In this document: piece after piece, positions 1 through 64,000 of the stretch
Layout: each line of letters begins with the position of its first letter
How positions within the stretch are numbered: the stretch's first letter is position 1
Assembly: GCF_014640075.1 (NCBI RefSeq)
Contig: NZ_BMGG01000001.1
Coordinates: forward strand, 620,001-684,000
Origin: Chelatococcus reniformis
GTDB lineage: Bacteria; Pseudomonadota; Alphaproteobacteria; Rhizobiales; Beijerinckiaceae
Reading direction: 5' to 3'
DNA: 64,000 nt
Notes under the pieces: generated by a model
What the model was told of the DNA's origin: nothing
Seen by the model: only the letters and a program-made list of their open reading frames with translations
The model's database searches: none
Translations under genes and position numbers: made by a program

Positions 1-116
1 CTACATTATCGATCGATGCCGGTCGCGGCGAGGCTGCCGTGCCGCCGCACCCCCGCAAGCTCGATTTTCCCGCAGGCGGCCGGGCCGTCCGCGGCAGCCG
101 TCGCCTCGCCTCGGCG

Positions 117-144
117 TTGACGGTCATTCTTGTATGCTATACAA
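117..144 (+). promoter_or_regulatory. Promoter and palindromic operator upstream of the TetR/desaturase pair
   Basis: A TTGACG -35-like box (117-122) is followed 15 bases on by TATACA (138-143). The -10 is embedded in a perfect palindrome, TTGTAT-GCT-ATACAA (130-144). A TetR-family dimer site overlapping the -10 is the usual autoregulatory arrangement. The palindrome is seen directly; binding by the adjacent regulator is inferred. Confidence 0.5.
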
Positions 145-187
145 ACAAAGAAGGTCGCAGATTGCGGCCGTGCGCCTGGAGCCCGGC

Positions 188-862
188 ATGAAGGGTGGCC
201 CCCGCCTCGTGAACCCGTCGGATCCCAAGCACGCCATCCGGGCGACGCGGGCGGCCGGCCGGCAGACGCGCTCGCTGCTGCTCGACGCCGCCAGCGGGCT
301 GTTCAAGCGGCGGGGGCTCGCCGGCGCCTCCATCGCCGACATCGCGGCAGCCGCCGACGCGTTCCCGAGCCAGATCACCTATTACTTCCGCACCAAGGAA
401 GCGCTGTTCGTCGAGGCCGCCTGCCGCGACGTGCTGCACCTGGCGCGCGCCGCGGAGGAACAGGCCGGCCGGGCGCGCTCGGCGCAGGACTATACCCGCG
501 CGCTGGTGGAAAGCGTGCTTGCGGCGGACGGCCTCGGCTTCTTCGTCGAGGCGATGACATTGACGCGCCGCAGGCCCGATCTCGCCCCCTTCGTCGAGCG
601 CACCATCGCGCGGCTGCACGCGGAAGGTCTGCGCGCCTATGCCGCCGAGATCGCCGCGCGCGGCTGGCAGGCGCCGGCCGATCCGGAGACCGTGGCCCGC
701 CGCTTCTGGGCGGTGGCCGTCGGTGTCACCGTCGAAGGCCAGGCCATGGGGCGCGCGCCCGGCGACCTCGTCATCGAGATGCTGCGCCTGATCGCACCCA
801 TGGCCGGAGAGGCGAGCGACGGCCGCCTGCGTTTGGTTCGCGCCGATGGTCCCGGCAGGTAG
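188..862 (+). CDS. TetR/AcrR family transcriptional regulator
   Basis: This 224-residue DNA-binding regulator has an N-terminal TetR helix-turn-helix (about residues 20-70; the segment contains ASIADIAAAAD and ITYYFRTKEALF). A helical C-terminal ligand domain follows. I chose the ATG at 188 because GGAG lies six bases before it. An upstream in-frame ATG at 134 falls inside the palindrome at 130-144 and is unlikely. The gene lies 46 bp before a fatty acid desaturase on the same strand, so co-transcription is likely. By analogy with TetR-type desaturase regulators it may sense an acyl ligand, but no ligand can be read from the sequence. Confidence 0.85.
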   Translation: MKGGPRLVNPSDPKHAIRATRAAGRQTRSLLLDAASGLFKRRGLAGASIADIAAAADAFPSQITYYFRTKEALFVEAACRDVLHLARAAEEQAGRARSAQDYTRALVESVLAADGLGFFVEAMTLTRRRPDLAPFVERTIARLHAEGLRAYAAEIAARGWQAPADPETVARRFWAVAVGVTVEGQAMGRAPGDLVIEMLRLIAPMAGEASDGRLRLVRADGPGR

Positions 863-908
863 GCCTCGGCGGGGTGAAGACACAACACCATAAGATCGAG
901 GAAGCGCC

Positions 909-1934
909 ATGACGACCCCACGCATCCGCGCCAAGGACCTGATGAGCGAGGCGGAGCTCGCCGAAGTCCGCACCCGGTCGGGCTGGAAAGGACCCGCGCT
1001 CATCGCGCATGCCTGGGCGCTGATCCTCGGCTCGGTCGCCATGGTCGCCCTCTGGCCCAACCCGTTGACCTTCATCGTGGCCGTCGGCATCATCGGCTCG
1101 CGCCAGCTCGGCCTCGCCATCCTCATGCACGACGGGGCGCATGGGAGCCTCGCCAACGGGGCCCGGCTCAACCTGTGGCTCAGCCAGTGGCTGTGCGCCT
1201 ATCCCGTGTTCTCGGAGACACGCGCCTACCGCGCCTACCACCTCCAGCACCACGCCCGCACGCAGCAGGACGACGATCCGGACCTGGTGCTGTCCGCCCC
1301 CTTCCCGATCACGCCCGTGAGCTACCGCCGCAAGTTCTGGCGCGACATCAGCGGGCAGACCGGCTTCTCCCAGCGCAAGGCGCAGCTCCTGAACGCGCTG
1401 GGCGAGGGTGCCATGCCGTGGCGGCAGCGACTCGCCCGTTTCTGGGGCAAGCTCGGGCCGCAACTGGTGGTGAACCTGGTGCTGCTCGCGGGCTTCTCCG
1501 CGGCCGGCGTGTGGTGGGCCTATCCGCTGCTGTGGCTCCTGCCGCTGCTCACCTGGATGATGGTCATCACCCGCATCCGCAACATCGCCGAGCATGCCGT
1601 CGTGCCCGACAACGACGATCCCCTGCGCAACACCCGTACCACGCGAGCCAACGTCCTCGAGCGGCTGTTCATCGCGCCTTACTACGTGAACTACCATCTC
1701 GAGCATCATCTGATGATGTATGTACCCTGCTATAACCTGCGGCGGGTGCACGAGATTTTGTCGAAGGGCCCGCACGCCGGCCGCATGGAGGTGCAGCCGA
1801 GCTACCCCGCGGTGCTGCGCCTCGCCACCGCCCGCTCCAACGACCAGGACCGGCCGGGCCGCCGCATCAGCGGCGAGCGCAGCGCCCGGGCGGGGGCCGG
1901 GCTGACCGAAAGCCAGGTGACCTCGGGGTTTTGA
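909..1934 (+). CDS. Membrane fatty acid desaturase family protein
   Basis: A 341-residue integral membrane diiron protein. It shows the three histidine clusters of membrane desaturases and hydroxylases: HDGAH (74-78), HLQHH (111-115) and HLEHH (263-267), plus RNIAEHA near 224-230. Hydrophobic segments lie at about 33-50, 53-72 and 185-222. The family introduces double bonds or hydroxyls using O2 and an external electron donor. Start: GAGGAAGCGCC precedes the ATG. It follows the TetR gene closely and probably shares its promoter. The C-terminal 40 residues are Arg/Ser-rich and outside the core fold. The exact substrate (acyl lipid, carotenoid or alkane) cannot be told from sequence alone. Confidence 0.88.
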   Translation: MTTPRIRAKDLMSEAELAEVRTRSGWKGPALIAHAWALILGSVAMVALWPNPLTFIVAVGIIGSRQLGLAILMHDGAHGSLANGARLNLWLSQWLCAYPVFSETRAYRAYHLQHHARTQQDDDPDLVLSAPFPITPVSYRRKFWRDISGQTGFSQRKAQLLNALGEGAMPWRQRLARFWGKLGPQLVVNLVLLAGFSAAGVWWAYPLLWLLPLLTWMMVITRIRNIAEHAVVPDNDDPLRNTRTTRANVLERLFIAPYYVNYHLEHHLMMYVPCYNLRRVHEILSKGPHAGRMEVQPSYPAVLRLATARSNDQDRPGRRISGERSARAGAGLTESQVTSGF

Positions 1935-1980
1935 GGGGCGGCGGCAGCTTGCCGACCGGCGGATGGCGCCAGCGCGCACC

Positions 1981-2115
1981 CTCGCCCCACTAGTGGTGAG
2001 AGGGAGGGGTGAGGGGGCTTGGTATCGCGCCGTGACCGCCTTGAGCCTTCTCTGCGAGCCCCCTCACCCGGATCGCGTTCCACGCGATCCGACCTCTCCC
2101 CACAAGTGGGGCGAG
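1981..2115. repeat. Nested inverted-repeat element between convergent genes
   Basis: Outer 10-bp arms (1981-1990 and 2106-2115) and 13-bp arms (2007-2019 and 2057-2069) are perfect inverted repeats. A further 10-bp-stem, 3-base-loop hairpin lies at 69-91 of the 2000 block (2069-2078/2082-2091). It fills the space between the converging desaturase and ThDP genes, so it could act as a bidirectional terminator. A related purine-rich half appears at 28541-28583. Confidence 0.75.
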
Positions 2116-2167
2116 GTGAGCTGCGACCCAACGGTCGCGTCGTGGGTCCACGCCCCGTTAGACTAGA

Positions 2168-3793
2168 CTAGTGCCCGATCGACGGCATGCTGTCGGGGTC
2201 GAGCTTGAGGTCGATCAGCAACGGCCGCGCTCCGCCCTTGATCGCCTCGACTGCCCGCGCCAGATCCTCCTCGGAGCGAACCGTCACACCGGTACCGCCG
2301 AGCGCCTCGGCGACCGGCGCGAAATCCGGCCAGTCGAACAGCGAGATCTCCGGGTCCATCTGCTTGCTGCGAAACTGGATGTGCTCGGCGCCGTAGCTGC
2401 CGTCGTTGCAGACGACGACCACCAGGTCGACCTTCGCCCGCACGGCCGAGTTGAACTCGGTGAGGCCACCCAGCATGAAGCCGCCGTCGCCCGTGATCAG
2501 CAGTGTGGGGCGGCCGTCCGAGGCGAGCGCGGCGCCCACCGCTTCCGCCACGCCGAAGCCGATCGAGCCGAAATTGACCGTATAGACGAAGGAGCGTGGA
2601 TCCCTAACGGTCATCAGCGGCCACGCCTCGATCAGGAAGCGGCCGGCATCGGTCACCAGCGTGCGCTCGGGGGCGACCGCGGCATCCAGCGCGCGCAGCG
2701 CCTGGCGGATGTCGACGGTCGAGGGGCGGGGCTTGGGCACCGCGAGCGGCCCGAAGCTGAAACCGGCGATCGCCTCGCGCAACTCCTCCGTGCGGTGGCC
2801 GGAGGCCGCGATCTCGGCCTCGTCCAGGAGTTCGACCATCCGCTGCGCAGTGCGCCCGGGCTCGCCCACCAGGCCGGCATCGGGGGCGACGTGGCGGCCG
2901 AGATCAGCCGGCTCGGCGCTGACGTGGATGAGGCGCTTGCCTTTCAGCAGGCTGCCCTGCGCGGTCGTATACTGGTTGAGACTGGCGCCGAAGGCGATGA
3001 CGCAGTCGCTCTTCATGATGGCGTCGAGCGCCACCGGCGTGCTGAAGGTGCCGAAGATGCCGAGGTTGAAGGGGTGGTCGTCGAAGGCGCCCTTGGCCTT
3101 CAGCGTCGAGGCCAGAGGCGCGCCGATGCGATCGGCCAGGGCGCGGATATGCGCGCGTGCCGCCGGCTCGCAGGCGCCGCGGCCGCAGAGTACGACGGGA
3201 CGGCGGGCGGCGGCAATGATGCCGACGGCGTTGTCCATCTCCGGCCCGTCGACGATATGCGCGCTCCGGTCGGGCGCGTAGTGGCGGCGCGCGACGTAAT
3301 CCGTCTCCATCCATTGGAAATCGGCCGGCATGTTGAGGACCACCGGCCGCCGCTCGACCAGGGCCCGCCGGAAGGCGGTGGCGACGTCCTCGGCCACCGT
3401 CTCGGGTGCGCGCAGCTGCACGAAGCCGGCGCCCGTGGCGAGAAAGAACTCCCGCTGGTCGACGTTCTGGATGTGGAAACGGTCGGCGACCGCCGTATCC
3501 CCCGCCAGCAGCACGATGGGGAGCGAGGCCTTGCAGGCCTCGATGAGCGCGGTCAGCGTGTTGGTCACCGCCGGTCCGTGCGTGACGGTCGCCACCCCGA
3601 CCCTGCCGGACACGTGCGCGTAGCCGATGGCCATGAGCACGGCGCCGGCCTCGTTGGCGGCGGCCACGTAGCGGGCCCGCCCCTGCTTGATGAAGCTGTC
3701 CACCATGTAGAGATTGGCATCGCCGATCAGCCCGAACATCACCTCGACGTCTTGGTCGAGTATAGACCTGGCTAGAGCTTCGTGAACCTTCAT
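2168..3793 (-). CDS. Thiamine-diphosphate-dependent enzyme, acetolactate-synthase-like
   Basis: A 541-residue member of the ThDP decarboxylase/synthase family. It has an N-terminal PYR domain with the cofactor-activating Glu in NEAGA (about residue 47), a central NAD-like domain, and a C-terminal PP domain with the ThDP/Mg motif GDGGF followed by NDGSYG. Two ATGs compete. The one at 3793 has GGGAG seven bases upstream, while the one at 3799 abuts it, so I use 3793. Length fits the family. No regulatory small subunit of acetolactate synthase is adjacent, which argues against a dedicated role in branched-chain synthesis. A decarboxylase or carboligase acting on another 2-oxo acid is equally possible. 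It is a single gene flanked by repeats. Confidence 0.85.
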   Translation of the reverse strand: MKVHEALARSILDQDVEVMFGLIGDANLYMVDSFIKQGRARYVAAANEAGAVLMAIGYAHVSGRVGVATVTHGPAVTNTLTALIEACKASLPIVLLAGDTAVADRFHIQNVDQREFFLATGAGFVQLRAPETVAEDVATAFRRALVERRPVVLNMPADFQWMETDYVARRHYAPDRSAHIVDGPEMDNAVGIIAAARRPVVLCGRGACEPAARAHIRALADRIGAPLASTLKAKGAFDDHPFNLGIFGTFSTPVALDAIMKSDCVIAFGASLNQYTTAQGSLLKGKRLIHVSAEPADLGRHVAPDAGLVGEPGRTAQRMVELLDEAEIAASGHRTEELREAIAGFSFGPLAVPKPRPSTVDIRQALRALDAAVAPERTLVTDAGRFLIEAWPLMTVRDPRSFVYTVNFGSIGFGVAEAVGAALASDGRPTLLITGDGGFMLGGLTEFNSAVRAKVDLVVVVCNDGSYGAEHIQFRSKQMDPEISLFDWPDFAPVAEALGGTGVTVRSEEDLARAVEAIKGGARPLLIDLKLDPDSMPSIGH

Positions 3794-3964
3794 CGTCATC
3801 TCCCTAGCCGCTGCAAGCAGATATAGTCGCGGGCCGATCTAGCGCGGCACTTGAGTGAATTCAGCCTATCGCCTCCCGCCAGCCTCGTCGATCCGACGCC
3901 GCCGTGGCGTCGCGGCGCAGGCGCCTGCCACCCGTGCGATCTGGACAGTAGGCTGAGCGCCCAA

Positions 3965-4017
3965 GCCGGCCTGTAACCTGGATATCCATCGATATGGAAA
4001 CGTCGCTTCAGGCCGGC
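3965..4017. repeat. Inverted repeat enclosing a smaller palindrome
   Basis: Perfect 9-bp arms, GCCGGCCTG (3965-3973) and CAGGCCGGC (4009-4017), enclose ATATC-CATC-GATAT (3982-3995). It lies upstream of the ThDP gene and downstream of the protease gene, both on the minus strand. It could be protease termination or an operator; the sequence does not decide. Confidence 0.5.
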
Positions 4018-4074
4018 CTCCGCGCGCCAACCGGTCGATCGAATTGCTCGTGAAAGGCGCCCACGTCCGTTCGT

Positions 4075-5607
4075 TCAGCGGCAGCTCACCATGGCGCTGA
4101 TGGCGCGGGCCCGTTCAGCGATGTCAGCGGGTTCGAGCGCTTTGGGCGCCACGCTGCCAGCGTCGTAGACGACGCGGTTGGCTTCGAGGAAAGTCCCCAG
4201 GATCGAGGCCTTCAGCGCGAAGTTCACGTTCTGGGGCAGGTCACCGCTGGCGAGAGCCACCTTGATCGCGTTGAGCTTGGCGGTGACGACGCCCACCACG
4301 TTGCCGGACTGGTCGAGCAGTGGGCCGCCCGAGTTGCCGGCCTGCACCGGCGTCGAGACCTGGACGAAGCGAATGTCGTCGGCGAGCCCGCTCAGCGCGG
4401 TGACGTTGCCCAGGGTGAAGTTGCCGGAGGTGGAGAGCAGATTGGCGTGCGGGAAACCGAAGGCGGCAACGCCTTCCCCGAGCCGCACGGCGGCGCGAAG
4501 CGAGGCGACCTTGGCCGGTGGCGCCGTCGCCACCTTGAGCAGAGCGAGATCGTTGGCCGCGTCCAACGCCATCAAGCGGCCTTCCTGCACCGCGCCGTCG
4601 TCCGTCCGCACCCGGATCGCTGTGCAGCCCTCCACCACGTGAGCGTTGGTGACGAGACTGCCGTCGGCGGTGACGAAGAAGCCCGTGCCGCTCTGCAGCC
4701 GCTCCACCTCCTTCGTCGCGGCCGCCGATGGAGCCGGTGGCGCCGGGCTGGCAGCGGGTGGCGGCACGACAGGCGATGACGCAGCGGGCGGCGGCGTCGG
4801 CACTGCCGGAGGCTCCGGCCGGCTTACCATCTGCGGCTGGCGATATGGCGGCTCGACGAAGGGCGCACCAGTCATGCGCGACCACAGCGACGCCGAGGTC
4901 AGAATGGCGATCCGTTCCCCTGATACATTGCCGTTGGCATTGTTCCAGGTGAGCCGGAAGCCGGTGACATAGGGCCCGTCCTGGTGGAAGCGCTGATACT
5001 GGTCGAGCCCGCCTCGGCTCGTCGCCGAGATCACATACCAGCCATCCTTGAAGACCCTGTAGTGAACCGTTGCGCCATCGCGGGCCAGCTCCGCGTTCGC
5101 GGCCGCATAAGCATCCCCGATGCCCGCCCGCAGCGCCAGGAAGCCAAGGATGAGCCGCCTCTGCCGGTCATGATAGACGACGCCATCCACGCTCCGGTTG
5201 ACCTCCAGGCCGAGCCCGAGCGGCACCCAGATGGATACCGGGCGCCAGGGATGGCGCACCCTCTCGAAGCCCCAGAGGTCGAACATGGGGTTGGCCGCCC
5301 TGCGCAGGCCCGCCAGCAACTGAGCCGTGACGACCCCTGTCGGCGGCAGGCCGTAGGTCACGGCGGCGCGCTGCAGCGCGGCGAAGGTGCGCATGCTGAA
5401 CCCCTCGATCGGAACTGCGTTGAGATAGCCGGCGGCGATCAGCAGCACTTGGATATCGAGCCGCTGCGCCAGCGTGAGCTGGGTCTCGAAGCTGAACCGG
5501 GCTGCCTCGAATCCCGCCGGTGCCCGCCCCGGCGCGGCGGTGGCCGGTCCCGCCAAAGCCAGCAGTGCCGCCATCACCCCGGATCTCACCAGCGACGAAG
5601 TATTCAT
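4075..5607 (-). CDS. Exported trypsin-like serine protease with an N-terminal peptidoglycan-binding-like region
   Basis: A 510-residue precursor with a signal peptide (residues 1-25, ending PATAA). Residues 48-103 resemble a PG_binding_1 fold, with the pattern AAGYLNAVPIEGFS and PPTG. A Pro/Ala-rich linker follows (about 252-298), then a DegP/S1C-type protease domain. The catalytic triad is visible: His323 in TNAHVV, Asp353 in NDLALL and Ser426 in GNSGGP. No PDZ domain follows, unlike DegP. It should act in the periplasm, possibly tethered to the wall. It is divergent from the Liv-type binding protein at 5841. The start ATG at 5607 gives a clean signal peptide. Confidence 0.88.
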   Translation of the reverse strand: MNTSSLVRSGVMAALLALAGPATAAPGRAPAGFEAARFSFETQLTLAQRLDIQVLLIAAGYLNAVPIEGFSMRTFAALQRAAVTYGLPPTGVVTAQLLAGLRRAANPMFDLWGFERVRHPWRPVSIWVPLGLGLEVNRSVDGVVYHDRQRRLILGFLALRAGIGDAYAAANAELARDGATVHYRVFKDGWYVISATSRGGLDQYQRFHQDGPYVTGFRLTWNNANGNVSGERIAILTSASLWSRMTGAPFVEPPYRQPQMVSRPEPPAVPTPPPAASSPVVPPPAASPAPPAPSAAATKEVERLQSGTGFFVTADGSLVTNAHVVEGCTAIRVRTDDGAVQEGRLMALDAANDLALLKVATAPPAKVASLRAAVRLGEGVAAFGFPHANLLSTSGNFTLGNVTALSGLADDIRFVQVSTPVQAGNSGGPLLDQSGNVVGVVTAKLNAIKVALASGDLPQNVNFALKASILGTFLEANRVVYDAGSVAPKALEPADIAERARAISAMVSCR

Positions 5608-5840
5608 CCGACCAACCTAGTACAGCCCACGCTGTCACTCTATCCGCTCATCCGCGCGGTTCAACCAAAGCGAGCGACGGGCTGATGCCGATCGCGACGC
5701 TTTTCAGCGCTGCAAAAACCGCGGGCGGCCATGCTCAAGGCCGGGTTGCGCAAACCGGGCGCGGCGACGCAGGCTGCCGCGCAAATACTCGCGGCGGCCG
5801 CGCCGGCGCGGCGCTGCATCGATCGGGAAGGAACGACCGC

Positions 5841-7052
5841 GTGAAGAGAGCCATCGTCATTGCCGCCGCCGCCCTCGCCTGCGCTCTCGCGGCAGCGCCG
5901 GCGTCCGCCCAGGTCTCCGATGGCGTCGTCAAGTTCGGCGTGCTCACCGATCTCAGCGGTCCCAGCGCCGACGGCACCGGCAAGGGCTCGGTGGTGGCGG
6001 CGCAGATGGCCATCGAGGATTTCGGCGGCACGGTGCTGGGCAAGCCGGTCGAGCTCACCTTCGCCGACCACCAGAGCAAGACCGACATTGGCCTCGCCAC
6101 GGCGCGGCGCTGGTACGATGTGGAGCAGGTGGACGTCATCCTCGACGTGCCGGTGTCGTCGATCGCGCTCGGCGTGCAGCAGCTCACCCGCGACAAGAAC
6201 AAGGTGTTCCTGATGGCCGGCCCCGGCTCCTCGGAGCTGACCGGCGCGGCCTGCTCGCCCAACGGCATCCAGTGGGTCTACAACACCTATGCGCTGGCCA
6301 ACGTCGCCGGCAAGGCGCTGGCCAAGCGCGGTGACGACACCTGGTTCTTCATCACTGCCGACTACACCTTCGGCCACCAGCTCGAGCGCGACGCCACCGC
6401 CGTGGTCGAGGCCAACGGCGGCAAGGTGCTGGGCAGCGCCAAGCACCCCTTCAACAACGCCGACTTCGCCTCGCAGGTCCTTCAGGCGCAGACCTCGAAG
6501 GCCAAAGTGGTGGCGCTCGCCGATTCCGGCCAGGACACCCAGAACGTCATCAAGCAGGCGGCGGAGTTCGGCCTGGTCAGCGGCGGCCAGAAGCTGATCG
6601 GCCTCCTGTTCGGCATCACCGACGTGCCCGGCGTCGGCCTCGACATCGCCCAGGGCATGATGCTCACCGATGCCTTCTACTGGGACAAGGACGATGAGAC
6701 CCGCGCCTTCGCCAAGCGCTTCTACGACAAGATCGGGCGCATGCCGACGATGATGCAGGCGGGCATCTATTCCGCCGTGAGCCACTACCTCAAGGCGGTC
6801 ACCGCGGCCAAGACCGATGAGGCCAAGGCCGTCGTGGCCGAGATGAAGAAGACGCCGATCAACGATCTCTTCGCCAAGAACGGTCACATCCGCGACGACG
6901 GCCAGATGATCCACGACATGCATCTGGTGCAGGTGAAGTCGCCGGCGGAATCGAGCGGCAAGTGGGACGTCTATAAGATCGTCGACACCGTTCCCGGCGA
7001 TCAGGCCTTCCAATCGCTCGCCAGCTCGGCCTGTCCCCTCGTCAAGAAGTAG
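5841..7052 (+). CDS. Liv-type ABC transporter substrate-binding protein (orphan)
   Basis: A 403-residue periplasmic binding protein of the branched-chain amino acid/amide/aromatic acid class (Peripla_BP_6). The signal peptide (1-24, ending PASAQ) is followed by GVLTDLSGPSADGTGKG, the usual first strand and ligand loop. I chose the GTG at 5841 because GGGAAGGAAC sits upstream and a signal peptide starts immediately; reading further upstream gives non-signal sequence. No permease or ATPase genes lie beside it, so it must share a transporter encoded elsewhere or feed a sensor. The next gene runs toward it and ends 10 bp away. Confidence 0.87.
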   Translation: MKRAIVIAAAALACALAAAPASAQVSDGVVKFGVLTDLSGPSADGTGKGSVVAAQMAIEDFGGTVLGKPVELTFADHQSKTDIGLATARRWYDVEQVDVILDVPVSSIALGVQQLTRDKNKVFLMAGPGSSELTGAACSPNGIQWVYNTYALANVAGKALAKRGDDTWFFITADYTFGHQLERDATAVVEANGGKVLGSAKHPFNNADFASQVLQAQTSKAKVVALADSGQDTQNVIKQAAEFGLVSGGQKLIGLLFGITDVPGVGLDIAQGMMLTDAFYWDKDDETRAFAKRFYDKIGRMPTMMQAGIYSAVSHYLKAVTAAKTDEAKAVVAEMKKTPINDLFAKNGHIRDDGQMIHDMHLVQVKSPAESSGKWDVYKIVDTVPGDQAFQSLASSACPLVKK

Positions 7053-7062
7053 GCGGCGACGA

Positions 7063-7947
7063 TCAGCCTTTGACCAGGCGCTTCGCCCGCCGCAGGCCGC
7101 CGACTGCCGCCGCCTTGGACCGGTCGGCGACCACCGAACGTCCTGGCGGCCGCGGCGTGAGGCCGAGCCGGCGCAGGAGGTGGTTGGCGCGGTAGACGTC
7201 CGCATGCATCCAGCTCGGCAGCTCCAGATTGAGGCTGAGCGAAATGGACACCTCGTCGTGGTTCTGCACCCAGTGAGCGCCGTGCGTGGGGATATGCACC
7301 GCATCGCCGGGATGAAGCGTGAACTTCTGCGCGGCCCGTTCGGCGTGCGGCTTGTAGGTGCCGGCGGTGATGTCGACGGCGTAGTAGCGCTCGATCTCCT
7401 CTTCAGTGGTGATGCTGCGGTCGAGAGGGTCGCACACCCATAGATCCTTGGAACCGTGGATCTGGACGAGGACATTGACCTCCGCGTCGAAGTGATAGGG
7501 GGTCTTGCGCCGCGGCGAGGTCATGAACACCAGCATCTCGGCGTTGCTCAGAAGGCTCGATCCTTCGGGCCCGGCGAGATCGCGGATGAAGGCCTCGAAG
7601 TCGTCGAGGACCCGCTTGTAGGCCGGGTTCTTCTCCACATGCTTCATCACGAGCCAGGCGCCGGCCGTCTCGATGCGGTCGATGATCTCGGGGATGGTCA
7701 TGTCGGGCTTGGGGGTGGTGCCCCATTTGTCGGTCAGGGACAGGTCGCCGACGTCGACATAGATGTCGCCCTTGCGCGCCGCAGCCTCCTCGGCCACGGC
7801 GGTGAGCGCCTCGACGGTGAACAGCGGATGCTCGGCGAGCGGATGGCGAACGGCAAACGCTTTCCGGTGCAGGCTCCGCCGGCACTCGTCGGCCGGTTCC
7901 AGGGTGGCCCAGTGGTCGCCCGGCAGGGCAGAAGCCTTGGTCAGCAT
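7063..7947 (-). CDS. Cupin-like (JmjC-fold) domain protein
   Basis: A 294-residue soluble protein. Residues about 130-245 form a double-stranded beta-helix with a metal facial triad pattern: His152-x-Asp154 in PYHFDAE and His225 in GAHWVQNH. This resembles cupin_8/JmjC-type 2-oxoglutarate oxygenases. The C-terminus is basic (RSKAAAVGGLRRAKR). The start at 7947 has GGAG nine bases upstream; a longer in-frame reading to 8010 lacks this. Its substrate is unknown; protein or small-molecule hydroxylation would fit the fold. The gene converges on the binding protein at 5841-7052. Confidence 0.7.
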   Translation of the reverse strand: MLTKASALPGDHWATLEPADECRRSLHRKAFAVRHPLAEHPLFTVEALTAVAEEAAARKGDIYVDVGDLSLTDKWGTTPKPDMTIPEIIDRIETAGAWLVMKHVEKNPAYKRVLDDFEAFIRDLAGPEGSSLLSNAEMLVFMTSPRRKTPYHFDAEVNVLVQIHGSKDLWVCDPLDRSITTEEEIERYYAVDITAGTYKPHAERAAQKFTLHPGDAVHIPTHGAHWVQNHDEVSISLSLNLELPSWMHADVYRANHLLRRLGLTPRPPGRSVVADRSKAAAVGGLRRAKRLVKG

Positions 7948-8125
7948 CGGCGTCTCCACGCGGCAGCCCATCCATCGTCGAGCCACCCCGCGCTCGCGCC
8001 AAGTCGACAACTTGCGGTAGCCGAATCGGCCGTGGGAGGTATGCGCGTGAGATGTGCGCCCGCGGGCGAGGTCGCCTCGCAGCGCGGGAGGGACCGAAGT
8101 TCCCTGGCGGGGCGACGGGCCCGCC

Positions 8126-9331
8126 TCAGGACGACACGACAGCAGCGTCGAAACCGGCGGCGCACACGGCGGCGACGATGACGTCGGCGTGGCCGGCGTC
8201 CATGGCCTCGAACGTCACCTCCACGTTGGCATCCCGGGCCGAGAGCGCCAGCAGGCTGCGCTGGTGCTGCACCTCGAGGATGTTGGCCCCGGCTTCGCCG
8301 AGCGTCGTGCTGATGCGCGCCAGGAGCCCGGGCTGGTCGGCGATCGCGATGCGCAGCTTGACGATGCGGCGCTCGCGCATCAATTCGCGCACCAGGATCG
8401 AGGCCAGCAGGCGCGGATCGATGTTGCCACCGGACAGGACCAGGCCCACGGAGCGGCCTCGAAAGCGCTCGCGGTGGCTGAGCAGGCAGGCGAGAGCCGC
8501 GGCCCCGGCGCCCTCGGCCACCGTCTTCTCGATGTTGAGATAGAGCGCCACCGCCTCCTCCAACGCCTGCTCGTCGACGAGCAGCACCTCGTCGACGCAG
8601 GCGCGGACGATGGCCTGGGTGAGCTCGCCCGGATACTTGACCGCGATGCCTTCGGCGATGGTGCTGCCGCCGCCGGCGAGCGCGGCGCCGTTGAACGCGC
8701 AGTGCATGGCGGGATAGCGGGCCGCCTGGACCCCGATCACCTGGACCGCGGGGTCGAGCGCCTTGGCCGCGGTGGCGATGCCGGAGATCAGGCCGCCGCC
8801 GCCGATCGGCACGATCAGCGTGTCGAGGCCGGGCCGATCCTGAAGCATCTCGAGGCCGACGGTGCCGGCGCCCGCAATCACCTGGCGGTCGTCGTAGGGG
8901 TGGACGAACGTCAGCCCGCGCTCGGCCGTGATCTCGGCCGCTCGCCTCGCCGCGTCGGCGAGGCTGTCGCCCACCAGCACCACCTCGGCGCCATGCGTGC
9001 GGGTGTTCTCCACCTTGGTGAGGGGTGTCGCCCGCGGCATGACGATGATCGCCGGCACGCCCAGCCGCCTGGCGTGGAAGGCGACGCCCTGAGCGTGGTT
9101 GCCGGCCGACATGGCGACGACGCCGTGCGCCCGCACCGCCGGATCGAGGGTCAGTAGCTTGTTGAGCGCCCCGCGCTCCTTGAACGAGGCGGTGAACTGG
9201 TGATTCTCGAACTTGATGAAGACGTCGGCGCCGGTCATGTCCGACAGCACGCTGGCGCGCAGCAGTGGCGTGCGGACCACCCGGCCCGCGATGCGGACGG
9301 CGGCCTCCCTGATATCCGTAAGTTCGATCAT
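8126..9331 (-). CDS. ilvA: Threonine ammonia-lyase (medium form, C-terminal ACT domain)
   Basis: A 401-residue PLP enzyme that deaminates threonine to 2-oxobutanoate. The PLP lysine is Lys51 in FTASFKERGA. The glycine-rich phosphate cup GGGGLISG and the SAGNHAQG loop are present. About residues 325-400 form a single ACT regulatory domain (IADQPGLLARISTTL). This matches the ~400-residue form with one ACT rather than the ~500-residue E. coli IlvA. The start at 9331 follows GGAAG; an upstream in-frame ATG at 9472 only adds unrelated sequence. Both biosynthetic and catabolic roles are possible. Confidence 0.9.
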   Translation of the reverse strand: MIELTDIREAAVRIAGRVVRTPLLRASVLSDMTGADVFIKFENHQFTASFKERGALNKLLTLDPAVRAHGVVAMSAGNHAQGVAFHARRLGVPAIIVMPRATPLTKVENTRTHGAEVVLVGDSLADAARRAAEITAERGLTFVHPYDDRQVIAGAGTVGLEMLQDRPGLDTLIVPIGGGGLISGIATAAKALDPAVQVIGVQAARYPAMHCAFNGAALAGGGSTIAEGIAVKYPGELTQAIVRACVDEVLLVDEQALEEAVALYLNIEKTVAEGAGAAALACLLSHRERFRGRSVGLVLSGGNIDPRLLASILVRELMRERRIVKLRIAIADQPGLLARISTTLGEAGANILEVQHQRSLLALSARDANVEVTFEAMDAGHADVIVAAVCAAGFDAAVVSS

Positions 9332-9767
9332 GACTTCCGTGCCCGGTCCGACCCGGCCGCGGCACGATCGCGCCGGCCCGGAGCGCTCCAGCTTACCAGC
9401 TTCAGTTGCCGGCGACGGATGAATCGAACCGTCATCATCCCGCAAGGAACAAGGGGTCCCGCTCTTGCGCAACGATCTGCATCCCGGCCAAACAACGCAT
9501 CGACCGGTGTTGCAACCGCGGAATACGTTCCAATGAATGTGGAATGTTCATAACCCCGCGGAAACCCGTTCGCAGGCATTGCCCTCTCGATGAACTGCAT
9601 CGGGCCATGGACAACCCGGCGCCGATGCGCTTAGGATTATGCCGCGACGAGCGCTGGCAAGCCGAAACTCTACGCCGTGTGATGATTGCCGTCGCTTTCG
9701 GTCGGGACGACGATACGCTGTGGACCGCGGCGGTAGCTTTCTTAAATCAGCAACGAGGGGTGATGAG
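9332..9767. other. Intergenic region between ilvA and the small-membrane-protein cluster
   Basis: About 435 bp, less G+C-rich than its surroundings. It should hold divergent promoters for ilvA (minus) and the 9768-12418 cluster (plus). A palindrome GGAA-TACG-TTCC lies at 9520-9531, with a second GGAAT..TTC at 9541. Short open frames cross it on both strands, but none has convincing protein features. Confidence 0.4.
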
Positions 9768-9821
9768 ATGAGCATCGTCCCGTTCTGCGCCGGCGGATCG
9801 GACGCGCGAGTCCCGCCATGA
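9768..9821 (+). CDS. Possible 17-residue leader peptide translationally coupled to the next gene
   Basis: An ATG at 9768 has GAGGGG seven bases upstream and reads 17 codons to a TGA that overlaps the next ATG (ATGA at 9818-9821). The downstream membrane gene has no ribosome site of its own, so coupling through this small ORF is plausible. The peptide begins MSIVPFCAGG and has no recognisable function. It could equally be a chance frame. Confidence 0.35.
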   Translation: MSIVPFCAGGSDARVPP

Positions 9822-10321
9822 GCGGCGCCCCGCCCGAACACTTCGGCCTATTGCCAAGGCTCGTGATCGTATTTGCGATCGCGTTGACCTTGACGGGGGT
9901 TGTTCTATACGGTGTGTCCGGCGAAGTCATCGAGCGTGTCTGGTATCAGCTGGTGGCCCGGTCGGACGGGCCGATGTCGTTCCGCTTCGTCCTACAACCG
10001 ACCATGGCCGCAATCGCCGCGATCCACGACGGCGTCAAGGACGAGCGGACCGCGCACAGATCCTACTTCTGGACATTCGCCGTCAACCGACGGGAGCGCG
10101 CGCTCATGATGCGCGAGGCGTTGACCGCGACCGCCAGGATCATCCTTCTCGGGATCGTCATCGACCTGGCGTATCAACTCTTGGTGCTCAAGAGGCTGTA
10201 CCCGGCCGAGGCGCCGATCATCGCGCTGTTCTTGGGTCTCGCTCCATACCTGCTGATCCGCGGACCGGCCACGATCATTGCGCGCCGGTGGCGGGGCGAC
10301 CCGTCGGGCGAAGTCCGGTGA
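9818..10321 (+). CDS. Small integral membrane protein, unknown function
   Basis: A 167-residue protein that I do not recognise. Hydrophobic stretches at about residues 11-33 (PRLVIVFAIALTLTGVVLYG), 105-125 and 133-150 suggest three membrane segments. A soluble charged region lies between the first and second. It ends Arg-rich (RRWRGDPSGEVR). It is followed 49 bp later by a DUF202-type membrane gene and then an arylsulfatase, so the three probably form one operon. Translation may depend on the overlapping small ORF upstream. Confidence 0.6.
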   Translation: MSGAPPEHFGLLPRLVIVFAIALTLTGVVLYGVSGEVIERVWYQLVARSDGPMSFRFVLQPTMAAIAAIHDGVKDERTAHRSYFWTFAVNRRERALMMREALTATARIILLGIVIDLAYQLLVLKRLYPAEAPIIALFLGLAPYLLIRGPATIIARRWRGDPSGEVR

Positions 10322-10370
10322 GCGGCAGGCGTCGGCCGCGACCGTGGAATACTGCGCAAGGGAGTCGGCC

Positions 10371-10850
10371 ATGAGCGCTCGCCCGAGCGCGGAGGGCACA
10401 GCGCCCGGCAACCGGCAACCGGACGACGCCCCCCACGGGCGCTTCGAGGTCCGGGTCACGGCCGATAGCCACTTCGCGTGGCTGCGCACCCGGTTGGCCG
10501 TCGAGCGCACGCTGATGTCATGGGTGCGCACCTCGGTCTCGCTGATCGGGTTCGGCTTCACCATCGTTCAGTTCTTCGATCATCTGCAGGCGATGACAGG
10601 TGTGCGGCCGCTGCGGTTTCCCGATGCCGCCTGGTACTTCGGCCTGTCGCTCATATTCTGCGGCATCGCCGGACTCGTCATCTCGCTGTGGCAGTATCGG
10701 TGGACGGTGCGCTACCTGTGGGGCGGGAGCTTCGCGCCCCTCGCCGGGATGACGCGCGAGGGCCTGCGGACTCCGATCGTGGCGGTCGCAAGTCTCCTGA
10801 TCCTCATCGGCCTGTTCGCCTTCGGCGCCGTGTTGCTGAACGCCGTCTGA
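10371..10850 (+). CDS. DUF202 (YidH-like) family membrane protein
   Basis: A 159-residue protein. The core (about residues 24-155) fits the DUF202/YidH pattern: LRTRLAVERTLMSWVRTSVSLIGFG, then two further hydrophobic helices. That makes three membrane segments at about 46-65, 82-104 and 130-150. The start at 10371 has AAGGGAG nine bases upstream. The family has no established activity. It sits between an unknown membrane protein and the sulfatase, 71 bp before the latter. Confidence 0.8.
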   Translation: MSARPSAEGTAPGNRQPDDAPHGRFEVRVTADSHFAWLRTRLAVERTLMSWVRTSVSLIGFGFTIVQFFDHLQAMTGVRPLRFPDAAWYFGLSLIFCGIAGLVISLWQYRWTVRYLWGGSFAPLAGMTREGLRTPIVAVASLLILIGLFAFGAVLLNAV

Positions 10851-10921
10851 GCGACGCAGCCCCCGCGCCCCTTGCGGAGCGCCAAACAATACCGAAGTGA
10901 CCAAAGCTCAGGGAGGGAAAG

Positions 10922-12418
10922 ATGGCCAAATCCGGGAAGCCCAACATCTTAATACTGTGGGGGGACGACATCGGCTGGTGGAACATCAGCTACAACAGCC
11001 GGGGCCAGATGGGCTACCGAACCCCGAACATCGATCGCATCGCCCACGAGGGCGCGGCCTTCACCGACTATTACGGTCAACAGAGCTGCACCGCCGGCCG
11101 CGCCGCCTTCATCACCGGCCAGAACCCGATCCGCACCGGCCTGACCAAGGTGGGCATGCCGGGCGCCGATGTCGGGCTCCGCGCCGAGGACCCGACCATC
11201 GCGGCGTTGCTGAAGCCTTTGGGCTATGCCACCGGCCAGTTCGGCAAGAACCATCTGGGCGATCGGGATCAATGCCTGCCGACCTTGCACGGCTTTGACG
11301 AGTTCTTCGGCAACCTCTATCATCTCAATGCCGAGGAAGAGCCCGAGGATCCGGACTATCCCAAGGACCCGGCCTTCAGGAAGCGGTTCGGACCGCGGGG
11401 CGTCCTGCACTGCTGGGCCGACGGCAAGGGCGGACAGAAGATCGAGGACACCGGTGCGCTCACCAGGAAGCGCATGGAAACGATCGACGACGAGACGACC
11501 GACCACGCGCTCGGCTTCATCGACAGGTGCCACGCCGACGGCAAGCCCTTCTTCCTCTGGTACAACACGACGGCCATGCACTTTAGGACCCATTGCGCCG
11601 ACAAGCACAAGGGCAAGAGCGGCGGGCAGGGAGACTACAACGACGTCATGGTCGCCCACGACGAGAACATCGGCAAGATGCTGGCCAAGCTCGACGAGCT
11701 GGGCATCGCCGAGGACACCATCGTGATGTATTCGACCGACAACGGCCCTCACTATAACTCATGGCCGGACGCCGGCATCACACCCTACCGCAGCGAGAAG
11801 AACACCAATTGGGAAGGCGGCTGGCGCGTGCCCGCCTTTGTGCGGTGGCCGGGCCGGATCAAGGCGGGCTCGGTCTTCAACGACATCGTCTCGCATCAGG
11901 ACTGGCTGTCGACCCTTCTCGCCGCCGCCGGGGAGCCGGAGATCAACCAGAAGCTCCTGGAGGGTCACACGATCGGCGACAGGACCTACAAGGTTCACAT
12001 CGATGGCTATAATCTGCTCCCCTACCTGACCGGCGAGACAAAGGAGGGCCCACGGACGTTCTTTTTCTATATGAGCGACGACGGGGACATTCTGGGCCTG
12101 CGGATCAACGATTGGAAGTTGGTGCTGATGGAGCAGCGCGCCAGGCAGCTGATGTGCTGGTTCGAGCCCTTCGTGAAGCTCAGGGCCCCCAAGATGTTCA
12201 ACCTGCGCCGCGACCCGTTCGAGCGAGCCGACGAGAACTCCAACACCTATTGGGACTGGGTGATCTCGCACGCCTATCTGCTCTACGGCATGCAGGCGCT
12301 CGTCGCCCAGCAGATCGAGGCGTTCGAGAAATTCCCGCCGCGGCAGAAGCCGGCCGCGTTCAATCTGGATGCAGTGCTGGTGCAGCTCCAAGATGCGGCG
12401 AGCAGCAGCCATCACTAG
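10922..12418 (+). CDS. Arylsulfatase (formylglycine-dependent sulfatase family)
   Basis: A 498-residue sulfatase. Cys56 in SCTAGRAAF fits the C-x-A-x-R formylglycine motif, which needs conversion by a maturase. The metal-binding Asp pair at Asp15-Asp16 (WGDDIG) and the later TDNGPH site complete the active centre. There is no signal peptide, so the enzyme should be cytoplasmic and act on imported sulfate esters. AGGGAGGGAAAG precedes the ATG. No formylglycine-generating enzyme is seen in the window. The TAG stop codon is the first three bases of an intergenic repeat (12416-12484). Confidence 0.9.
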   Translation: MAKSGKPNILILWGDDIGWWNISYNSRGQMGYRTPNIDRIAHEGAAFTDYYGQQSCTAGRAAFITGQNPIRTGLTKVGMPGADVGLRAEDPTIAALLKPLGYATGQFGKNHLGDRDQCLPTLHGFDEFFGNLYHLNAEEEPEDPDYPKDPAFRKRFGPRGVLHCWADGKGGQKIEDTGALTRKRMETIDDETTDHALGFIDRCHADGKPFFLWYNTTAMHFRTHCADKHKGKSGGQGDYNDVMVAHDENIGKMLAKLDELGIAEDTIVMYSTDNGPHYNSWPDAGITPYRSEKNTNWEGGWRVPAFVRWPGRIKAGSVFNDIVSHQDWLSTLLAAAGEPEINQKLLEGHTIGDRTYKVHIDGYNLLPYLTGETKEGPRTFFFYMSDDGDILGLRINDWKLVLMEQRARQLMCWFEPFVKLRAPKMFNLRRDPFERADENSNTYWDWVISHAYLLYGMQALVAQQIEAFEKFPPRQKPAAFNLDAVLVQLQDAASSSHH

Positions 12419-12484
12419 AGCGTTTTCAAGCGAGTGGACGCCAATTCGCGCGAAGAAAACGCGAGGAAACGCGGAAATGCTCTA
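12416..12484 (+). repeat. Dispersed TAGAG-ended intergenic repeat, copy 1
   Basis: The element starts TAGAGCG and ends AAATGCTCTA, so its ends are inverted. Inside are GTGGACGCC and GAAAACGCGA. The same blocks occur in the same order, reverse-complemented, at 52187-52290. The first three bases form the stop codon of the sulfatase. Confidence 0.8.
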
Positions 12485-12485
12485 G

Positions 12486-12530
12486 TACATGATCCCAGAA
12501 GGGGGCCACCGGTTTCAGGGCAAGATCAAG
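12486..12530 (-). repeat. ATGATC-type intergenic repeat, copy 1
   Basis: The segment carries ATGATCCCAGAAG, CCACCGGTTT and AAGATCA, the reverse complement of the pattern at 17483-17530. It is directly adjacent to the TAGAG-ended repeat. Similar elements are widespread in rhizobial genomes (general knowledge, not searched here). Confidence 0.6.
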
Positions 12531-12643
12531 AAGGAAAAAACTAGGGCAGGGTGATTATTCAAGGGAAAGTCATCCTGCGCTAGCAAGCTTGCCCCGCCAG
12601 GTCGTCAGGCAGCGCTACGGATCTTCGAACCCGGAGCGCCTGC

Positions 12644-13990
12644 TCAAGCCTGCGTGCCCTCGGGCTTGATGTGCTTGGGCCGATAGGACTCGGCATCGGA
12701 GGTGAATTCCGCGTGCCCGTAGCTCGCCAGGAGCCGCGTGAGCTTGCCCACCAGGCACCGGTCAGCCACCGCGTCGAGACCGGGAACGCGCGCGGCCAGC
12801 CGATAGGCCCTCATCCGCCCGCTGATCAGCGCCCCCGCCGCTGCCGCTGCGACGAGATCGCCGCGCGTGACCACCACGCCCAGCTTGGCCGCGCGCGTCT
12901 TGTCCCCCGCCATGAAGTTGCGCACGAAGAACAGCTTGGAGATGCCGCGCTCCATGCGCACGGAGAGTTTCTCCCGCAGGGTTTGCGCGGGCGCCAGATC
13001 GGCCGCCATCGTCGCCCGCAGCAGCTCGCCGCAGGTGGCGTCGTCATAGGCGGCGCGCAGAGTGGCGGAGCGCGTCGCCAGCACGTCGACCAGCTCCTGC
13101 GGCGTCGCCGGCAGGAGATCCTCGGGCAGGCCCAGCAGGAAGCAGCGGTAGCGGGCGAGCTCGACGCGGGCCCGCTCGGCCCGCGTGAAGACGGTGCGGC
13201 CCTCGCCCAGGACCTTCTCGGCGAGCAGGTAGGTGTCGATCAGGCCGGCCGGCATCTGGTCGACCTGCGGGATCGGGATGCCGTAGGTCGCAACGTCCCA
13301 CCGGCTGCCCTTGCGAAGCGCGTTGAAGCGCACCATCGAATGCATCAACCGCACCATGGCCGCGGCCTTGAAGCCGGCGCCATGGCGCCTCAGCGCACCG
13401 GGCATGACGGTGGTGGTGAAGAAGGTCGCGGTCTCGTGCACGCGGCGCGCCGCCGTCTGGTTCGACAGCGTGCCGGTCAGCGCCATGGGCAGGGCCGCAT
13501 ATTTGTTCATGAAGGTGGCGATGAAGGCGCCGCGCAGGATGTAGGGGCCCAGGTGGGCCGCCGCGTTGCGCTGGGCCCGCGCGCCCTCCTCCACCAGGCG
13601 CATGTCCAGCCAGGCGGGAATCCGCTCCATGTCGCGGATGAAGGCGACGAGCTCGGGCGGCGCGCCGGCCACCGTGTCGACGCCGCGCTCGCAGGCCTCC
13701 GCCAGCATGGCGACGAGGCGCCGGAAGCCGTACTCCGGCATCAGCGCGGCATAGGCATCGGCCACGTTGTCGCCGAGCATCGTATAGGCGCGGATGCGGC
13801 CGACCAGCTCGCGATTGGCCAGCAGCGCGTTGCGTCGCCGGCGGCGCGGGCCCTGCAGGGCGCTGCGGACGTGCTCGTCCTCGGTGTAGCGCTCGGGCGT
13901 GATGGAGAAGTCGACCTGGCCGTAGAGCGCGGGGATCAAGGTCCGCTGCTCGGCGACCTTGGCCATCAATTGCGCGTTCGACACACCCAT
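12644..13990 (-). CDS. Oxygenase MpaB family protein (DUF2236)
   Basis: A 448-residue protein matching the MpaB/latex-clearing-protein-like heme family. It is largely helical, with characteristic segments such as MARLVEEGARAQRNAA-like (around 120-135), HETATFFTTTVMPGAL and MVRLMHSMVR. Fungal MpaB cleaves a prenyl chain oxidatively and Lcp cleaves rubber; the substrate here is unknown. There is no signal peptide. The start at 13990 has AAGAGGGAA about nine bases upstream; an ATG ten codons earlier (14020) has no ribosome site. It shares its strand with the quinone reductase 75 bp upstream and may be in its operon. Confidence 0.72.
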   Translation of the reverse strand: MGVSNAQLMAKVAEQRTLIPALYGQVDFSITPERYTEDEHVRSALQGPRRRRRNALLANRELVGRIRAYTMLGDNVADAYAALMPEYGFRRLVAMLAEACERGVDTVAGAPPELVAFIRDMERIPAWLDMRLVEEGARAQRNAAAHLGPYILRGAFIATFMNKYAALPMALTGTLSNQTAARRVHETATFFTTTVMPGALRRHGAGFKAAAMVRLMHSMVRFNALRKGSRWDVATYGIPIPQVDQMPAGLIDTYLLAEKVLGEGRTVFTRAERARVELARYRCFLLGLPEDLLPATPQELVDVLATRSATLRAAYDDATCGELLRATMAADLAPAQTLREKLSVRMERGISKLFFVRNFMAGDKTRAAKLGVVVTRGDLVAAAAAGALISGRMRAYRLAARVPGLDAVADRCLVGKLTRLLASYGHAEFTSDAESYRPKHIKPEGTQA

Positions 13991-14065
13991 CCTGCGTTCC
14001 CTCTTGTTATCGTTCTTCATTCAGCGGAGCTGCGGGCCTGCCGTCAATCGGCCGCCCGCCGGCAA

Positions 14066-15046
14066 TCAATCGGCGATGTCGATGATGGTCTTGCCCCAGC
14101 CCTGGCCGGAGAGGGCAAATTCCATCGCCTCGGCGAAGGAGGCGAGCGGAAAGCGGCGGCCGACGGGCGGCGCCAGCCGGCCGTCCTCCACCCAGGCGAG
14201 CAGTTGAGCCAGGTGGGACTGGGCGTGCTCGGCCTCGAACAGGAAGAACTGGCGCACGTCGACCCCGACCAGGGCGGCGCCCTTCATGAGCGGCAGGTTG
14301 ACCGGCAGCTTGGGGATCGGCCCGCCCGCGAAACCCACCACCAGATGGCGGCCGCGCCAGCTCTGCGAGCGGAAGGCCGGCTCGAACAGCGGCCCGCACA
14401 CCGGGTCGAAGACCACGTCCGGCCCCGCCCCGCCGCAGGCGGCCTTCAGGCGCTCGCGCCAGCCCTCGGGCTCGGTGTCGAGGAGGTGCTGCGCCCCGTG
14501 CTCCTGGGCGAAGGCGCGCTTGGCCGGCGTGGACGCGGCGGCGATGATCTCGGCGCCCAGCAGCGTGCCGACCTGCACGGCCGCGACGCCGACGCCGCCG
14601 GCGGCGCCGAGCACCAGCAGACGCTCGCCCGGCTGCAAGGCCGCCCGATCCGTGAGGCCGTGCAGCGCGGTGACATAGTTGGTGCGGAAGCCCGCCGCCT
14701 GCGCGAAGCTCATGGCGGCGGGAATGCCTCGCACCGTCTCTTCGGCCGCGACGGCATATTCGGCGAGGCCGCCGCCGAAGGCCGAGGCCATCACCCGGTC
14801 GCCCGGCCTGAACTGCGAGACGCCGGCGCCGACGGCCGCGACGACGCCGCCGATCTCGAGGCCGGGGGTGAAGGGGGTCGGCGGCTTCACCTGATAGCGA
14901 CCGAGCGCCACGAGGGCATCGACGTAGCCCATCCCGCAGGAATGAACCTCGATGAGGATCTGCCCGGCCGCGGGCGCGGGCGTCTCCACCTCGATCAGGC
15001 GATAGTCATCGATGGAGTCGATGGATTCGGCCCGCACGGTCTTCAT
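14066..15046 (-). CDS. Zinc-independent NADPH:quinone oxidoreductase (MDR superfamily)
   Basis: A 326-residue medium-chain reductase: GroES-like N-terminal half (1-120) and a Rossmann domain with the NADPH loop AAGGVG at 148-153. Structural-zinc cysteines are absent, as expected for the QOR subgroup. Residues GLEIGGVVAAVG (62-73) are the family's glycine turn. It reduces quinones or enones with NADPH. It is divergent from the LysR gene with 124 bp between starts, a typical target-regulator pairing. The MpaB-like gene follows on the same strand. Confidence 0.87.
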   Translation of the reverse strand: MKTVRAESIDSIDDYRLIEVETPAPAAGQILIEVHSCGMGYVDALVALGRYQVKPPTPFTPGLEIGGVVAAVGAGVSQFRPGDRVMASAFGGGLAEYAVAAEETVRGIPAAMSFAQAAGFRTNYVTALHGLTDRAALQPGERLLVLGAAGGVGVAAVQVGTLLGAEIIAAASTPAKRAFAQEHGAQHLLDTEPEGWRERLKAACGGAGPDVVFDPVCGPLFEPAFRSQSWRGRHLVVGFAGGPIPKLPVNLPLMKGAALVGVDVRQFFLFEAEHAQSHLAQLLAWVEDGRLAPPVGRRFPLASFAEAMEFALSGQGWGKTIIDIAD

Positions 15047-15170
15047 GAAGCTGCTCCGGGTAGGTGGCCGCGCAAGGCTCAGGGAACAACCGTCGCGCCG
15101 CCGGCCGCGCGAACTTAGGGTCTCGGTAGGCGAGGGACTTCCCCACAGCCCGGGATTTCATTTATCGACT

Positions 15171-16079
15171 ATGTCGATGAATGGCTCCAACCTCCAGAAC
15201 GTCGCGGCCTTCCTGAAGGTGATCGAGGCCGGCGGGTTCACCGCCGCGGCCCGGGAGCTCGGCATCACCCAGTCGACGGTCAGCCGCCGCGTCGCCGAGC
15301 TGGAGCGCCGCCTCGGCCGCCGGCTCCTCGAGCGCACGACGCGCCGCCTGATGCTCACCGAGGCGGGCGAGCGCTACGCCGAGACGGTGCGGGCGCTGGT
15401 CGCCGGCCTCGCCGCGGCCGAGGCCGACCTCAACGACGACGATGACGCAGCCCAGGGGCCGCTGCGCATAACGCTGCCGTCGAGCTTCGGGCGGCTGGTG
15501 GTGCTGCCGGCCATCGCCGCCTTCTGCGCGCGCCACCCGCTGGTGCGCTTCGACATCGACCTGTCCGATCGCTACGCCGACCTGCTGTCGGAAGGCTACG
15601 ATCTGGCCGTGCGGCTGGCCGAGCCGCACGAATCGGGGCTGGAGGCGACGCTGGTGGGCCGCATGCGCGTCGCCATCTGCGCCACGCCCGCCTACCTCGC
15701 GCAGAATCCGGTCCATGGCCCCGACGATCTCGTCGCCGAGCGCTGCATCGTGCAGCGCACCTATGCGCCGCGGACCATATGGCCGGTGCGCTTCGGCGGC
15801 GTGACCCGGCGCCTGCAGATCCGGCCGCGGATGATCCTGAGCGAAGTGGAGGCCGTCCGGGCCATGGCGCTGGCGGGCCTGGGCGTGGCCGGCCTTCCCG
15901 ATTACCTGATCGACGACGACCTTCGCGCGGAGCGGCTGCGGCCGGTAGCCCACGACATCACGCTGCCGCGCGCCCGCATCTACCTCGTCTGGCCGCGGCA
16001 CAAGGCGGCGGTGCCGCGGGTGCGTGCCCTGCGCGATCACCTGACGGCCGCGCTCGCCTCGGGCGCGGACGAGGATTAG
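15171..16079 (+). CDS. LysR-family transcriptional regulator
   Basis: A 302-residue regulator with an N-terminal winged HTH (about residues 7-66; FTAAARELGITQSTVSRRVAELE) and a LysR substrate-binding domain (about 92-295). The ATG at 15171, or the in-frame ATG six bases on, begins the HTH at the usual distance. No strong ribosome site is visible. The gene is divergent from the quinone reductase at 14066-15046 and likely controls it together with its own expression. The effector is unknown. Confidence 0.88.
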   Translation: MSMNGSNLQNVAAFLKVIEAGGFTAAARELGITQSTVSRRVAELERRLGRRLLERTTRRLMLTEAGERYAETVRALVAGLAAAEADLNDDDDAAQGPLRITLPSSFGRLVVLPAIAAFCARHPLVRFDIDLSDRYADLLSEGYDLAVRLAEPHESGLEATLVGRMRVAICATPAYLAQNPVHGPDDLVAERCIVQRTYAPRTIWPVRFGGVTRRLQIRPRMILSEVEAVRAMALAGLGVAGLPDYLIDDDLRAERLRPVAHDITLPRARIYLVWPRHKAAVPRVRALRDHLTAALASGADED

Positions 16080-16172
16080 CGCACCGCCTGTCGCGGCCAT
16101 GCGCGGCCAGGCTGGATCGCGCGCCCCGCCTGGGCGATGCTGGCGGGCGTGGTGCGCGGGAGACCGGATTCA

Positions 16173-17078
16173 ATGGCGGATGCCGACCCTTACGAGTTGC
16201 TTGGCGTGGCGAGGGACGCCTCGCAGAAGGACATCCAGCAGGCGTTCCGCCAGTTGGCCAAGAAGCTGCACCCGGATCTCAATCCCGGGGACAAGGACGC
16301 TCAGGGCAAGTTCCAGGCGGCGGCGGCCGCCTATGACATCCTCGGCGACGAGGACAAGCGCGGCCGCTACGACCGGGGCGAGATCGACGCCTCGGGCGCC
16401 GAGCGGCCGCAGCGCCGCTACTACCGCGATTTCGCCGACGCGGGAGAGGCCACCGGCGCCTACGGCAGCGGCGCCGGCTATGCCGACATGGGCGATGCCG
16501 ACGACATCCTCGCCTCGTTCTTTGCCCGGGGCGGCGGCCGGCGCGGCTTCCGCATGCGCGGGCGTGACCGGCACTATCACCTGGACGTCGACTTCCTTGA
16601 CGCCGTGAACGGTGCCACCCGGCGCATCGTGCTGCCCGACGGCGCGGCGCTGGACGTCACCATTCCCGGCGGCAGCGAGGATGGACAGACGCTCCGCCTC
16701 AAGGGCAAGGGTGAGCCGGCGCCCGAAGGCGGCGAAGCCGGGGACGCACTGATCGAGATCGCGGTGAAGCCCCATCCCCGCTTCACCCGGGACGGCGACC
16801 ACATCCGCCTGGAGGTGCCGATCTCGCTCGTGGAGGCCGTGCTCGGCGGCAAGGTGACGGTGCCGACGCCCACCGGCGCAGTGAGCGTCACCATCCCCAA
16901 GGGCTCGAACACCGGGCGGGTGCTGCGGCTCAAGGGCAAGGGGGTGGCAGGGCGCGGCGACGAATACCTGACCTTGCGGGTGATGCTGCCCGACGCGCCT
17001 GATCCCGAGCTCGAGGCCTTCGCCGAAGGCTGGGCGGCTGGCAAGGCCCACAATCCGCGCGAGGAGACGGGACTATGA
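16173..17078 (+). CDS. cbpA: DnaJ-family co-chaperone, CbpA type
   Basis: A 301-residue class-II J-protein. The J domain (residues 5-70) keeps the HPD motif (KKLHPDLN) that activates DnaK ATPase. A G/A-rich linker and two C-terminal substrate-binding beta domains follow. The zinc-finger Cys repeats of DnaJ are missing, which is the CbpA pattern. Its TGA overlaps the next ATG by four bases, coupling it to a CbpM-like modulator; this pair is diagnostic. The start at 16173 places the J domain at the N-terminus. Confidence 0.9.
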   Translation: MADADPYELLGVARDASQKDIQQAFRQLAKKLHPDLNPGDKDAQGKFQAAAAAYDILGDEDKRGRYDRGEIDASGAERPQRRYYRDFADAGEATGAYGSGAGYADMGDADDILASFFARGGGRRGFRMRGRDRHYHLDVDFLDAVNGATRRIVLPDGAALDVTIPGGSEDGQTLRLKGKGEPAPEGGEAGDALIEIAVKPHPRFTRDGDHIRLEVPISLVEAVLGGKVTVPTPTGAVSVTIPKGSNTGRVLRLKGKGVAGRGDEYLTLRVMLPDAPDPELEAFAEGWAAGKAHNPREETGL

Positions 17079-17440
17079 GCATCGATGCAAAGGAACTCTG
17101 CCGCCAGGCCGGCATCGAACCCCAGATGCTGGACGTGTGGGTGGCCACCGGCTGGGTGCGCCCGGCGGGCGCCACCGGAGGCCCGGGCTACGCGGGGGTC
17201 GACGTGGCGCGGGCGCAGCTGATCCGAGACCTCACCGGGCCGATTGGCGTCAACGACGACGGCATCGGCGTGATCCTCGATCTCGTCGACCAGGTGCACG
17301 ACCTGCGCCGGGCCCTGCGCGGCGTGAGCGCCGCCATCGCCGTCCAGCACGTGTCGGTCCGCCGCAGCATCCGCGCGGAGGCGGAACGGCTCGCGCGAGC
17401 GGACGCCGGCGAGGACGGGCCTGCCGACCCGGCCCGTTAG
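17075..17440 (+). CDS. cbpM: CbpM-like chaperone modulator
   Basis: A 121-residue protein of the MerR-HTH-like CbpM family. An N-terminal helical motif (LCRQAGIEPQMLDVWVATGWVRP) precedes a long amphipathic helix (about 63-105). CbpM binds the CbpA J domain and inhibits its co-chaperone activity. The ATGA overlap with cbpA implies coupled translation. The C-terminal 20 residues are Ala/Asp/Arg-rich and probably disordered. Confidence 0.82.
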   Translation: MSIDAKELCRQAGIEPQMLDVWVATGWVRPAGATGGPGYAGVDVARAQLIRDLTGPIGVNDDGIGVILDLVDQVHDLRRALRGVSAAIAVQHVSVRRSIRAEAERLARADAGEDGPADPAR

Positions 17441-17482
17441 TTCGGGATGATCGTGAATCAGCCCGAGCCAAGCGTTTGCCTT

Positions 17483-17530
17483 GAGCATGATCTTGCCCCA
17501 AAGCCGTACCGACTTTCGGGGATCATGCGC
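17483..17530 (+). repeat. ATGATC-type intergenic repeat, copy 2
   Basis: GAGCATGATCTTG, CCGTACCGACTTT and GGGATCATGCG form an imperfect inverted repeat, with ATGATC ends facing each other. It lies between cbpM (plus) and the amidase (minus). It matches, in opposite orientation, the element at 12486-12530. Confidence 0.65.
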
Positions 17531-17560
17531 TGAAGCGTCGGAGCGCGACCGCTTTGCGGC

Positions 17561-18985
17561 TCAGGCCACGCACACTGGCGGCCGCACCTGGGCCCACGGC
17601 CGGGCGGCCTCCAGATCGCGGGCGAGCTGCAGCAGCGTCGCCTCGTCGCCCATGGGCGCGACAATCTGCACGGCGAGCGGCAGCCCCGCATGCCATCCGG
17701 CCGGCACGCTGATGGCCGGTTGTCCGGTCATGTTGAACAGGCCCGTGTAGGGCACCGTGTCGAAGAGGTGGTTGAACCAGCCTTCGGCGCTGAGCGGCGC
17801 GTTCTGGTCGAGGAAGCCGATCTCCACCGGCGCATGACGCAGGCACGGCATGAGCAGTGCGTCGTAGCCGGCCATGAATTGGCCGAGCGCGCGGTTGACG
17901 GCGTTCATCTGCACGAAGGCCAGCTCGTAATCCATGGCCGTGAGTTTGGCGCCGGCCTCCGCGCAGGCAAGCGTCGCCGCCTCCAGGTTGTCGGCTGACG
18001 GCGCGACGCCCAGCATGTCGGCGAGACCAAAGGCGCCGGAAGCCAGGAAGCCCATCCAGGCGACATAGGTCGCCCGGCGCCAGGCCTCGCGGTCGAAGGT
18101 GGGCGCGGCCTCGACGACCACGTGTCCCTCCCCTTCCAGCAGCCGGGCCGTCGCGCGCACCGCCTCGGCGACATGCGGATCGGGTTCCGGCAGCCCCGGC
18201 AGATGCGCGGCCAGGGCGAGCTTGAGCTTACGCGTCGGCTGGCTGACGACCGCGGCGTAGCGCTCGGCGGGACGCGGGATGTCGAACATCGCCCCGATTT
18301 CCGGGCCCTCGACGCAGTCGAGCAGGAGGGCAGCGTCGCGCACGCTGCGCGTCACCGCGAATTCGATGCCCATCCCCATCAGCGGCAGCATGTAGTCCGG
18401 GCCGATCGGCGTGCGCCCGCGGGTCGGCTTGAGCCCGACGACGCCGCAGCTCGCGGCGGGGATGCGGATCGAGCCGCCACCGTCGTTGGCATGGGCCATC
18501 GGCACCACCCCGGCGGCCACGGCGGCGGCGCTGCCGCCCGACGAGCCGCCGGGCGAGCGCGTGACGTCCCAGGGGTTGCGGGTGGGCCCGTAGAGCAGGG
18601 ACTCGGTTGTCGCGTTGAAGCCGAACTCCGGCGTCGTGGTGACGCCCACCGTGATCAGCCCCGCCTTGCGGAAACGGGCGAACAGCTCGGAGTTCTGTTC
18701 GGGCACGTATTGGCCCGCGGCCAGCAGGCGGGTGCCCATGCGATGGGGCACGCCGGCGAGGTGCAGGACGATATCCTTGACCAGGAACGGGACGCCGGCG
18801 AATGGTCCGTCCGCCTCGCCGGCGAGCGGCTGGTCAAGCCGCTGCGCCATCACATTGAGGCGGTCGTTCACCGCATCGATGGCCGCGTTGGCGCAGGCAG
18901 CCAGCTCGTCTCCGGTGACCTCGCCCTTGCGCACCAGCTCGCTCAGGCCAACGCCATCGTGCGCGGCATATTCGGACAGCTTCAT
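17561..18985 (-). CDS. Amidase-signature family hydrolase
   Basis: A 474-residue amidase with the Ser-cisSer-Lys catalytic set visible: Lys70 in PFLVKD, the glycine/serine-rich signature GGSSGGSAA at 146-154 (cis-Ser149) and nucleophile Ser172 in GGGSIRIPA. It hydrolyses amides to acid and ammonia, or a similar acyl transfer. The sequence is close to the aryl/aliphatic amidase group rather than GatA; no gatC/gatB is nearby. The start at 18985 gives the usual N-terminus; an in-frame ATG at 19015 is an alternative. A LuxR-type regulator gene ends 73 bp upstream on the same strand. Confidence 0.88.
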
Positions 18986-19058
18986 GAGACCTGGCTCCCT
19001 CGTCGTTGACGGCATCAGCCTGCATCGACGGGGATGCGGCCCCGATAGCGCATCTGCG

Positions 19059-20072
19059 CTATTGATCCGGCCGAAGAGCGAGAGTGGCGGCGAGGCCCAG
19101 CTTGCTGGTGACGCGCAGCTTGCCGAAGACCGCCCGGATGTGGTTGCGCGCCGTGTGCGGCGAGACGCCGAGGGCCCGGGCGATGTCCCGGAAGCTCAAG
19201 CCGCGCGCATAGGCCTGCGCCACCTGCCGCTCGCGCGGAGTCAGAGGCCGGGGGCGCTCCGCCTCGTCGATCTCCAGCAGCCCCAGCCCGAACAGCTCCC
19301 GTAGCCGCAGCCGGATCTGGTCGTCGCCGTAGCGGCCGCGGGCGACCAGCATCTGCGTCAACCGGGCCGGCAGGCGGCCGCCCGGCACATCGATGCCGGC
19401 ATCCGCCAGCCGCTTCAAGAAAGCGCCCGACACGTGCTCGAGGCGCCCGTCGAGGGTGAGCGTCGCCGTCGACGGGCCCGCCCCCCAGGCATTCGCCGCC
19501 AGCCGGTTGCGCAGCGCCACGGCGAGATGACGCAGGAACAGCCGCGCCTGGCCGACGTCCCCGGCAGTGAAGGCCGCGCCGGCCCCGCCGCGGTAGAGCG
19601 ACAGGAAGAGAAAGCCGTCCCGCACCAGGCCCGACGTCGTCACCGACGCGGCGGCGGAAATGCCGTGTCGGTCGAGCAGGCGGCGGAGCGCGGCCGGCGT
19701 CTCCTCCCCAAATTGCGCCACCGCATGGTCGTGCTGGCGGGCAAACTCCGCGGCGAGGGGGTCGAGGTCGCGGATGCGCCGCCACTCCTGGGCGAAGCCC
19801 TTGGGCAGCTTGTGTCGATATTCGCCGAGCAGCAGCGGCAGCCCCGCGCCGTCGAAGCTGGCATGGCCGAGCCAGGCGGCATCGAAGCCGAGGCTCAGGG
19901 ACAAGCGGCCGATGGCGTCATCGAGGAAGACGTTGGAAAGGGCCATGTCCGCCTGCGCGTGAAGCGCCAGCAGTGCTTCGTCGAAGGCGCCGACGGGCGC
20001 CGCCTGCCGCGCCGGCGCAGGCCCACCCGGGCGGATGGAGTTCAACGCTGCGCCCTCGTTGCCACATGCCAT
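19059..20072 (-). CDS. LuxR-type transcriptional regulator
   Basis: A 337-residue protein whose last 62 residues (276-337) form a GerE/LuxR DNA-binding domain (TPRERQVAQAYARGLSFRDIARALGVSP). The N-terminal 260 residues resemble no sensor I can name; no receiver aspartate pattern or autoinducer-domain motif stands out. The ATG at 20072 is the first plausible start, but no ribosome site is clear, so the N-terminus is uncertain. It lies upstream of the amidase on the same strand and may regulate it. Confidence 0.8.
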   Translation of the reverse strand: MACGNEGAALNSIRPGGPAPARQAAPVGAFDEALLALHAQADMALSNVFLDDAIGRLSLSLGFDAAWLGHASFDGAGLPLLLGEYRHKLPKGFAQEWRRIRDLDPLAAEFARQHDHAVAQFGEETPAALRRLLDRHGISAAASVTTSGLVRDGFLFLSLYRGGAGAAFTAGDVGQARLFLRHLAVALRNRLAANAWGAGPSTATLTLDGRLEHVSGAFLKRLADAGIDVPGGRLPARLTQMLVARGRYGDDQIRLRLRELFGLGLLEIDEAERPRPLTPRERQVAQAYARGLSFRDIARALGVSPHTARNHIRAVFGKLRVTSKLGLAATLALRPDQ

Positions 20073-20167
20073 GCCGCGACGCCCGCTGGAGATGGGTGAG
20101 CAAGCTAGTCCTGCCGCCGGGCTGTCGGCAAGAACCGCGCCACCGCTGCGAGCCCCGCGCTCGCGCG

Positions 20168-21001
20168 TCAGGCGAGCCGCAGCACGGCGGCGCCGGCGGC
20201 GATCACCATCACCGCCGCAAGGCGCGCCGCGCCGACGCGCTCGCCGAGCACGAGGGCGGAGATCGCTGTGCCGAACAGGATCGAGGTCTCGCGCAAGGCG
20301 GCGATGACGGCGACCGGCGCCGCCGTCATCGCCCAAAGGGCGAGGCCGTAAGAGACCAGCGTGCAGGCGCCGCCGAGAAGGCCGAGCCGCCAGCGGCGGG
20401 CGATCGCCGCACCCAGAGCGGGCCGCCGATGCAGCAGCGCCCACGCCACCAACGGCAGGCCGGTGAGCAGGAACACCCACAGCGTATAGGCGGCCGGCGC
20501 GCCCGAGGCCCGCACCCCCGCGCCATCGATGAGCGTGTAGGCGGCGATGACGACCGCGTTGGCGAGCGCGACGGCGACGCCCTGCCGGCTGCCGCCACCG
20601 CCGCCCGCCGCCATGGCGAGGACACCGAGGCAGGTGACGGCGATGCCGAGCCAGGCCCGCGGCGACAGCGCCTCCCCGATCCACAGCACGCCCACCAGGG
20701 CCACCAGCAACGGCGCCGCGCCGCGCATGAGCGGGTAGGTCTGGCTCATGTCGGCGACGTGATAGGCGCGCGCCACCAGCAGGTAATAGCCCACCTGGAC
20801 GACGGCGGAGGCGGCCATGAAGGGCCAACTCGCAACGGCTGGCGCCGGCAGCAGCGGCAATCCCGCAGCGGCCATGAGCGCCGCGGCGCCGGCCACCAGC
20901 ACCGTCATCATCAGCTTGTCGCCGGCGCCCTTGACGATGGCGTTCCAGGTGGCATGCAGGGCGGCCGCGAACAGGATGATGGCGAAGACGCTGCCGGACA
21001 T
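20168..21001 (-). CDS. DMT-superfamily (EamA) transporter
   Basis: A 277-residue protein with about ten hydrophobic segments arranged as two EamA repeats (about 1-135 and 145-277). RAYHVADMSQTYPLMRGAAP in the first repeat and ALRETSILFGTAISAL in the second are typical EamA motifs. It probably exports or exchanges a metabolite such as an amino acid; the substrate is not inferable. The start at 21001 places the first helix at the N-terminus. An upstream in-frame ATG (21088) would add a non-hydrophobic leader. Confidence 0.85.
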   Translation of the reverse strand: MSGSVFAIILFAAALHATWNAIVKGAGDKLMMTVLVAGAAALMAAAGLPLLPAPAVASWPFMAASAVVQVGYYLLVARAYHVADMSQTYPLMRGAAPLLVALVGVLWIGEALSPRAWLGIAVTCLGVLAMAAGGGGGSRQGVAVALANAVVIAAYTLIDGAGVRASGAPAAYTLWVFLLTGLPLVAWALLHRRPALGAAIARRWRLGLLGGACTLVSYGLALWAMTAAPVAVIAALRETSILFGTAISALVLGERVGAARLAAVMVIAAGAAVLRLA

Positions 21002-21103
21002 GGGCTGATTGATTCTCCGGACGGCGGGGCCATCCGGCCGTAACGCCCTGCAGCCGACACCGCCATCCGCCGGGAAGCCAAATTGCATATTGGCGCCGAC
21101 AGT

Positions 21104-21463
21104 CTACGGCAACTGGCTACTGCAGTCGCGCGCCTTCAACACCTGCCCAATACACTGCCCGGCCCAAACAACCGGCTCGTTCAACCTGGACAGAGACGGC
21201 ACGAGCAATCCAGCTATGACCAGACCGGCGGCAAACGAAAATGCCATGCGCCTTTTACCAACGACATACAGTCTTCTTGAAATTAAAACAAATCCGACCA
21301 CTTCGGTTAAGATATACATGTATGTCAAAAGTATTACTGGCGCCTCCAGCGGTTCGTTCAAAAATATGGAGACGACGAACGAGGCTGGAAACAACAATAT
21401 ACCGAAAAGTAACGGCTTCACTAAGAATTGGTCTGATCCATCTGTCGATATACCAAGAGACAT
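21104..21463 (-). CDS. Low-GC small membrane protein, unknown
   Basis: A 119-residue protein that I do not recognise, with three hydrophobic segments (about 17-35, 41-61 and 72-90) and a Cys-containing tail. AAGGCAAGGA lies just before the ATG. Base composition from about 21070 to 21500 is clearly more A/T-rich than the flanks and codon use is less G/C-ending. That fits recent acquisition or a relaxed region. It sits at the left edge of the box island beside a dispersed repeat. It could be a genuine gene or an orphan remnant. Confidence 0.5.
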   Translation of the reverse strand: MSLGISTDGSDQFLVKPLLFGILLFPASFVVSIFLNEPLEAPVILLTYMYILTEVVGFVLISRRLYVVGKRRMAFSFAAGLVIAGLLVPSLSRLNEPVVWAGQCIGQVLKARDCSSQLP

Positions 21464-21570
21464 TCCTTGCCTTCATGATTGACGGACGGCATCCACCGCG
21501 TGGTCCGCGACGCCTTGAGTTCTCCTGTTGCAGATGTCAAGCGAGCACGGTCGCCTCTAACCCTTCGAGC

Positions 21571-21664
21571 GGATGGATGCCTGGGTCAAGCCCGGGCATG
21601 ACGGTATGGCCGTGAGGTGCCGGCATCCCAGCGTCATGGCCGGGCTTGACCCGGCCATCCATCC
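21571..21664. repeat. GGCCGGG-type inverted repeat (dispersed)
   Basis: Two units face each other: one containing CTGGGTCAAGCCCGGGCATGACG (partly, 21580-21603), the other GTCATGGCCGGGCTTGACCC (21633-21652). Each has an internal GGG...CCC hairpin. The same family occurs at 54118-54231 and 62276-62302. It lies just beyond the 3' end of the acyl-CoA ligase gene. Confidence 0.75.
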
Positions 21665-21688
21665 ACTTGGAAACCTAGGTCGCGCGGC

Positions 21689-23611
21689 CTACCCGGCCTG
21701 GGCGGGCACGATCACCGCGGCGTCCGGCGGATCCGCGTGCAGCCGCTCCACCTGCCCGACGCGCCTGAGCAGCACCGCCCGCTGGTTGAGGTAGCCCTTG
21801 TCGGTGATCTCGCTGGCGTCGATCGACGGCGGCTCCAGGGTGAACATGAGGCGCGCCACCGCCGTCGAGCTGGCCGGCGCGACGCGGTTGTGGCGCGCGA
21901 GCGCGGCGGCGAGCGCGGCGCGCACCGCCGGATGCGCCACCACGGCCTCGGCCGGCGCGTCGGCAGCCAGGTCGGCGGCGAGCGCCCGGCAGGCGGCGAG
22001 GTTGGGGAAGGCGAGCAGGCCGATGGCGTCGCAGTCGTGGCCGGTGACGACGGCGTCGTCGAGGAACGGGGCGGCCGCGGCGAGCACGGCAATGCGCAGC
22101 ATGCCGACATTGACCCACGTGCCGGTGCTGAGCTTGAAGTTCTCGGCCACGCGCCCGTCGAACAGGATGCCCTTGGCCGGCACCTGCGGATCGGCGAAGC
22201 GCGCCGCATCGCCGGTCTTGAACCAGCCGTCAACAAAGGCCGCCGCGGTCAGGTCGGGGCGGCGCCAATAGCCCGGCGTGACGTTGGGGCCGCGCACCCG
22301 CATCTCCAGGCGCTCGCCGGACGGCGCCAGCATCAGCTCGCACCCGGGCAGCGGCAGCCCGATGATGCCGGCCCGGTCGGCCTCGAAATGGCCGCCGGTC
22401 ACACAGGGGGCCGTCTCTGTCATGCCCCAGCCCGAGAGCATCGGCACGACATGGCCGCGCGCCAACCGCGAACAGGCCTCGAGCCGTTGCCACAGGGGCT
22501 GCGGCAGGGCGGCGGCGGCATAGAAAATGATTTTCAGCCGGCTGAAGAAATGCCTGTTGAAGGCCGGGTCGGCTTCGAGCGCGTCGAGCAGGCAGGCATA
22601 GCCGCGCGGCACGTTGAAATAGGCGGTCGGTGCCACCGCCTTCAGATTGGCCACCGAGCGGGCGAACAGCGCCGGCACCGGCCGGCCCTCGTCGATGAAC
22701 AAGGTGCCGCCGTTGCGTAGCACCAGGTTGAAATTATAGTTGCCGCCGAAGGTATGATTCCAGGGCAGCCAGTCGACGATGACCGGCGGCTCCCGTTCCA
22801 GGAACGGCCAGATCTGGGCAGTGCTCTCCTGGTTGGAGCAGAGCATGCGCTGGGTGTTGATGACGCCCTTCGGCAGGTCGGTGGAGCCGGAGGTGAACAG
22901 GATCTTGGCGATCGTATCGGGCCCGACGGCGGCGTTCGCGCGGGCCACCGCCTCCGTCGGCGCCGTGGCGCAAAGGGCGGCGAATGGCGTCCCGGCGGGG
23001 CCGGCGGCCGGCCCGGCCGCCACGACGGTCTCGGCGCCGCCGAAGCTCACCGCCTCGAGCGCTGCGGCGTAGGCCCGGGGGTCGTCGACGAAGACGAGCT
23101 GGGGCGCCACGAACTCCGCGATGTAGCGGAGCTTGGCGAAATCGCGGCTGAGCCGCGCGTAGGCGGTCGAGACCGGCGCCACCGGGATGCCGACATAGGT
23201 GGCGGCGAGCATCATCACGGCATGGTCGATGCCGTTCTCGGCCAGGATCAGGATCGGCCGCTGCGGTGACAGCCCGCGGTCGAGGAGGGCCTGGGCCACG
23301 GCGCGGGTCCGCCGCTGCGCCTCGCCGTAGGTGAGGATGCGCCAGTCCTCGCCCGGCCGCGCCCCGGCGCGCTGGGCCAGGAACGGCCGGTCGGACGCCT
23401 CGTCCGCCCACCGGTCGAGCAGCCCGCCCAGGCTGCGCGGCCCTGCGTTGAGCGGCAGCGGCGAGCGCAGCACGAGGGCGCCGTCGGGCCGGCGCTCGAT
23501 GTCGACGCGCGCCGGCGCGAAATGGGCGGAGGGCCACGGGCTCTCCGGCGAGCCGGGAGGCACAGCCGGGCTGCTCAATGGAACCGACACGGCGGCGCCC
23601 TCGCTTTGCAT
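21689..23611 (-). CDS. AMP-forming acyl-CoA ligase, feruloyl-CoA-synthase-like
   Basis: A 640-residue ANL-family ligase that activates a carboxylic acid to its CoA thioester via an acyl-AMP. The P-loop [11 protein letters not shown] is at 239-249, GWGMTETAP is the A5-type motif, and FKTGD follows. The segment around [15 protein letters not shown] is characteristic of feruloyl-CoA synthases, as is the extra length. TGGAGGAAACAG precedes the ATG at 23611. It is divergent from the Liv-type importer genes and shares a control region with TGCA octamers. No enoyl-CoA hydratase/aldolase or vanillin dehydrogenase is adjacent, so the substrate may be another aryl acid channelled to the box pathway. 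Confidence 0.82.
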
Positions 23612-23670
23612 CTGTTTCCTCCAGGTAGCCCGCCAGGCGCGCCGATCGACCATTCGGCCTTTGCGGCGAA

Positions 23671-23739
23671 TGCATCCGCGGCTGTACGCACTATGCATTA
23701 TAATTCTTGCAATTCAAAAATTATACGCATTATGCTGCA
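23671..23739. promoter_or_regulatory. Divergent control region with TGCA motifs (candidate BoxR operator A)
   Basis: Four TGCA tetramers occur (23671, 23694, 23708, 23736). TATAATT (23699-23705) and AATTATA (23719-23725) form a perfect inverted repeat around TTGCAA. The octamer TGCATTAT is at 23694-23701, overlapping a TATAAT -10 for the minus-strand ligase gene. On the plus strand TTGCAA (23707-23712) and TATGCT (23731-23736) are spaced 18 apart. The octamer is shared with 33177-33184 and 36332-36339. BzdR of Azoarcus is known to bind TGCA repeats within palindromes; the link here is inference. Confidence 0.65.
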
Positions 23740-23792
23740 TGCCAAGGCGTGCGCGGCGGCAAGCTCGCGCGGACCAAGCCAGGGAGGATCGC

Positions 23793-25007
23793 ATGAAGGC
23801 CGAGGACGGCTGCCGGCTGCGCAGCACCAGGCGTGGGCTGTTGAAGGGCGCCGCGGCGTGGGGCGCGTTGGGCGTGGCGGGGCCGCTCGCCAAGCCGGCC
23901 CTGGCCCAGGCCGCTCCCCTGCGCGTCGGGCTGATGCTCCCCTACACCGGCACCTATGCCAAGCTCGGCCAGTTCTGCGACCAGGGCTTCCGCCTGTTCG
24001 TCGAGATGAACGGCGGCAAGCTCGGCGGCCGCGAGATCAGCTTCGTGCAGGTCGACGACGAGTCGAAGCCGGAGACGGCGACCGACAACATGAACAGGCT
24101 GGTCTCCCGCGACAAGGTCGACGTGGTGGTCGGCACCGTCCATTCCGGCGTCGCCATGGCCATGGTGAAGGTAGCGCGGGACACCAAGACCCTGCTGCTG
24201 ATCCCCAACGCCGGGGCCAACGATGCCACCGGCCCGCTGTGCGCGCCCAACATCTTCAGGACGTCGTTCTCCAACTGGCAGGTCAACTTCCCCATGGGGA
24301 AGGTGATCGCCGACGCAGGGCACAAGAAGGTGGTCACCATCACCTGGCGCTACACCGCCGGCCAGGAGATGATGGCCGCCTTCAAGGAAGGCTTCGCCCA
24401 AGCGGGCGGCACGGTGGTGGAAGAGCTGGCCCTGCCGTTCCCGGAAGTCGAGTTCCAGGCGCTGCTCACCCGCATCGCCTCCATCAAGCCGGACGCGGTG
24501 CACGCCTTCTTCGCCGGCGGCGGCGCAGTGAAGTTCGTGCGCGACTATGCAGCGGCCGGGCTCAAGGGGCAGATCCCGCTCTACGGGCCGGGGTTCCTGA
24601 CCGACGGCACCCTGAAGGCGCAGGGCGAAGCGGCCGAGGGCATCCGCACCACGCTCCACTATGCCGACGACCTCGACAATCCCGCCAACAAGACCTTCCT
24701 CGCCGCCTTCGCGAAGAAGACCAGCCAGGTCGGCGACATCTATGCGGTGCAGGGCTACGACGCGGCCGCCCTGCTGGCGGTCGGCCTCGGCGCCGTGGGC
24801 GGCGACTTCAGCCAGCGCGATGGCCTGGTCAAGGCCATGGGCGCGGCCCGGCTCGACAGCCCGCGCGGTCCGGTGACCTTCAACAAGGCGCACAACCCGA
24901 TCCAGAACATCTATCTGCGCGACGTCCGCAACGGCATCAACGCCTATGTGGCGGTCGCCCAGGCCAACGTCGACGATCCGGCCCGCGGCTGCCGCATCGC
25001 CACCTGA
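23793..25007 (+). CDS. Liv-type ABC substrate-binding protein, probable aromatic acid binder
   Basis: A 404-residue exported binding protein (Peripla_BP_6). The N-terminus has a twin-arginine-like signal, TRRGLLKG, followed by a hydrophobic core and PALAQA, so Tat or Sec export is possible. GLMLPYTGTYAKLGQ begins the mature fold. AGGGAGGATC lies before the ATG. It heads a five-gene importer operon (to 28483) inside the box island, which suggests benzoate or a related aromatic acid as ligand. Proteins of this class bind aromatic acids in other alphaproteobacteria. Confidence 0.85.
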   Translation: MKAEDGCRLRSTRRGLLKGAAAWGALGVAGPLAKPALAQAAPLRVGLMLPYTGTYAKLGQFCDQGFRLFVEMNGGKLGGREISFVQVDDESKPETATDNMNRLVSRDKVDVVVGTVHSGVAMAMVKVARDTKTLLLIPNAGANDATGPLCAPNIFRTSFSNWQVNFPMGKVIADAGHKKVVTITWRYTAGQEMMAAFKEGFAQAGGTVVEELALPFPEVEFQALLTRIASIKPDAVHAFFAGGGAVKFVRDYAAAGLKGQIPLYGPGFLTDGTLKAQGEAAEGIRTTLHYADDLDNPANKTFLAAFAKKTSQVGDIYAVQGYDAAALLAVGLGAVGGDFSQRDGLVKAMGAARLDSPRGPVTFNKAHNPIQNIYLRDVRNGINAYVAVAQANVDDPARGCRIAT

Positions 25008-25118
25008 GGTGGCGCGCGCCAGAGCGGCCCCTGTCGTCATCGGCCGGAGCGCGTCTTTGCGATGGGCGGTCCACCCCAGCGCGAAACGCCCCGCCCTCTC
25101 CTGCCCGGGCATGGTTCC

Positions 25119-25991
25119 ATGGACTTGCAGACCTTCGCCGTCCAATTGCTGAACGGCGTCCAGTACGGGCTGGTGCTCTTTCTGGTGGCCAGCGGACTCA
25201 CGCTGATCTTCGGCATCCTGGGCGTCATCAACCTGGCGCACGGCGCCTTCTACATGCTGGGCGCCTACCTCGCCTATTGGCTGACGGCGGCCACGGGCAG
25301 CTTCTGGCTGGCGCTGGCGGGCGGCGTCGCCATCGCCTTCTGTCTCGGCCTCGCGCTGGAGCAGCTGCTGGTCAGGCGGCTCTACGGCCGCGACCACCTC
25401 ACCCAGGTGCTGATGAGCTACGGGCTCATCCTGGTCATCGACGAAGCGCGCCAGATCCTGTTCGGCAAGGACGTGCATTCGGTGGCCGCGCCGGCGCTGC
25501 TCGCCGGCGGCATCCGGCTGACGGACCTCCAGACCTACCCCGTGTATCGCCTCGCCGTCTGCATCTTCTGCCTGCTGGTCGCGGTCGGCGTGTTCCTTCT
25601 CATCCACCGCACCCGCATCGGCATGATCGTGCGGGCGGGCGCCGAGAACCGCGAGATGACGCGGGCGCTCGGCATCCCCTTCGACACGGTGAACCGCACC
25701 GTCTTCGCGGCCGGCATCGCGCTCGCCGCGCTCGCCGGCCTCGTGGTGGCGCCGATCTCCACCGTCTTCCCCGGCATGGGCGACGGCATGCTGATCCTGT
25801 CGTTCGTCGTGGTCGTGCTCGGCGGCATCGGCTCGGTCGCCGGCGCGGCCATCGGTGCGCTCCTCGTCGGGCTGACCGACACCTTCGGCAAGGTGTTCTT
25901 CCCCAGCCTGTCGAGCATGCTGATCTATGTGGTCATGGCGCTTGTCCTGATCTGGCGGCCGACCGGCATCCTCGGCCGGCGAGAGGCGTGA
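25119..25991 (+). CDS. LivH-type ABC transporter permease
   Basis: A 290-residue inner-membrane permease with about eight hydrophobic helices. GLTLIFGILGVINLAHGAFYMLGAY (about 27-51) is the LivH signature, and GAENREMTRALGI (about 190-202) is the cytoplasmic EAA-like loop. It pairs with the LivM-type protein to form the channel. The ribosome site is weak. Its TGA shares one base with the next ATG (TGATG), so translation is coupled. Confidence 0.9.
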   Translation: MDLQTFAVQLLNGVQYGLVLFLVASGLTLIFGILGVINLAHGAFYMLGAYLAYWLTAATGSFWLALAGGVAIAFCLGLALEQLLVRRLYGRDHLTQVLMSYGLILVIDEARQILFGKDVHSVAAPALLAGGIRLTDLQTYPVYRLAVCIFCLLVAVGVFLLIHRTRIGMIVRAGAENREMTRALGIPFDTVNRTVFAAGIALAALAGLVVAPISTVFPGMGDGMLILSFVVVVLGGIGSVAGAAIGALLVGLTDTFGKVFFPSLSSMLIYVVMALVLIWRPTGILGRREA

Positions 25992-27028
25992 TGACCGCCC
26001 CCGCCGACAGGCACTCCTGGCTCGTCCTCGCGCTGCTGCTGGTGCTCGCCGCGCTGCCGCTGCTGGCGCCCGGCTATTACGTGCAGTTCGCCACCAAGAT
26101 CCTGCTGATGGGCATCGCCGCCATGGCCCTCAACCTGGTCGTCGGCTTCGGCGGCCTGGTCAGCCTCTGCCACGGCGCCTTCTTCGGTCTCGCCGGCTAT
26201 GTGCTGGCGCTGACCGCCCCGCGCTACGACCCGGCGGCCCTGTGGTGGAGCCTGCCGTTCGCCGTCGCCGCCGTCGCCCTGGTCGCGCTCGTCATCGGCG
26301 CGCTGTCCCTGCGCACGCGCGGCCTCTACTTCATCATGGTGACGCTCGCCTTCGGCGAGATGCTGTTCTACCTGTTCCAGGACGCCGGCTTCGCCGGCGG
26401 CTCGGACGGCACCTTCATCCACTACAAGCCCGAGCTCGCCGTGGCGGGGCTGACGCTGGTCGACCTGGAGGCGCCGGCCCAGTTCTTCTGGCTGGTGCTG
26501 GCGCTGGCGGCAGGCGTGATCCTCCTGCTCCGCCATCTCCTCGCGGCGCCGTTCGGGCGGGCGCTGCGGGCCGCCCGCGACAACGAGCGGCGTGCCCGCG
26601 CGCTCGGCTTTCCGATCTACCGCCTCCAGCTCGGCGCCTTCGTGCTGTCGGGCGCGCTCACGGCGCTGGCCGGCTACTTCGCCGCCGCGCAATTCGGCTT
26701 CGTGGCGCCGCAGATGCTGGGATGGCACCTGTCGGCGATCCTCCTGGTGATGGTCGTCCTCGGCGGGCTGCGCACGGTCGCCGGCCCGCTGCTCGGCGCG
26801 GCGGCGCTGATGGGGCTGGAAGAGGTGCTGAAGCTCGCGACCGAGCATTGGAAGCTGGTGGAGGGGCTGGCGATCATCGGCATCGTCCTGGTGTCCCCGG
26901 CCGGGCTGCGCCGGCTCGCCACGGCCGCCTTCGGCGCATCCGCCAGCGGGGGTGAGCACCTCGCCGCGCCGCCGCGCAGCACGGCCGAGGACACGACCGC
27001 CACGGACAGGTCCATCCGCCATGCCTGA
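25991..27028 (+). CDS. LivM-type ABC transporter permease
   Basis: A 345-residue permease with about nine hydrophobic segments. MALNLVVGFGGLVSLCHGAFFGLAGY (in parts, about 45-70) is the LivM-family core. RAARDNERRARALGF is the coupling loop. The last 30 residues are a hydrophilic Ala/Ser/Thr tail. The gene starts on the last base of the LivH stop codon and overlaps the ATPase gene downstream by eight bases. That indicates a tightly packed operon. Confidence 0.9.
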   Translation: MTAPADRHSWLVLALLLVLAALPLLAPGYYVQFATKILLMGIAAMALNLVVGFGGLVSLCHGAFFGLAGYVLALTAPRYDPAALWWSLPFAVAAVALVALVIGALSLRTRGLYFIMVTLAFGEMLFYLFQDAGFAGGSDGTFIHYKPELAVAGLTLVDLEAPAQFFWLVLALAAGVILLLRHLLAAPFGRALRAARDNERRARALGFPIYRLQLGAFVLSGALTALAGYFAAAQFGFVAPQMLGWHLSAILLVMVVLGGLRTVAGPLLGAAALMGLEEVLKLATEHWKLVEGLAIIGIVLVSPAGLRRLATAAFGASASGGEHLAAPPRSTAEDTTATDRSIRHA

Positions 27029-27776
27029 CATCGCACTGCGGGCCGAGAACCTGGAGCGCCGCTTCGGTGGCCTGCGCGCCGTGGCCGGTGTCAGCCTCGA
27101 CGTGCGGCGCGGCGAGATCCACGCGGTCATCGGCCCCAACGGAGCCGGCAAATCGACGCTGATCAACCTGCTGTCCGGCGATCTGGCCGTCACCGCCGGC
27201 GACATCCTGCTCGACGGCCGCTCGCTGCGGCGCCTCGGCCCGGATCGGCGTGGGCGGCTGGGCATCGGGCGCGCCTACCAGAAGACGACCATCTTCGGCG
27301 CTTCGAGCGCCTTCGAGAACGCCCGGCTGGCCGTCCAGGCCCGCGCCGGCCGACCGCTTGCCCTGTGGCCGCGGCGCCGGGCCGAGCAGGCGACCGACGG
27401 GCTGGCCGAGGCAGCGCTCGCCGCCGCGGGCCTTGCGGCGCGAGGCGGCATCCGCGCCGACCGGCTGAGCCACGGCGAGCAGCGCCAGCTCGAGATCGCC
27501 ATGGTGGTTGCCGGCGGCGCCCACGTGCTGCTGCTGGACGAGCCGCTCGCCGGCATGGGCACCGAGGAGGCGCGCACCATCACCGCGCTGATCCGCTCGC
27601 TCAAGGCCGGGCGCGCCGTGCTGCTGGTGGAGCACGACATGGACGCGGTGTTCGCGCTGGCCGACCGGCTGACGGTCATGGCCGACGGGCGGGTGATCGC
27701 CAGCGGCTCGCCGCAGGAGGTGCGGCGCGATCAGCACGTGCGCACCGCCTATCTCGGCCACGGAGATCCGGGATGA
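27021..27776 (+). CDS. LivG-type ABC transporter ATPase
   Basis: A 251-residue ATPase. Walker A is GPNGAGKST (38-46), the signature is the variant LSHGEQRQLE, and Walker B is LLLDEPLAGM. The variant LSHGEQ (instead of LSGGQ) is normal in LivG proteins. It hydrolyses ATP to drive the LivHM-type channel. It overlaps both neighbours (8 and 4 bp). ATG at 27021 begins right at the conserved N-terminus. Confidence 0.9.
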   Translation: MPDIALRAENLERRFGGLRAVAGVSLDVRRGEIHAVIGPNGAGKSTLINLLSGDLAVTAGDILLDGRSLRRLGPDRRGRLGIGRAYQKTTIFGASSAFENARLAVQARAGRPLALWPRRRAEQATDGLAEAALAAAGLAARGGIRADRLSHGEQRQLEIAMVVAGGAHVLLLDEPLAGMGTEEARTITALIRSLKAGRAVLLVEHDMDAVFALADRLTVMADGRVIASGSPQEVRRDQHVRTAYLGHGDPG

Positions 27777-28483
27777 CGCCGCTGCTGGCCGTCGCGGGGC
27801 TCGAGGCCTTCTACGGCGCGAGCCAGGTCCTGAAAGGCATCGAGCTGGAGGTCGGGCGCGGCGAGGCCGTCGGCCTCGTCGGCCGCAACGGCATGGGCAA
27901 GAGCACCCTGCTGCGCTCGCTCATGGGGCTGGTGCCGGACCGGCGCGGGTCGATCCGCCTCGACGGCCGCGACATCGCCCGCGCGCCGCCCGAGGCAATC
28001 GCCCGCAGCGGCATCGCCTACGTCCCGGAGGGGCGCGGCATCTTCGGCTCGCTCACGGTGATCGAGAACCTGGTGATGGCGGCGCGGCCGGGCTGCGGCG
28101 GGCGCCGCACCTGGACGCTGGAGCGCGTCCTGGCCCTGTTCCCCCGCCTCGCCGAGCGCCGCCGCCACGGCGGCCAGCAATTGTCCGGCGGCGAGCAGCA
28201 GATGCTGACCATCGGCCGGGCGCTGATGACCAACCCGGAGCTGATCCTCGTGGACGAAGCGACGGAAGGGCTGGCGCCGCTGGTGGCGCAGGAGATTTGG
28301 CGCACCCTCGACGTGATCCGCGGCGAGGGCGCAGCGGTGATCGTCGTCGACAAGGACATGCGCGCCATCGCGCGCCTCGCCGACCGCATCGTCGTGCTCG
28401 CCAAGGGCGAGATCGTGCTCGCCGGCCGCCCGGCAGCGCTTGCGGCGACACCCGGCCTGCTGGAACGCTATGTCGGCATTTGA
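27773..28483 (+). CDS. LivF-type ABC transporter ATPase
   Basis: A 236-residue ATPase. Walker A is GRNGMGKST (37-45), the signature LSGGEQQML, and Walker B LILVDEATEGL. YVPEGRGIFGSLTV is the Q-loop region typical of LivF. It overlaps the LivG stop by ATGA. It is the last gene of the importer operon and converges on boxA. A repeat hairpin at 28541-28583 separates the two. Confidence 0.9.
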   Translation: MTPLLAVAGLEAFYGASQVLKGIELEVGRGEAVGLVGRNGMGKSTLLRSLMGLVPDRRGSIRLDGRDIARAPPEAIARSGIAYVPEGRGIFGSLTVIENLVMAARPGCGGRRTWTLERVLALFPRLAERRRHGGQQLSGGEQQMLTIGRALMTNPELILVDEATEGLAPLVAQEIWRTLDVIRGEGAAVIVVDKDMRAIARLADRIVVLAKGEIVLAGRPAALAATPGLLERYVGI

Positions 28484-28540
28484 GGCGCCCCGTCATGGCC
28501 GGACTCGACGACGCCGGTATGGCGCCGGCAGAGCGGTTGC

Positions 28541-28583
28541 GCACCCCCGCCCCGCGTGCGGGGAGAGGGAGGGGAGAGGGGCT
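28541..28583. terminator. Hairpin between convergent livF-type and boxA genes
   Basis: CCCCGC-GT-GCGGGG (28550-28563) is a perfect 6-bp stem with a 2-base loop, followed by a purine-rich GAGAGGGAGGGGAGAGGGG tract. The tract resembles the left arm of the repeat at 1981-2020. It has no T run, so bidirectional termination is only a suggestion from its position. Confidence 0.45.
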
Positions 28584-28605
28584 TGCCGCGCGGCTTTACC
28601 GCCAG

Positions 28606-29799
28606 CTAATACGTCTCCACGTGGTAGCGGCCGCCGCCGCGCATGTCGGCCTTGAGCACGGCCCAGTCGAGGGCGGCGCCCCGGCAGACGTCGGCGAACG
28701 CCTCGTCGACACCGCTCTCCATGGCCTTGAGGCCGCAGAGATAGACGTGGGTGTGCGGATCGCGCAGCAGGCGGGCGATCCGCTCGGCATCGGCGCGGAT
28801 CTTGTCCTGCACATAGGTGCGCGGCTCGCCGGGAATGCGCGAGAAGCAGAGGTGGCGGGCGAGCAGGCTCTCCGGCACCTTCTGCAGCGGGCCGAAATAG
28901 GGCAGCTCCTGCGGGCGCCGGGCGCCGAAGAACAGCAGCAGCTCGCCGGCGGCCTGCGGCATGGCGCGCCGCCGGCGCTCGGTGAAGCCGCGGAACGGCG
29001 CCGAGCCTGTGCCGGTGCAGATCATGACGATGTGGGCCGCTGGGTCGTTCGGCATCAGGAAGGTGGCGCCGAACGGGCCCGTCACCTCGACGCCGGCGCC
29101 CTTGGGCAGGTCGCAGAGAAAGTTGGAGCACACGCCGCCCGGCTCGCGCTTCACCGTCAGTGCCAGGTTGTTGGCATTCGGCTTCTCGCCGTCGCGCGGG
29201 CTGGCGATCGAGTAGAGGCGGATGGCGTGCGGCTCGCCCGCGCCCGTCGCACCGGGGGGCACGATGCCGATGCTCTGCCCCTCCAGCACCGCGAAGGGCA
29301 GCTGGCCGAGATCGAGGATGATGTGGCGCACGTCGGTCTCGCCGTCGGGAGCCGTGAGACGATAGTTGCCGACCACCGTGGCGCGCGCCGGCTTGCCTCT
29401 GTTGTAGAGGTTGACCGTGGGCTTGCTGGCCGACGAGGGCGCCACCGGCTTGCCGCCGAGGCCCCGGCGGGCCTCCTCCAGGAGGGCGCTGACCTCGTCC
29501 TCCAGCGCCTCGATAGCCCCGTCGGCGCGCTCGCCCAGCTCCTCCTGAGCCGGCAGTTCGCCCCAGGAGAACTGCTCGTCCAGCGTATAGGCCTGCTCCA
29601 CCACACGCCAGTTGTCGATGGCGCCGGTGGGACAGGGGGCGATGCAGTCCATGCAATAGTTACAGATCTCGGCGTTGACGACGTAGTTGTTGTCGTCGTG
29701 AGTCACGGCATCGATCGGGCACGTCTCCTCGCAGGTATTGCACCGGATGCAGATCTCCGGATCGATGACGTGCTGCTTGATCAGCGTGGCAGTGGCCAT
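28606..29799 (-). CDS. boxA: Benzoyl-CoA 2,3-epoxidase, reductase subunit BoxA
   Basis: A 397-residue iron-sulfur flavoprotein that passes electrons from NADPH to BoxB. Two [4Fe-4S] ferredoxin motifs are at Cys17/20/23/27 and Cys46/49/52/56. A linker of about 100 residues is followed by an FNR-type FAD/NADPH module (about 130-397; RLYSIAS for FAD, CTGTGSAPFRG for NADPH, and the C-terminal YHVETY). This architecture is diagnostic for BoxA. The ATG at 29799 begins just before the first cluster; longer readings add unrelated sequence. It is the last gene of the minus-strand box operon, 97 bp after boxB. Confidence 0.95.
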   Translation of the reverse strand: MATATLIKQHVIDPEICIRCNTCEETCPIDAVTHDDNNYVVNAEICNYCMDCIAPCPTGAIDNWRVVEQAYTLDEQFSWGELPAQEELGERADGAIEALEDEVSALLEEARRGLGGKPVAPSSASKPTVNLYNRGKPARATVVGNYRLTAPDGETDVRHIILDLGQLPFAVLEGQSIGIVPPGATGAGEPHAIRLYSIASPRDGEKPNANNLALTVKREPGGVCSNFLCDLPKGAGVEVTGPFGATFLMPNDPAAHIVMICTGTGSAPFRGFTERRRRAMPQAAGELLLFFGARRPQELPYFGPLQKVPESLLARHLCFSRIPGEPRTYVQDKIRADAERIARLLRDPHTHVYLCGLKAMESGVDEAFADVCRGAALDWAVLKADMRGGGRYHVETY

Positions 29800-29896
29800 G
29801 AACGCGGTTCCCGAGGCTTGCGGAGCACCTGCGGAATGGCGCGCAGCGCGCGGGAAGCACGCCCAAGTCGTCCGTCCCGGCGCGCCGTTCGCCCTC

Positions 29897-31345
29897 TCAC
29901 GCAGCAATCTTCACGTATTCGAAATCACCCGGCTTGTTGTCGATGCCGACCTTGGGCGCGGCGATCCAGCTGGCGAACTGGCCGGTCTCCGCCACCGGCT
30001 GCATCAGGGCGGCGATGAAGTCGCCGTCCACGGTCGACGGCAGGTACTGGTCATGCGTGTTCTGCCAGGTGGCGTCGTCGACGAGCACGCCCTTGGGTGT
30101 CGCGTTGATGTTCTTGAATTCGCCGATCTGGCGATGGAACGCCACGTGCGGCAGCTCGAGGCGGAAGCGCACGCCGGTCTTCTCGATAATCTTATTCCAG
30201 CGCTCCACGCCCTTGGCGCAATCGACGACATAGTCGTCGCGCAGGCGCATGTTGAGCGCCGTCAGCGCCGGTTCCTGCACCAGCTGGAGCCGGCCGTCGA
30301 TCATCTTCATGACCGCATAGGTGTCGCGGGTCAGCCGGTGATCGTCGTCGATCTTGGTCTCCTGGAAGCGCCCCTTCATCCCGGCATTGTAGAAATTCGC
30401 GGCGTTGGTGGAGACCTCCGAGCCGAACAGGTCGAGCGACAGCGAGAAGTGCAGGTTCATCTTCTTCTGGATCGTCGGCAGATCGATGACGCCCAGCGCC
30501 CGGATCTTCGCCGTCTCGGACGGATCCTCGATGCCGGCGGCCAGCATCGCCTCGCAGGTGCGCTGGATGGTGCGGCCGACGCCGGTCTCGCCGACGAACA
30601 TGTGGTGCGCCTCCTCCGTCAGCATGAAGCGGCAGGTGCGCGACAGCGGGTCGAAGCCGGACTGGGCCAGGCTCTCCAGCTGCATCTTGCCGTCCCGGTC
30701 GGTGAAGAAGGTGAACATGAAGAACGACAGCCAGTCGGGCGTCGCCTCGTTGAAGGCGCCGAGCATGCGCGGCGCATCCTCGTCGCCGGAACGGCGGCGC
30801 AGCAGGTCGTCGGCCTCCTCGCGACCGTCGCGGCCGAAGTATTTCTGCAGGAGATAGACCATGGCCCACAGATGCCGTCCCTCCTCGACGTTCACCTGGA
30901 AGAGGTTGCGCATGTCATAGAGCGACGGCGCCGTCTTGCCGAGGTGGCGCTGCTGCTCGACCGAAGCCGGCTCGGTGTCGCCCTGGATGACGATCAGCCG
31001 GCGCAGCATGGCGCGGTACTCGCCCGGCACCTCCTGCCAGGCCGGCTCGCCGAGGTGCTCGCCGAAATTGACCTTGCGCCCCTCCTCCTGCGGCGCCAGC
31101 AGCACGCCCCAGCGGTATTCGGGCATGCGCACATAGTCGAACTTGGCCCAGCCCTTGGGATCGACCGAAACGGCGGTGCGCAGATAGACGAGGGATTCCT
31201 GAAAGCCCTCCGGGCCCATGTCGTTCCACCAGTCGAGATAGCCGGGATGCCAGCCCTCCAGGGCCTTCAGCACCTGCCGGTCGGAGGCGAGATCGACGTT
31301 GTTGGGGATCTTTGTGGTGTAGTCGACATTCATGAGGTCGATCAT
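29897..31345 (-). CDS. boxB: Benzoyl-CoA 2,3-epoxidase, oxygenase subunit BoxB
   Basis: A 482-residue class-I diiron epoxidase that converts benzoyl-CoA plus O2 to 2,3-epoxybenzoyl-CoA. Expected iron ligands are visible: Glu125 (DTEPA), the E-x-x-H of VEEGRH (154-158) and of TEEAHH (243-248). Asp216/Asp218 (FFTDRDGK) lie between. Length and motifs match BoxB. GGGAGGT lies seven to eight bases before the ATG at 31345, so this start is favoured over the internal Met at codon 5. It follows boxC by 111 bp. Confidence 0.96.
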   Translation of the reverse strand: MIDLMNVDYTTKIPNNVDLASDRQVLKALEGWHPGYLDWWNDMGPEGFQESLVYLRTAVSVDPKGWAKFDYVRMPEYRWGVLLAPQEEGRKVNFGEHLGEPAWQEVPGEYRAMLRRLIVIQGDTEPASVEQQRHLGKTAPSLYDMRNLFQVNVEEGRHLWAMVYLLQKYFGRDGREEADDLLRRRSGDEDAPRMLGAFNEATPDWLSFFMFTFFTDRDGKMQLESLAQSGFDPLSRTCRFMLTEEAHHMFVGETGVGRTIQRTCEAMLAAGIEDPSETAKIRALGVIDLPTIQKKMNLHFSLSLDLFGSEVSTNAANFYNAGMKGRFQETKIDDDHRLTRDTYAVMKMIDGRLQLVQEPALTALNMRLRDDYVVDCAKGVERWNKIIEKTGVRFRLELPHVAFHRQIGEFKNINATPKGVLVDDATWQNTHDQYLPSTVDGDFIAALMQPVAETGQFASWIAAPKVGIDNKPGDFEYVKIAA

Positions 31346-31456
31346 GGCTTAAACCTCCCTTGTTCTAGTAGTATGACCATTCATCTTCGTGTGTGACGAC
31401 ACGGGCGCAGCGCGCAATCCACGGCGCGGGGCCCGGCTTGCCCTGGGGCGCTTGCG

Positions 31457-33145
31457 TCACACCCGCTGCATGTCGAAGGCGGCCTTCTGGCCGGTGCCGT
31501 AGCGTTTGAGGGCGCCCTCCTCGCCGACGGCGTTCGGCCGTTGGAAGATCCAGTTCTGCCAGGCCGTGAGCCGGGCAAAGATCTTCGATTCCATGGTCTC
31601 GGGCCCGACGAAGCGCAGATTGGCCTCCATGCCCGTCAGGCTGTCCGGCGAAAAGCTGGCGCGCTCCTCCAGGAAGACGCGCACCTCGTCGCCCCAGTCG
31701 ATGTCATCGAGCGCGAAGGTCACCAGGCCGAGGTCTTCCGCCGTCGCTCCGTCCAGGGTCTCGCCGACGCGCTGGCGCGCCCGGTCCACGTCGCCGGGAT
31801 CGGCCAGGAACCGCGCCTCGAGCCGGGTCAGCCCCTGGCTCATGGGATAGGCGTCGAAGTTCATCCGGTTGAGCGCCAGCGCCGGCGGCGGCCGGTTGTC
31901 ACCGCGCCTCTCGCCGATCAGCATGTAGGAGCGGTCGGCGGCGAAGACGAGCTCGGCCAACGTTCCGGCGAAGCACGAGCCCGGCTCGACCATGGCGACG
32001 ATGGTGCGCGAGGTGACGTCGAGGCGCTTCAGCACCCGCTTCCAGTAGTGGCGGATCTCGTTGGCGAGCCAATGGCCCTGGCTGGCTTCGAGAAGGTCGT
32101 CGTAGGCGAGCACCGTGGCGATGTCGCCCAGGCTCTTGAACAGCACGACGGCGATGCCGGTCTCGTTGAGGCGCAGGTGGAGAATGGCGTCGTCGAGTTC
32201 GCGCGCCACCTGCAGCAGCCAGAAGCCCGCACCCTGCCCGACCATGGCCTCCGCGTCCGCCGGCGGCCCCGCCTCCGGCGCACGCACGGTGACGGTTGCG
32301 ATGCGCTCCGCGCGCTGGATGTCGACGCTGACGAAGCCATAGCCGACCCCATCCGCCTCGAAGCGGCGGTCGAGCGGCGTCAGCGCGACGCCGGCGCCGC
32401 TAGCCGCGCGCTGCGAGGCGTCGGCGAACTCGCGGGCGCGCTGCGCCACCCGGGCTTCCAGCCGGGAGTTCGGCACCGTCTCGTCGACGAGGCGCCACTG
32501 CACCGCCCGGCGTCCCTTGACGCCCTCCTCGGTGGTGCAGAAATAATCCGCATGGTCGCGCCGCACCTTGCGCTTGTCGACCACCCGGGTCAGCCCGCCG
32601 GTGCCCGGCAGCACGGCGAGCAGCGGCACCTCCGGCAGGGATACGGCCGAGGAGCCGTCGTCCGCCAGGATGATGTGATCGGTGGCGAGCGCCAGTTCGT
32701 AGCCGCCGCCGGCGGCGGTGCCGGCGATGACGCTGATGTAGCGTTGGCCCGACCAGGCGCTTGCATCCTCGATGCCGTTGCGCGTCTCGTTGGTGAACTT
32801 GCAGAAATTCACCTTGTGAGCGTGCGAGGAGCCGCCCAGCATGCGGATGTTGGCGCCGGCGCAGAACACCCGGTTCTTGCCCGAGCGGATCACCACCGTC
32901 TTGACCTCGGGATGTTCGAAGCGCAGCCGCTGCACCGCATCGGCAAGCTCGATGTCGACACCCAGGTCATAGGAATTGAGCTTGAGCTGGTAGCCCTCGA
33001 ACAGGCCGCCGTTCTCGTCGACGTCCATGGTCAGCGTGGCGACCTCGCCGTCGGCAGCCAGCTTCCAGTGCCGGTAGCGGCTCGGGTCGGTCTCGAAGTC
33101 CACCCACTGCTTGCCGTCGGCGAGCTGGGGTCCATCTCCTGCCAT
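31457..33145 (-). CDS. boxC: 2,3-Epoxybenzoyl-CoA dihydrolase BoxC
   Basis: A 562-residue crotonase-superfamily enzyme, about twice the usual length because of two enoyl-CoA-hydratase-like regions, as in known BoxC. It opens the ring hydrolytically, giving 3,4-dehydroadipyl-CoA semialdehyde and formate. FCAGANIRMLGG (about 117-128) and GTAAGGGYELALATDH form the CoA-binding/oxyanion loops of the first domain. The start is ATG at 33145 with GGAGGAC upstream. A longer GTG-initiated frame to 33322 would run through the operator and the neighbouring gene, so I reject it. The promoter region at 33168-33239 carries TGCA palindromes. Confidence 0.95.
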   Translation of the reverse strand: MAGDGPQLADGKQWVDFETDPSRYRHWKLAADGEVATLTMDVDENGGLFEGYQLKLNSYDLGVDIELADAVQRLRFEHPEVKTVVIRSGKNRVFCAGANIRMLGGSSHAHKVNFCKFTNETRNGIEDASAWSGQRYISVIAGTAAGGGYELALATDHIILADDGSSAVSLPEVPLLAVLPGTGGLTRVVDKRKVRRDHADYFCTTEEGVKGRRAVQWRLVDETVPNSRLEARVAQRAREFADASQRAASGAGVALTPLDRRFEADGVGYGFVSVDIQRAERIATVTVRAPEAGPPADAEAMVGQGAGFWLLQVARELDDAILHLRLNETGIAVVLFKSLGDIATVLAYDDLLEASQGHWLANEIRHYWKRVLKRLDVTSRTIVAMVEPGSCFAGTLAELVFAADRSYMLIGERRGDNRPPPALALNRMNFDAYPMSQGLTRLEARFLADPGDVDRARQRVGETLDGATAEDLGLVTFALDDIDWGDEVRVFLEERASFSPDSLTGMEANLRFVGPETMESKIFARLTAWQNWIFQRPNAVGEEGALKRYGTGQKAAFDMQRV

Positions 33146-33167
33146 GGCCGGCGTCCTCCGTCTGCTT

Positions 33168-33239
33168 ATATGCAACATAATGCATATTCCATGACGAGGG
33201 TCCACAGCAGAACCATCGCGACTATGCATTTTCATGCAT
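33168..33239. promoter_or_regulatory. TGCA palindromes upstream of boxC (candidate BoxR operator B)
   Basis: ATATGCA (33168-33174) and TGCATAT (33181-33187) form a perfect 7-bp inverted repeat with a 6-base spacer. This contains the octamer ATAATGCA at 33177-33184. ATGCAT repeats at 33224-33229 and 33234-33239. A minus-strand -10-like TATAAG lies against the inner arm (33165-33170), with no good -35. Thus boxCBA may have its own regulated promoter in addition to read-through from bclA. The second pair falls in the last codons of the DUF309 gene. Confidence 0.6.
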
Positions 33240-33771
33240 GTTTCTGGAATGCATCGAGGTGCACCAGTGGCGCGTCCGCGGCCAGCGCGCAGCCGGCGCC
33301 GCACGCGGCCAGCGCCCGGCACAGGCTGGCCGCGTCGAGCCTGTCCGCATAGCTCGCGGGGGCCGCCCCCGGCTCCCTCAGGCGGAGCTCGTCGAGCAGC
33401 GCCATGGCCTCGGCGACGAGGCGGCGGACCGCTCGCGGCCGGCCCAGGCGCCGCTTCAGCCCCCCATTGGCGATCTGGATGGCGGCGCGGAGCGCCAGCC
33501 GGTCACGGCCGTTCATGGGCGCGGCCTTCCAGACGGCCTCCCACACCTCGTGGGCCTCCCAGAAGAAGCCAGCGTCGTGCAGGCTCAGCCCGTAGCGGAG
33601 GCCGGCGTCGTCGGCCGGCACGAAGGCCGCGAAGCGTGCCGGCAAGGCACGCTTGGCGCGCTCCAGCGGCTCCCGGTCGGGCCCCGCCGTGCGGCCGGGA
33701 AGGTGCGCCCAGCGCGGCAGGGGCCAGGCGTCCGGCCGCTCGCCGGGCTCAGGCGGCGCGGGACAACACAC
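33232..33771 (-). CDS. DUF309 family protein in the box operon
   Basis: A 179-residue, probably all-helical soluble protein. The core, about residues 60-110, has HDAGFFWEAHEVWEAVWK, the DUF309 signature with clustered His, Glu and Trp. The function of the family is unknown. It starts with GTG at 33771 and overlaps the upstream hydrolase gene by 23 bases. That places it firmly in the bclA-to-boxA transcription unit. The HE-type motif could bind a metal, but that is speculation. N-terminal 40 residues are Pro/Arg-rich; a shorter start is possible. Confidence 0.72.
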   Translation of the reverse strand: MCCPAPPEPGERPDAWPLPRWAHLPGRTAGPDREPLERAKRALPARFAAFVPADDAGLRYGLSLHDAGFFWEAHEVWEAVWKAAPMNGRDRLALRAAIQIANGGLKRRLGRPRAVRRLVAEAMALLDELRLREPGAAPASYADRLDAASLCRALAACGAGCALAADAPLVHLDAFQKHA

Positions 33772-34573
33772 CTTCGCCGTGGGTCTTGAGGAGGCGGTCG
33801 GCGAAGGCGACCATGGTGGCGACGGTCTCGTCCGACGCCTCGCGGTGGGGGGCGTGGCCGACGGCGGGCAGCAGGCTCACCTCCACCGGGCAGTAGCACT
33901 CCGCCTCGGCCACCTCGATCTGCCGCCGGCTGCCGTAGGGGTCCTCGCTACCCTGGATGATCTGGATGGGCACGCGGATATAGGCCAGCGCCTCCGAGAT
34001 GTCCCAGGCGCGGAAGCCCGGATGCAGCCAGGCGTCGTTCCAGCCCCGGAAGGCAAGGTCCACATCCTTGTGCCAGCGCGCGAGCCTGCCGCGCAGGCCG
34101 CCGCCCTCGTAGGCCTCCCGCGCCGCCTCGATCGATGCCGCCGTCACGCCTTCCACGAAAAAATGCGGGGCGATCAGCGACAGGCCGCGGATGCGATGGT
34201 CCTGGACGCTGCCGGCATAGATGGCAGCGATGGACGCCCCGTCCGAGTGGCCGACCAGCAGGCCGCGCCGGAAGCCGATGGCGTCGAGGACCCGCGGCAG
34301 CACCTGCAGCGCCTCGTCGTGCATGTAGGTCAGCGGCCGGGGCAGCGCGGCCGGGCTCGACGCCCCATAGCCCTCCCGCGAATAGACGAAGACCCCGGCG
34401 CCCGTGGCCGCGGCCAGCCGGTCGGGAAAACTGTTCCACAGGCCGACGCAGCCGAGCCCTTCGTGCAGCAGCACGAGCGTCGGCGCCTCCTTCGGAGGCG
34501 GGCCGATCATGCGGTATTCGAGCCGGGCTCGGCCGATCTCCAGGATTCCCGATGATTGAAGCTTGGCCACCAC
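33749..34573 (-). CDS. Alpha/beta hydrolase in the box operon
   Basis: A 274-residue alpha/beta-fold hydrolase. Nucleophile Ser110 lies in GHSDGAS, the acid is probably the Asp in GSEDPYG, and the base His is in VGHAPHRE. GTG start at 34573 with GAGGAG upstream. It begins 21 bp after the bclA stop and overlaps the DUF309 gene. Hydrolases of this fold appear in other box clusters and may serve as a lactonase or thioesterase clearing dead-end products. That role is inferred, not shown. Confidence 0.82.
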   Translation of the reverse strand: MVAKLQSSGILEIGRARLEYRMIGPPPKEAPTLVLLHEGLGCVGLWNSFPDRLAAATGAGVFVYSREGYGASSPAALPRPLTYMHDEALQVLPRVLDAIGFRRGLLVGHSDGASIAAIYAGSVQDHRIRGLSLIAPHFFVEGVTAASIEAAREAYEGGGLRGRLARWHKDVDLAFRGWNDAWLHPGFRAWDISEALAYIRVPIQIIQGSEDPYGSRRQIEVAEAECYCPVEVSLLPAVGHAPHREASDETVATMVAFADRLLKTHGEGVLSRAA

Positions 34574-34594
34574 GGTCTCCTCGGCTGCCCTTGA

Positions 34595-36151
34595 TCAGTT
34601 GCTCTTGCCGTCCGGCTCGCGCAGCTTGAAACGCTGGATCTTGCCCGTCGCCGTCTTGGGCAGGCTGTCGACCACCTCGATCCAGCGCGGATACTTCCAC
34701 GGCCCGATCGCCTGCTTGACGTGCTCCTTGAGCGCCCCGTTCAGGTCGGCGCAGTGCGGCTGGTCCTTGAGGACGATATAGGCCTTCGGCTTGGTCAGCC
34801 CGTCGGCGTCCAGCGCCGGAACCACGGCCGCCTCGAGGATCTCCGGATGGCTGATCAGGGCGCTTTCGACCTCGAAAGGCGACACCCAGATGCCGGACAC
34901 CTTGAACATGTCGTCGGCGCGCCCGCAGTAGGTGAAGCGACCCTCCGCGTCACGGATGTATTTGTCGCCGGTCCTCGTCCAGCAGCCCTCGAAGGTATCG
35001 CGGCTCTTCTCCCGCTGGTTCCAGTAGCCCTCGGCCGCCGAGGGACCGTGCACCAGGAGTTCGCCGACCTCGCCATCCGCCACGGGCGCGCCGCCCTCGC
35101 CCACGAGGCGCACCTCGTAGCCTGGCACCGGCCGGCCGGCGGCGCCGTATTTGATGTCGCCGGGCGCGTTCGACAGGAAGATGTGCAGCATCTCGGTCGA
35201 GCCGACGCCGTCGAGGATGTCGACGCCGAAGCGCTCGCGCCACGCCAGCCCCACGGGCTCGGGCAGCGCCTCCCCGGCCGAAGTGCAGATGCGGACGCTG
35301 GGCAGGCGGCGCTCCGCCTTGAGGCCCGGGTCGGCCAGCATGGCGGCGAACAGCGTCGGCACGCCGTAGAAGATCGACGGCTCGAAGCGCTGCATCAGGG
35401 CGAAGATGGCGGCGGGCGTCGGCCGCTCGGGATTGAGGATGGTGGTGGCGCCGACGGCCATCGGGAAGGTCAGCGAATTGCCCAGCCCATAGGCGAAGAA
35501 CAGCTTGGCGGCCGACAGGCAGACGTCGTCCTCCCGGATGCCCAGGACCTGGCGCGCATAGGTGTCGGCGGTCGCCATCAGGCTGGCGTGGACGTGCCGC
35601 GTGCCCTTGGGCATGCCCGTGGAGCCCGACGAATAGAGCCAGAAGGCGGGCTCGTCCGCATGGGTGTCGGCCGTCGCGCACGCGTCCGGCGCGCCGGCCA
35701 AAGCGGCGGCGAAATCGTGGTGGTGCGTCGCGCCGCCGGCGCCGACGACGATCACGTCGCGCAACTCGGGCAGGCTCGGGAGAACAGCCTCGAGCGCCGG
35801 CAGCAGCGCCGCCGACACGAACAGCACCTTGGCGCGCGAGTCGGCCAGGACATAGGCGTATTGCTCGGGTGTGAGCAGCGTATTGAGCGGCACGGGCACG
35901 ACGCCGGCGCGCAGTGCCCCCAGGAACACGATCGGGAACTCGACCGTATCCAGCATCACCAGCGCCGCCCGCTCCTCGCGGCGCACGCCCAGCTGCGCCA
36001 GGAGGTTCGCCAGCCGCCGGCTGTCGCCCTGGAGCGCACCGTAGCTCAGCTGCCGCGCGGGGTCGGTGAAGGCGATCTTGCCGGCGCGGCCGAGCGTGAT
36101 GTTGCGGTCGAGCAGCTCGGTCACCGCGTTGTAGCGGGCCGGGGTGCTCAT
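34595..36151 (-). CDS. bclA: Benzoate-CoA ligase
   Basis: A 518-residue AMP-forming ligase: benzoate + ATP + CoA gives benzoyl-CoA. The P-loop YSSGSTGMPKG is at 173-183, and FFAYGLGNSLTFP and LDGVGSTEMLHIFLSN are strongly BCL-like. The C-terminal catalytic Lys lies in TATGKIQRFKLR. GGAG sits eight bases before ATG at 36151; an in-frame start further up would cross the promoter. It is the first gene of the minus-strand operon bclA-hydrolase-DUF309-boxC-boxB-boxA and is divergent from boxR. Confidence 0.93.
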   Translation of the reverse strand: MSTPARYNAVTELLDRNITLGRAGKIAFTDPARQLSYGALQGDSRRLANLLAQLGVRREERAALVMLDTVEFPIVFLGALRAGVVPVPLNTLLTPEQYAYVLADSRAKVLFVSAALLPALEAVLPSLPELRDVIVVGAGGATHHHDFAAALAGAPDACATADTHADEPAFWLYSSGSTGMPKGTRHVHASLMATADTYARQVLGIREDDVCLSAAKLFFAYGLGNSLTFPMAVGATTILNPERPTPAAIFALMQRFEPSIFYGVPTLFAAMLADPGLKAERRLPSVRICTSAGEALPEPVGLAWRERFGVDILDGVGSTEMLHIFLSNAPGDIKYGAAGRPVPGYEVRLVGEGGAPVADGEVGELLVHGPSAAEGYWNQREKSRDTFEGCWTRTGDKYIRDAEGRFTYCGRADDMFKVSGIWVSPFEVESALISHPEILEAAVVPALDADGLTKPKAYIVLKDQPHCADLNGALKEHVKQAIGPWKYPRWIEVVDSLPKTATGKIQRFKLREPDGKSN

Positions 36152-36331
36152 GGCGCGCTCCGGCAGGTGTGGACGGGGTGGCCCGTGGCTGGGAAGACCA
36201 GCCGTTCGCCGGGCCGCGGTGCACGTCCAAAATAGTGGAGCGCGTTCCGCCGGGATGTCCGCATCCAACCGGGCAATGCCCTGGGCCGCGACCTCGGCTG
36301 GCTCATCCAATCCTCCCGGCATTCTTGAATT

Positions 36332-36388
36332 ATAATGCATATAAAGGGCATTGGGCGATGTTGTGTCAATCCGGTTTTGCATTATGTT
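36332..36388. promoter_or_regulatory. Divergent bclA/boxR promoter with paired octamers (candidate BoxR operator C)
   Basis: The minus-strand bclA promoter has TTGACA (complement of 36364-36369), an 18-base spacer and TTTATA (complement of 36340-36345). ATAATGCA (36332-36339) abuts the -10 and TGCATTAT (36378-36385) lies just behind the -35; these are perfect 8-bp inverted arms. For boxR, TTGTGT (36361-36366) and TATGTT (36383-36388) are spaced 16 apart, the latter overlapping the second octamer. This fits autoregulated repression of both genes. Confidence 0.7.
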
Positions 36389-36414
36389 TCAGATCGACGG
36401 ATGGACAGGAGACG

Positions 36415-37380
36415 ATGCTGGACAAGACTCGCGATTTTGCCGACGGAGTGCCTCGGGCAGGATGCGGAGACCGGATCGGCATGGCGGAGACGGAGGAGTC
36501 GGAGGAGCGATTTCTCGCCGAGCTCGGGCAGCGCGTGCGCAACATGCGGGCCGTGCACGGCATGTCCCGCAAGACGCTCTCGAAGGTGTCCGGGCTGTCG
36601 GAGCGCTATATTGCCCAGCTCGAGAGCGGCCACGGCAATGTCTCGATCATTCTCCTGCGCCGCGTCGCCATGGCCATCGGCACCAAGCTCCAGGATCTCC
36701 TGCCGAGCGCCGACGTGTCGCCCGACTGGCCGCTCATCCGCGATCGCCTGCGGGAAGCGTCGTCCGAGCAGCTCGACCGCATCAAGAGCATCCTCTCGGA
36801 CGACGGGCAGGGGGCGGCGCCCGCGCCGCTGCGGGTGGCGCTGATCGGGCTGCGCGGCGCGGGCAAGTCGACGCTCGGGCGCATGGCCGCCGAACGGCTC
36901 GGGTGGCCCTTCGTCGAGCTCAATCGAGAGATCGAGCGCGAGAACGGGCTCTCGGTGCCAGAGATCTTCGCCCTGTACGGCCAGGAGGGATACCGGCGCA
37001 TGGAGCAGGACGCCCTGCGCAAGCTCACCCTGCGCACCGGCCCGATGGTGCTCGCCACCGGCGGCGGCATCGTGGCCGAGCCGCTCACCTTCGACCTCGT
37101 CCTGTCGTCGTTCTTCACCATCTGGCTCAAGGCGAGGCCGGACGAGCACATGGGGCGGGTGCGCCAGCAGGGCGACCTCCGGCCGATGGGCAACGATCGT
37201 TTCGCCATGGACGAGCTGCGGGCGATCCTGGCCAGCCGCGAGCCGCTCTACGCCCGGGCTCGGGCGGTGCTCGACACCTCGGGCGCCAAGCTCGAGGCGA
37301 GCGCGGAAGAGCTTACGGACCTCATCAACGCCCAGGTCGAGCGCAGCGTCGCGCCCCGCCGCACCGCGGCGCGACGCTGA
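36415..37380 (+). CDS. boxR: BoxR/BzdR-type benzoyl-CoA-responsive repressor
   Basis: A 321-residue fusion. An XRE-type HTH (about 38-95; MSRKTLSKVSGLSERYIAQLESG) is joined by a linker to a shikimate-kinase-like domain (about 139-310) with P-loop GLRGAGKST at 145-153. This architecture is specific to the BzdR/BoxR family, in which benzoyl-CoA binds the kinase-like domain and releases DNA. The ATG at 36415 has AGGAGA nine bases before it. An ATG at 36481 is a possible shorter start. It is divergent from bclA, with octamer sites between them. Confidence 0.94.
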   Translation: MLDKTRDFADGVPRAGCGDRIGMAETEESEERFLAELGQRVRNMRAVHGMSRKTLSKVSGLSERYIAQLESGHGNVSIILLRRVAMAIGTKLQDLLPSADVSPDWPLIRDRLREASSEQLDRIKSILSDDGQGAAPAPLRVALIGLRGAGKSTLGRMAAERLGWPFVELNREIERENGLSVPEIFALYGQEGYRRMEQDALRKLTLRTGPMVLATGGGIVAEPLTFDLVLSSFFTIWLKARPDEHMGRVRQQGDLRPMGNDRFAMDELRAILASREPLYARARAVLDTSGAKLEASAEELTDLINAQVERSVAPRRTAARR

Positions 37381-37473
37381 CGCCGCAGCGGCAGCGCATG
37401 TCGCCACCAATGCCCTTCGCCGGCGTGCGCCGCGGCCCTACATGAGTTGCGGCAACCGGAGGAGACAGCTGCC

Positions 37474-37854
37474 ATGACCTACAAGCCCGAAGGGCATTCC
37501 GACATTTCGATCTACATGGTCGCCAGCGATGCCAAGGCGGTGCTGGCCTTTGCCGCCCAGGTGTTCGGCGCCACCGAGCTGATGCGGATCGAGCACCCCG
37601 ACGGGGCGATCCGGCATGCGGAGTTCCGCATCGGCGACAGCGTGGTGATGGTGGCGCAGGGCAACGACACCTACACGCCGTTCCCGGTCTGGCTGCACCT
37701 CTACGTGCCCGATGTCGATGCCACCTTCCGGGCAGCGCTCGCGGCCGGCGCCGAGCCCGTGCAGGAGCCGGCGCAGAAGGACGATCCCGACCGCCGCGGC
37801 GGCGTGAAGGATCCCGCCGGCAACACCTGGTGGATCGCCACGAGCAGCGGCTGA
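37474..37854 (+). CDS. VOC/glyoxalase-fold protein, PhnB-like
   Basis: A 126-residue single-domain vicinal-oxygen-chelate protein. The pattern DISIYMVASDAKAVLAFAAQVFGA, an internal HAEFRIGD and the C-terminal DPAGNTWWIAT fit the PhnB/YdcE-type subgroup. That subgroup is often annotated as a glyoxalase or bleomycin-resistance-like protein. GGAGGAGACAG precedes the ATG at 37474. No substrate can be assigned. It follows boxR by 93 bp on the same strand but shows no clear link to benzoate metabolism. Confidence 0.82.
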   Translation: MTYKPEGHSDISIYMVASDAKAVLAFAAQVFGATELMRIEHPDGAIRHAEFRIGDSVVMVAQGNDTYTPFPVWLHLYVPDVDATFRAALAAGAEPVQEPAQKDDPDRRGGVKDPAGNTWWIATSSG

Positions 37855-37975
37855 CGAGGGTGCGCACGAGCAGCTATTTACCTTGGTCGGCGGCGTGACA
37901 TAAACACGAGCGAGGCTGTTGCGCGTTGTCGATCGCCCGGGGGCGAGCGCGTGGCGGACCAGGGATCAGGCGCGG

Positions 37976-40213
37976 ATGAGCGGTCCAGCGGCGCGGCGAT
38001 ATCTTGCGGCACCCCGAAGCCATCGCCGGCCCGCCGCGGGCCCGTGGTTTGTCCTTCTGCTTGTGCTTCTGCTCCATTCCGTCCCGGTTGGCGCCGCCGA
38101 GCCGCCGCCAGGAATGTCGCGTCAGCAGTTCGATCAATTGGTGGCGGAGGTCAGCGAGACGGTCGCGCGCACGCTGACTGAGCGCGGTTTCGGCCCCAAG
38201 GCCCCGCCGGAAGCCACAGCGCTTGCCCACGGCGACGGCACGGAGCGCCTCGTCGCCCAGCGCGCGGCCGAGGTGGTCAACCGCCTTCCGGCGGTGATCG
38301 GCGCCGTGCCGGCTCTACCGGCGCAGACCCTGCGGATCCTCGACCGCCTGGACCGTACGGCCGCCGGCGGTCGCTCGGCGGTGTCGTTCCTGGCCTGGCT
38401 CGGCGTCGCCTGCGGCGGTCTGGCGGCCGTCGGCCTCGGCCTGCGCCATGGGTCCAGATCGATGCGCCGGCAGTTGCTGGAGCCTGGCGAAGGTCCGGCA
38501 CCGCTGGCGCGCGTGGCCCTCCTCGCGGCCTTGGATCTGCTGGCTCTGGCCCTGTTCTGGCTGGTCACGCACATCGTGCTCGGCGCCCTGTTCGCTGGCG
38601 CCGGGGCCCAGACCATGGTCGCGGTGCTGGTGCTCGACGGGATGGCCATTGTCGCATCGACCATCTGCCTGCTGGCCATCTGCGTGCGGCCGCAAGACCC
38701 GGCGGCGCGGATCGCACCGGTGTCCGATGCGGACGCGGTGCGCCTGCGCCACGACATCGTGCTCGCCGTCGCGCTGGTGACCGCGAGCCGCGCGTGGATT
38801 GCCATCCTGGTGCCGTCCGTCGTGGTCCAGGCCGGCCTCCTGGTGAACGCCTTCGTGGTGCCCGGATGCTATGCCGTGGTCGCGCTCCACGCCCGGCACG
38901 CGTTCGGCGCCTGGCTGGCCGGTCTCGCCGAGAGCGCCGCCCCGGCGCGGGCCGCCGCAACGCCGCCCTGCACGCGTCTCTGGCTGGCGATCACCATGCC
39001 GGTGATCGCGATCCTCGCCCTGACGCGCATCTACGGGGCGCTGTCCGGCCGACCGGAGATCCCCGTCGGCACGATCACCACGGTCGCGACGCTGCTGGGC
39101 GTGCTGCTCGGCGAGACGCTGGTCCGTTATGTCGCACGCCATCCGGCGGCAGCGAACGGGCGCAGCCTGCTCGGCCGGCTGCTGCGGCCTGCGGCCCGCC
39201 TGGCTCGCATGGCGATGCTGCTCGTCACCCTGTTCATTCTCGCGCATGTGTGGCTGGTCGACGTGGCCGGGCTGGTGGCCGCCGCCGAGTGGCCGGCGGC
39301 AAGCCGCACCTGGTCCCGGGCGGCACTCATCCTGATGGTCGCGCTCGCCGCCTGGGAAGCGGTGAAGCTCTTCACCGACAAGCACGTGACCAAGCCCGGC
39401 GGCCTGCCTGTCGACGAAGACGCCGACGCCGGCAAGAGCGCTTCGCGCCTGGCGACGATGATGCCGCTGCTGCGCATGGCCGTCGCCATCGTGATCGCCG
39501 CCATCGCGCTGCTCGTCGCCCTGTCGGATCTCGGCGTGAACATCACGCCGCTCCTGGCCGGCGCCTCCGTGTTCGGCCTCGCGCTGTCGTTCGGCAGCCA
39601 GACCCTGGTGCGCGACGTGGTTTCGGGCATCTTCTACCTGGCCGACGACGCCTTCCGCGTGGGCGAGTACATCGACTGCGGCAAGGCCAAGGGTACGGTC
39701 GAGGGCTTCACGCTGCGCTCGATCCGGCTGCGCCACCAGAACGGCCAGGTGCATACCATTCCGTTCGGCCAGCTCGGCCAGATCACCAATTTCAGCCGCG
39801 ATTGGACGACCGTGAAATTCAATCTGCGCTTCGCCCGCGACACGGACCTCGAGAAGCTGCGCAAGCTCGTCAAGAGGATCGGCCAGGAGATGCTGGAGGA
39901 TCCGGAGCTGAAGGACGAGTTCCTCGATCCCCTGAAGATGCAGGGCGTGGCCGACATCGCCGACAACGCTCTGATCGTGCGCTTCAAGTTCACGGTGCGG
40001 CCGAGCAAGCCGAGCTTCGTGCAGCGGCAGGCGGTCCGGCGCATGGTGACGGCGTTCGCCGCCGGCGGCATCGAATTCGCCAACGCGACCGTGGCGGTGC
40101 ACACCATCGGCGGCCCGAACGGCGCCCAGGCGGGCGCCGCGGCCCAGAGCATGCTGAGCCGCGTCCAGGCGGAAGCGGCTGCCTCCGCCGCCGGCGAAGC
40201 GGCCCGTGCGTGA
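37976..40213 (+). CDS. Large MscS-family mechanosensitive channel
   Basis: A 745-residue protein. A signal peptide or first membrane anchor (about 22-42, ending VGAAE) precedes a periplasmic helical segment. Multiple hydrophobic helices follow (about 135-500), then the conserved MscS core near residues 515-720. The TM3 pore helix and beta domain are recognisable (ASVFGLALSFGSQTLVRDVVSG, then FRVGEYIDCGKAKGTVEGF). The C-terminal 30 residues are Ala-rich. It gates solute release on hypo-osmotic shock. The ATG at 37976 lies just before the signal; earlier codons lack a ribosome site. Confidence 0.88.
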   Translation: MSGPAARRYLAAPRSHRRPAAGPWFVLLLVLLLHSVPVGAAEPPPGMSRQQFDQLVAEVSETVARTLTERGFGPKAPPEATALAHGDGTERLVAQRAAEVVNRLPAVIGAVPALPAQTLRILDRLDRTAAGGRSAVSFLAWLGVACGGLAAVGLGLRHGSRSMRRQLLEPGEGPAPLARVALLAALDLLALALFWLVTHIVLGALFAGAGAQTMVAVLVLDGMAIVASTICLLAICVRPQDPAARIAPVSDADAVRLRHDIVLAVALVTASRAWIAILVPSVVVQAGLLVNAFVVPGCYAVVALHARHAFGAWLAGLAESAAPARAAATPPCTRLWLAITMPVIAILALTRIYGALSGRPEIPVGTITTVATLLGVLLGETLVRYVARHPAAANGRSLLGRLLRPAARLARMAMLLVTLFILAHVWLVDVAGLVAAAEWPAASRTWSRAALILMVALAAWEAVKLFTDKHVTKPGGLPVDEDADAGKSASRLATMMPLLRMAVAIVIAAIALLVALSDLGVNITPLLAGASVFGLALSFGSQTLVRDVVSGIFYLADDAFRVGEYIDCGKAKGTVEGFTLRSIRLRHQNGQVHTIPFGQLGQITNFSRDWTTVKFNLRFARDTDLEKLRKLVKRIGQEMLEDPELKDEFLDPLKMQGVADIADNALIVRFKFTVRPSKPSFVQRQAVRRMVTAFAAGGIEFANATVAVHTIGGPNGAQAGAAAQSMLSRVQAEAAASAAGEAARA

Positions 40214-40246
40214 AGCCGCCGCGGTCGGCGATCGGCTATGCCCTCG

Positions 40247-41026
40247 TCACAGGGCGTAGCCGCCGTCGACCATCAGGCTCTGGCCGGTGATATAGCCGGC
40301 GGCGTCCGAGGCGAGGAAGTCGACCGCGTTGGCGATGTCCTGCGCCGCGCCGAGCCGGCGCAGGGCCACCGCCTTGCGCGTCGCCTCGAAGAAGGCCTCG
40401 TCGAAATCACCGGTCGCCACCAGCTGGTGGTACATGCCGTCGGTGATCACGCCGACGCCGACGAAGTTGGCGCGCACGCCGAAGCGCCCCTCCTCCGCCG
40501 CCACGGCGCGGATCACCGCCTCGATCGCCGCCTTGGGCGCGGCCGACAGCACGTCCTTCACCGCATAGCGGCGGATCGCCGGCGTGCCCAGGGCGATCGC
40601 CGTGCCCTTGTGGCGGCGCAACTCGCCCAGCGCGGCATGGATGAAATTGTAGGCGCCGAACACGTCGGTCGCCACCGTCCGCTCGAACAGCGCCGGCTCC
40701 AGCCGGCTGACGTGGCGCATGTCGATGTAGGGCCCGGCCGCATAGACGGCCGTGTGGATGCCGCCCATGGCGGCCACGCCGGCGGCGATCGCCGCCGCCA
40801 CGGCCGCCCCGTCGCGCAGGTCGAGCTGCAGCGCCAGCGCCCGGCGGCCGAGCGCGCGCACCTCGTCGGCTGCCGCTTCGCCGGCCTCTCGATTCCTGTT
40901 GTAGGTCAGCACCACGTCGGCGCCGCCGGCGGCCAACGTCCGGCAGATGGCGCGGCCGATGCCTCCCGATCCGCCGGCGACGATGGCCGCGCCCTCGGTG
41001 TAGCGGGCCGCCTTGGCTTCGCTCAT
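40247..41026 (-). CDS. SDR-family protein with an altered active site
   Basis: A 259-residue Rossmann protein of the short-chain dehydrogenase family. The cofactor motif GGSGGIGRA is near residues 18-26, and GQSLMVDGGYAL closes the protein. In the active-site helix the usual Y-x-x-x-K reads S-A-A-P-K (VLSAAPKAAIEAV), so the catalytic Tyr is Ser. The PG of the usual N-x-V-x-PG is also lost (NFVGVGVIT). It may be a non-canonical reductase, or a binding protein without redox activity. GGGAGGAAGCG supports the start at 41026. Confidence 0.8.
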   Translation of the reverse strand: MSEAKAARYTEGAAIVAGGSGGIGRAICRTLAAGGADVVLTYNRNREAGEAAADEVRALGRRALALQLDLRDGAAVAAAIAAGVAAMGGIHTAVYAAGPYIDMRHVSRLEPALFERTVATDVFGAYNFIHAALGELRRHKGTAIALGTPAIRRYAVKDVLSAAPKAAIEAVIRAVAAEEGRFGVRANFVGVGVITDGMYHQLVATGDFDEAFFEATRKAVALRRLGAAQDIANAVDFLASDAAGYITGQSLMVDGGYAL

Positions 41027-41055
41027 CGCTTCCTCCCTGCTGCCAGCCGCCAATG

Positions 41056-41070
41056 GGATGAACATCATCC
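41056..41070. promoter_or_regulatory. Palindrome in the SDR/esterase divergent region
   Basis: GGATGA-ACA-TCATCC is a perfect 6-3-6 inverted repeat, 29 bp upstream of the SDR start, in the 216-bp divergent gap before the esterase gene. It is a plausible operator, but no cognate regulator is adjacent. Confidence 0.35.
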
Positions 41071-41242
41071 GACGGCAACGCCCGCGAACGCGGCGGCGGG
41101 CGTCGCCGCCGCGCCGTCCGCTACCATGCGGCGATGCGGCCGGCCCCTGCGTATCTTGAGGGGGGCCTTTCGCGCTCCGACCGTCTACCTTACGGCGGGA
41201 GCGCGCCGGCGCGAACGACGCCGGCCGCGTGCGGGGGACGCC

Positions 41243-42145
41243 ATGACCGAGACGACGACGCCAGATCGCGAGCTTGCCGACCTGCTTGCCCTCTTTGCCA
41301 ATCGGCCGCCGGCCCAGGCGACCCCGCTCGCCGAGCTCAGGAGCCGGATGGACCGCTTCCCCGAGCTCTTTCCGAGCGGCTTCGATGCGGCAATCGGCGA
41401 GACCACGCTCGGCGGCGTCGCGGCGGAACGCGTGAGCGCCGGAGAGGCAGCCACCGTGCTCTATCTGCACGGCGGCGGCTACGTCATCGGCTCGCCCAAG
41501 TCGCACCGCCACCTGGCCGAACGGCTCGCCGTGCTGCTCACCGGCACGGTCTGGAACCTGGGCTACCGGCTGGCGCCCGAGGCGCCCTACCCGGCCGCAC
41601 TCGACGACGCGCTGGCCGCCTACGAAGCCCTGACGGCGCAGTCTCCCGGCCCGGTCGCGGTCGCCGGCGACTCCGCCGGCGGCGGCCTGGCGCTCGCCCT
41701 TGCCATGGCGGCGCGCGACCGCGGGCTGCCGCCGCCGAGCTGTGTCGTCGCCCTCAGCCCCTGGGTCACGCTGCGCTCCGACGGGCGCACCTTCGACACC
41801 CTGGCGCATGTCGACCCGCTGCTGTCGAAGGCGACGGCGGACTTCTTCGCAGACCACTACGCGCCGGCCGAGCGCCGCGACGAGCCTTATGTCTCGCCCT
41901 TGCGCGGCGAGCTCGCGGGCCTGCCCTCCATGCTGATCCAGGTGGGCGCCGACGAGGTCTTTCGCGGCGACGTCGAGGATTTTGCCGCGCGCCTGCGCGA
42001 GGCGGGCGTGAGCACCGAGCTCGAGGTCTGGGACGGCGTGTTCCACGTCTGGCAGCTGTACTGGCCGATCCTGCGCAAGGGCGACGAGGCGCTGGCGGCG
42101 GTGGCCGCCTTCGTCGCCCGCCACGGCGGGACAACGCACGGCTGA
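41243..42145 (+). CDS. HSL-family alpha/beta hydrolase (carboxylesterase type)
   Basis: A 300-residue esterase. The oxyanion motif HGGG is at 76-79, nucleophile Ser144 in GDSAGGG, the acid is probably the Asp in VGADEVFRGD, and His is in GVFHVWQLY. This is the hormone-sensitive-lipase (bacterial family IV) pattern. ATG at 41243 follows GGGGGACGCC. It is divergent from the SDR gene. Short acyl esters are the usual substrates; the natural one is unknown. A separate 730-residue glucosidase-like gene starts 104 bp later. Confidence 0.88.
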   Translation: MTETTTPDRELADLLALFANRPPAQATPLAELRSRMDRFPELFPSGFDAAIGETTLGGVAAERVSAGEAATVLYLHGGGYVIGSPKSHRHLAERLAVLLTGTVWNLGYRLAPEAPYPAALDDALAAYEALTAQSPGPVAVAGDSAGGGLALALAMAARDRGLPPPSCVVALSPWVTLRSDGRTFDTLAHVDPLLSKATADFFADHYAPAERRDEPYVSPLRGELAGLPSMLIQVGADEVFRGDVEDFAARLREAGVSTELEVWDGVFHVWQLYWPILRKGDEALAAVAAFVARHGGTTHG

Positions 42146-42249
42146 GGACGGCCCGAGGGGCGATTGCTCCTCGATGCGCCCCCGGGGTTACAGCGAATCA
42201 CCCTTCGGCGTTAAGTTCGGCGCCTCGCGACAGCCCTGGGGGTCGATCG

Positions 42250-44442
42250 ATGCAGCCATCCGGCACCGATGCCATGTTCGACGCGGCGCCTGCCGCGCCC
42301 TTCGTCATCCCGGCTTCCACCTCCCTGCAGGAACGGCGGCCGCTGACGCTGAAGCACGGCGACAGCTTCGCCCTGTTCGACCACAACGGCGACGCCCTGT
42401 CGGGGCCGGGCAGCCCCGAAGGCATCTTCCATTTCGATACGCGTCACCTCTCCCACCTGTACCTGACGCTCGACGGCGCGCGGCCGATGCTGCTCAGCTC
42501 CACCGTGCGCGACGACAATGCCGCGATCACCTGCGATCTCACCAATCCCGACATCGAGGACGGCGCCGGCACGCTCACGCTCGAGCACGATCTCATTCAT
42601 CTGCGTCGATCCCGCTTCCTGTGGCGGGCGGCCTGCTTCGAGCGCCTGGTGGTGCGCAACTTCGATACGCAGCCGCGGCAAGCGACGATCACCATCGCCT
42701 TCGCGGCCGACTTCGCGGACCTGTTCGAGGTGCGCGGCGCGCGGCGGGAGCGACGCGGCACCCTGCACCGGCCGGAGGTGGAGACCCAGCGGGTGGTGCT
42801 CGCCTACACCGGGCTCGACGACAGGCGCCGGGCCACCACGCTCGCGTTCGATCCGGCCCCATCGCGCCTGACCGGGAGCGAGGCGACGTTCGTGCTGGAC
42901 GTGGCACCGGGCGAGCCGGTGTCGCTGTTCGTCGAGGCCAATTGCGCCGTGGAAGGCGACAACCAGCCGCCGCGGCGCGCCTTCTTCAGCGCGTTGCGCG
43001 AGTCCCGCCGCAGCCTGCGCGCCGCGGCCGCGCGCGGCGCCGCCGTCACCAGCTCGAACGACATCTTCAACGAGGCACTCAGGCGCAGCGTCTCCGACCT
43101 CACCATGCTGATCACCGACACGCCGGAAGGGCCCTACCCCTACGCCGGCATTCCCTGGTTCAGCACCGTGTTCGGGCGCGACGCACTGCTCACCGCCCTC
43201 TCGACGCTCTGGCTCGACCCGGCGATCGCGCTGGGCGTGCTGCGCCACCTCGCCGCCAACCAGGCCACCGCCTTCGACGCCGCGGCCGACGCAGAACCGG
43301 GCAAGATCCTGCACGAGGTGCGGCGCGGCGAGATGGCGGAACTCGGCGAAGTGCCGTTCCGACGCTACTACGGCAGCATCGATTCGACGCCGCTGTTCAT
43401 CCTGCTGGCTGGGGCCTACCTGGATCGCACCGGCGACATCGCGGCGGTGCGCGAGCTGTGGCCGAACATCGAGGCGGCGCTCGGCTGGATCGACACCTCG
43501 GGAGACCGCGACGGCGACGGCTTCGTCGAATACGGCCGACAGACGGAGGACGGCCTCATCAACCAGGGATGGAAGGACAGCCACGATTCCGTCTTCCATG
43601 CCGACGGCACGCTGGCGCAGGGGCCGATCGCCCTCGCCGAAGTGCAGGCCTACGTCTACGGCGCCTGGCGGGCGGCGGCGTCGATCGCAGCGCAGATCGG
43701 CAATGCCGCCTATGCGGCCGTCCTTACCGAGCGGGCGGCCCGGCTGCGCGAGCAGTTCGATGCGCGGTTCTTCGATCCGGCGCTCGGCACCTATGTGCTC
43801 GCCCTCGACGGCGCCAAGCGGCCGTGCCGCGTGCGCGCCTCCAACGCGGGGCACGTGCTCGCCACCGGGCTCGCCCTGCCCGAGCGCGCCCAGGCGGTGG
43901 TCGAGACGCTGATGGCGCGGTCCTCGTTCTGCGGCTGGGGCGTGCGCACGGTGGCGGCGACCGAGGCCCGCTACAACCCGATGAGCTACCACAACGGCTC
44001 TGTCTGGCCGCACGACAACGCCCTCATCGCCGCAGGCTTCGCCCGTTACGGCTTCCGGCGCGAGGCGGCTCGCATTCTCGAAGGGCTGTTCGACGCCTCC
44101 ACCTACATCGACTTGCGGCGTCTGCCGGAGCTGCTGTGCGGCTTTCCCCGCCAGCGCAACCAGGGCCCGACATTCTATCCGGTCGCCTGCAGCCCGCAGG
44201 CCTGGGCGGCGGTGGCGCCACTCTCCGTGCTGCAATCGTGCCTCGGCCTCAGCTTCACGCCGGAGGCAGGGCGGATCGCCTTCGACCAGCCGGTGTTGCC
44301 GGCCTTCCTCGACCGCGTCGTGCTGCGCCGGCTATCGATCGGTGAGGGCACCGCCGACGTGGAGCTGCGCCGCTCCGGCGCGCAGGTGATCGTCGACGTC
44401 CTCGACCGCAGCGGCCCCGTCCACGTCCTGACGACGAGCTAG
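42250..44442 (+). CDS. Amylo-alpha-1,6-glucosidase-like glycogen debranching enzyme
   Basis: A 730-residue protein. The N-terminal half (about 25-280) is a beta-rich glycogen-debranching N-terminal domain, with the FHFDTRHLSHLYLTLDG segment. The C-terminal half is an (alpha/alpha)6 glucosidase domain with PWFSTVFGRDALLTAL and NQGWKDSHDSVFHADG, typical for the group. These enzymes hydrolyse alpha-1,6 or related glucosidic bonds. There is no signal peptide, so it acts in the cytoplasm. An internal ATG eight codons in (42274) is an alternative start. No glycogen synthesis genes are adjacent. Confidence 0.83.
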   Translation: MQPSGTDAMFDAAPAAPFVIPASTSLQERRPLTLKHGDSFALFDHNGDALSGPGSPEGIFHFDTRHLSHLYLTLDGARPMLLSSTVRDDNAAITCDLTNPDIEDGAGTLTLEHDLIHLRRSRFLWRAACFERLVVRNFDTQPRQATITIAFAADFADLFEVRGARRERRGTLHRPEVETQRVVLAYTGLDDRRRATTLAFDPAPSRLTGSEATFVLDVAPGEPVSLFVEANCAVEGDNQPPRRAFFSALRESRRSLRAAAARGAAVTSSNDIFNEALRRSVSDLTMLITDTPEGPYPYAGIPWFSTVFGRDALLTALSTLWLDPAIALGVLRHLAANQATAFDAAADAEPGKILHEVRRGEMAELGEVPFRRYYGSIDSTPLFILLAGAYLDRTGDIAAVRELWPNIEAALGWIDTSGDRDGDGFVEYGRQTEDGLINQGWKDSHDSVFHADGTLAQGPIALAEVQAYVYGAWRAAASIAAQIGNAAYAAVLTERAARLREQFDARFFDPALGTYVLALDGAKRPCRVRASNAGHVLATGLALPERAQAVVETLMARSSFCGWGVRTVAATEARYNPMSYHNGSVWPHDNALIAAGFARYGFRREAARILEGLFDASTYIDLRRLPELLCGFPRQRNQGPTFYPVACSPQAWAAVAPLSVLQSCLGLSFTPEAGRIAFDQPVLPAFLDRVVLRRLSIGEGTADVELRRSGAQVIVDVLDRSGPVHVLTTS

Positions 44443-44567
44443 GGTCGTTGCGTCGACGTCGCACTCTTCCGGGAGCGTCGCGGAGGGACTGGCGGGGGGC
44501 GCTTCAGCTGCTGCGACGCTACGAAATGCGGTATGCCGAAGCCTACGCTCTCCTTGGAAATCCGTAG

Positions 44568-44945
44568 ATGGTGCCCATGCCCGTCACCAGGGCACGCACA
44601 TTGCGCCGTCAGATGACACCCGCCGAGCGCAAGCTCTGGCACCATCTTAAGCGCATACCCTTGGCGCATTCGCATTTTCGCCGCCAGGCGCCGATCGGGC
44701 GCTTCGTCGTCGATTTCGTATGCCACGAAGCGAAACTCGTGGTGGACCTCGACGGAGGCCATCATGAGACCGCTGCCCAAGCGGGGCACGACGTCAGCCG
44801 GACCATGGCCCTGAAAGCGGATGGCTATCGCGTGCTGCAATTCTGGAATCGCGAGGTGTTGCAGGGCATCGAGTCGTTCTCCACACGATCGTGGCGGCCC
44901 TCGATGACCGAAGCTTCGCGTGCGAAGCGTTGCGGGGGCGAGTGA
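44568..44945 (+). CDS. DUF559 (Vsr-like PD-(D/E)xK) protein with a 3' frameshift
   Basis: A 125-residue protein of the DUF559 endonuclease-like family. MTPAERKLWHHLK and FRRQAPIGRFVVDFVCHEAKLVVDLDGGHH cover the conserved nuclease core, including the D-x-D/E-x-K-like strand. From about base 44873 the expected C-terminus is in the +1 frame: it would read VLHTIVAALDDRSFACEALRG rather than SFSTRSWRPSM. So one base is likely missing near 44873-44877. The core is intact, so the product may still fold. The start may also be at 44577. Confidence 0.62.
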   Translation: MVPMPVTRARTLRRQMTPAERKLWHHLKRIPLAHSHFRRQAPIGRFVVDFVCHEAKLVVDLDGGHHETAAQAGHDVSRTMALKADGYRVLQFWNREVLQGIESFSTRSWRPSMTEASRAKRCGGE

Positions 44946-45165
44946 CGCCGCATTCGGTTCGCGGAGCACGGCCGCTATCGCCGAGGCGGCGCCAGCTAAC
45001 CCCCGAGCGCCGCCGGGAGCGCTTTGCGCTCGCGCGCCGCCGTGCGACTCACTAGAACGCGTTCAGATCCGCCGGCCGGGGCGCTCCTCGCTGACCCGGG
45101 GGCTGGCCCGCCAAACAGTGGCCGGGCATCCCGCCCCGGACGGCAGCGCGACAGGGAGAGACAGC

Positions 45166-46335
45166 TTGAGCATCAACGGAGCGGCCTATATCGCCGGCAT
45201 CTACGAGCATCCCACACGCTTGGCCCAGGACAAGACCGTGGCCCAGCTGCATGCCGAAGTGGCCAAGGGCGCGCTCGACGACGCCGGCCTGACGCGCGCC
45301 GACGTGGACGGTTATTTCTGTGCCGGAGACGCGCCGGGCCTGGGACCGCTGTCCATGGCCGAGTACCTGGGCCTGAAGCTGCGTCATGTCGACTCCACGG
45401 AGACCGGCGGCTCGTCCTATGGCGTGCACGTGTCCCATGCGGCGCAGGCCATCGCCGCCGGCAAGTGCAGCGTCGCCCTGATCACGCTTGCCGGACGGCC
45501 CAAGGCCGAGGGCATGGCCACCGGCACGCGGCCGTTCGCCTTCCCGCCGGTGGTGCCGGACGCTCAGTTCGAGACGCCCTACGGCCCGGTCATCGCCAAC
45601 ATGTACGCCATGTGCGCCATGCGCCACATGTACCAGTTCGGCACCACGTCCGAGCAGCTCGCCTGGATCAAGGTGGCGGCCTCGCACCATGCCCAGCACA
45701 ATCCGCACGCGCTGCGACGGGAGGTGGTGACGGTGGAGGACGTGCTGGCCTCGCCCCTGATCGCCGACCCGCTGCACCGGCTCGATTGCTGCGTCATCAC
45801 CGACGGCGGCGGCGCCATCGTGGTGACGACGCCGGAGATCGCCAAGAGCCTCAAGCGGCCGCTGGTGAAGGTGCGCGGTGCGGGCGAGGCGCCCAAGCAC
45901 CTGAACGGGGGACGCGTCGACCTGACCTACACCGGCACGGCGGTGAGCGGCCCCATCGCGTTTGCGGAAGCGGGCGTCACCCCGGCCGACATCAAATATG
46001 CCTCAATCTACGACAGCTTCACCATATCCGTGCTCTTGCAGATCGAGGACCTCGGCTTCTGCGACAAGGGCGCCGGCGGCCGCTTCGTCGCCGACGGCAA
46101 CCTGATCTCGGGGGTCGGCATGCTGCCGTTCAACACCGACGGCGGCGGCCTGTGCAGCAACCATCCCGCCAACCGCGGCGGGCTGACCAAGGTGCTGGAG
46201 GCGGTGCGCCAGCTGCGCGGCGAGGCCCACCCCGCCGTGCAGGTGCGCAACTGCGACCTGGCGCTCGCCAACGGCACCGGCGGCTCGCTCGGCACCCGCC
46301 ACGGCGCCGCCACCGTCATCCTCGAGCGGGAGTGA
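45166..46335 (+). CDS. Thiolase-like (lipid-transfer/SCP-x type) protein, no canonical catalytic Cys
   Basis: A 389-residue thiolase-superfamily protein. It begins with TTG at 45166, with GGGAGAG seven bases upstream; no ATG fits. The N-x-x-C-A-S-G nucleophile segment of thiolases is replaced by TETGGSSYG, and the C-terminal GGSLGTRHGA also lacks the second Cys. Such variants pair with DUF35 proteins, for example Ltp2-type retro-aldolases and BbsAB. The next gene, four bases on, is exactly such a DUF35 protein. A C-C lyase or thiolase role on an acyl-CoA is plausible. Confidence 0.82.
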   Translation: MSINGAAYIAGIYEHPTRLAQDKTVAQLHAEVAKGALDDAGLTRADVDGYFCAGDAPGLGPLSMAEYLGLKLRHVDSTETGGSSYGVHVSHAAQAIAAGKCSVALITLAGRPKAEGMATGTRPFAFPPVVPDAQFETPYGPVIANMYAMCAMRHMYQFGTTSEQLAWIKVAASHHAQHNPHALRREVVTVEDVLASPLIADPLHRLDCCVITDGGGAIVVTTPEIAKSLKRPLVKVRGAGEAPKHLNGGRVDLTYTGTAVSGPIAFAEAGVTPADIKYASIYDSFTISVLLQIEDLGFCDKGAGGRFVADGNLISGVGMLPFNTDGGGLCSNHPANRGGLTKVLEAVRQLRGEAHPAVQVRNCDLALANGTGGSLGTRHGAATVILERE

Positions 46336-46339
46336 ACCG

Positions 46340-46732
46340 ATGTCCGATCAGCAACGCACCATTCCCGCCCCGGTGGCGAACGTCGAGACCAAGCCGTACT
46401 GGGACGCGGCGCGCGAAGGCCGGCTGCTGCTCAAGCGCTGCATCGCCTGCCACCAGCTCCACTTCTACCCCCGCGCGCTCTGCCCCTTCTGCTACGGCGA
46501 GACCGCCTGGGAGGAGGCGAGCGGCAACGGCCGCATCTACAGCTTCAGCATCACGCGCAAGGCGGCGCCGCCCTACGCCATCGCCTTCGTCACCCTGGAG
46601 GAAGGACCGACGATCATGAGCAACATCGTCGACATCCCGCTCGACGAGGTGCGCATCGGCCAGCGCGTGCGCGTCGTCTTCAAGCCGAGCGAGGACGGCC
46701 AGCCGGTGCCCATGTTCGCCCCGGCCGGTTGA
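46340..46732 (+). CDS. DUF35 zinc-ribbon/OB-fold partner of the thiolase-like protein
   Basis: A 130-residue protein with a rubredoxin-like zinc ribbon, Cys34-x2-Cys37 and Cys48-x2-Cys51, followed by an OB-fold (about 60-125). In characterised systems DUF35 proteins bind thiolase-like partners and help position the acyl-CoA. It starts four bases after the thiolase-like stop, so both are surely co-transcribed and likely form a complex. GGGAGTGAACCG precedes the ATG. Confidence 0.86.
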   Translation: MSDQQRTIPAPVANVETKPYWDAAREGRLLLKRCIACHQLHFYPRALCPFCYGETAWEEASGNGRIYSFSITRKAAPPYAIAFVTLEEGPTIMSNIVDIPLDEVRIGQRVRVVFKPSEDGQPVPMFAPAG

Positions 46733-46806
46733 CGGGCGGCGGCGGGCGGAGGCGCGCGCCGCCTCCGCCAGGCCGTCTGATCCGACTGGAACAGACACCC
46801 ATGCGG

Positions 46807-47019
46807 TTATTGCGGGGCCGTCTGTTGATAGAGCTTCGCACGCTGGGCATTGGTGAGGGGATAGAGCGACTGGCATTCCATGAAGTAGTCGCTGCCCGGC
46901 GCGCGGTTGCTCGGGTCGGCGCAGAGCGCGGCGAGTTGCTGCTGTCGGCTTTGGCCCGACGATTGGCACCCGGCGATGAGGCCGGCCGCGGCGGCGACGA
47001 ACAGGATACGCTTGATCAT
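46807..47019 (-). CDS. Small lipoprotein
   Basis: A 70-residue precursor. The hydrophobic signal (about 2-17) ends in the lipobox LIAGC, with Cys18 as the lipidated residue, giving a mature protein of about 53 residues. The mature part has two more Cys residues and is Gln-rich. AGGAGGAGTCCC lies before the ATG. There is no recognisable domain. Similar small alphaproteobacterial lipoproteins are usually annotated as hypothetical. It is divergent from the outer-membrane barrel gene. Confidence 0.8.
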   Translation of the reverse strand: MIKRILFVAAAAGLIAGCQSSGQSRQQQLAALCADPSNRAPGSDYFMECQSLYPLTNAQRAKLYQQTAPQ

Positions 47020-47461
47020 GGGACTCCTCCTGGACCTGGAGCGCTTCGTTTCGGCCTGAAGCGCGGTGGAGCGCTGGGGATGCGTAGGCCCGCGTTCGCG
47101 TTCCGGCGCACGCCAAGCTGTGGCTGGGCATTATGGCCCGTCCCTCAGGCCACACATGGATGAGCTTGTCGAGCCCTGTTCGGCGTTCGCCGGAGACGCG
47201 CGCCAAATGCGATACGGTGCCGGGGGCGGAGCCGACACCCCGCGTGCTCGCCCTCGCGTCGGCACCTGTGTCTTTCGCGCATCGCCTGGCAGATGATGTC
47301 GAAAACTTGGCGCATTTGCTCAAATGCCCGATGGGCCAACTGGTACTGTGGGCTGGGGCGGTCTCCTCCCCGGCCGGTGACCAGATCGAAGACGGCGCGC
47401 CCGCATTCGAGGTCTGTAACCGGCGATTGGTTGGGGCCTATACGCGAGGGAGGCTGGGCCG
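47020..47461. other. Long divergent intergenic region (lipoprotein / barrel gene)
   Basis: About 440 bp with no convincing gene. Open frames on both strands have no ribosome site or protein-like composition. It should hold promoters for both flanking genes. GAGGGAGG immediately before 47462 is the barrel gene's ribosome site. Imperfect GC-rich inverted stretches occur around 47060-47200, but none is striking. Confidence 0.4.
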
Positions 47462-48289
47462 ATGGACAACCAGAGCATGACTGCGCGCTTCCTACGACGA
47501 GCGCTGGCCGCTGCCGGCTGTGCCATGCTGGCCTGGACCGTGCAGCCCGTCGCGGCAACCGCCGCGGACCTGTCATGGGCCGCCGAGCCGGCCCCCGCGC
47601 CGCTGATGCCGGAATGGCGCTTTCAGCTCACCGGCTACGGCTGGGCCACGTCGATGACAGGGGACGTCGGCGTGAAGCACCTGCCGCCGGCGCAGGTCGA
47701 TGTGCCCTTCTCCAAGATCCTGAAGCATCTGGACGGCGGCCTGATGGGGTCGTTCCGGGCGACGAACGGCACCTGGACGGTGATGACCGATACGGTCTGG
47801 GCCAAGCTCTCCGACAAGACGGTGATCAACGCCGGCGGGGGCACCGGTGTCGAGCTCGGCATGCGCCAGCTCATCGCCAGCGCGCTCGTCGGCTACCGCC
47901 TGCCGATCGGCGCGCCCGACCTCGAGCTCAGCCTCACGGCCGGGGTGCGCTACCAGCGGCTCACCGTGACGACGAAGATCCAGCCGGGCTTTCTGCCCCT
48001 GTCGATCGATCGAAGCAGCGTCAAGCAATGGGCGGACCCGGTGTTCGGCCTGCTCGCCCATTACCGCATCAATGATCGCTGGTTCGTCAACGCGCTCGGC
48101 GACGTCGGCGGCTTCGGCGCCGGATCGCGGCTCACCGCCCAAGGCTTCGGCTCGGTCGGCTACATGTGGACGGCCAAGCTGTCGACGGCGCTCGGCTACC
48201 GCGCCATCTACACCGACTACAAGGACGGTGGCTTCGTTTACAAAGTGACGGAGCACGGCCCGTTCATGAGCGTCGCCTATCACTTCTGA
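47462..48289 (+). CDS. Outer-membrane beta-barrel protein
   Basis: A 275-residue precursor with a signal peptide (about 1-34, ending ATAAD). The mature part alternates polar and aromatic residues and ends MSVAYHF, with the C-terminal Phe used for barrel assembly. Repeated strand-like segments (GYGWATSMTGDVG, LTAGVRYQRLTV, GSVGYMWTAKLSTALGYRAIY) support a barrel of eight or more strands. The function is unknown. GAGGGAGG precedes the ATG. Confidence 0.75.
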   Translation: MDNQSMTARFLRRALAAAGCAMLAWTVQPVAATAADLSWAAEPAPAPLMPEWRFQLTGYGWATSMTGDVGVKHLPPAQVDVPFSKILKHLDGGLMGSFRATNGTWTVMTDTVWAKLSDKTVINAGGGTGVELGMRQLIASALVGYRLPIGAPDLELSLTAGVRYQRLTVTTKIQPGFLPLSIDRSSVKQWADPVFGLLAHYRINDRWFVNALGDVGGFGAGSRLTAQGFGSVGYMWTAKLSTALGYRAIYTDYKDGGFVYKVTEHGPFMSVAYHF

Positions 48290-48655
48290 GAACCGGGCGG
48301 GCGGCGGATAAGCCCTCCGAAGCCGGCCGCGATACCCGCAGCCGGCGGCGGCTGCCGTCGGCTGGCCACTCGAAAGCAGCGGGTCGGGCAATGCGGGGCC
48401 AAGAGCAAGCAGCGCTCAATTGTCACCCAGAGATCAACTTAAAGTAATTCTTTTCTATTTCCGGCGCACGCCGAGATGAATTTTCCAATGTGTACTTCCA
48501 CGTCGCGTTGAACGTTGAAACCGCGTGGCAGACCACTAACATCACCGCAAACAACAGCCGAGTGGTCGGGACGTGAGCTGAACATCACGAGGCCGAGGCA
48601 TGGCCGTCCGGATCCCGTTCGGATCGGAGCGTGCTCCGGTGCAGGAGGATCATGC
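48290..48655. other. Intergenic region before the CmcJ-like gene
   Basis: About 365 bp. A GC-rich imperfect hairpin near 48345-48370 (CAGCCGGCG facing CGTCGGCTG) may end the barrel transcript. An A/T-richer patch lies at 48420-48510. GCAGGAGGATC (48641-48651) is the downstream gene's ribosome site. No further gene is supported. Confidence 0.4.
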
Positions 48656-49498
48656 ATGTATATCGACGGAGTGGGTTCCGGGCCGGCGCGCTCGGTCACC
48701 GCCGAGCTGAACTTCATTCAGCCGACCGGCGAAAAGCCACGCAACTACACCTTCCAGCCGCCCGGCGGCGACCCGGGCCCCAACTATGGGAACGAAGCCC
48801 ATGCGGTCGAGATCCGCGATCTGCGCGGGCGCGAGACCGACCCGACGCTCGACCGCGAAGGCTTTGCAGTGGTGCGGCACGCCAGCGTGGAGCGCGAGTT
48901 CACGGAGGACAGCGTGACCCACGGGCCGTACTACGGTGAGAGCGAGGCGCTGCTGCGGGCGGCCACCGGCGCCGATCGCGTCTTCATCTTCGACCACACC
49001 ATCCGCCGGCATATCCCCGGCAGCCCGGATCGGCGGGCCGACGGGCCGCGCCAGCCGGTGACGCGCGTGCACGTCGACCAGACGCCCAAGTCGGGCGCGG
49101 CGCGGGTTTTCCTGCATCTGGGTGACGAGGCGCAGGCGCTGTCACGCGGCCGCGTCCGCATCGTCAACCTGTGGCGGCCGATCCGCGGCCCGGTGCTCGA
49201 TCGGCCGCTCGCCGTCGCCGACGCGCGCAGCGTCGCCGCGGACGACCTGGTGCCCACCGATCTGATCTATCCCGACCGCGTCGGCGAGACCTATTCGGTC
49301 AAGTTCAATCCGGCTCAGGCCTGGTTCTATGTCTCGGCCATGCAGCCCGACGAGGTGCTGCTGCTGAAGTGCTACGACAGCGCCGTCGACGGACGCGCGC
49401 GCTTCGCCCCGCACACGGCGTTCATCGCGCCCGACATCCCGGCCGTCGCCAAGCCGCGCGAGAGCATCGAGATCCGGGCGCTGGTCTTCGGCGGCTGA
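48656..49498 (+). CDS. CmcJ/NvfI-like Fe(II)/2-oxoglutarate-type oxygenase
   Basis: A 280-residue protein matching the CmcJ/AsaB/NvfI family. The facial-triad pattern is visible: His139-x-Asp141 in RVHVDQTP and His253 in FAPHTAF. NLWRPIRGPVLDRPLAVAD is the family's most conserved block. Fungal relatives act on secondary metabolites; the bacterial substrate is unknown. The ATG at 48656 lies seven bases after AGGAGG. It stands alone between two non-related genes. Confidence 0.8.
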   Translation: MYIDGVGSGPARSVTAELNFIQPTGEKPRNYTFQPPGGDPGPNYGNEAHAVEIRDLRGRETDPTLDREGFAVVRHASVEREFTEDSVTHGPYYGESEALLRAATGADRVFIFDHTIRRHIPGSPDRRADGPRQPVTRVHVDQTPKSGAARVFLHLGDEAQALSRGRVRIVNLWRPIRGPVLDRPLAVADARSVAADDLVPTDLIYPDRVGETYSVKFNPAQAWFYVSAMQPDEVLLLKCYDSAVDGRARFAPHTAFIAPDIPAVAKPRESIEIRALVFGG

Positions 49499-49630
49499 GC
49501 GCCGGCTCCCACGGCATGGCCGGACCGGAGGGTCGGGCCATCGATTGCCGAAGCAAGTCTCTCCGATCGGGCAGAACTCCTCGATCGGGGAGAAGCGCTC
49601 GTGGCCGGAGCCGGATGGTGGCGGTGGGCC

Positions 49631-50032
49631 TCAGTCCACGACGGCGATGGCCTCGATCTCGACGAGCCACTCCGGCAGCGCCAGCGCGCTGACGCCGACC
49701 AGGGTGCTCGCCGGTGGCGGCCGGTCGGCGAAGAAGGGCGCGCGCGCCTGCCCCACGATGACCCGGTGCTCGGGTCTGTAGTTCACGACGTAGGTGGTGA
49801 TCTTGACGACGTCGGCGTAGCCGGCGCCGGCGGCGGCGAGGGCCAGGCCGACGTTGCGCATCACCTGCTTGGTCTGTGCGGCGAGGTCGCCCGCGCCGAC
49901 GAGCGCGCCGTGCTCGTCGATGGCGACCTGTCCGGCCGTGTAGATCGTGCGCGACCCGGACGCGGCGACGACCTGCGAGAAGGCCGGGTTGGGCAGCAGC
50001 CCTTCGGGGCGGGGATGCTCGAGTGTGCTCAT
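49631..50032 (-). CDS. Rid-family protein without the RidA arginine
   Basis: A 133-residue YjgF/YER057c/UK114-fold protein. The core reads PASTLVGVSALALPEWLVEIEAIA. In RidA the matching site is P-A-R-S/T, whose Arg binds the imine's carboxylate. Here the position is Ser, so ordinary 2-iminobutyrate deaminase activity is unlikely. It belongs with the divergent Rid subfamilies often linked to catabolic clusters. GGGAGGAG precedes the ATG. Confidence 0.82.
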   Translation of the reverse strand: MSTLEHPRPEGLLPNPAFSQVVAASGSRTIYTAGQVAIDEHGALVGAGDLAAQTKQVMRNVGLALAAAGAGYADVVKITTYVVNYRPEHRVIVGQARAPFFADRPPPASTLVGVSALALPEWLVEIEAIAVVD

Positions 50033-50156
50033 GGCGCGGTCTCCTCCCGGCGCTGATTGCGCGCCGAGCGCGGCGTTGCGCGCGTCGGGCCACGGCAGAC
50101 TATGCGCTCGGCGGCACGCGGCAAGAGGCGGCCATCACCGGGCGCGGGCCTGGACT

Positions 50157-51380
50157 TCACGTCACGCTTACGTCCGGCTGCGGCGGACGTTGCAGCAGGT
50201 TCACGCACGCGGCCATGCCGAGCAGCACCGGCGAGACCCAGAAGCCCGCAGCGATGCTGCCCGTCGCGTCCGAAATCGCGCCCGCCACAATCGGGCTGAC
50301 GGTCTGACCAAATGCGAACCCCACCGTCAGGAGAGAGATGGCCGCCGTCCACGCCGCGACCGGCAACTGGCGCTGCGCGACGATCGTGATCGATGTCGGG
50401 CCGGCGAGGAAGCTGCCCCCGAACAGGATCGCGGACACGAACATCGCCGCCGGGCCCGGGTGGACGAGGACGGGCAGAGCCCCCAGCATGGCCGTCGCGA
50501 AGACTACGGCCGGCCCGCGGCCTCCGTGAAACGATCCGAGAACGCGTCCCCATAGCAGCGTCGAGACGGCCGAGACGAGCCCGAGGACGAACCAGAACCA
50601 GATCGTCTGTTCACTGCTGCCGCCCTGGTTCTGCAACAGGGCGATAATGAACGTCATATAGCCGACGTAGCCGGCGCCGAAGAGCCCGTAACCGAGGAAC
50701 GTGGGCGCCAGCTGACGAAGTTCGCGGATTTTCAGCACGGCGGTGCTGCCGCCCACCGGCTCGGGCACGCCGCGCGCGGCCCACCAGGCAACCGGCAGCG
50801 CCGCGGCGCCCATGAGACCCAGCACGATCCATCCCGCGGGCCACCGCTGCACCCCGTTCTGCAGAACCATCGGGACGACTGCGCCCGCTAGGAGGAGGCC
50901 AATGCTGACGCCGGCAACATAAAGGCCGACCAGCGTGCCGCGCCGGCGCGGATTCTGCGCGGGGCAGATGGCGGCGACCAGCCCGGCGCCCAAGATGAAG
51001 GTGACCGCGGTCGAGATCCCACCAACGGTCCGCAGCGCGATGAGAACCGAGAAGCTGGCGGAGGCCGCCGTCAGCAGGAGAACCAGGACGCTGACTGCGA
51101 AGCCCGCGAGAAAGGCCCGGGCCGTGCCCCAGCGCTTGGCTGTCCAGGCCGCTGCGAGCGCACCCACGATGTAGCCGGCTCCGTTCGCCGTGTTCAGCGC
51201 GCCGGCTTCCACATAGGTCCACCCCAGATCGGCGCGCATCGGGGGCAGCAGCAGGCCATAGGCGAAGCGCGAGAACCCCAGGGCGACCGCCGCACCCGTG
51301 GACAGCCCCAGTGCCGTGATCAGCTCTTTACGGACATCGCTTCTGCTGTCGCTCAGCTTCCGGATGGCGTCGATCGTCAT
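50157..51380 (-). CDS. YbfB/YjiJ-family MFS transporter
   Basis: A 407-residue transporter with 12 predicted membrane segments. GFSRFAYGLLLPPMRADLGW near the N-terminus is typical for the YbfB group. A short charged N-terminal tail (about 1-20) precedes helix 1. It is divergent from a TetR gene with an operator region at 51461-51500. This suggests drug- or metabolite-inducible export; the substrate is unknown. Confidence 0.86.
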   Translation of the reverse strand: MTIDAIRKLSDSRSDVRKELITALGLSTGAAVALGFSRFAYGLLLPPMRADLGWTYVEAGALNTANGAGYIVGALAAAWTAKRWGTARAFLAGFAVSVLVLLLTAASASFSVLIALRTVGGISTAVTFILGAGLVAAICPAQNPRRRGTLVGLYVAGVSIGLLLAGAVVPMVLQNGVQRWPAGWIVLGLMGAAALPVAWWAARGVPEPVGGSTAVLKIRELRQLAPTFLGYGLFGAGYVGYMTFIIALLQNQGGSSEQTIWFWFVLGLVSAVSTLLWGRVLGSFHGGRGPAVVFATAMLGALPVLVHPGPAAMFVSAILFGGSFLAGPTSITIVAQRQLPVAAWTAAISLLTVGFAFGQTVSPIVAGAISDATGSIAAGFWVSPVLLGMAACVNLLQRPPQPDVSVT

Positions 51381-51460
51381 GGCTGGTGCCTTCGTGACGC
51401 GGCCGCCATGCGGCCATGCTTCACCTCACGGCGGCGATGAACGGGCAACTCCGCCAATTC

Positions 51461-51500
51461 TTGACATCACGTCTAAAATCATATTAATGACATAGCGTCA
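51461..51500. promoter_or_regulatory. Tandem TetR operators in the divergent MFS/TetR promoter
   Basis: TGACATCACGTC (51462-51473) and TGACATAGCGTCA (51488-51500) are direct copies 26 bp apart; the second is itself TGAC-N5-GTCA. A plus-strand promoter overlaps them: TTGACA (51461-51466) and TATTAA (51482-51487), 15 apart. The region is A/T-rich compared with its surroundings. The adjacent TetR protein is the obvious ligand, by location only. Confidence 0.6.
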
Positions 51501-51556
51501 AATATTTTTCGCGCCGTATCCGGAGGCGGGTCCGGCCGAGGAGGGAATGGGGGACC

Positions 51557-52189
51557 GTGCGACCGCGAGAGTTCGACCACGACGACGTCCTGCGCATCGC
51601 GTTCGATCACTTTTGGCGCAAGGGGATCCGCGGATCGTCGCTCTCGGACATCGCGCGTGACGCGGGCGTCCAACGCGGCAGCCTCTACAACGCGTTTGGC
51701 AGCAAGGAGGCCCTGTTTCTCTGCGCCTATGAGCGCTATTCCGCCGAGTATCTGGGATCTGTCGAAGCGGCGCTCGGCTCCGGGACGCTGCGAGAGCGCC
51801 TCACGGCCTTTTTCGAGCTCACCATCAGCAACTTCCGCTCCGGCTCGCCTCCGCGCGGATGCCCCACCACGCGGGGCCTGATGGAGTTGGCGCCGGCCGA
51901 AGGTCAAGGCCGCGACGCGGACGCCCGGCAGGCCTTCGCGGCGCTGATGACCCGCATCATCGCGCGGCTCCGGGACGCCCTGTCGCAAGGCACCGCGCGC
52001 GGCGAGTTCAAGGGAGCCGCCGAGGTCGCCGCGCTCCACATTGCGACCGTTGCGCGCGGATTGGCCGTGGTCGAACGCGCCTTTGCCGACGAAGCCCAGC
52101 TTCGGAGGATCGCCGCGCACACGGTCGACCTCGTGCTCGGCGAACGGAGCCCCTGTCGCGGCCGCCCAAAGGGGCGGCCCACGCCCTAG
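51557..52189 (+). CDS. TetR-family regulator of the adjacent MFS transporter
   Basis: A 210-residue regulator starting at GTG (51557) after GAGGGAATGGGGG. The HTH is at about 12-58 (GSSLSDIARDAGVQRGSLYNAFGSKEALF). The C-terminal domain resembles the AcrR/NemR-type TetR_C. Cys100 in PRGCPTTRG is a conserved position in some redox- or electrophile-sensing TetR proteins. It probably represses itself and the MFS gene. The final TAG is the first three bases of the TAGAG-ended repeat. Confidence 0.86.
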   Translation: MRPREFDHDDVLRIAFDHFWRKGIRGSSLSDIARDAGVQRGSLYNAFGSKEALFLCAYERYSAEYLGSVEAALGSGTLRERLTAFFELTISNFRSGSPPRGCPTTRGLMELAPAEGQGRDADARQAFAALMTRIIARLRDALSQGTARGEFKGAAEVAALHIATVARGLAVVERAFADEAQLRRIAAHTVDLVLGERSPCRGRPKGRPTP

Positions 52190-52290
52190 AGTATTTCCGC
52201 GTTTCTTCGAATCGCCGAAATGCTCTATCTGTTTGATATGTCGCGTTTTCGTCACGCGAACCGGCGTCCACTTCGCTCGAAAGCGCTCTA
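52187..52290 (-). repeat. TAGAG-ended intergenic repeat, copy 2
   Basis: Reverse-complement copy of 12416-12484, longer by about 35 bases in the middle. Its ends are TAGAG on either strand. The left end supplies the TAG stop of the TetR gene, the right end (read on minus) the TAG stop of the ABC ATPase gene. It thus fills the whole gap between two convergent genes. Confidence 0.82.
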
Positions 52291-53076
52291 ATCCGGCACC
52301 CCGAGCAGGGCCAGGATCTCACGCCGGGCCTGGATCAGGGCCGGGTCGTCGCGATGGCGGGGGTAGGGCCGGTCGAAGCGGATATCGGCCTTGATGCGGG
52401 CCGGCCGCTCGCTGAAGACGATGACGCGCTCGGCCAGGATGAGGGCCTCCTCCACGTCGTGCGTCACCAGGAGGGCGGTGAAGCGGGCCCTCTGCCAGAG
52501 CTGCACCAGCTCCGCCTGCATGGCCAGGCGCGTGAGGGAATCGAGCTTGCCCAGAGGCTCGTCGAGGATCAGCAGGCTCGGCTCGTTGACCAGCGCGCGG
52601 GCCAGCGCCACGCGCTGGGCCATGCCGCCGGAGAGCTGGTGCGGATAGGCGTTCTCGAAACCGGAGAGGCCGACGAGATCCAGGGCCTCGCCGATCCGCG
52701 ACGCCTGGGTCTTGAGCAGGCCTTGCGCCTCCAGGCCGAGCGCCACGTTGGCCCTCACGGTCCGCCAGGGGAACAACGTCGGATCCTGGAACACCACGAC
52801 GCGCGAGGGATGCGGCCCGGCGATCGGGCGGCCGTCGGTGACAAGGCCACCGGACGAGGGCGGCTCCAGGCCGGCGACCAGGCGCAGCAGGGTGGACTTG
52901 CCGCAGCCGCTGGGGCCGAGCAACGCCACGAACTGCCCCGGCTCGACCGTGAAGCTCACATCCTCGAGCACCGGCAGCGGCGCGCCTTCGAGCGCGAAGG
53001 CGTGGCTGACGTGACGCACGTCGAGCGTGCTACCGGCGCTTCCACCGGCGTCGCGGACACGGGCGGAGGCTACCAT
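52288..53076 (-). CDS. SsuB/TauB-type ABC transporter ATPase
   Basis: A 262-residue ATPase. Walker A is GPSGCGKST (54-62), FQDPTLFPWRTV forms the Q loop, the signature is LSGGMAQRVALARAL, and Walker B LLILDEPLGKLD. These match the nitrate/sulfonate/taurine group. It overlaps the permease stop by seven bases. An ATG at 53076 gives the usual N-terminus. The stop codon lies in the intergenic repeat, which appears to define the 3' end. Confidence 0.88.
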   Translation of the reverse strand: MVASARVRDAGGSAGSTLDVRHVSHAFALEGAPLPVLEDVSFTVEPGQFVALLGPSGCGKSTLLRLVAGLEPPSSGGLVTDGRPIAGPHPSRVVVFQDPTLFPWRTVRANVALGLEAQGLLKTQASRIGEALDLVGLSGFENAYPHQLSGGMAQRVALARALVNEPSLLILDEPLGKLDSLTRLAMQAELVQLWQRARFTALLVTHDVEEALILAERVIVFSERPARIKADIRFDRPYPRHRDDPALIQARREILALLGVPD

Positions 53077-54077
53077 TGCACCAGCCCCCGCTGCCAGGAC
53101 AGCAACCGGTCGCGCAGCTTGAAGAGCAGCGTGATCAGGCCGGAGCAGGAGAGCGCCATCACCGCCAGCGCCGCATACATGTTGGCGTAGGAGGCCCACC
53201 CTTGCGCCCATTGCAGGTACCAGCCCAGCCCGGCCTTGACGCCCAGCATCTCGGCCACGACCAGCACGGCGAACGAGCCGCCGAGCCCCATGAACAGGCC
53301 GACGAAGACGTGCGGCATGGCCGCCGGGATCGCCACCTTGAGGATGAGGAAGCGTTCGCTGGCGCCGAGCGTGCGGGCGACGTCATAGTAGGCCTTGCTG
53401 ACGCCGGCGATGCCCGACCAGGTGAGCACCGTGACGGGAAAGCCGGTGGCCAGCGCGATCAGGAAGGTGCTGGCGCTCCAGCTCGACGGGAACAGGAAGA
53501 AGGCCAGCGGCAGCCAGGCGGTCGCCGGGAGCGGCCCGACGAAGCGCAGCAGCGGATGCACCCAATAGCCGACGGCGCGCGACCAGCCGATGGCGACGCC
53601 GGTGATGAAGCCCACAGCGGCGCCGACGAGGTAACCGCCGCCGAGCAGCGCGAAGGACCGCCACACGCTCTCGCCGAGCCGACGCCAATCGTCGAGGAAC
53701 ACCTCGAGGATGGCCTGCGGCGGCGGGAAGAACGGCATCGGCAGCAGCGCGTACTTGGCCGTCACCGCCTCCCAGACGCCGAACCAGACGGCGAGCACCA
53801 CCAGCCAGCGCGAGACGGCCTTGAGCCGGGTCGCGATCACCGGCGACCAGCCGGCGGCCACGCTCAGCAGCGCGAGGAGCGCGCCGAAGCCGATGGCGGC
53901 GTTGCCGAACTCCGGCGTGCGGGCGAAGTCGCCCTCCTCCGGCCACTGCAGGGTGAAGACGCCGACGGCGATCCAGCCGAGCCCGGCGATCAGGGCGATG
54001 GTGTCGAGGCGCCAAGACGGCCGCCGCGCGGCCGTCATTGTCAGGCTCCCCGTGTGATCGTCTCCGACCGCACTCAT
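53070..54077 (-). CDS. SsuC/TauC-type ABC transporter permease with extra N-terminal helices
   Basis: A 335-residue permease. The C-terminal 250 residues are the usual BPD_transp_1 domain with the EAA loop (DVARTLGASERFLILKVAIPAAMP). Two additional hydrophobic segments at about 27-48 and 60-80 are not present in standard SsuC (about 260 residues). GGAAGGAAGCG precedes the ATG. It is separated from its binding protein gene by a gap containing a large inverted repeat (54118-54231). Confidence 0.86.
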   Translation of the reverse strand: MSAVGDDHTGSLTMTAARRPSWRLDTIALIAGLGWIAVGVFTLQWPEEGDFARTPEFGNAAIGFGALLALLSVAAGWSPVIATRLKAVSRWLVVLAVWFGVWEAVTAKYALLPMPFFPPPQAILEVFLDDWRRLGESVWRSFALLGGGYLVGAAVGFITGVAIGWSRAVGYWVHPLLRFVGPLPATAWLPLAFFLFPSSWSASTFLIALATGFPVTVLTWSGIAGVSKAYYDVARTLGASERFLILKVAIPAAMPHVFVGLFMGLGGSFAVLVVAEMLGVKAGLGWYLQWAQGWASYANMYAALAVMALSCSGLITLLFKLRDRLLSWQRGLVQW

Positions 54078-54117
54078 CTCGCTTCCTTCCGTGGTGACCG
54101 ATGGATTGCGGCCCCGC

Positions 54118-54231
54118 CGTCATGGCCGGGCTCGACCCGGCCATCCATCAACTTGAAGAACGACCCGCTGAGGCGCCTATACACGGCGTTTACTTAGCGG
54201 ATGGGTGGCCGGGTCGAGCCCGGCCATGACG
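54118..54231. repeat. Large inverted repeat with 26-bp arms
   Basis: 54118-54143 and 54206-54231 are perfect reverse complements, each holding its own GGCCGGG-CTCGA-CCCGGCC hairpin. The 62-base centre is less G+C-rich. The arms belong to the same family as 21571-21664 and 62276-62302. It lies between the binding-protein and permease genes of the Ssu-like operon. Confidence 0.85.
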
Positions 54232-54331
54232 CGGGAGCGTCGCGCGACGGCCGTGGCTCGTTGCCCGTGGCCGGGCCGCCCGCCGGCGCACGCACAGGGT
54301 CATGCCGGTTCTGATGCCGCCGCCAGGGCCC

Positions 54332-55435
54332 TCAGCTCAGCACGTCCGCGTAGACGCGGTCGGCGAACTTAGCCGTATCCGTGCTCGGCTTGAACACGTT
54401 CACGGTCTTGAGCTCCTTGGCGTAGTCGGCGATCTGGCCCTTCAGGTCGGCGCCGAGCGGATGATCGTGGTGCGTGTGGCTCTTCAGCATGGCGGCCAGA
54501 TCCTCGGGCGAGCCCTTCATGCCGTACTTGGCGTAAATCTTGACCGCCTCGTCGGGCTTCTCGGCGACGAAGTTGCCGGCCTCCAGGAAGGCTCGGGTCA
54601 GCGCCGCGGCGGCGGGCTTGTTGCTGCGCAGCAGGCTGCCGCGGATGCCGATGACGCAGCAGGTGCGGTGGGCATATTCGCCGGACAGATTGTTGGCGAT
54701 CTCGACCAGCCCTGGGTCCCTGCGCCAGAGGAAGGCGAGCGGGTCGCCGGCGGTAAGGGCCTGCGCCTCCCCTTTCTGCACGGCGAGCGCCAGGAGATCG
54801 AGGGGATACTGGCGCCACTCCACGTCGTTGATCGGGTCGATGCCATTCTTGGCCAGCACGATGGAGAAGAAGTTCTTGTCGGGGCTGGCCTGGTCGCTGA
54901 CGGCGATGACCTTGCCCTTGAGCGACTGGAGCGTCGTGGTGCCCGCCTGCTGCGAGCCGATCAGCCGCATGCAGCCGCCATGGATGCCGGCGGTGATCTT
55001 GACGTCGAAGCCCTGCTCCAGCGGCTTCAGCCACCGCAGCGCCATGCCGAGACCGGCGTCGGCCTTGCCGGTGGCGATCGATTCCAGGAGCTGCTCGGTG
55101 GAGCTGCCGAAGGAGACGAAGCTGACGTCGAGATTGTTCTTCTCGAAGAAGCCGGCCTCCTTGGCGACCGGCGCCGCCGCCGTGCAGATCGCCGTCGGGT
55201 TCCACGCCACCGTCAACGCCGTGCGCTGCGCCGGCCCTTCCACCGCCGCGAGCTTGAGCGAGCTGTCGCAGATGGGGAAATCGAGCGGCGGCCGACCGCC
55301 GGGGACGGCCAGCGCGGCGATCGCGCCGAGGGGTAGTGCCGCGCCCGCGCCGACCCCGAGGGCCAGGAGGTGGCGGCGGCTGATCGCGGGAGCGGAGGAG
55401 GGGCGAACGGGCTGGTGTGGGTCGGCGCTGGACAT
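54332..55435 (-). CDS. ABC transporter substrate-binding protein with Tat-type signal (SsuA/TauA/NrtA class)
   Basis: A 367-residue exported protein. The signal has the twin-Arg motif SRRHLLAL followed by a hydrophobic core and an Ala-rich end (about 18-45). The mature protein is an NMT1-like binding fold (FGSSTEQLLESIATGKADAG). AGGAG supports ATG at 55435. It precedes the permease and ATPase genes on the same strand. Likely ligands are sulfonates or related oxyanions. It differs clearly from the second binding protein at 56220. Confidence 0.85.
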   Translation of the reverse strand: MSSADPHQPVRPSSAPAISRRHLLALGVGAGAALPLGAIAALAVPGGRPPLDFPICDSSLKLAAVEGPAQRTALTVAWNPTAICTAAAPVAKEAGFFEKNNLDVSFVSFGSSTEQLLESIATGKADAGLGMALRWLKPLEQGFDVKITAGIHGGCMRLIGSQQAGTTTLQSLKGKVIAVSDQASPDKNFFSIVLAKNGIDPINDVEWRQYPLDLLALAVQKGEAQALTAGDPLAFLWRRDPGLVEIANNLSGEYAHRTCCVIGIRGSLLRSNKPAAAALTRAFLEAGNFVAEKPDEAVKIYAKYGMKGSPEDLAAMLKSHTHHDHPLGADLKGQIADYAKELKTVNVFKPSTDTAKFADRVYADVLS

Positions 55436-55695
55436 GACATAGACTCCTGCGGACAAGACGGGGCGCTCGCGGAAGCGATGATCCGCGGTTTCGAACTCAA
55501 CAGTGCTGATCGAGGCACAGGGAAGCCGGCCGATCAGATGAATTTCACCCGATCGGAGCGAGACGCCCCGGCGTCAACGTATTCGTCAGCTTCCTGCCGA
55601 TCAGACCATTGCGGCTGGCCGGCGGGTAGTGGGGAGCGCGGCGAGCTATTCTGATCTCATCTTCTCACGCTCGGTAACGTTCGCGCCCCCGGTGC

Positions 55696-56223
55696 CTACG
55701 GCTTGCCGGGGTGACGATGAATCGGGTCCACCCAGTGGACGGCCTCCGGCTTCTCCACCGGGTCGACGTCGGTGATGTTGACGACCACCGCCTCGTTGTC
55801 GGAACGCACCAGCACGCATTGCAGCGGCTGGTCCGGGTCGGCGTTGATCTCCTGGTGCGGCACGAAGGGCGGCACGAAGATGAAATCGCCTGGCCCGGCC
55901 TCCGCGACGAACTCCAGCCGGTCGCCCCAGCGCATGCGCGCCTTGCCGCTGACCACGTAGATGACGCTCTCAAGCTCGCCGTGATGGTGCACGCCCGTCT
56001 TGGCGTCGGGGTCGATCGATACGGTCCCGGCCCAGATCTTCTGCGCGCCGACGCGGGCCTGATTGATTGCCGCCTGGCGGAACATGCCGGGTGTCTGGGC
56101 GGTGTTGGGGTCGAGCTTGTCGCCCGGGATCACGCGCACGCCGTCGTGCTTCCAGCGCGGCTCGCCCTGGGCATGGTCGTGACCGTGATCGTGCCCATGG
56201 GCGGAGGGGGACTGCTTGCTCAT
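55696..56223 (-). CDS. Cupin-domain protein with His-rich N-terminus
   Basis: A 175-residue single-cupin protein. The N-terminus holds HGHDHGHDH (about 9-17), a likely metal-binding tail. The cupin metal site is His79/His80/His81 with Glu83 or 85, and His123 later (PHQEIN). Its ATG overlaps the upstream SsuA-like stop (ATGA at 56220-56223), so it is translationally coupled to the organosulfur genes. It could be a small dioxygenase or a sensing/storage protein. Confidence 0.82.
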   Translation of the reverse strand: MSKQSPSAHGHDHGHDHAQGEPRWKHDGVRVIPGDKLDPNTAQTPGMFRQAAINQARVGAQKIWAGTVSIDPDAKTGVHHHGELESVIYVVSGKARMRWGDRLEFVAEAGPGDFIFVPPFVPHQEINADPDQPLQCVLVRSDNEAVVVNITDVDPVEKPEAVHWVDPIHRHPGKP

Positions 56224-57185
56224 CGGGTTTCTCGCTTCGCTTCGAGGCTGGCCTGCCCCGAAGCGATCGCCCCGTTGAACGAGCTGTCAAGCACGTCGGC
56301 CGCTTTCAGCGGCTTGGAGATCAGCCCGCTGCGCGCGTAGAGGTCGATGGTGGTCTGCTCGTCGCCGACGACGCTCGCATCGATCGGCGCCAGCACCGGC
56401 CGAGCACGGCTCAGCCACAGCAGCGGCACCTCGGGCTTGAGGCCCATGAGCTTGGCCCAGGTGGCCGCGTAGCTCTCCACATTGGCAACGGACCAGGCAC
56501 GGGCCGCGGCGTAGCGGTGGATGAAGTCGGTGAGCGCCTCGCGCTTGTTGGCGATCGCGTCGTCGCGGGCCACCTGGAAGCCGAGGCCGGGGGTCACCCC
56601 CTCGCCGGTGGCGATGCGCCGCGCGCCGAACAGGATCTCCTCCTGGGCGACGTAGGGCTCCCAGGTGGACCAGGCGTCGATCGAGCCGGTCGAGTAGGCG
56701 GCCTTGGCATCGGCCGGCGACAGGAACACCAGCTTGACGTCGGCGGGCGCAAGCCCGGCCTTCTCCAGCCAGGCCAGCACGAGCTGATGGCCGATCGAGC
56801 CCTTGCCGGTGCCGATGGACTTGCCTTTGAGGTCGGCGAAGGTGGTGACGGGGCTGTCCTTGCGCACCAGCACCGCGAGCCCCGCCTGGTTGGAGCGAAT
56901 GGCCGCGATCGCCTTCACCGGCACGCCCGCCGCGGCGGCGAAGGTGAAGGGCGCATCGCCCACCACGCCGGTCTCGATGGCCCCGGCGTTCAGGGCTTCG
57001 AGCAGGGGCGCGGCCGCGGCGAACTCGCGCCATTCGATGCGATAGGGCGCACCGTCCAGCACCCCGGCGGCGGCCATCACCGCCTGCACGTTCCCCTTCT
57101 GGTCGCCCACGCGCAGCACGGTCTCGGCCGCGGCGGGCGCGGCCATCGCCAGCGTCAGCAGGAGCGCGAGCGCGAAGCGCCTCAT
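56220..57185 (-). CDS. SsuA-like aliphatic sulfonate binding protein
   Basis: A 321-residue periplasmic binding protein. The signal peptide is at 1-20 (ends PAAAE). LRVGDQKGNVQAVMAAAGVL and GKGSIGHQLVLAWLEKAGL are typical SsuA segments. It overlaps the monooxygenase gene upstream by four bases and the cupin gene downstream by four bases. No permease directly adjoins it; it may share the permease/ATPase at 52288-54077 with the other binding protein. Confidence 0.88.
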   Translation of the reverse strand: MRRFALALLLTLAMAAPAAAETVLRVGDQKGNVQAVMAAAGVLDGAPYRIEWREFAAAAPLLEALNAGAIETGVVGDAPFTFAAAAGVPVKAIAAIRSNQAGLAVLVRKDSPVTTFADLKGKSIGTGKGSIGHQLVLAWLEKAGLAPADVKLVFLSPADAKAAYSTGSIDAWSTWEPYVAQEEILFGARRIATGEGVTPGLGFQVARDDAIANKREALTDFIHRYAAARAWSVANVESYAATWAKLMGLKPEVPLLWLSRARPVLAPIDASVVGDEQTTIDLYARSGLISKPLKAADVLDSSFNGAIASGQASLEAKRETR

Positions 57186-58270
57186 GCCGCCTCCGCATCG
57201 GCCGGCCGCGTCCGCGCGATCAATTCGCGCGTCGCCGGCAAGAGCTCCCGGCCGTATTGGACGGTATCCTCGTAGGGGTCGAAGCCGCGGATCAGGAAGG
57301 TGGTGATGCCGAGGTCGTAATAATCGCGCAGCGCCTCGGCGACCTGCTCGGCCGTGCCGACCAGCGCTGTCGAGTTGCCCTTGGCGCCGGTCAGCGCGGC
57401 AAGCTCCGTCCACAGCCGCTTGTCGAGTCGGGCGCCCTGGGCGGCGGCGGCGAGCAGGCGCTGGGAGCCGGCGTTCGCGGGCTCCTTGCTCCGGGCATAG
57501 CCGGTCACGTTCTGCAGCGCCCGCGCCTGTTCGAGGATCGACTGCGCCCGAGCCCAGGCCTGCTCCTCGGTATCGGCCAGGATCGGCCGCATGGAGAGGC
57601 TGAAGCGGACCTGGCGACCGTGCCTTGCCGCTGCGGCACGCACCCGTTCCACCGTCTCGCGCACTTGCTCGTGGGTCTCGCCCCACAGGGCATAGACGTC
57701 GGCATGCTTGCCGCCGACCTCGAGCGCCGCGTCGGACGAGCCGCCGAAGTAGAGCGGGATGCGCGGCGGCCGCACGCTCTTCACGCTCGAGAAGGCCTTG
57801 TCGAAGCGGTAGAAGCGCCCGGCGTGGTCGAACGGCGCCTCCGCCGTCCATTCGCGCTTGAGCACCTCGAGATATTCGTCGGTGCGGGCGTAACGCTCGT
57901 CCTTGCCAATGAAGCTGCCGTCCTGGGCCAGCTCGGCGTCGTCCCCGCCGGTGATGACGTGCACGGCCACGCGGCCGTCGGTGAGCTGGTCCAGGGTGGC
58001 GAACTGTCGGGCGGCGACGGTCGGCGCGATGAAGCCCGGTCGGTGCGCGATCATCAGCCCGAGCCGCTCGGTGACGAAACCGGCGTAGGCGGCCACGAGC
58101 AGAGAGTCCGGGCTGGTCGAGTGGAAGGCGATGAGCGCCCGGTCGAAGCCGCCGGCCTCGTGGGCCTGCGCCAGCTTGCCGATGTAGGCCTTGTCGACGA
58201 CGGGCCCCTCGGCCGGATGGATCTCCGAGCCGTGTCGCGAGCCGATGAAGCCGATGAAGTCGATGCTCAT
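57182..58270 (-). CDS. ssuD: FMNH2-dependent alkanesulfonate monooxygenase, SsuD-like
   Basis: A 362-residue bacterial-luciferase-like (LLM) monooxygenase. HVITGGDDAELAQDGSFIGKDERYARTDE and LYFGGSSDAALEVGGKHADVYALWGET closely follow SsuD. The reaction is sulfonate + O2 + FMNH2 to aldehyde + sulfite. AGGGAGATCGCC precedes ATG at 58270. It is coupled to the SsuA-like gene by ATGA. No flavin reductase (SsuE) is seen nearby. Confidence 0.85.
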   Translation of the reverse strand: MSIDFIGFIGSRHGSEIHPAEGPVVDKAYIGKLAQAHEAGGFDRALIAFHSTSPDSLLVAAYAGFVTERLGLMIAHRPGFIAPTVAARQFATLDQLTDGRVAVHVITGGDDAELAQDGSFIGKDERYARTDEYLEVLKREWTAEAPFDHAGRFYRFDKAFSSVKSVRPPRIPLYFGGSSDAALEVGGKHADVYALWGETHEQVRETVERVRAAAARHGRQVRFSLSMRPILADTEEQAWARAQSILEQARALQNVTGYARSKEPANAGSQRLLAAAAQGARLDKRLWTELAALTGAKGNSTALVGTAEQVAEALRDYYDLGITTFLIRGFDPYEDTVQYGRELLPATRELIARTRPADAEAA

Positions 58271-58292
58271 GGCGATCTCCCTTGGCGTCCCG

Positions 58293-59432
58293 TCAGAGGC
58301 CGAGCGCGCGGCGGCCGGCGGCGGTCCGCACACTGTCGTCCTGAGGGGTGTGGATGCGGGCGCACAGCACGTCGCGCAGGTGGCGCTCCAGCGGGTTGGC
58401 GCGGGCGAGCCCCGGGTTGCCGGCGAGCACAACGGCCTGCTCGACGGCAGCGATGGCATTGGCGCAGACGGTCATCTTGACGATGCCGCTGTCGACGCCC
58501 GCCAGCCGCGCGCCCCGGTCGACATCCTGGGCCAGGCTGCGGATCAGCCGCTCGTTGACCGCGAGCAGCCGCTCGATCTCGCCGATCGCGTCCTGAAAGC
58601 GCGGCAGCGTGGCGAGCGGCGCGCCGAGCCCGGCCGGCGTCCGCGTCTTGGCAAAGTCCACGAACCAATCACGGGCGGCGAGCGCAACCCCGTCATAGAG
58701 CGAGGCCAGCATGGCCGCGCTCCAGGCCTGAGCCTCGGGCTCAGGGGCCAGCCAGTCCTGCGGCCGGCGCACGTCCACCGCGTGATCGAGGGGAACAGCC
58801 ACCTCGTCCAGCACGACATCGTGGCTGCCGCTGGCTCGCAGGCCCAGATGGTCCCAGCTCTCGACGGTCCGAATACCCGGCGCATCGGCCGGCACCAGGA
58901 AGGTGCCGACGCGCGGCTCCGCCTCGTCGGTGCGAGCCCAGACGGCGAGCCAGCGCAGCACCGGGATGCCGGTCGCGTAGATCTTGTGGCCGCTGATCAG
59001 CCAGCGCTCGCCGTCGCGCCGCGCCGTGGTCTGCGGCAGCCCCCCGCGCGCGGGCGAGCCGAGCTCCGGCTCGACGCGCAGCGCGTTGATGAGCGCCGGC
59101 CCGGCGAGGGCATCGCCGGCGACACGGACCGCCAGATGGCGCGGCCAGTCGGGCGCCGCCAGCCGCGAATGCTGGAGATACTGCATGCTCAGCACCAGCG
59201 CCGTCGCCGGGCAGCCGCGGGCAATCCGGCCGATGACCGCGCTCGCCTCGGCCAGGCCGGCGCCGCGGCCGCCGAACGCCTTGGGCGTCGCCAAGGTCAG
59301 CAGCCCCGCCTCCCAGAGGCGATCGACATGGCCTATGGGGAACGACCCTTCGCGATCGTGCTGCGCCGCCGCGCCGGCAAATTCCGCCGCGAGGGCGTCG
59401 ACCGACACGAGAGAGGCCACAGGCTTGTTCAT
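58293..59432 (-). CDS. Acyl-CoA-dehydrogenase-fold flavin monooxygenase, SfnB/DszC-like
   Basis: A 379-residue protein of the ACAD fold. GFGGRGAGLAEASAVIGRIARGCPATALV and GHKIYATGI match the SfnB/DszC branch, which uses flavin in sulfur or other oxygenation rather than CoA oxidation. It lies 22 bp before the SsuD-like gene and is probably the first gene of this operon. The ATG at 59432 is the first ATG in frame; no strong ribosome site is visible. Confidence 0.82.
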   Translation of the reverse strand: MNKPVASLVSVDALAAEFAGAAAQHDREGSFPIGHVDRLWEAGLLTLATPKAFGGRGAGLAEASAVIGRIARGCPATALVLSMQYLQHSRLAAPDWPRHLAVRVAGDALAGPALINALRVEPELGSPARGGLPQTTARRDGERWLISGHKIYATGIPVLRWLAVWARTDEAEPRVGTFLVPADAPGIRTVESWDHLGLRASGSHDVVLDEVAVPLDHAVDVRRPQDWLAPEPEAQAWSAAMLASLYDGVALAARDWFVDFAKTRTPAGLGAPLATLPRFQDAIGEIERLLAVNERLIRSLAQDVDRGARLAGVDSGIVKMTVCANAIAAVEQAVVLAGNPGLARANPLERHLRDVLCARIHTPQDDSVRTAAGRRALGL

Positions 59433-59636
59433 CCGCCGATGATGGGAGTGGCCGGCCGGGAAGGTCAAGGCGAACAGCTTTGCGTATTCGCGCGACGCCA
59501 GAGGATTATTTTTCGCTGGGCGGCATATTTGTAGGCCCGGTCAAGTTGGCGAGAGTTCTATTCCTTTCACCGTCGCCTGCTTGAAAAATCCTGCTCCCTC
59601 TCGAGAGATCGCCAGCGCCCCTCGGCGCCGCCGGGC

Positions 59637-59771
59637 TCAGCTCGCCAGAAGCAGGGTGGCAGCGACGCTCGCCCCGGTCGCTGCCACTATGACGACGGCG
59701 ACGACCGCCTTGTCATAGTAGCGGATGAGGCGCGTGCGCCGGGCGTCGGCGATCCAGTCGTCGGAAATCAT
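59637..59771 (-). CDS. 44-residue single-pass membrane protein
   Basis: A tiny protein, with a charged N-terminus (DDWIADARRTRLIRYYDK) followed by one hydrophobic helix (about 23-43). It starts two bases after the stop of another tiny membrane ORF, so they are likely coupled. The ribosome site is weak. I do not recognise it; its composition looks like a genuine small membrane protein, perhaps a partner subunit. Confidence 0.5.
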   Translation of the reverse strand: MISDDWIADARRTRLIRYYDKAVVAVVIVAATGASVAATLLLAS

Positions 59772-59773
59772 GG

Positions 59774-59884
59774 TCACACCCGCACGGCCTGAATGGAGGT
59801 GAGCGCGAGTGCGCCGACGGCCATGGCCGACCACCCGATCGGGGTGGCGAAGAGGATGGAGAAGGCGGAGTGGAGAGCGGTCAT
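59774..59884 (-). CDS. 36-residue hydrophobic membrane protein
   Basis: A 36-residue peptide that is almost wholly hydrophobic (SAFSILFATPIGWSAMAVG). AGGA lies twelve bases before the ATG. Only two bases separate it from the 44-residue ORF on the same strand. The two are divergent from the OmpA-like gene and share its 277-bp control region. Function unknown. Confidence 0.45.
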   Translation of the reverse strand: MTALHSAFSILFATPIGWSAMAVGALALTSIQAVRV

Positions 59885-60045
59885 CAGGGTGGTCCTTGGG
59901 GATGTGCCCCGGCGCGGTACCGGCGGGTCACCACACCAAATGCAAACGGGGGGCCAAGCGAGCACGCTGAAAAGGCCAGCGAATTCAATCCGACCTCGTG
60001 CTTTGCCGCCTCGCCCGCCGACTTGCGAAGCCGTATCGCGACGGG

Positions 60046-60132
60046 CCTTCGCATTTTGCGAAGGGCGATCCGCCATCTTCCTGACCATGTTGGCGGGAAC
60101 AAGCGGCGCCCCCCGGACGGTCTCCGGGGGGC
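60046..60132 (+). promoter_or_regulatory. Two perfect hairpins in the OmpA-like gene's 5' region
   Basis: CCTTCGC-ATTTT-GCGAAGG (60046-60064) is a 7-bp stem with a 5-base loop. GCCCCCCGGA-CGGTC-TCCGGGGGGC (60108-60132) is a 10-bp stem with a 5-base loop. The second ends 29 bases before the ATG at 60162, directly ahead of GAGGAGAG. No T run follows either, so they are not simple terminators; a leader RNA role or a regulator site is possible. Confidence 0.5.
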
Positions 60133-60161
60133 TGGGGCGACGGGGGCAAAGAGGAGAGATC

Positions 60162-62243
60162 ATGACGCGCAAGCGGCTCTTGCTCACCAGTACGGTCCTG
60201 CCGGTCCTGGTGTCATCGACGATGGCCATGGCCGATGGGCCCTCTCTGCCCCGTCCCCTCGCCGACATCGACGGCAGCGCACCGGCCGCGTCCGCGTATC
60301 GCCTGGCCCAGGCGCCAGCCCAGGAACCGGGAGACGGCGAGCCCCGCCCCGGCCGCCGGCCGCCGGGCCAGGAGCGTGGACCGGCGCAGGAGCGCCCGCC
60401 CGGCGCACCGCGACCGCCCGGCGGCGAGCACGCCCCCCGGCCGGCGCCGGAGCGTGGCCCCGGCCAGGAGCGCGGCGGCGCGGCCGAGCCGGCCCCCCGC
60501 CGCCCGCCGCCCGCAGCGGCCCAGCCGCGCCCGCCGGAGCCGTCCGCCGTCCCGCCCGCACCGTCGGAGCGGCGGCCGCGTATGCCGGACGAAGGCCGGC
60601 CGGAGCGGCCGACAGCCCCGCCGCCCGCCGGCGCCACCCCGCCGCGAGCGCCCGAGCGGCCGCCGGCGGCGCGGCCGACACCGGCGCCCGGCACCTCTGC
60701 CCCGGCGCCCGAGCCGGGCACGCCCCGGCGCCCGCCGCCTCCGCCTGCAGCCGGCCAGCCTCCCGCGCCCCCTGCAGTGCGGCCGCCCGCGCCCGCGGCT
60801 CCGCCTGGCGCGACCGCCCCGGCGCCCCAGCCGGAGCCGGGCACACCCCGCCGCCCCCCGGCGGCGGCCGGACAGCCGGCAGAACCGCGCGAGCGGCCAT
60901 CCGCGCCGCCCGCGGCGCGCCCTCCGATCCCGCCCGCGCCGGGAACACCGCCCGGTGCGGCCCCCGCACCGCGGCCGGAGCCGGGGGCGCCTCGGCGCCC
61001 TGTGCCCCCGCCGGCAGCCGGACAGCCGCCCGCACCGCCGGCCCCCTCCGCGCCACCCGGCACGGGGACCCCGACACCGGTACCGGCTCCGGGGGCAGGA
61101 CGCGCGCCCGGGCTTGCGCCGGGCGCCCCTGCCCAGCCCGGACAGCCTCCCGCCGCGGCGCCGGTTGCCGCGCCACCGGCCATGCCGGCGCCGGGCACCG
61201 GCGTGCCGGGCGTGCTGCCGCCAGTTGTCCCCCCACCCGGACAACCGTCGTCGCCCGGCGTGCCCTCGCGCGGCCAGCGGCCGGACCTGCCGCCCGGCGC
61301 CACGGGCCAGCCGAGGCCGGCCGGACAGGCGGATCCCTTGCCGGCGCGGCGCCTGGAGGACGTGCAGCGTGACCGCCGCACCTTCCGGCAGGGTGACCGC
61401 ACCGTCATCCAGGAGCCTGGTCGCGTCATCATCGAGGAGGGCGGCCGCACCATCATCCGCCACGATGAGACCGAGCGGTTCCGTTCGCCCGGCCGCGCTT
61501 ACCGGAGCGAACGGCGGGGGCGCGACCTCGTCAACGTCTACGACGGGCCGGACGGCACCCAGATCATCACCACGATCGGCCCCGAGGGCAATCTGCTGCG
61601 GCGCTCGCGGCGCTACCGGGACGGCCGTGAGGTGGTGATCATCGACAATGCGTTCGACCGGCCGGTGGGCTCGGTGGGCGGCTACTACGTCGATGTGCCC
61701 CCGCCGGTCGTCCGCATGCCGCGCGAGCGCTACATCGTCGATGCCGGCAGCGCGCCGCAGGAGATGATCGACGAGGTGCTGGTCGCCCCGCCGGTCGCTC
61801 GCATCGACCGGCGCTACACCCTCGACCAGATCCGCTACAGCCCCAACCTGCGGGCGCAGATGCCGAGCGTCGACGTGAACTCGATCAGCTTCGACAGCGG
61901 CTCCTGGGCGGTGAGGCCCGACCAGGTGCAGCAGCTGGCAGGGATCGCCGAGGGCATCCGCCGCGCGCTGGCGGCCAATGCCAACGAGGTGTTCCTGATC
62001 GAGGGCCACACCGATGCGGTTGGTCCGCCGGTCGACAATCTGTCGCTGTCGGACCGCCGGGCCACCTCGGTGGCGGAGATCCTGTCGCAGAACTTCCAGA
62101 TCCCGCCGGAGAACCTGACGACACAGGGTTACGGCGAGCAAAACCTGAAGGTGGCGACGCAGGGACCCTCCGAGGCGAACCGCCGCGTCACCGTCCGCCG
62201 CATCACGCCGCTCCTGTCGGGGCAGAACCAGCAGCAGCAATAG
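60162..62243 (+). CDS. Proline-rich OmpA-family outer-membrane/cell-wall protein
   Basis: A 693-residue precursor. The signal peptide (about 1-24) is followed by a Pro/Ala/Gly/Arg-rich low-complexity region (about 55-405). A middle domain of unknown fold comes next (about 406-570). Residues 574-682 form an OmpA-like peptidoglycan-binding domain (SISFDSGSWAVRPDQ, EGHTDAVG, NLSLSDRRA), followed by a Gln-rich tail. The Pro-rich arm could span the periplasm or reach the surface. GAGGAGAG precedes the ATG. Confidence 0.87.
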   Translation: MTRKRLLLTSTVLPVLVSSTMAMADGPSLPRPLADIDGSAPAASAYRLAQAPAQEPGDGEPRPGRRPPGQERGPAQERPPGAPRPPGGEHAPRPAPERGPGQERGGAAEPAPRRPPPAAAQPRPPEPSAVPPAPSERRPRMPDEGRPERPTAPPPAGATPPRAPERPPAARPTPAPGTSAPAPEPGTPRRPPPPPAAGQPPAPPAVRPPAPAAPPGATAPAPQPEPGTPRRPPAAAGQPAEPRERPSAPPAARPPIPPAPGTPPGAAPAPRPEPGAPRRPVPPPAAGQPPAPPAPSAPPGTGTPTPVPAPGAGRAPGLAPGAPAQPGQPPAAAPVAAPPAMPAPGTGVPGVLPPVVPPPGQPSSPGVPSRGQRPDLPPGATGQPRPAGQADPLPARRLEDVQRDRRTFRQGDRTVIQEPGRVIIEEGGRTIIRHDETERFRSPGRAYRSERRGRDLVNVYDGPDGTQIITTIGPEGNLLRRSRRYRDGREVVIIDNAFDRPVGSVGGYYVDVPPPVVRMPRERYIVDAGSAPQEMIDEVLVAPPVARIDRRYTLDQIRYSPNLRAQMPSVDVNSISFDSGSWAVRPDQVQQLAGIAEGIRRALAANANEVFLIEGHTDAVGPPVDNLSLSDRRATSVAEILSQNFQIPPENLTTQGYGEQNLKVATQGPSEANRRVTVRRITPLLSGQNQQQQ

Positions 62244-62275
62244 ACCGAGCGGCCTCGGGCACAACGCCCACCGCG

Positions 62276-62302
62276 CCATGGCCGGGCTCGACCCGGCCAT
62301 GG
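62276..62302. terminator. Perfect hairpin between convergent OmpA-like and metG genes
   Basis: 11-bp arms CCATGGCCGGG (62276-62286) and CCCGGCCATGG (62292-62302) with loop CTCGA. It is a single unit of the GGCCGGG repeat family. It lies in the 70-bp gap between two gene ends and is likely used as a bidirectional terminator. Confidence 0.65.
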
Positions 62303-62313
62303 CGGCAGCCCAG

Positions 62314-63996
62314 CTACCCCGCGAACGCGAGTTGCTGGGGCTCCACTTTGGTGACGGGAGGCGCGGCCAGGGACAGGGCGCGGCCCGCCCTGCCACCGTC
62401 GAGGATCGTCCGCTCGACATCCTCGGGCCAGGCGGGAATGCCGCTGGCCGGCACCGCGCTCAACGCGCCCAGCACGCGCGCGGCAACGTCCGGCACGATG
62501 CTCCACGCCACCGTCGCCCCGAGCTGCACGAGGTTGAGCGCCGTGCGGGTCGCCAGCGCAGCCTGCGCCCGGTCCGTCCCGAGCACGCTCCACGGCGCCC
62601 TCTCCTGCACATAGGCATTGGACCGGGACCAGATCGCCCGTGTCTCCGCCGCGGCGCGCCGGAACTCACGGGCCTCGTGGCAGGCGCGCAGCCGCGCGAC
62701 GTGCCCGGCAACGTCCGCGGCCACCGCCCGTTCCGCCGGACCGATCTCGCCGCCGTCCGGCACCCGGCCCGCGAAGGCGCCCTGGGCAAAGCGCACCGTG
62801 CGCTGCACCAGATTGCCGAAGACATCGGCCAGATCCTTGTTGACGTCGGCGACGAAGCGCGCGGCCTGGAAGTCCGTGTCGGCGCTCTCGGGCGCATTGG
62901 CGATCAGCCACCAGCGCCAGAGGTCGGCCGGCAGCGCCTCGAGCGCCTTGTCGCAAAAGATGCCGCGGCCCTGGCTCGTCGAGAACTTGCCGCCCGCGTG
63001 CGTCAGCCAGTGAAAGCCCTTGATCACATCGGCGGTGTGCCAGGGCTCGCCGGAGCCGAGCAGCGTGGCGGGGAAGCTGACGGTATGAAACGGCACGTTG
63101 TCCTTGCCGAGGAACTGGACATACTGCGTATCGCGTGCCGCCGCGCCCCACCACCACGCCCGCCAGTCGCGCCCAGGGCGGGCGGCGGCCCAGTCCTGGG
63201 TCGCGGCGATATAGGCGATGGGCGCGTCGAACCAGACGTAGAAGACCTTGCCCGCAAAGCCCGGCCGCGGCACCGGCACGCCCCAGGCCAGGTCGCGGGT
63301 GATGCAGCGGTCCTTGAGGTCTGCCGTGAGCCAGCTCCGCGCCAGGGAGAGCACGAAGGGGGGCCAGCCGGCGCGGGTGTCGAGCCAGCCGTTCAGGGTG
63401 TCGAGGAGGGCCGATTGGCGGAGGAAGAGGTGCCGGCTCTCGCGGATTTCGAGCCGCGTGTCGCCGGAGAGGGCCGACCGCGGCGCGATGAGATCCGGCG
63501 GATCGAGCAGATGGCCACAGGCGTCGCACTGGTCGCCGCGCGCGCCGGTGTCGCCGCAGTGCGGACAGGTGCCCAGCACGTAGCGGTCGGGCAGGTAGCG
63601 CCCGTCCGCCGGCGACCAGATCTGCGGCACGGAGCGTTCGGCAATGAGGCCGGCGCCATCCAGCCGGCGGTAGAGATGCTGGGTCAGGGCGCGGTTCGAC
63701 GGCGCCGAGGAGCGGCCGAAATGGTCGAAGCTCAGGCCGAAGCGCCGGTAGATGTCGGCCTGGCGGGCGTGCTGGACATCGCAGAAGGCGTGCGGCGACT
63801 GGCTGGCCGCCGCGGCGGCGATTTCGGTCGGCGTGCCGTGCTCGTCCGTGGCGCAGATGAACAGCACGTCGCTGCCGATCTGACGGTGGAAGCGGGCGTG
63901 CACGTCGGCGGGCAGGAGCGAGCCGACGAGATTGCCGAGGTGCTTGACGCCGTTGACGTAGGGCAGCGCGCTGGTGATGAGGATGCGGTGTGACAT
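62314..63996 (-). CDS. metG: Methionyl-tRNA synthetase, variant signatures
   Basis: A 560-residue class-I synthetase. The HIGH-type motif is HLGN (19-22). A zinc-knuckle insert has Cys144/147 and Cys157/160. The KMSKS motif is KFSTS (337-341). An anticodon-binding helical domain follows (about 380-560), and no C-terminal tRNA-binding-like domain is present. It charges tRNA-Met with Met. The start at 63996 is only four bases from the window edge; MSHRILITSALPYVNG is a normal N-terminus. The changed signature leaves open that it is a second, specialised MetRS. Confidence 0.85.
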   Translation of the reverse strand: MSHRILITSALPYVNGVKHLGNLVGSLLPADVHARFHRQIGSDVLFICATDEHGTPTEIAAAAASQSPHAFCDVQHARQADIYRRFGLSFDHFGRSSAPSNRALTQHLYRRLDGAGLIAERSVPQIWSPADGRYLPDRYVLGTCPHCGDTGARGDQCDACGHLLDPPDLIAPRSALSGDTRLEIRESRHLFLRQSALLDTLNGWLDTRAGWPPFVLSLARSWLTADLKDRCITRDLAWGVPVPRPGFAGKVFYVWFDAPIAYIAATQDWAAARPGRDWRAWWWGAAARDTQYVQFLGKDNVPFHTVSFPATLLGSGEPWHTADVIKGFHWLTHAGGKFSTSQGRGIFCDKALEALPADLWRWWLIANAPESADTDFQAARFVADVNKDLADVFGNLVQRTVRFAQGAFAGRVPDGGEIGPAERAVAADVAGHVARLRACHEAREFRRAAAETRAIWSRSNAYVQERAPWSVLGTDRAQAALATRTALNLVQLGATVAWSIVPDVAARVLGALSAVPASGIPAWPEDVERTILDGGRAGRALSLAAPPVTKVEPQQLAFAG

Positions 63997-64000
63997 GGGG

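Follow-up and report, generated by a model that had tools for sequence, protein, structure and literature searches.

An eight-nucleotide sequence recurs in the control regions of a benzoate gene island in Chelatococcus reniformis, which raises the question of whether BoxR, the regulator encoded there, governs the whole island. The window analyzed was the complete 64,000-nt stretch at positions 620,001-684,000 of NZ_BMGG01000001.1 (GCF_014640075.1). We consider it very likely (probability of about 0.87) that the octamers form part of a set of six 16-bp BoxR operators, a pair in each control region, through which a repressor released by benzoyl-CoA would control the ligase/importer, boxCBA, and bclA/boxR genes.

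Gene content of the benzoate island

The minus strand carries boxA (28606-29799; TIGR03224, 572 bits, cut-off 459), boxB (29897-31345; TIGR03225, 908 bits, cut-off 499), boxC (31457-33145; TIGR03222, 957 bits, cut-off 712), and the benzoate-CoA ligase gene bclA (34595-36151; TIGR02262, 849 bits, cut-off 375, scored from 36157, two codons upstream). Between boxC and bclA, on the same strand, are a DUF309 gene (33232-33771; Pfam PF03745) and an alpha/beta hydrolase gene (33749-34573; hydrolase-family matches, all below cut-off), the latter a candidate box-pathway lactonase by analogy with the COG596/COG2267 gene described in box clusters. The plus-strand gene boxR (36415-37380; NCBIfam PRK08154, 428 bits, cut-off 204) adjoins the box genes, and its product combines an N-terminal XRE helix-turn-helix domain (PF01381) with a C-terminal shikimate-kinase-like domain (PF01202), the features of a BoxR/BzdR regulator; translation might alternatively begin at about 36481. 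BoxR, BoxA, BoxB, BoxC, and BclA all exceeded their curated NCBIfam cut-offs. For PRK11903, which we take to be the BoxD semialdehyde dehydrogenase, no protein in the whole genome exceeded the cut-off (best 123 bits against 444), ruling out a BoxD-family gene over cut-off under BoxR control elsewhere in the genome. BoxD over cut-off was also absent from 8 of 16 BoxR-bearing relatives.

At the other end of the island, a PRK12582-type acyl/aryl-CoA ligase gene (21689-23611, minus strand; NCBIfam NF009232, 799 bits, cut-off 777; Pfam AMP-binding) diverges from the genes of a Liv-type importer. This ligase, termed feruloyl-CoA-synthase-like in the preliminary description, could also start farther upstream, at 23653 or 23698. 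The substrate-binding protein of the importer (23793-25007, plus strand) resembles RPA0668/HbaE of Rhodopseudomonas palustris (PDB 4evq), its closest solved binding protein (phmmer, 425 bits; top Foldseek match, 52% identity). The permease and ATPase genes follow on the plus strand (25062-28483), with LivH (25062-25991) and LivG (about 27021-27776) called by Pfam and LivM (25991-27028) and LivF (27773-28483) by ORFs and tblastn against relatives. RPA0668 is reported to bind benzoic acid, and its gene is flanked by the bad and hba operons, which serve anaerobic degradation (PMC3223731).

Paired palindromes in three control regions

The four octamer copies first reported, at 23694-23701, 33177-33184, 36332-36339, and 36378-36385, were all confirmed and were the only matches in the window (mean of 0.25 in shuffles; 0 of 100 shuffles reached 4). 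Across the 6.81-Mb genome, the octamer occurs 22 times (10 forward and 12 reverse), and a backward-read control gave 24, so that it is not over-represented overall and is only clustered in the benzoate island; the chance of at least 4 of 22 copies falling within some 12.7-kb stretch is about 5e-5. The copies had been placed within or beside palindromes, and every one falls inside a 16-bp palindrome. Among the 22 genomic copies, only the four in the island were surrounded by a palindrome scoring at least 14 (14.0 to 32.2, against at most 9.5 for the other 18). The concern raised in the preliminary description, that the octamer might be common in unrelated promoters, was therefore not borne out genome-wide when judged by palindrome score. 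With 18 of 22 copies outside any palindrome scoring at least 14, the octamer was ruled out as a full operator; it corresponds to the interior of the TGCA-N6-TGCA palindrome published for BoxR/BzdR. A 10-mer, ATAATGCATA, is also common to all three control regions.

To map the operators, a matrix was trained on the boxC promoters of relatives only, with the window left out; in 40 simulated windows, the best score averaged 8.3 and reached at most 18.6. In the real window, ranks 1 to 6 were exactly the six predicted operators, which are given without strand, and rank 7 scored 9.8. Upstream of the importer lie A1 (ATGCATTATAATTCTT, 23693-23708; rank 4, score 21.4), which contains the octamer at 23694-23701, and, at a distance of 32 bp, A2 (ACGCATTATGCTGCAT, 23725-23740; rank 5, score 19.0). 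Upstream of boxC lie B1 (ATGCAACATAATGCAT, 33170-33185; rank 1, score 32.2), which contains the octamer at 33177-33184, and, 54 bp away, B2 (ATGCATTTTCATGCAT, 33224-33239; rank 3, score 27.0), which overlaps the stop of the DUF309 gene. A2 and B2 are palindromes that lack the exact octamer. Between bclA and boxR lie C1 (TTGAATTATAATGCAT, 36325-36340; rank 2, score 29.5), with the octamer at 36332-36339, and, 52 bp away, C2 (TTGCATTATGTTTCAG, 36377-36392; rank 6, score 14.0, which taken alone is within the chance range of up to 18.6), with the octamer at 36378-36385. The sites and their specificity were observed directly, extending the four-octamer observation to an operator map.

Individually, the sites were weak at the genome scale. 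In the whole-genome search with profile R1 (150 of 152 first-look candidates scored; E ≤ 10), seven matches at five distinct places were obtained, four of the places in the island: B1 ranked first (E 0.04), and B2, C1, and A1 had E values of 0.12, 0.19, and 5.0, respectively. A2 and C2 were not listed at this threshold; in the R1 search of the window, their E values were 0.21 and 0.94. With a looser degenerate pattern, the island accounted for 4 of 22 places in the genome, and the backward control gave 10.

The octamers at bclA/boxR had been described as flanking a TTGACA-N18-TTTATA promoter. Reading of the sequence located this candidate bclA promoter on the minus strand (36340-36369, with TTGACA at 36364-36369 and TTTATA at 36340-36345); C1 sits where the bclA start point is expected, and C2 is immediately upstream of the −35 element. 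A consensus promoter scanner listed none in the bclA/boxR region (0.7 in shuffles), where TTTATA fails its fixed-letter rule. TGCA-N6-TGCA operators are thus present at the box and bcl promoters, two in each region, and their binding by BoxR is predicted. The proposal that the three control regions belong to one BoxR regulon was upheld as a prediction from sequence, the operator being common to all three and the encoded regulator being BoxR.

Operators in relatives and the predicted reach of the regulon

Recurrence of the operator was observed in relatives. It was found upstream of boxC in 68 of 70 relative clusters (the training genes of the matrix), of bclA in 51 of 69, of boxR in 68 of 99, and of the importer gene in 8 of 12, the remaining 4 being without one. 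After similar promoters were dropped, the counts were 61 of 63 for boxC, 25 of 42 for bclA, and 7 of 11 for the importer. No operators were found upstream of boxB (0/71), the hydrolase gene (0/66), or the DUF309 gene (0/29), an easy control because these regions are often inside operons and thus coding and GC-rich. The exact palindrome ATGCA-N6-TGCAT was present in the boxC promoters of 38 of 70 clusters, compared with 0.1 in dinucleotide shuffles; in a simple count allowing at most one mismatch, bclA promoters were weakly enriched (7/69 versus 2.2). A strict operator periodicity of 10.3 bp was rejected, since the best-fitting value was about 10.8 bp and the fit was determined by the boxC promoters of related genomes; when only the held-out promoters were used, helical phasing did not reach significance (13 spacings, p about 0.1). 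These results extend the BoxR site of Betaproteobacteria to Alphaproteobacteria.

The importer and the second ligase had both been proposed as members of the regulon, and the two parts fared differently. Control of the importer by BoxR is well supported as a prediction, given A1/A2 and the 8 of 12 clusters, and would link a benzoate-type importer to the benzoyl-CoA switch. In G253, a genome of a Bradyrhizobium-like genus, another Liv-type permease gene is preceded by the second of the distinct profile places, approximately 20 kb from the boxC site. Control of the ligase is the weakest link, suggested by its position on the shared divergent region. The A1/A2 pair might instead serve the importer alone, with BoxR acting on the importer and the box/bcl promoters and the ligase expressed independently, a reading that we regard as a serious contender of lower probability. 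It is favored by a similar operator pair, at the same 32-bp spacing, occurring upstream of importer genes without a divergent ligase (L081 and Tardiphaga L154) and by the presence of a nearby operator at only 1 of 6 ligase orthologues. However, the ligase start adopted here is 82 bp from A1, and a repressor bound there would therefore probably act in both directions. In the Afipia bin L114, moreover, the ligase gene, which is followed by the importer gene in the same orientation, has an operator pair of its own (scores 26.0 and 16.1), and in L081 and L154, the ligase lies beyond boxB on the box strand and hence downstream of the boxC operators (operon membership is presumed).

A different TGCA-recognizing regulator might also occupy the sites, BoxR being merely a neighbor; a candidate is the small XRE-type protein encoded beside a SulP-like permease gene at C3:544299. 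Outside the island, a single profile place reached E ≤ 10; this place, ATGCACCATATTGCAT, lies just upstream of the XRE-type gene, and BoxR may thus not be the only regulator using the motif. Nevertheless, operators accompany box promoters in relatives (boxC being the training genes), and none of 18 Methylobacterium-type loci with BoxR and without box genes had an operator in the stretch examined, which fits sites tied to box genes without naming the binder. Binding of BoxR and BzdR to TGCA repeats is reported as experimental (PMC6449761, PMC6678401), and we regard the other binder as improbable. The three exact ATGCA-N6-TGCAT places elsewhere in the genome (one within the beginning of a TetR-like gene, one immediately before the small XRE-type gene with the SulP-like permease, and one in a large ORF) were rejected as further BoxR targets, none looking aromatic by gene context; the XRE-type, SulP-like, and TetR-like names come from reading of translations. 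It is highly improbable that the octamer merely reflects an AT-rich promoter (TATAAT plus a following GCA) against a GC-rich genomic background: the control regions are AT-richer (GC 0.51 to 0.60 versus 0.70) and TATAAT lies inside A1 and C1, but only 2 of 840 composition-matched octamers, this one and its overlapping register AATGCATA, occurred in all three control regions, and the relatives' boxC promoters far exceeded their shuffles.

Proposed switch and comparison with known systems

Since each control region holds a pair of known BoxR palindromes, benzoate uptake, activation, and ring opening are very probably switched on together. Without inducer, each TGCA-N6-TGCA palindrome would be occupied by a BoxR dimer. 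With a separation of about 3 or 5 helical turns within each region, the paired dimers would cover or clamp the promoter, as those on C1 and C2 would at bclA. Once benzoate had been imported and activated by BclA, benzoyl-CoA would bind the shikimate-kinase-like domain of BoxR and the repressor would be released, so that the importer, ligases, and box enzymes would rise together with BoxR itself. Repression, cooperativity, and benzoyl-CoA as the inducer are proposed here by analogy with the BzdR/BoxR literature.

Published BoxR regulons of Betaproteobacteria (Suvorova and Gelfand 2019, PMC6449761) already include importers, and several sites are usually present, most of them spaced by 3 to 5 turns. 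The island shares with these regulons the regulator architecture, the motif, the site spacing, the divergence of boxR from bclA, and the importer genes, which are included in most bacteria studied there. Unlike those systems, the present one is alphaproteobacterial, has boxCBA on the same strand as bclA rather than next to boxR, and comprises three separate control regions, an added PRK12582-type ligase, and no BoxD over cut-off. The Azoarcus PN promoter likewise has several TGCA-N6-TGCA operators, from which BzdR is released by its inducer benzoyl-CoA (PMC6678401), an inducer that BoxR may have in common with it; BzdR differs in serving the anaerobic bzd pathway, with three operator regions at one promoter and the extra regulators AcpR and AccR.

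A broader and rather speculative reading is that a modular operator grammar, with dimer pairs a few helical turns apart, brought various Liv-type importers, along with a second aryl-CoA ligase, under the benzoyl-CoA response of alphaproteobacterial BoxR, and that BoxR with an unchanged recognition helix, lacking the box pathway and nearby box operators, persists in Methylobacterium-type genomes with another job. A new Methylobacterium-type BoxR regulon was rejected, as the profile places in five genomes were inconsistent and only three of the five had any at E ≤ 5 (gene context was read except at locus L223, which was scored). Methylobacterium-type genomes keep BoxR without box genes, and one of them, G174, has a single good-looking pair, upstream of an OxlT-like transporter named from its translation.

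Octamer-bearing palindromes and predicted BoxR operators

The window contained four copies of the octamer ATAATGCA/TGCATTAT, at precisely the positions given in the preliminary description (23694-23701, 33177-33184, 36332-36339, and 36378-36385), and none of 100 shuffles reached four copies. The whole genome (6.81 Mb, 39 contigs) held 22 copies compared with 24 for the backward-read control, indicating that the octamer is rare and not enriched overall. The chance of 4 of the 22 copies falling within 12.7 kb was approximately 5e-5 (corrected for 536 windows), and a 10-mer, ATAATGCATA, was common to all three control regions. In context, the octamer formed the inner part of a TGCA-N6-TGCA palindrome, with one half altered in several cases. 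PMC6449761 describes the BoxR/BzdR site as TGCA repeats with the main form ATGCACTATAGTGCAT, almost always multiple and often spaced by 3 to 5 turns, and Azoarcus operators are described in PMC6678401. Judged by its sequence, the octamer-bearing palindrome is of this published form.

The BoxR search of the order gave matches in 241 of 297 genomes; among the matches listed, the first 60 (own genome included) covered both protein halves, and the later ones covered the kinase only. DNA of relatives was fetched around 40 of the other 59 matches and at 80 named loci (the best 80 of 585, with records of the window's own genome possibly left out). These 120 loci formed 100 clusters, many from Bradyrhizobium and other Hyphomicrobiales and a few from Beta- and Gammaproteobacteria. 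Of 153 sites in the boxC promoters of 66 clusters, 147 were used to train a matrix, with the window sequence excluded. The six best matches in the window were 33170 (32.2), 36325 (29.5), 33224 (27.0), 23693 (21.4), 23725 (19.0), and 36377 (14.0), followed by 13495 (9.8); in 40 simulated windows (first-order Markov), the best score had a mean of 8.3 and a maximum of 18.6. Therefore, each control region has two predicted operators, five of the six scoring above every simulated window. With regard to the possibility that the octamer is common in unrelated promoters, only the four copies in the benzoate island overlapped a palindrome scoring at least 14, the matrix threshold, and the other 18 genomic copies scored at most 9.5.

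Conservation, pairing, and spacing of the sites

Promoters of relatives were scanned from -300 to +20 at a score of at least 14, with gene starts extrapolated from tblastn. A site was found in 68 of 70 clusters for boxC (the training genes), 51 of 69 for bclA, 68 of 99 for boxR, 8 of 12 for the importer binding protein, and 1 of 6 for the ligase; after similar promoters were removed, the values were 61/63 for boxC, 25/42 for bclA, and 7/11 for the importer. From the same islands, no site was found for boxB (0/71), the hydrolase (0/66), or the DUF309 gene (0/29), which is an easy control because these regions are often coding sequence inside operons. Exact ATGCA-N6-TGCAT was present in 38 of 70 boxC promoters against 0.1 expected from dinucleotide shuffles. 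With at most one mismatch, it was present for the importer in 5/12 (shuffles, 0.1), boxR in 17/99 (1.6), the ligase in 1/6 (0.1), and bclA in just 7/69 (2.2), indicating that by plain counting the bclA operators are mostly degenerate.

A profile of 60 relatives' sites, using sequence only, was run on the whole genome and gave seven matches at E<=10 in five places, four of them in the island; the second predicted operators at the ligase/importer (23725) and bclA/boxR (36377) regions were absent from these matches. Since the E-values of single sites were modest (0.04 to 5), it is their clustering, pairing, and conservation that carry the case for BoxR operators. At the fifth place (L205:6300-6315), a strong BoxR-like palindrome lay beside two genes that appear to encode a small regulator of the XRE type and a SulP-like permease, and it is perhaps the operator of that regulator itself.

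The window pairs were spaced by 32, 54, and 52 bp. The commonest spacings in non-redundant boxC promoters were 10 bp (20), 50-52 bp (24), and 40-41 bp (10), with rarer spacings elsewhere, including three cases at 31 bp. These spacings would suit, short of proof, dimers on approximately one helix face, the 13 held-out spacings alone giving p ~0.1. The candidate TTGACA-N18-TTTATA promoter noted preliminarily at bclA/boxR was indeed present, on the minus strand at bclA, with the predicted operator at 36325 at its expected start and that at 36377 upstream. By analogy with the BoxR literature (PMC6449761), BoxR would act as a repressor, and benzoyl-CoA may relieve repression as for BzdR (PMC6678401).

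Importer and ligase

The proposal of one BoxR regulon over three control regions was well supported for the importer and was extended by two predicted operators per region, and the ligase is likely, though not proven, to belong to it. The importer binding protein matched PDB 4evq with 425 bits. A structure predicted for it from an eight-sequence alignment (mean pLDDT, 82) likewise had 4evq as its top Foldseek match (52% identity); the title of this entry names RPA0668 from R. palustris, complexed with a 4-hydroxybenzo- ligand. An operator pair spaced by 32 bp was also found upstream of the orthologous importer in two fetched stretches, L081 (38/58 bases identical over the pair block; seemingly the same record as Tardiphaga L155) and Tardiphaga L154 (36/58). 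In G253, of a Bradyrhizobium-like genus (g41), the profile found a second distinct place approximately 20 kb from the boxC site (L218:1504-1519), which we read as upstream of another Liv-type permease gene. Importers in BoxR regulons have already been published for Betaproteobacteria (PMC6449761). The ligase has its divergent region in common with the importer. Among relatives, L081 and L154 carry the ligase past boxB, on the box strand, and in L114 it is ahead of the importer gene with its own operator pair; the matrix scan found no nearby site in L088, L091, L164, or L170, and its start was off the fetched stretch in L138 and L187.

Island genes and BoxR without box genes

BoxR (PRK08154), BoxA, BoxB, BoxC, and benzoate-CoA ligase all scored above curated cut-offs, as did the PRK12582-type acyl-CoA ligase (799 bits vs 777), and Pfam assigned HTH and shikimate-kinase domains to BoxR. 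No BoxD-family dehydrogenase scored above its cut-off in the whole genome, in which boxABC is present, or in 8 of 16 BoxR-bearing relatives, including the five of family f36, to which the Bradyrhizobium-like genus belongs. A DUF309 gene (33232-33771) lies between bclA/hydrolase and boxC, and 29 relative clusters also have a homologue in their island. The BoxR regulon of PMC6449761 is betaproteobacterial, whereas the window carries the same site type in alphaproteobacterial DNA; PMC10803450 describes six ligases of Alphaproteobacteria that occur in an aerobic box context. A full-text literature search, with most subscription journals outside its coverage, returned no paper titled for an alphaproteobacterial BoxR, a weak hint that such a regulon may be new.

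BoxR was 59 to 65% identical to that of the window in 18 Methylobacterium-type loci (13 named Methylobacterium/Methylorubrum and five of the similar genus g4), which form approximately 16 clusters and are not all independent. By likeness, the host of the window is a member of the Hyphomicrobiales and shares its family with g4. At 50% identity, neither BoxB nor BoxC was found in the fetched stretches of the 18 loci, some of which are short, and no site there scored at least 14 (0/18); BoxB was also absent from the whole genomes of the five g4 members (5/5). The BoxR helix SERYIAQLE was kept in the three loci examined (L146, L153, and L163). A site near boxR was present in 10 of 32 loci without BoxB and BoxC, several of these 10 being short contigs or carrying other box-type genes. 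The BoxR neighbors in L146 appeared to be a serine acetyltransferase and a lytic transglycosylase. In G174, one such genome with BoxR and without box genes, two BoxR-like palindromes 33 bp apart (L211:1503-1551) lay upstream of an apparent OxlT-like transporter gene.
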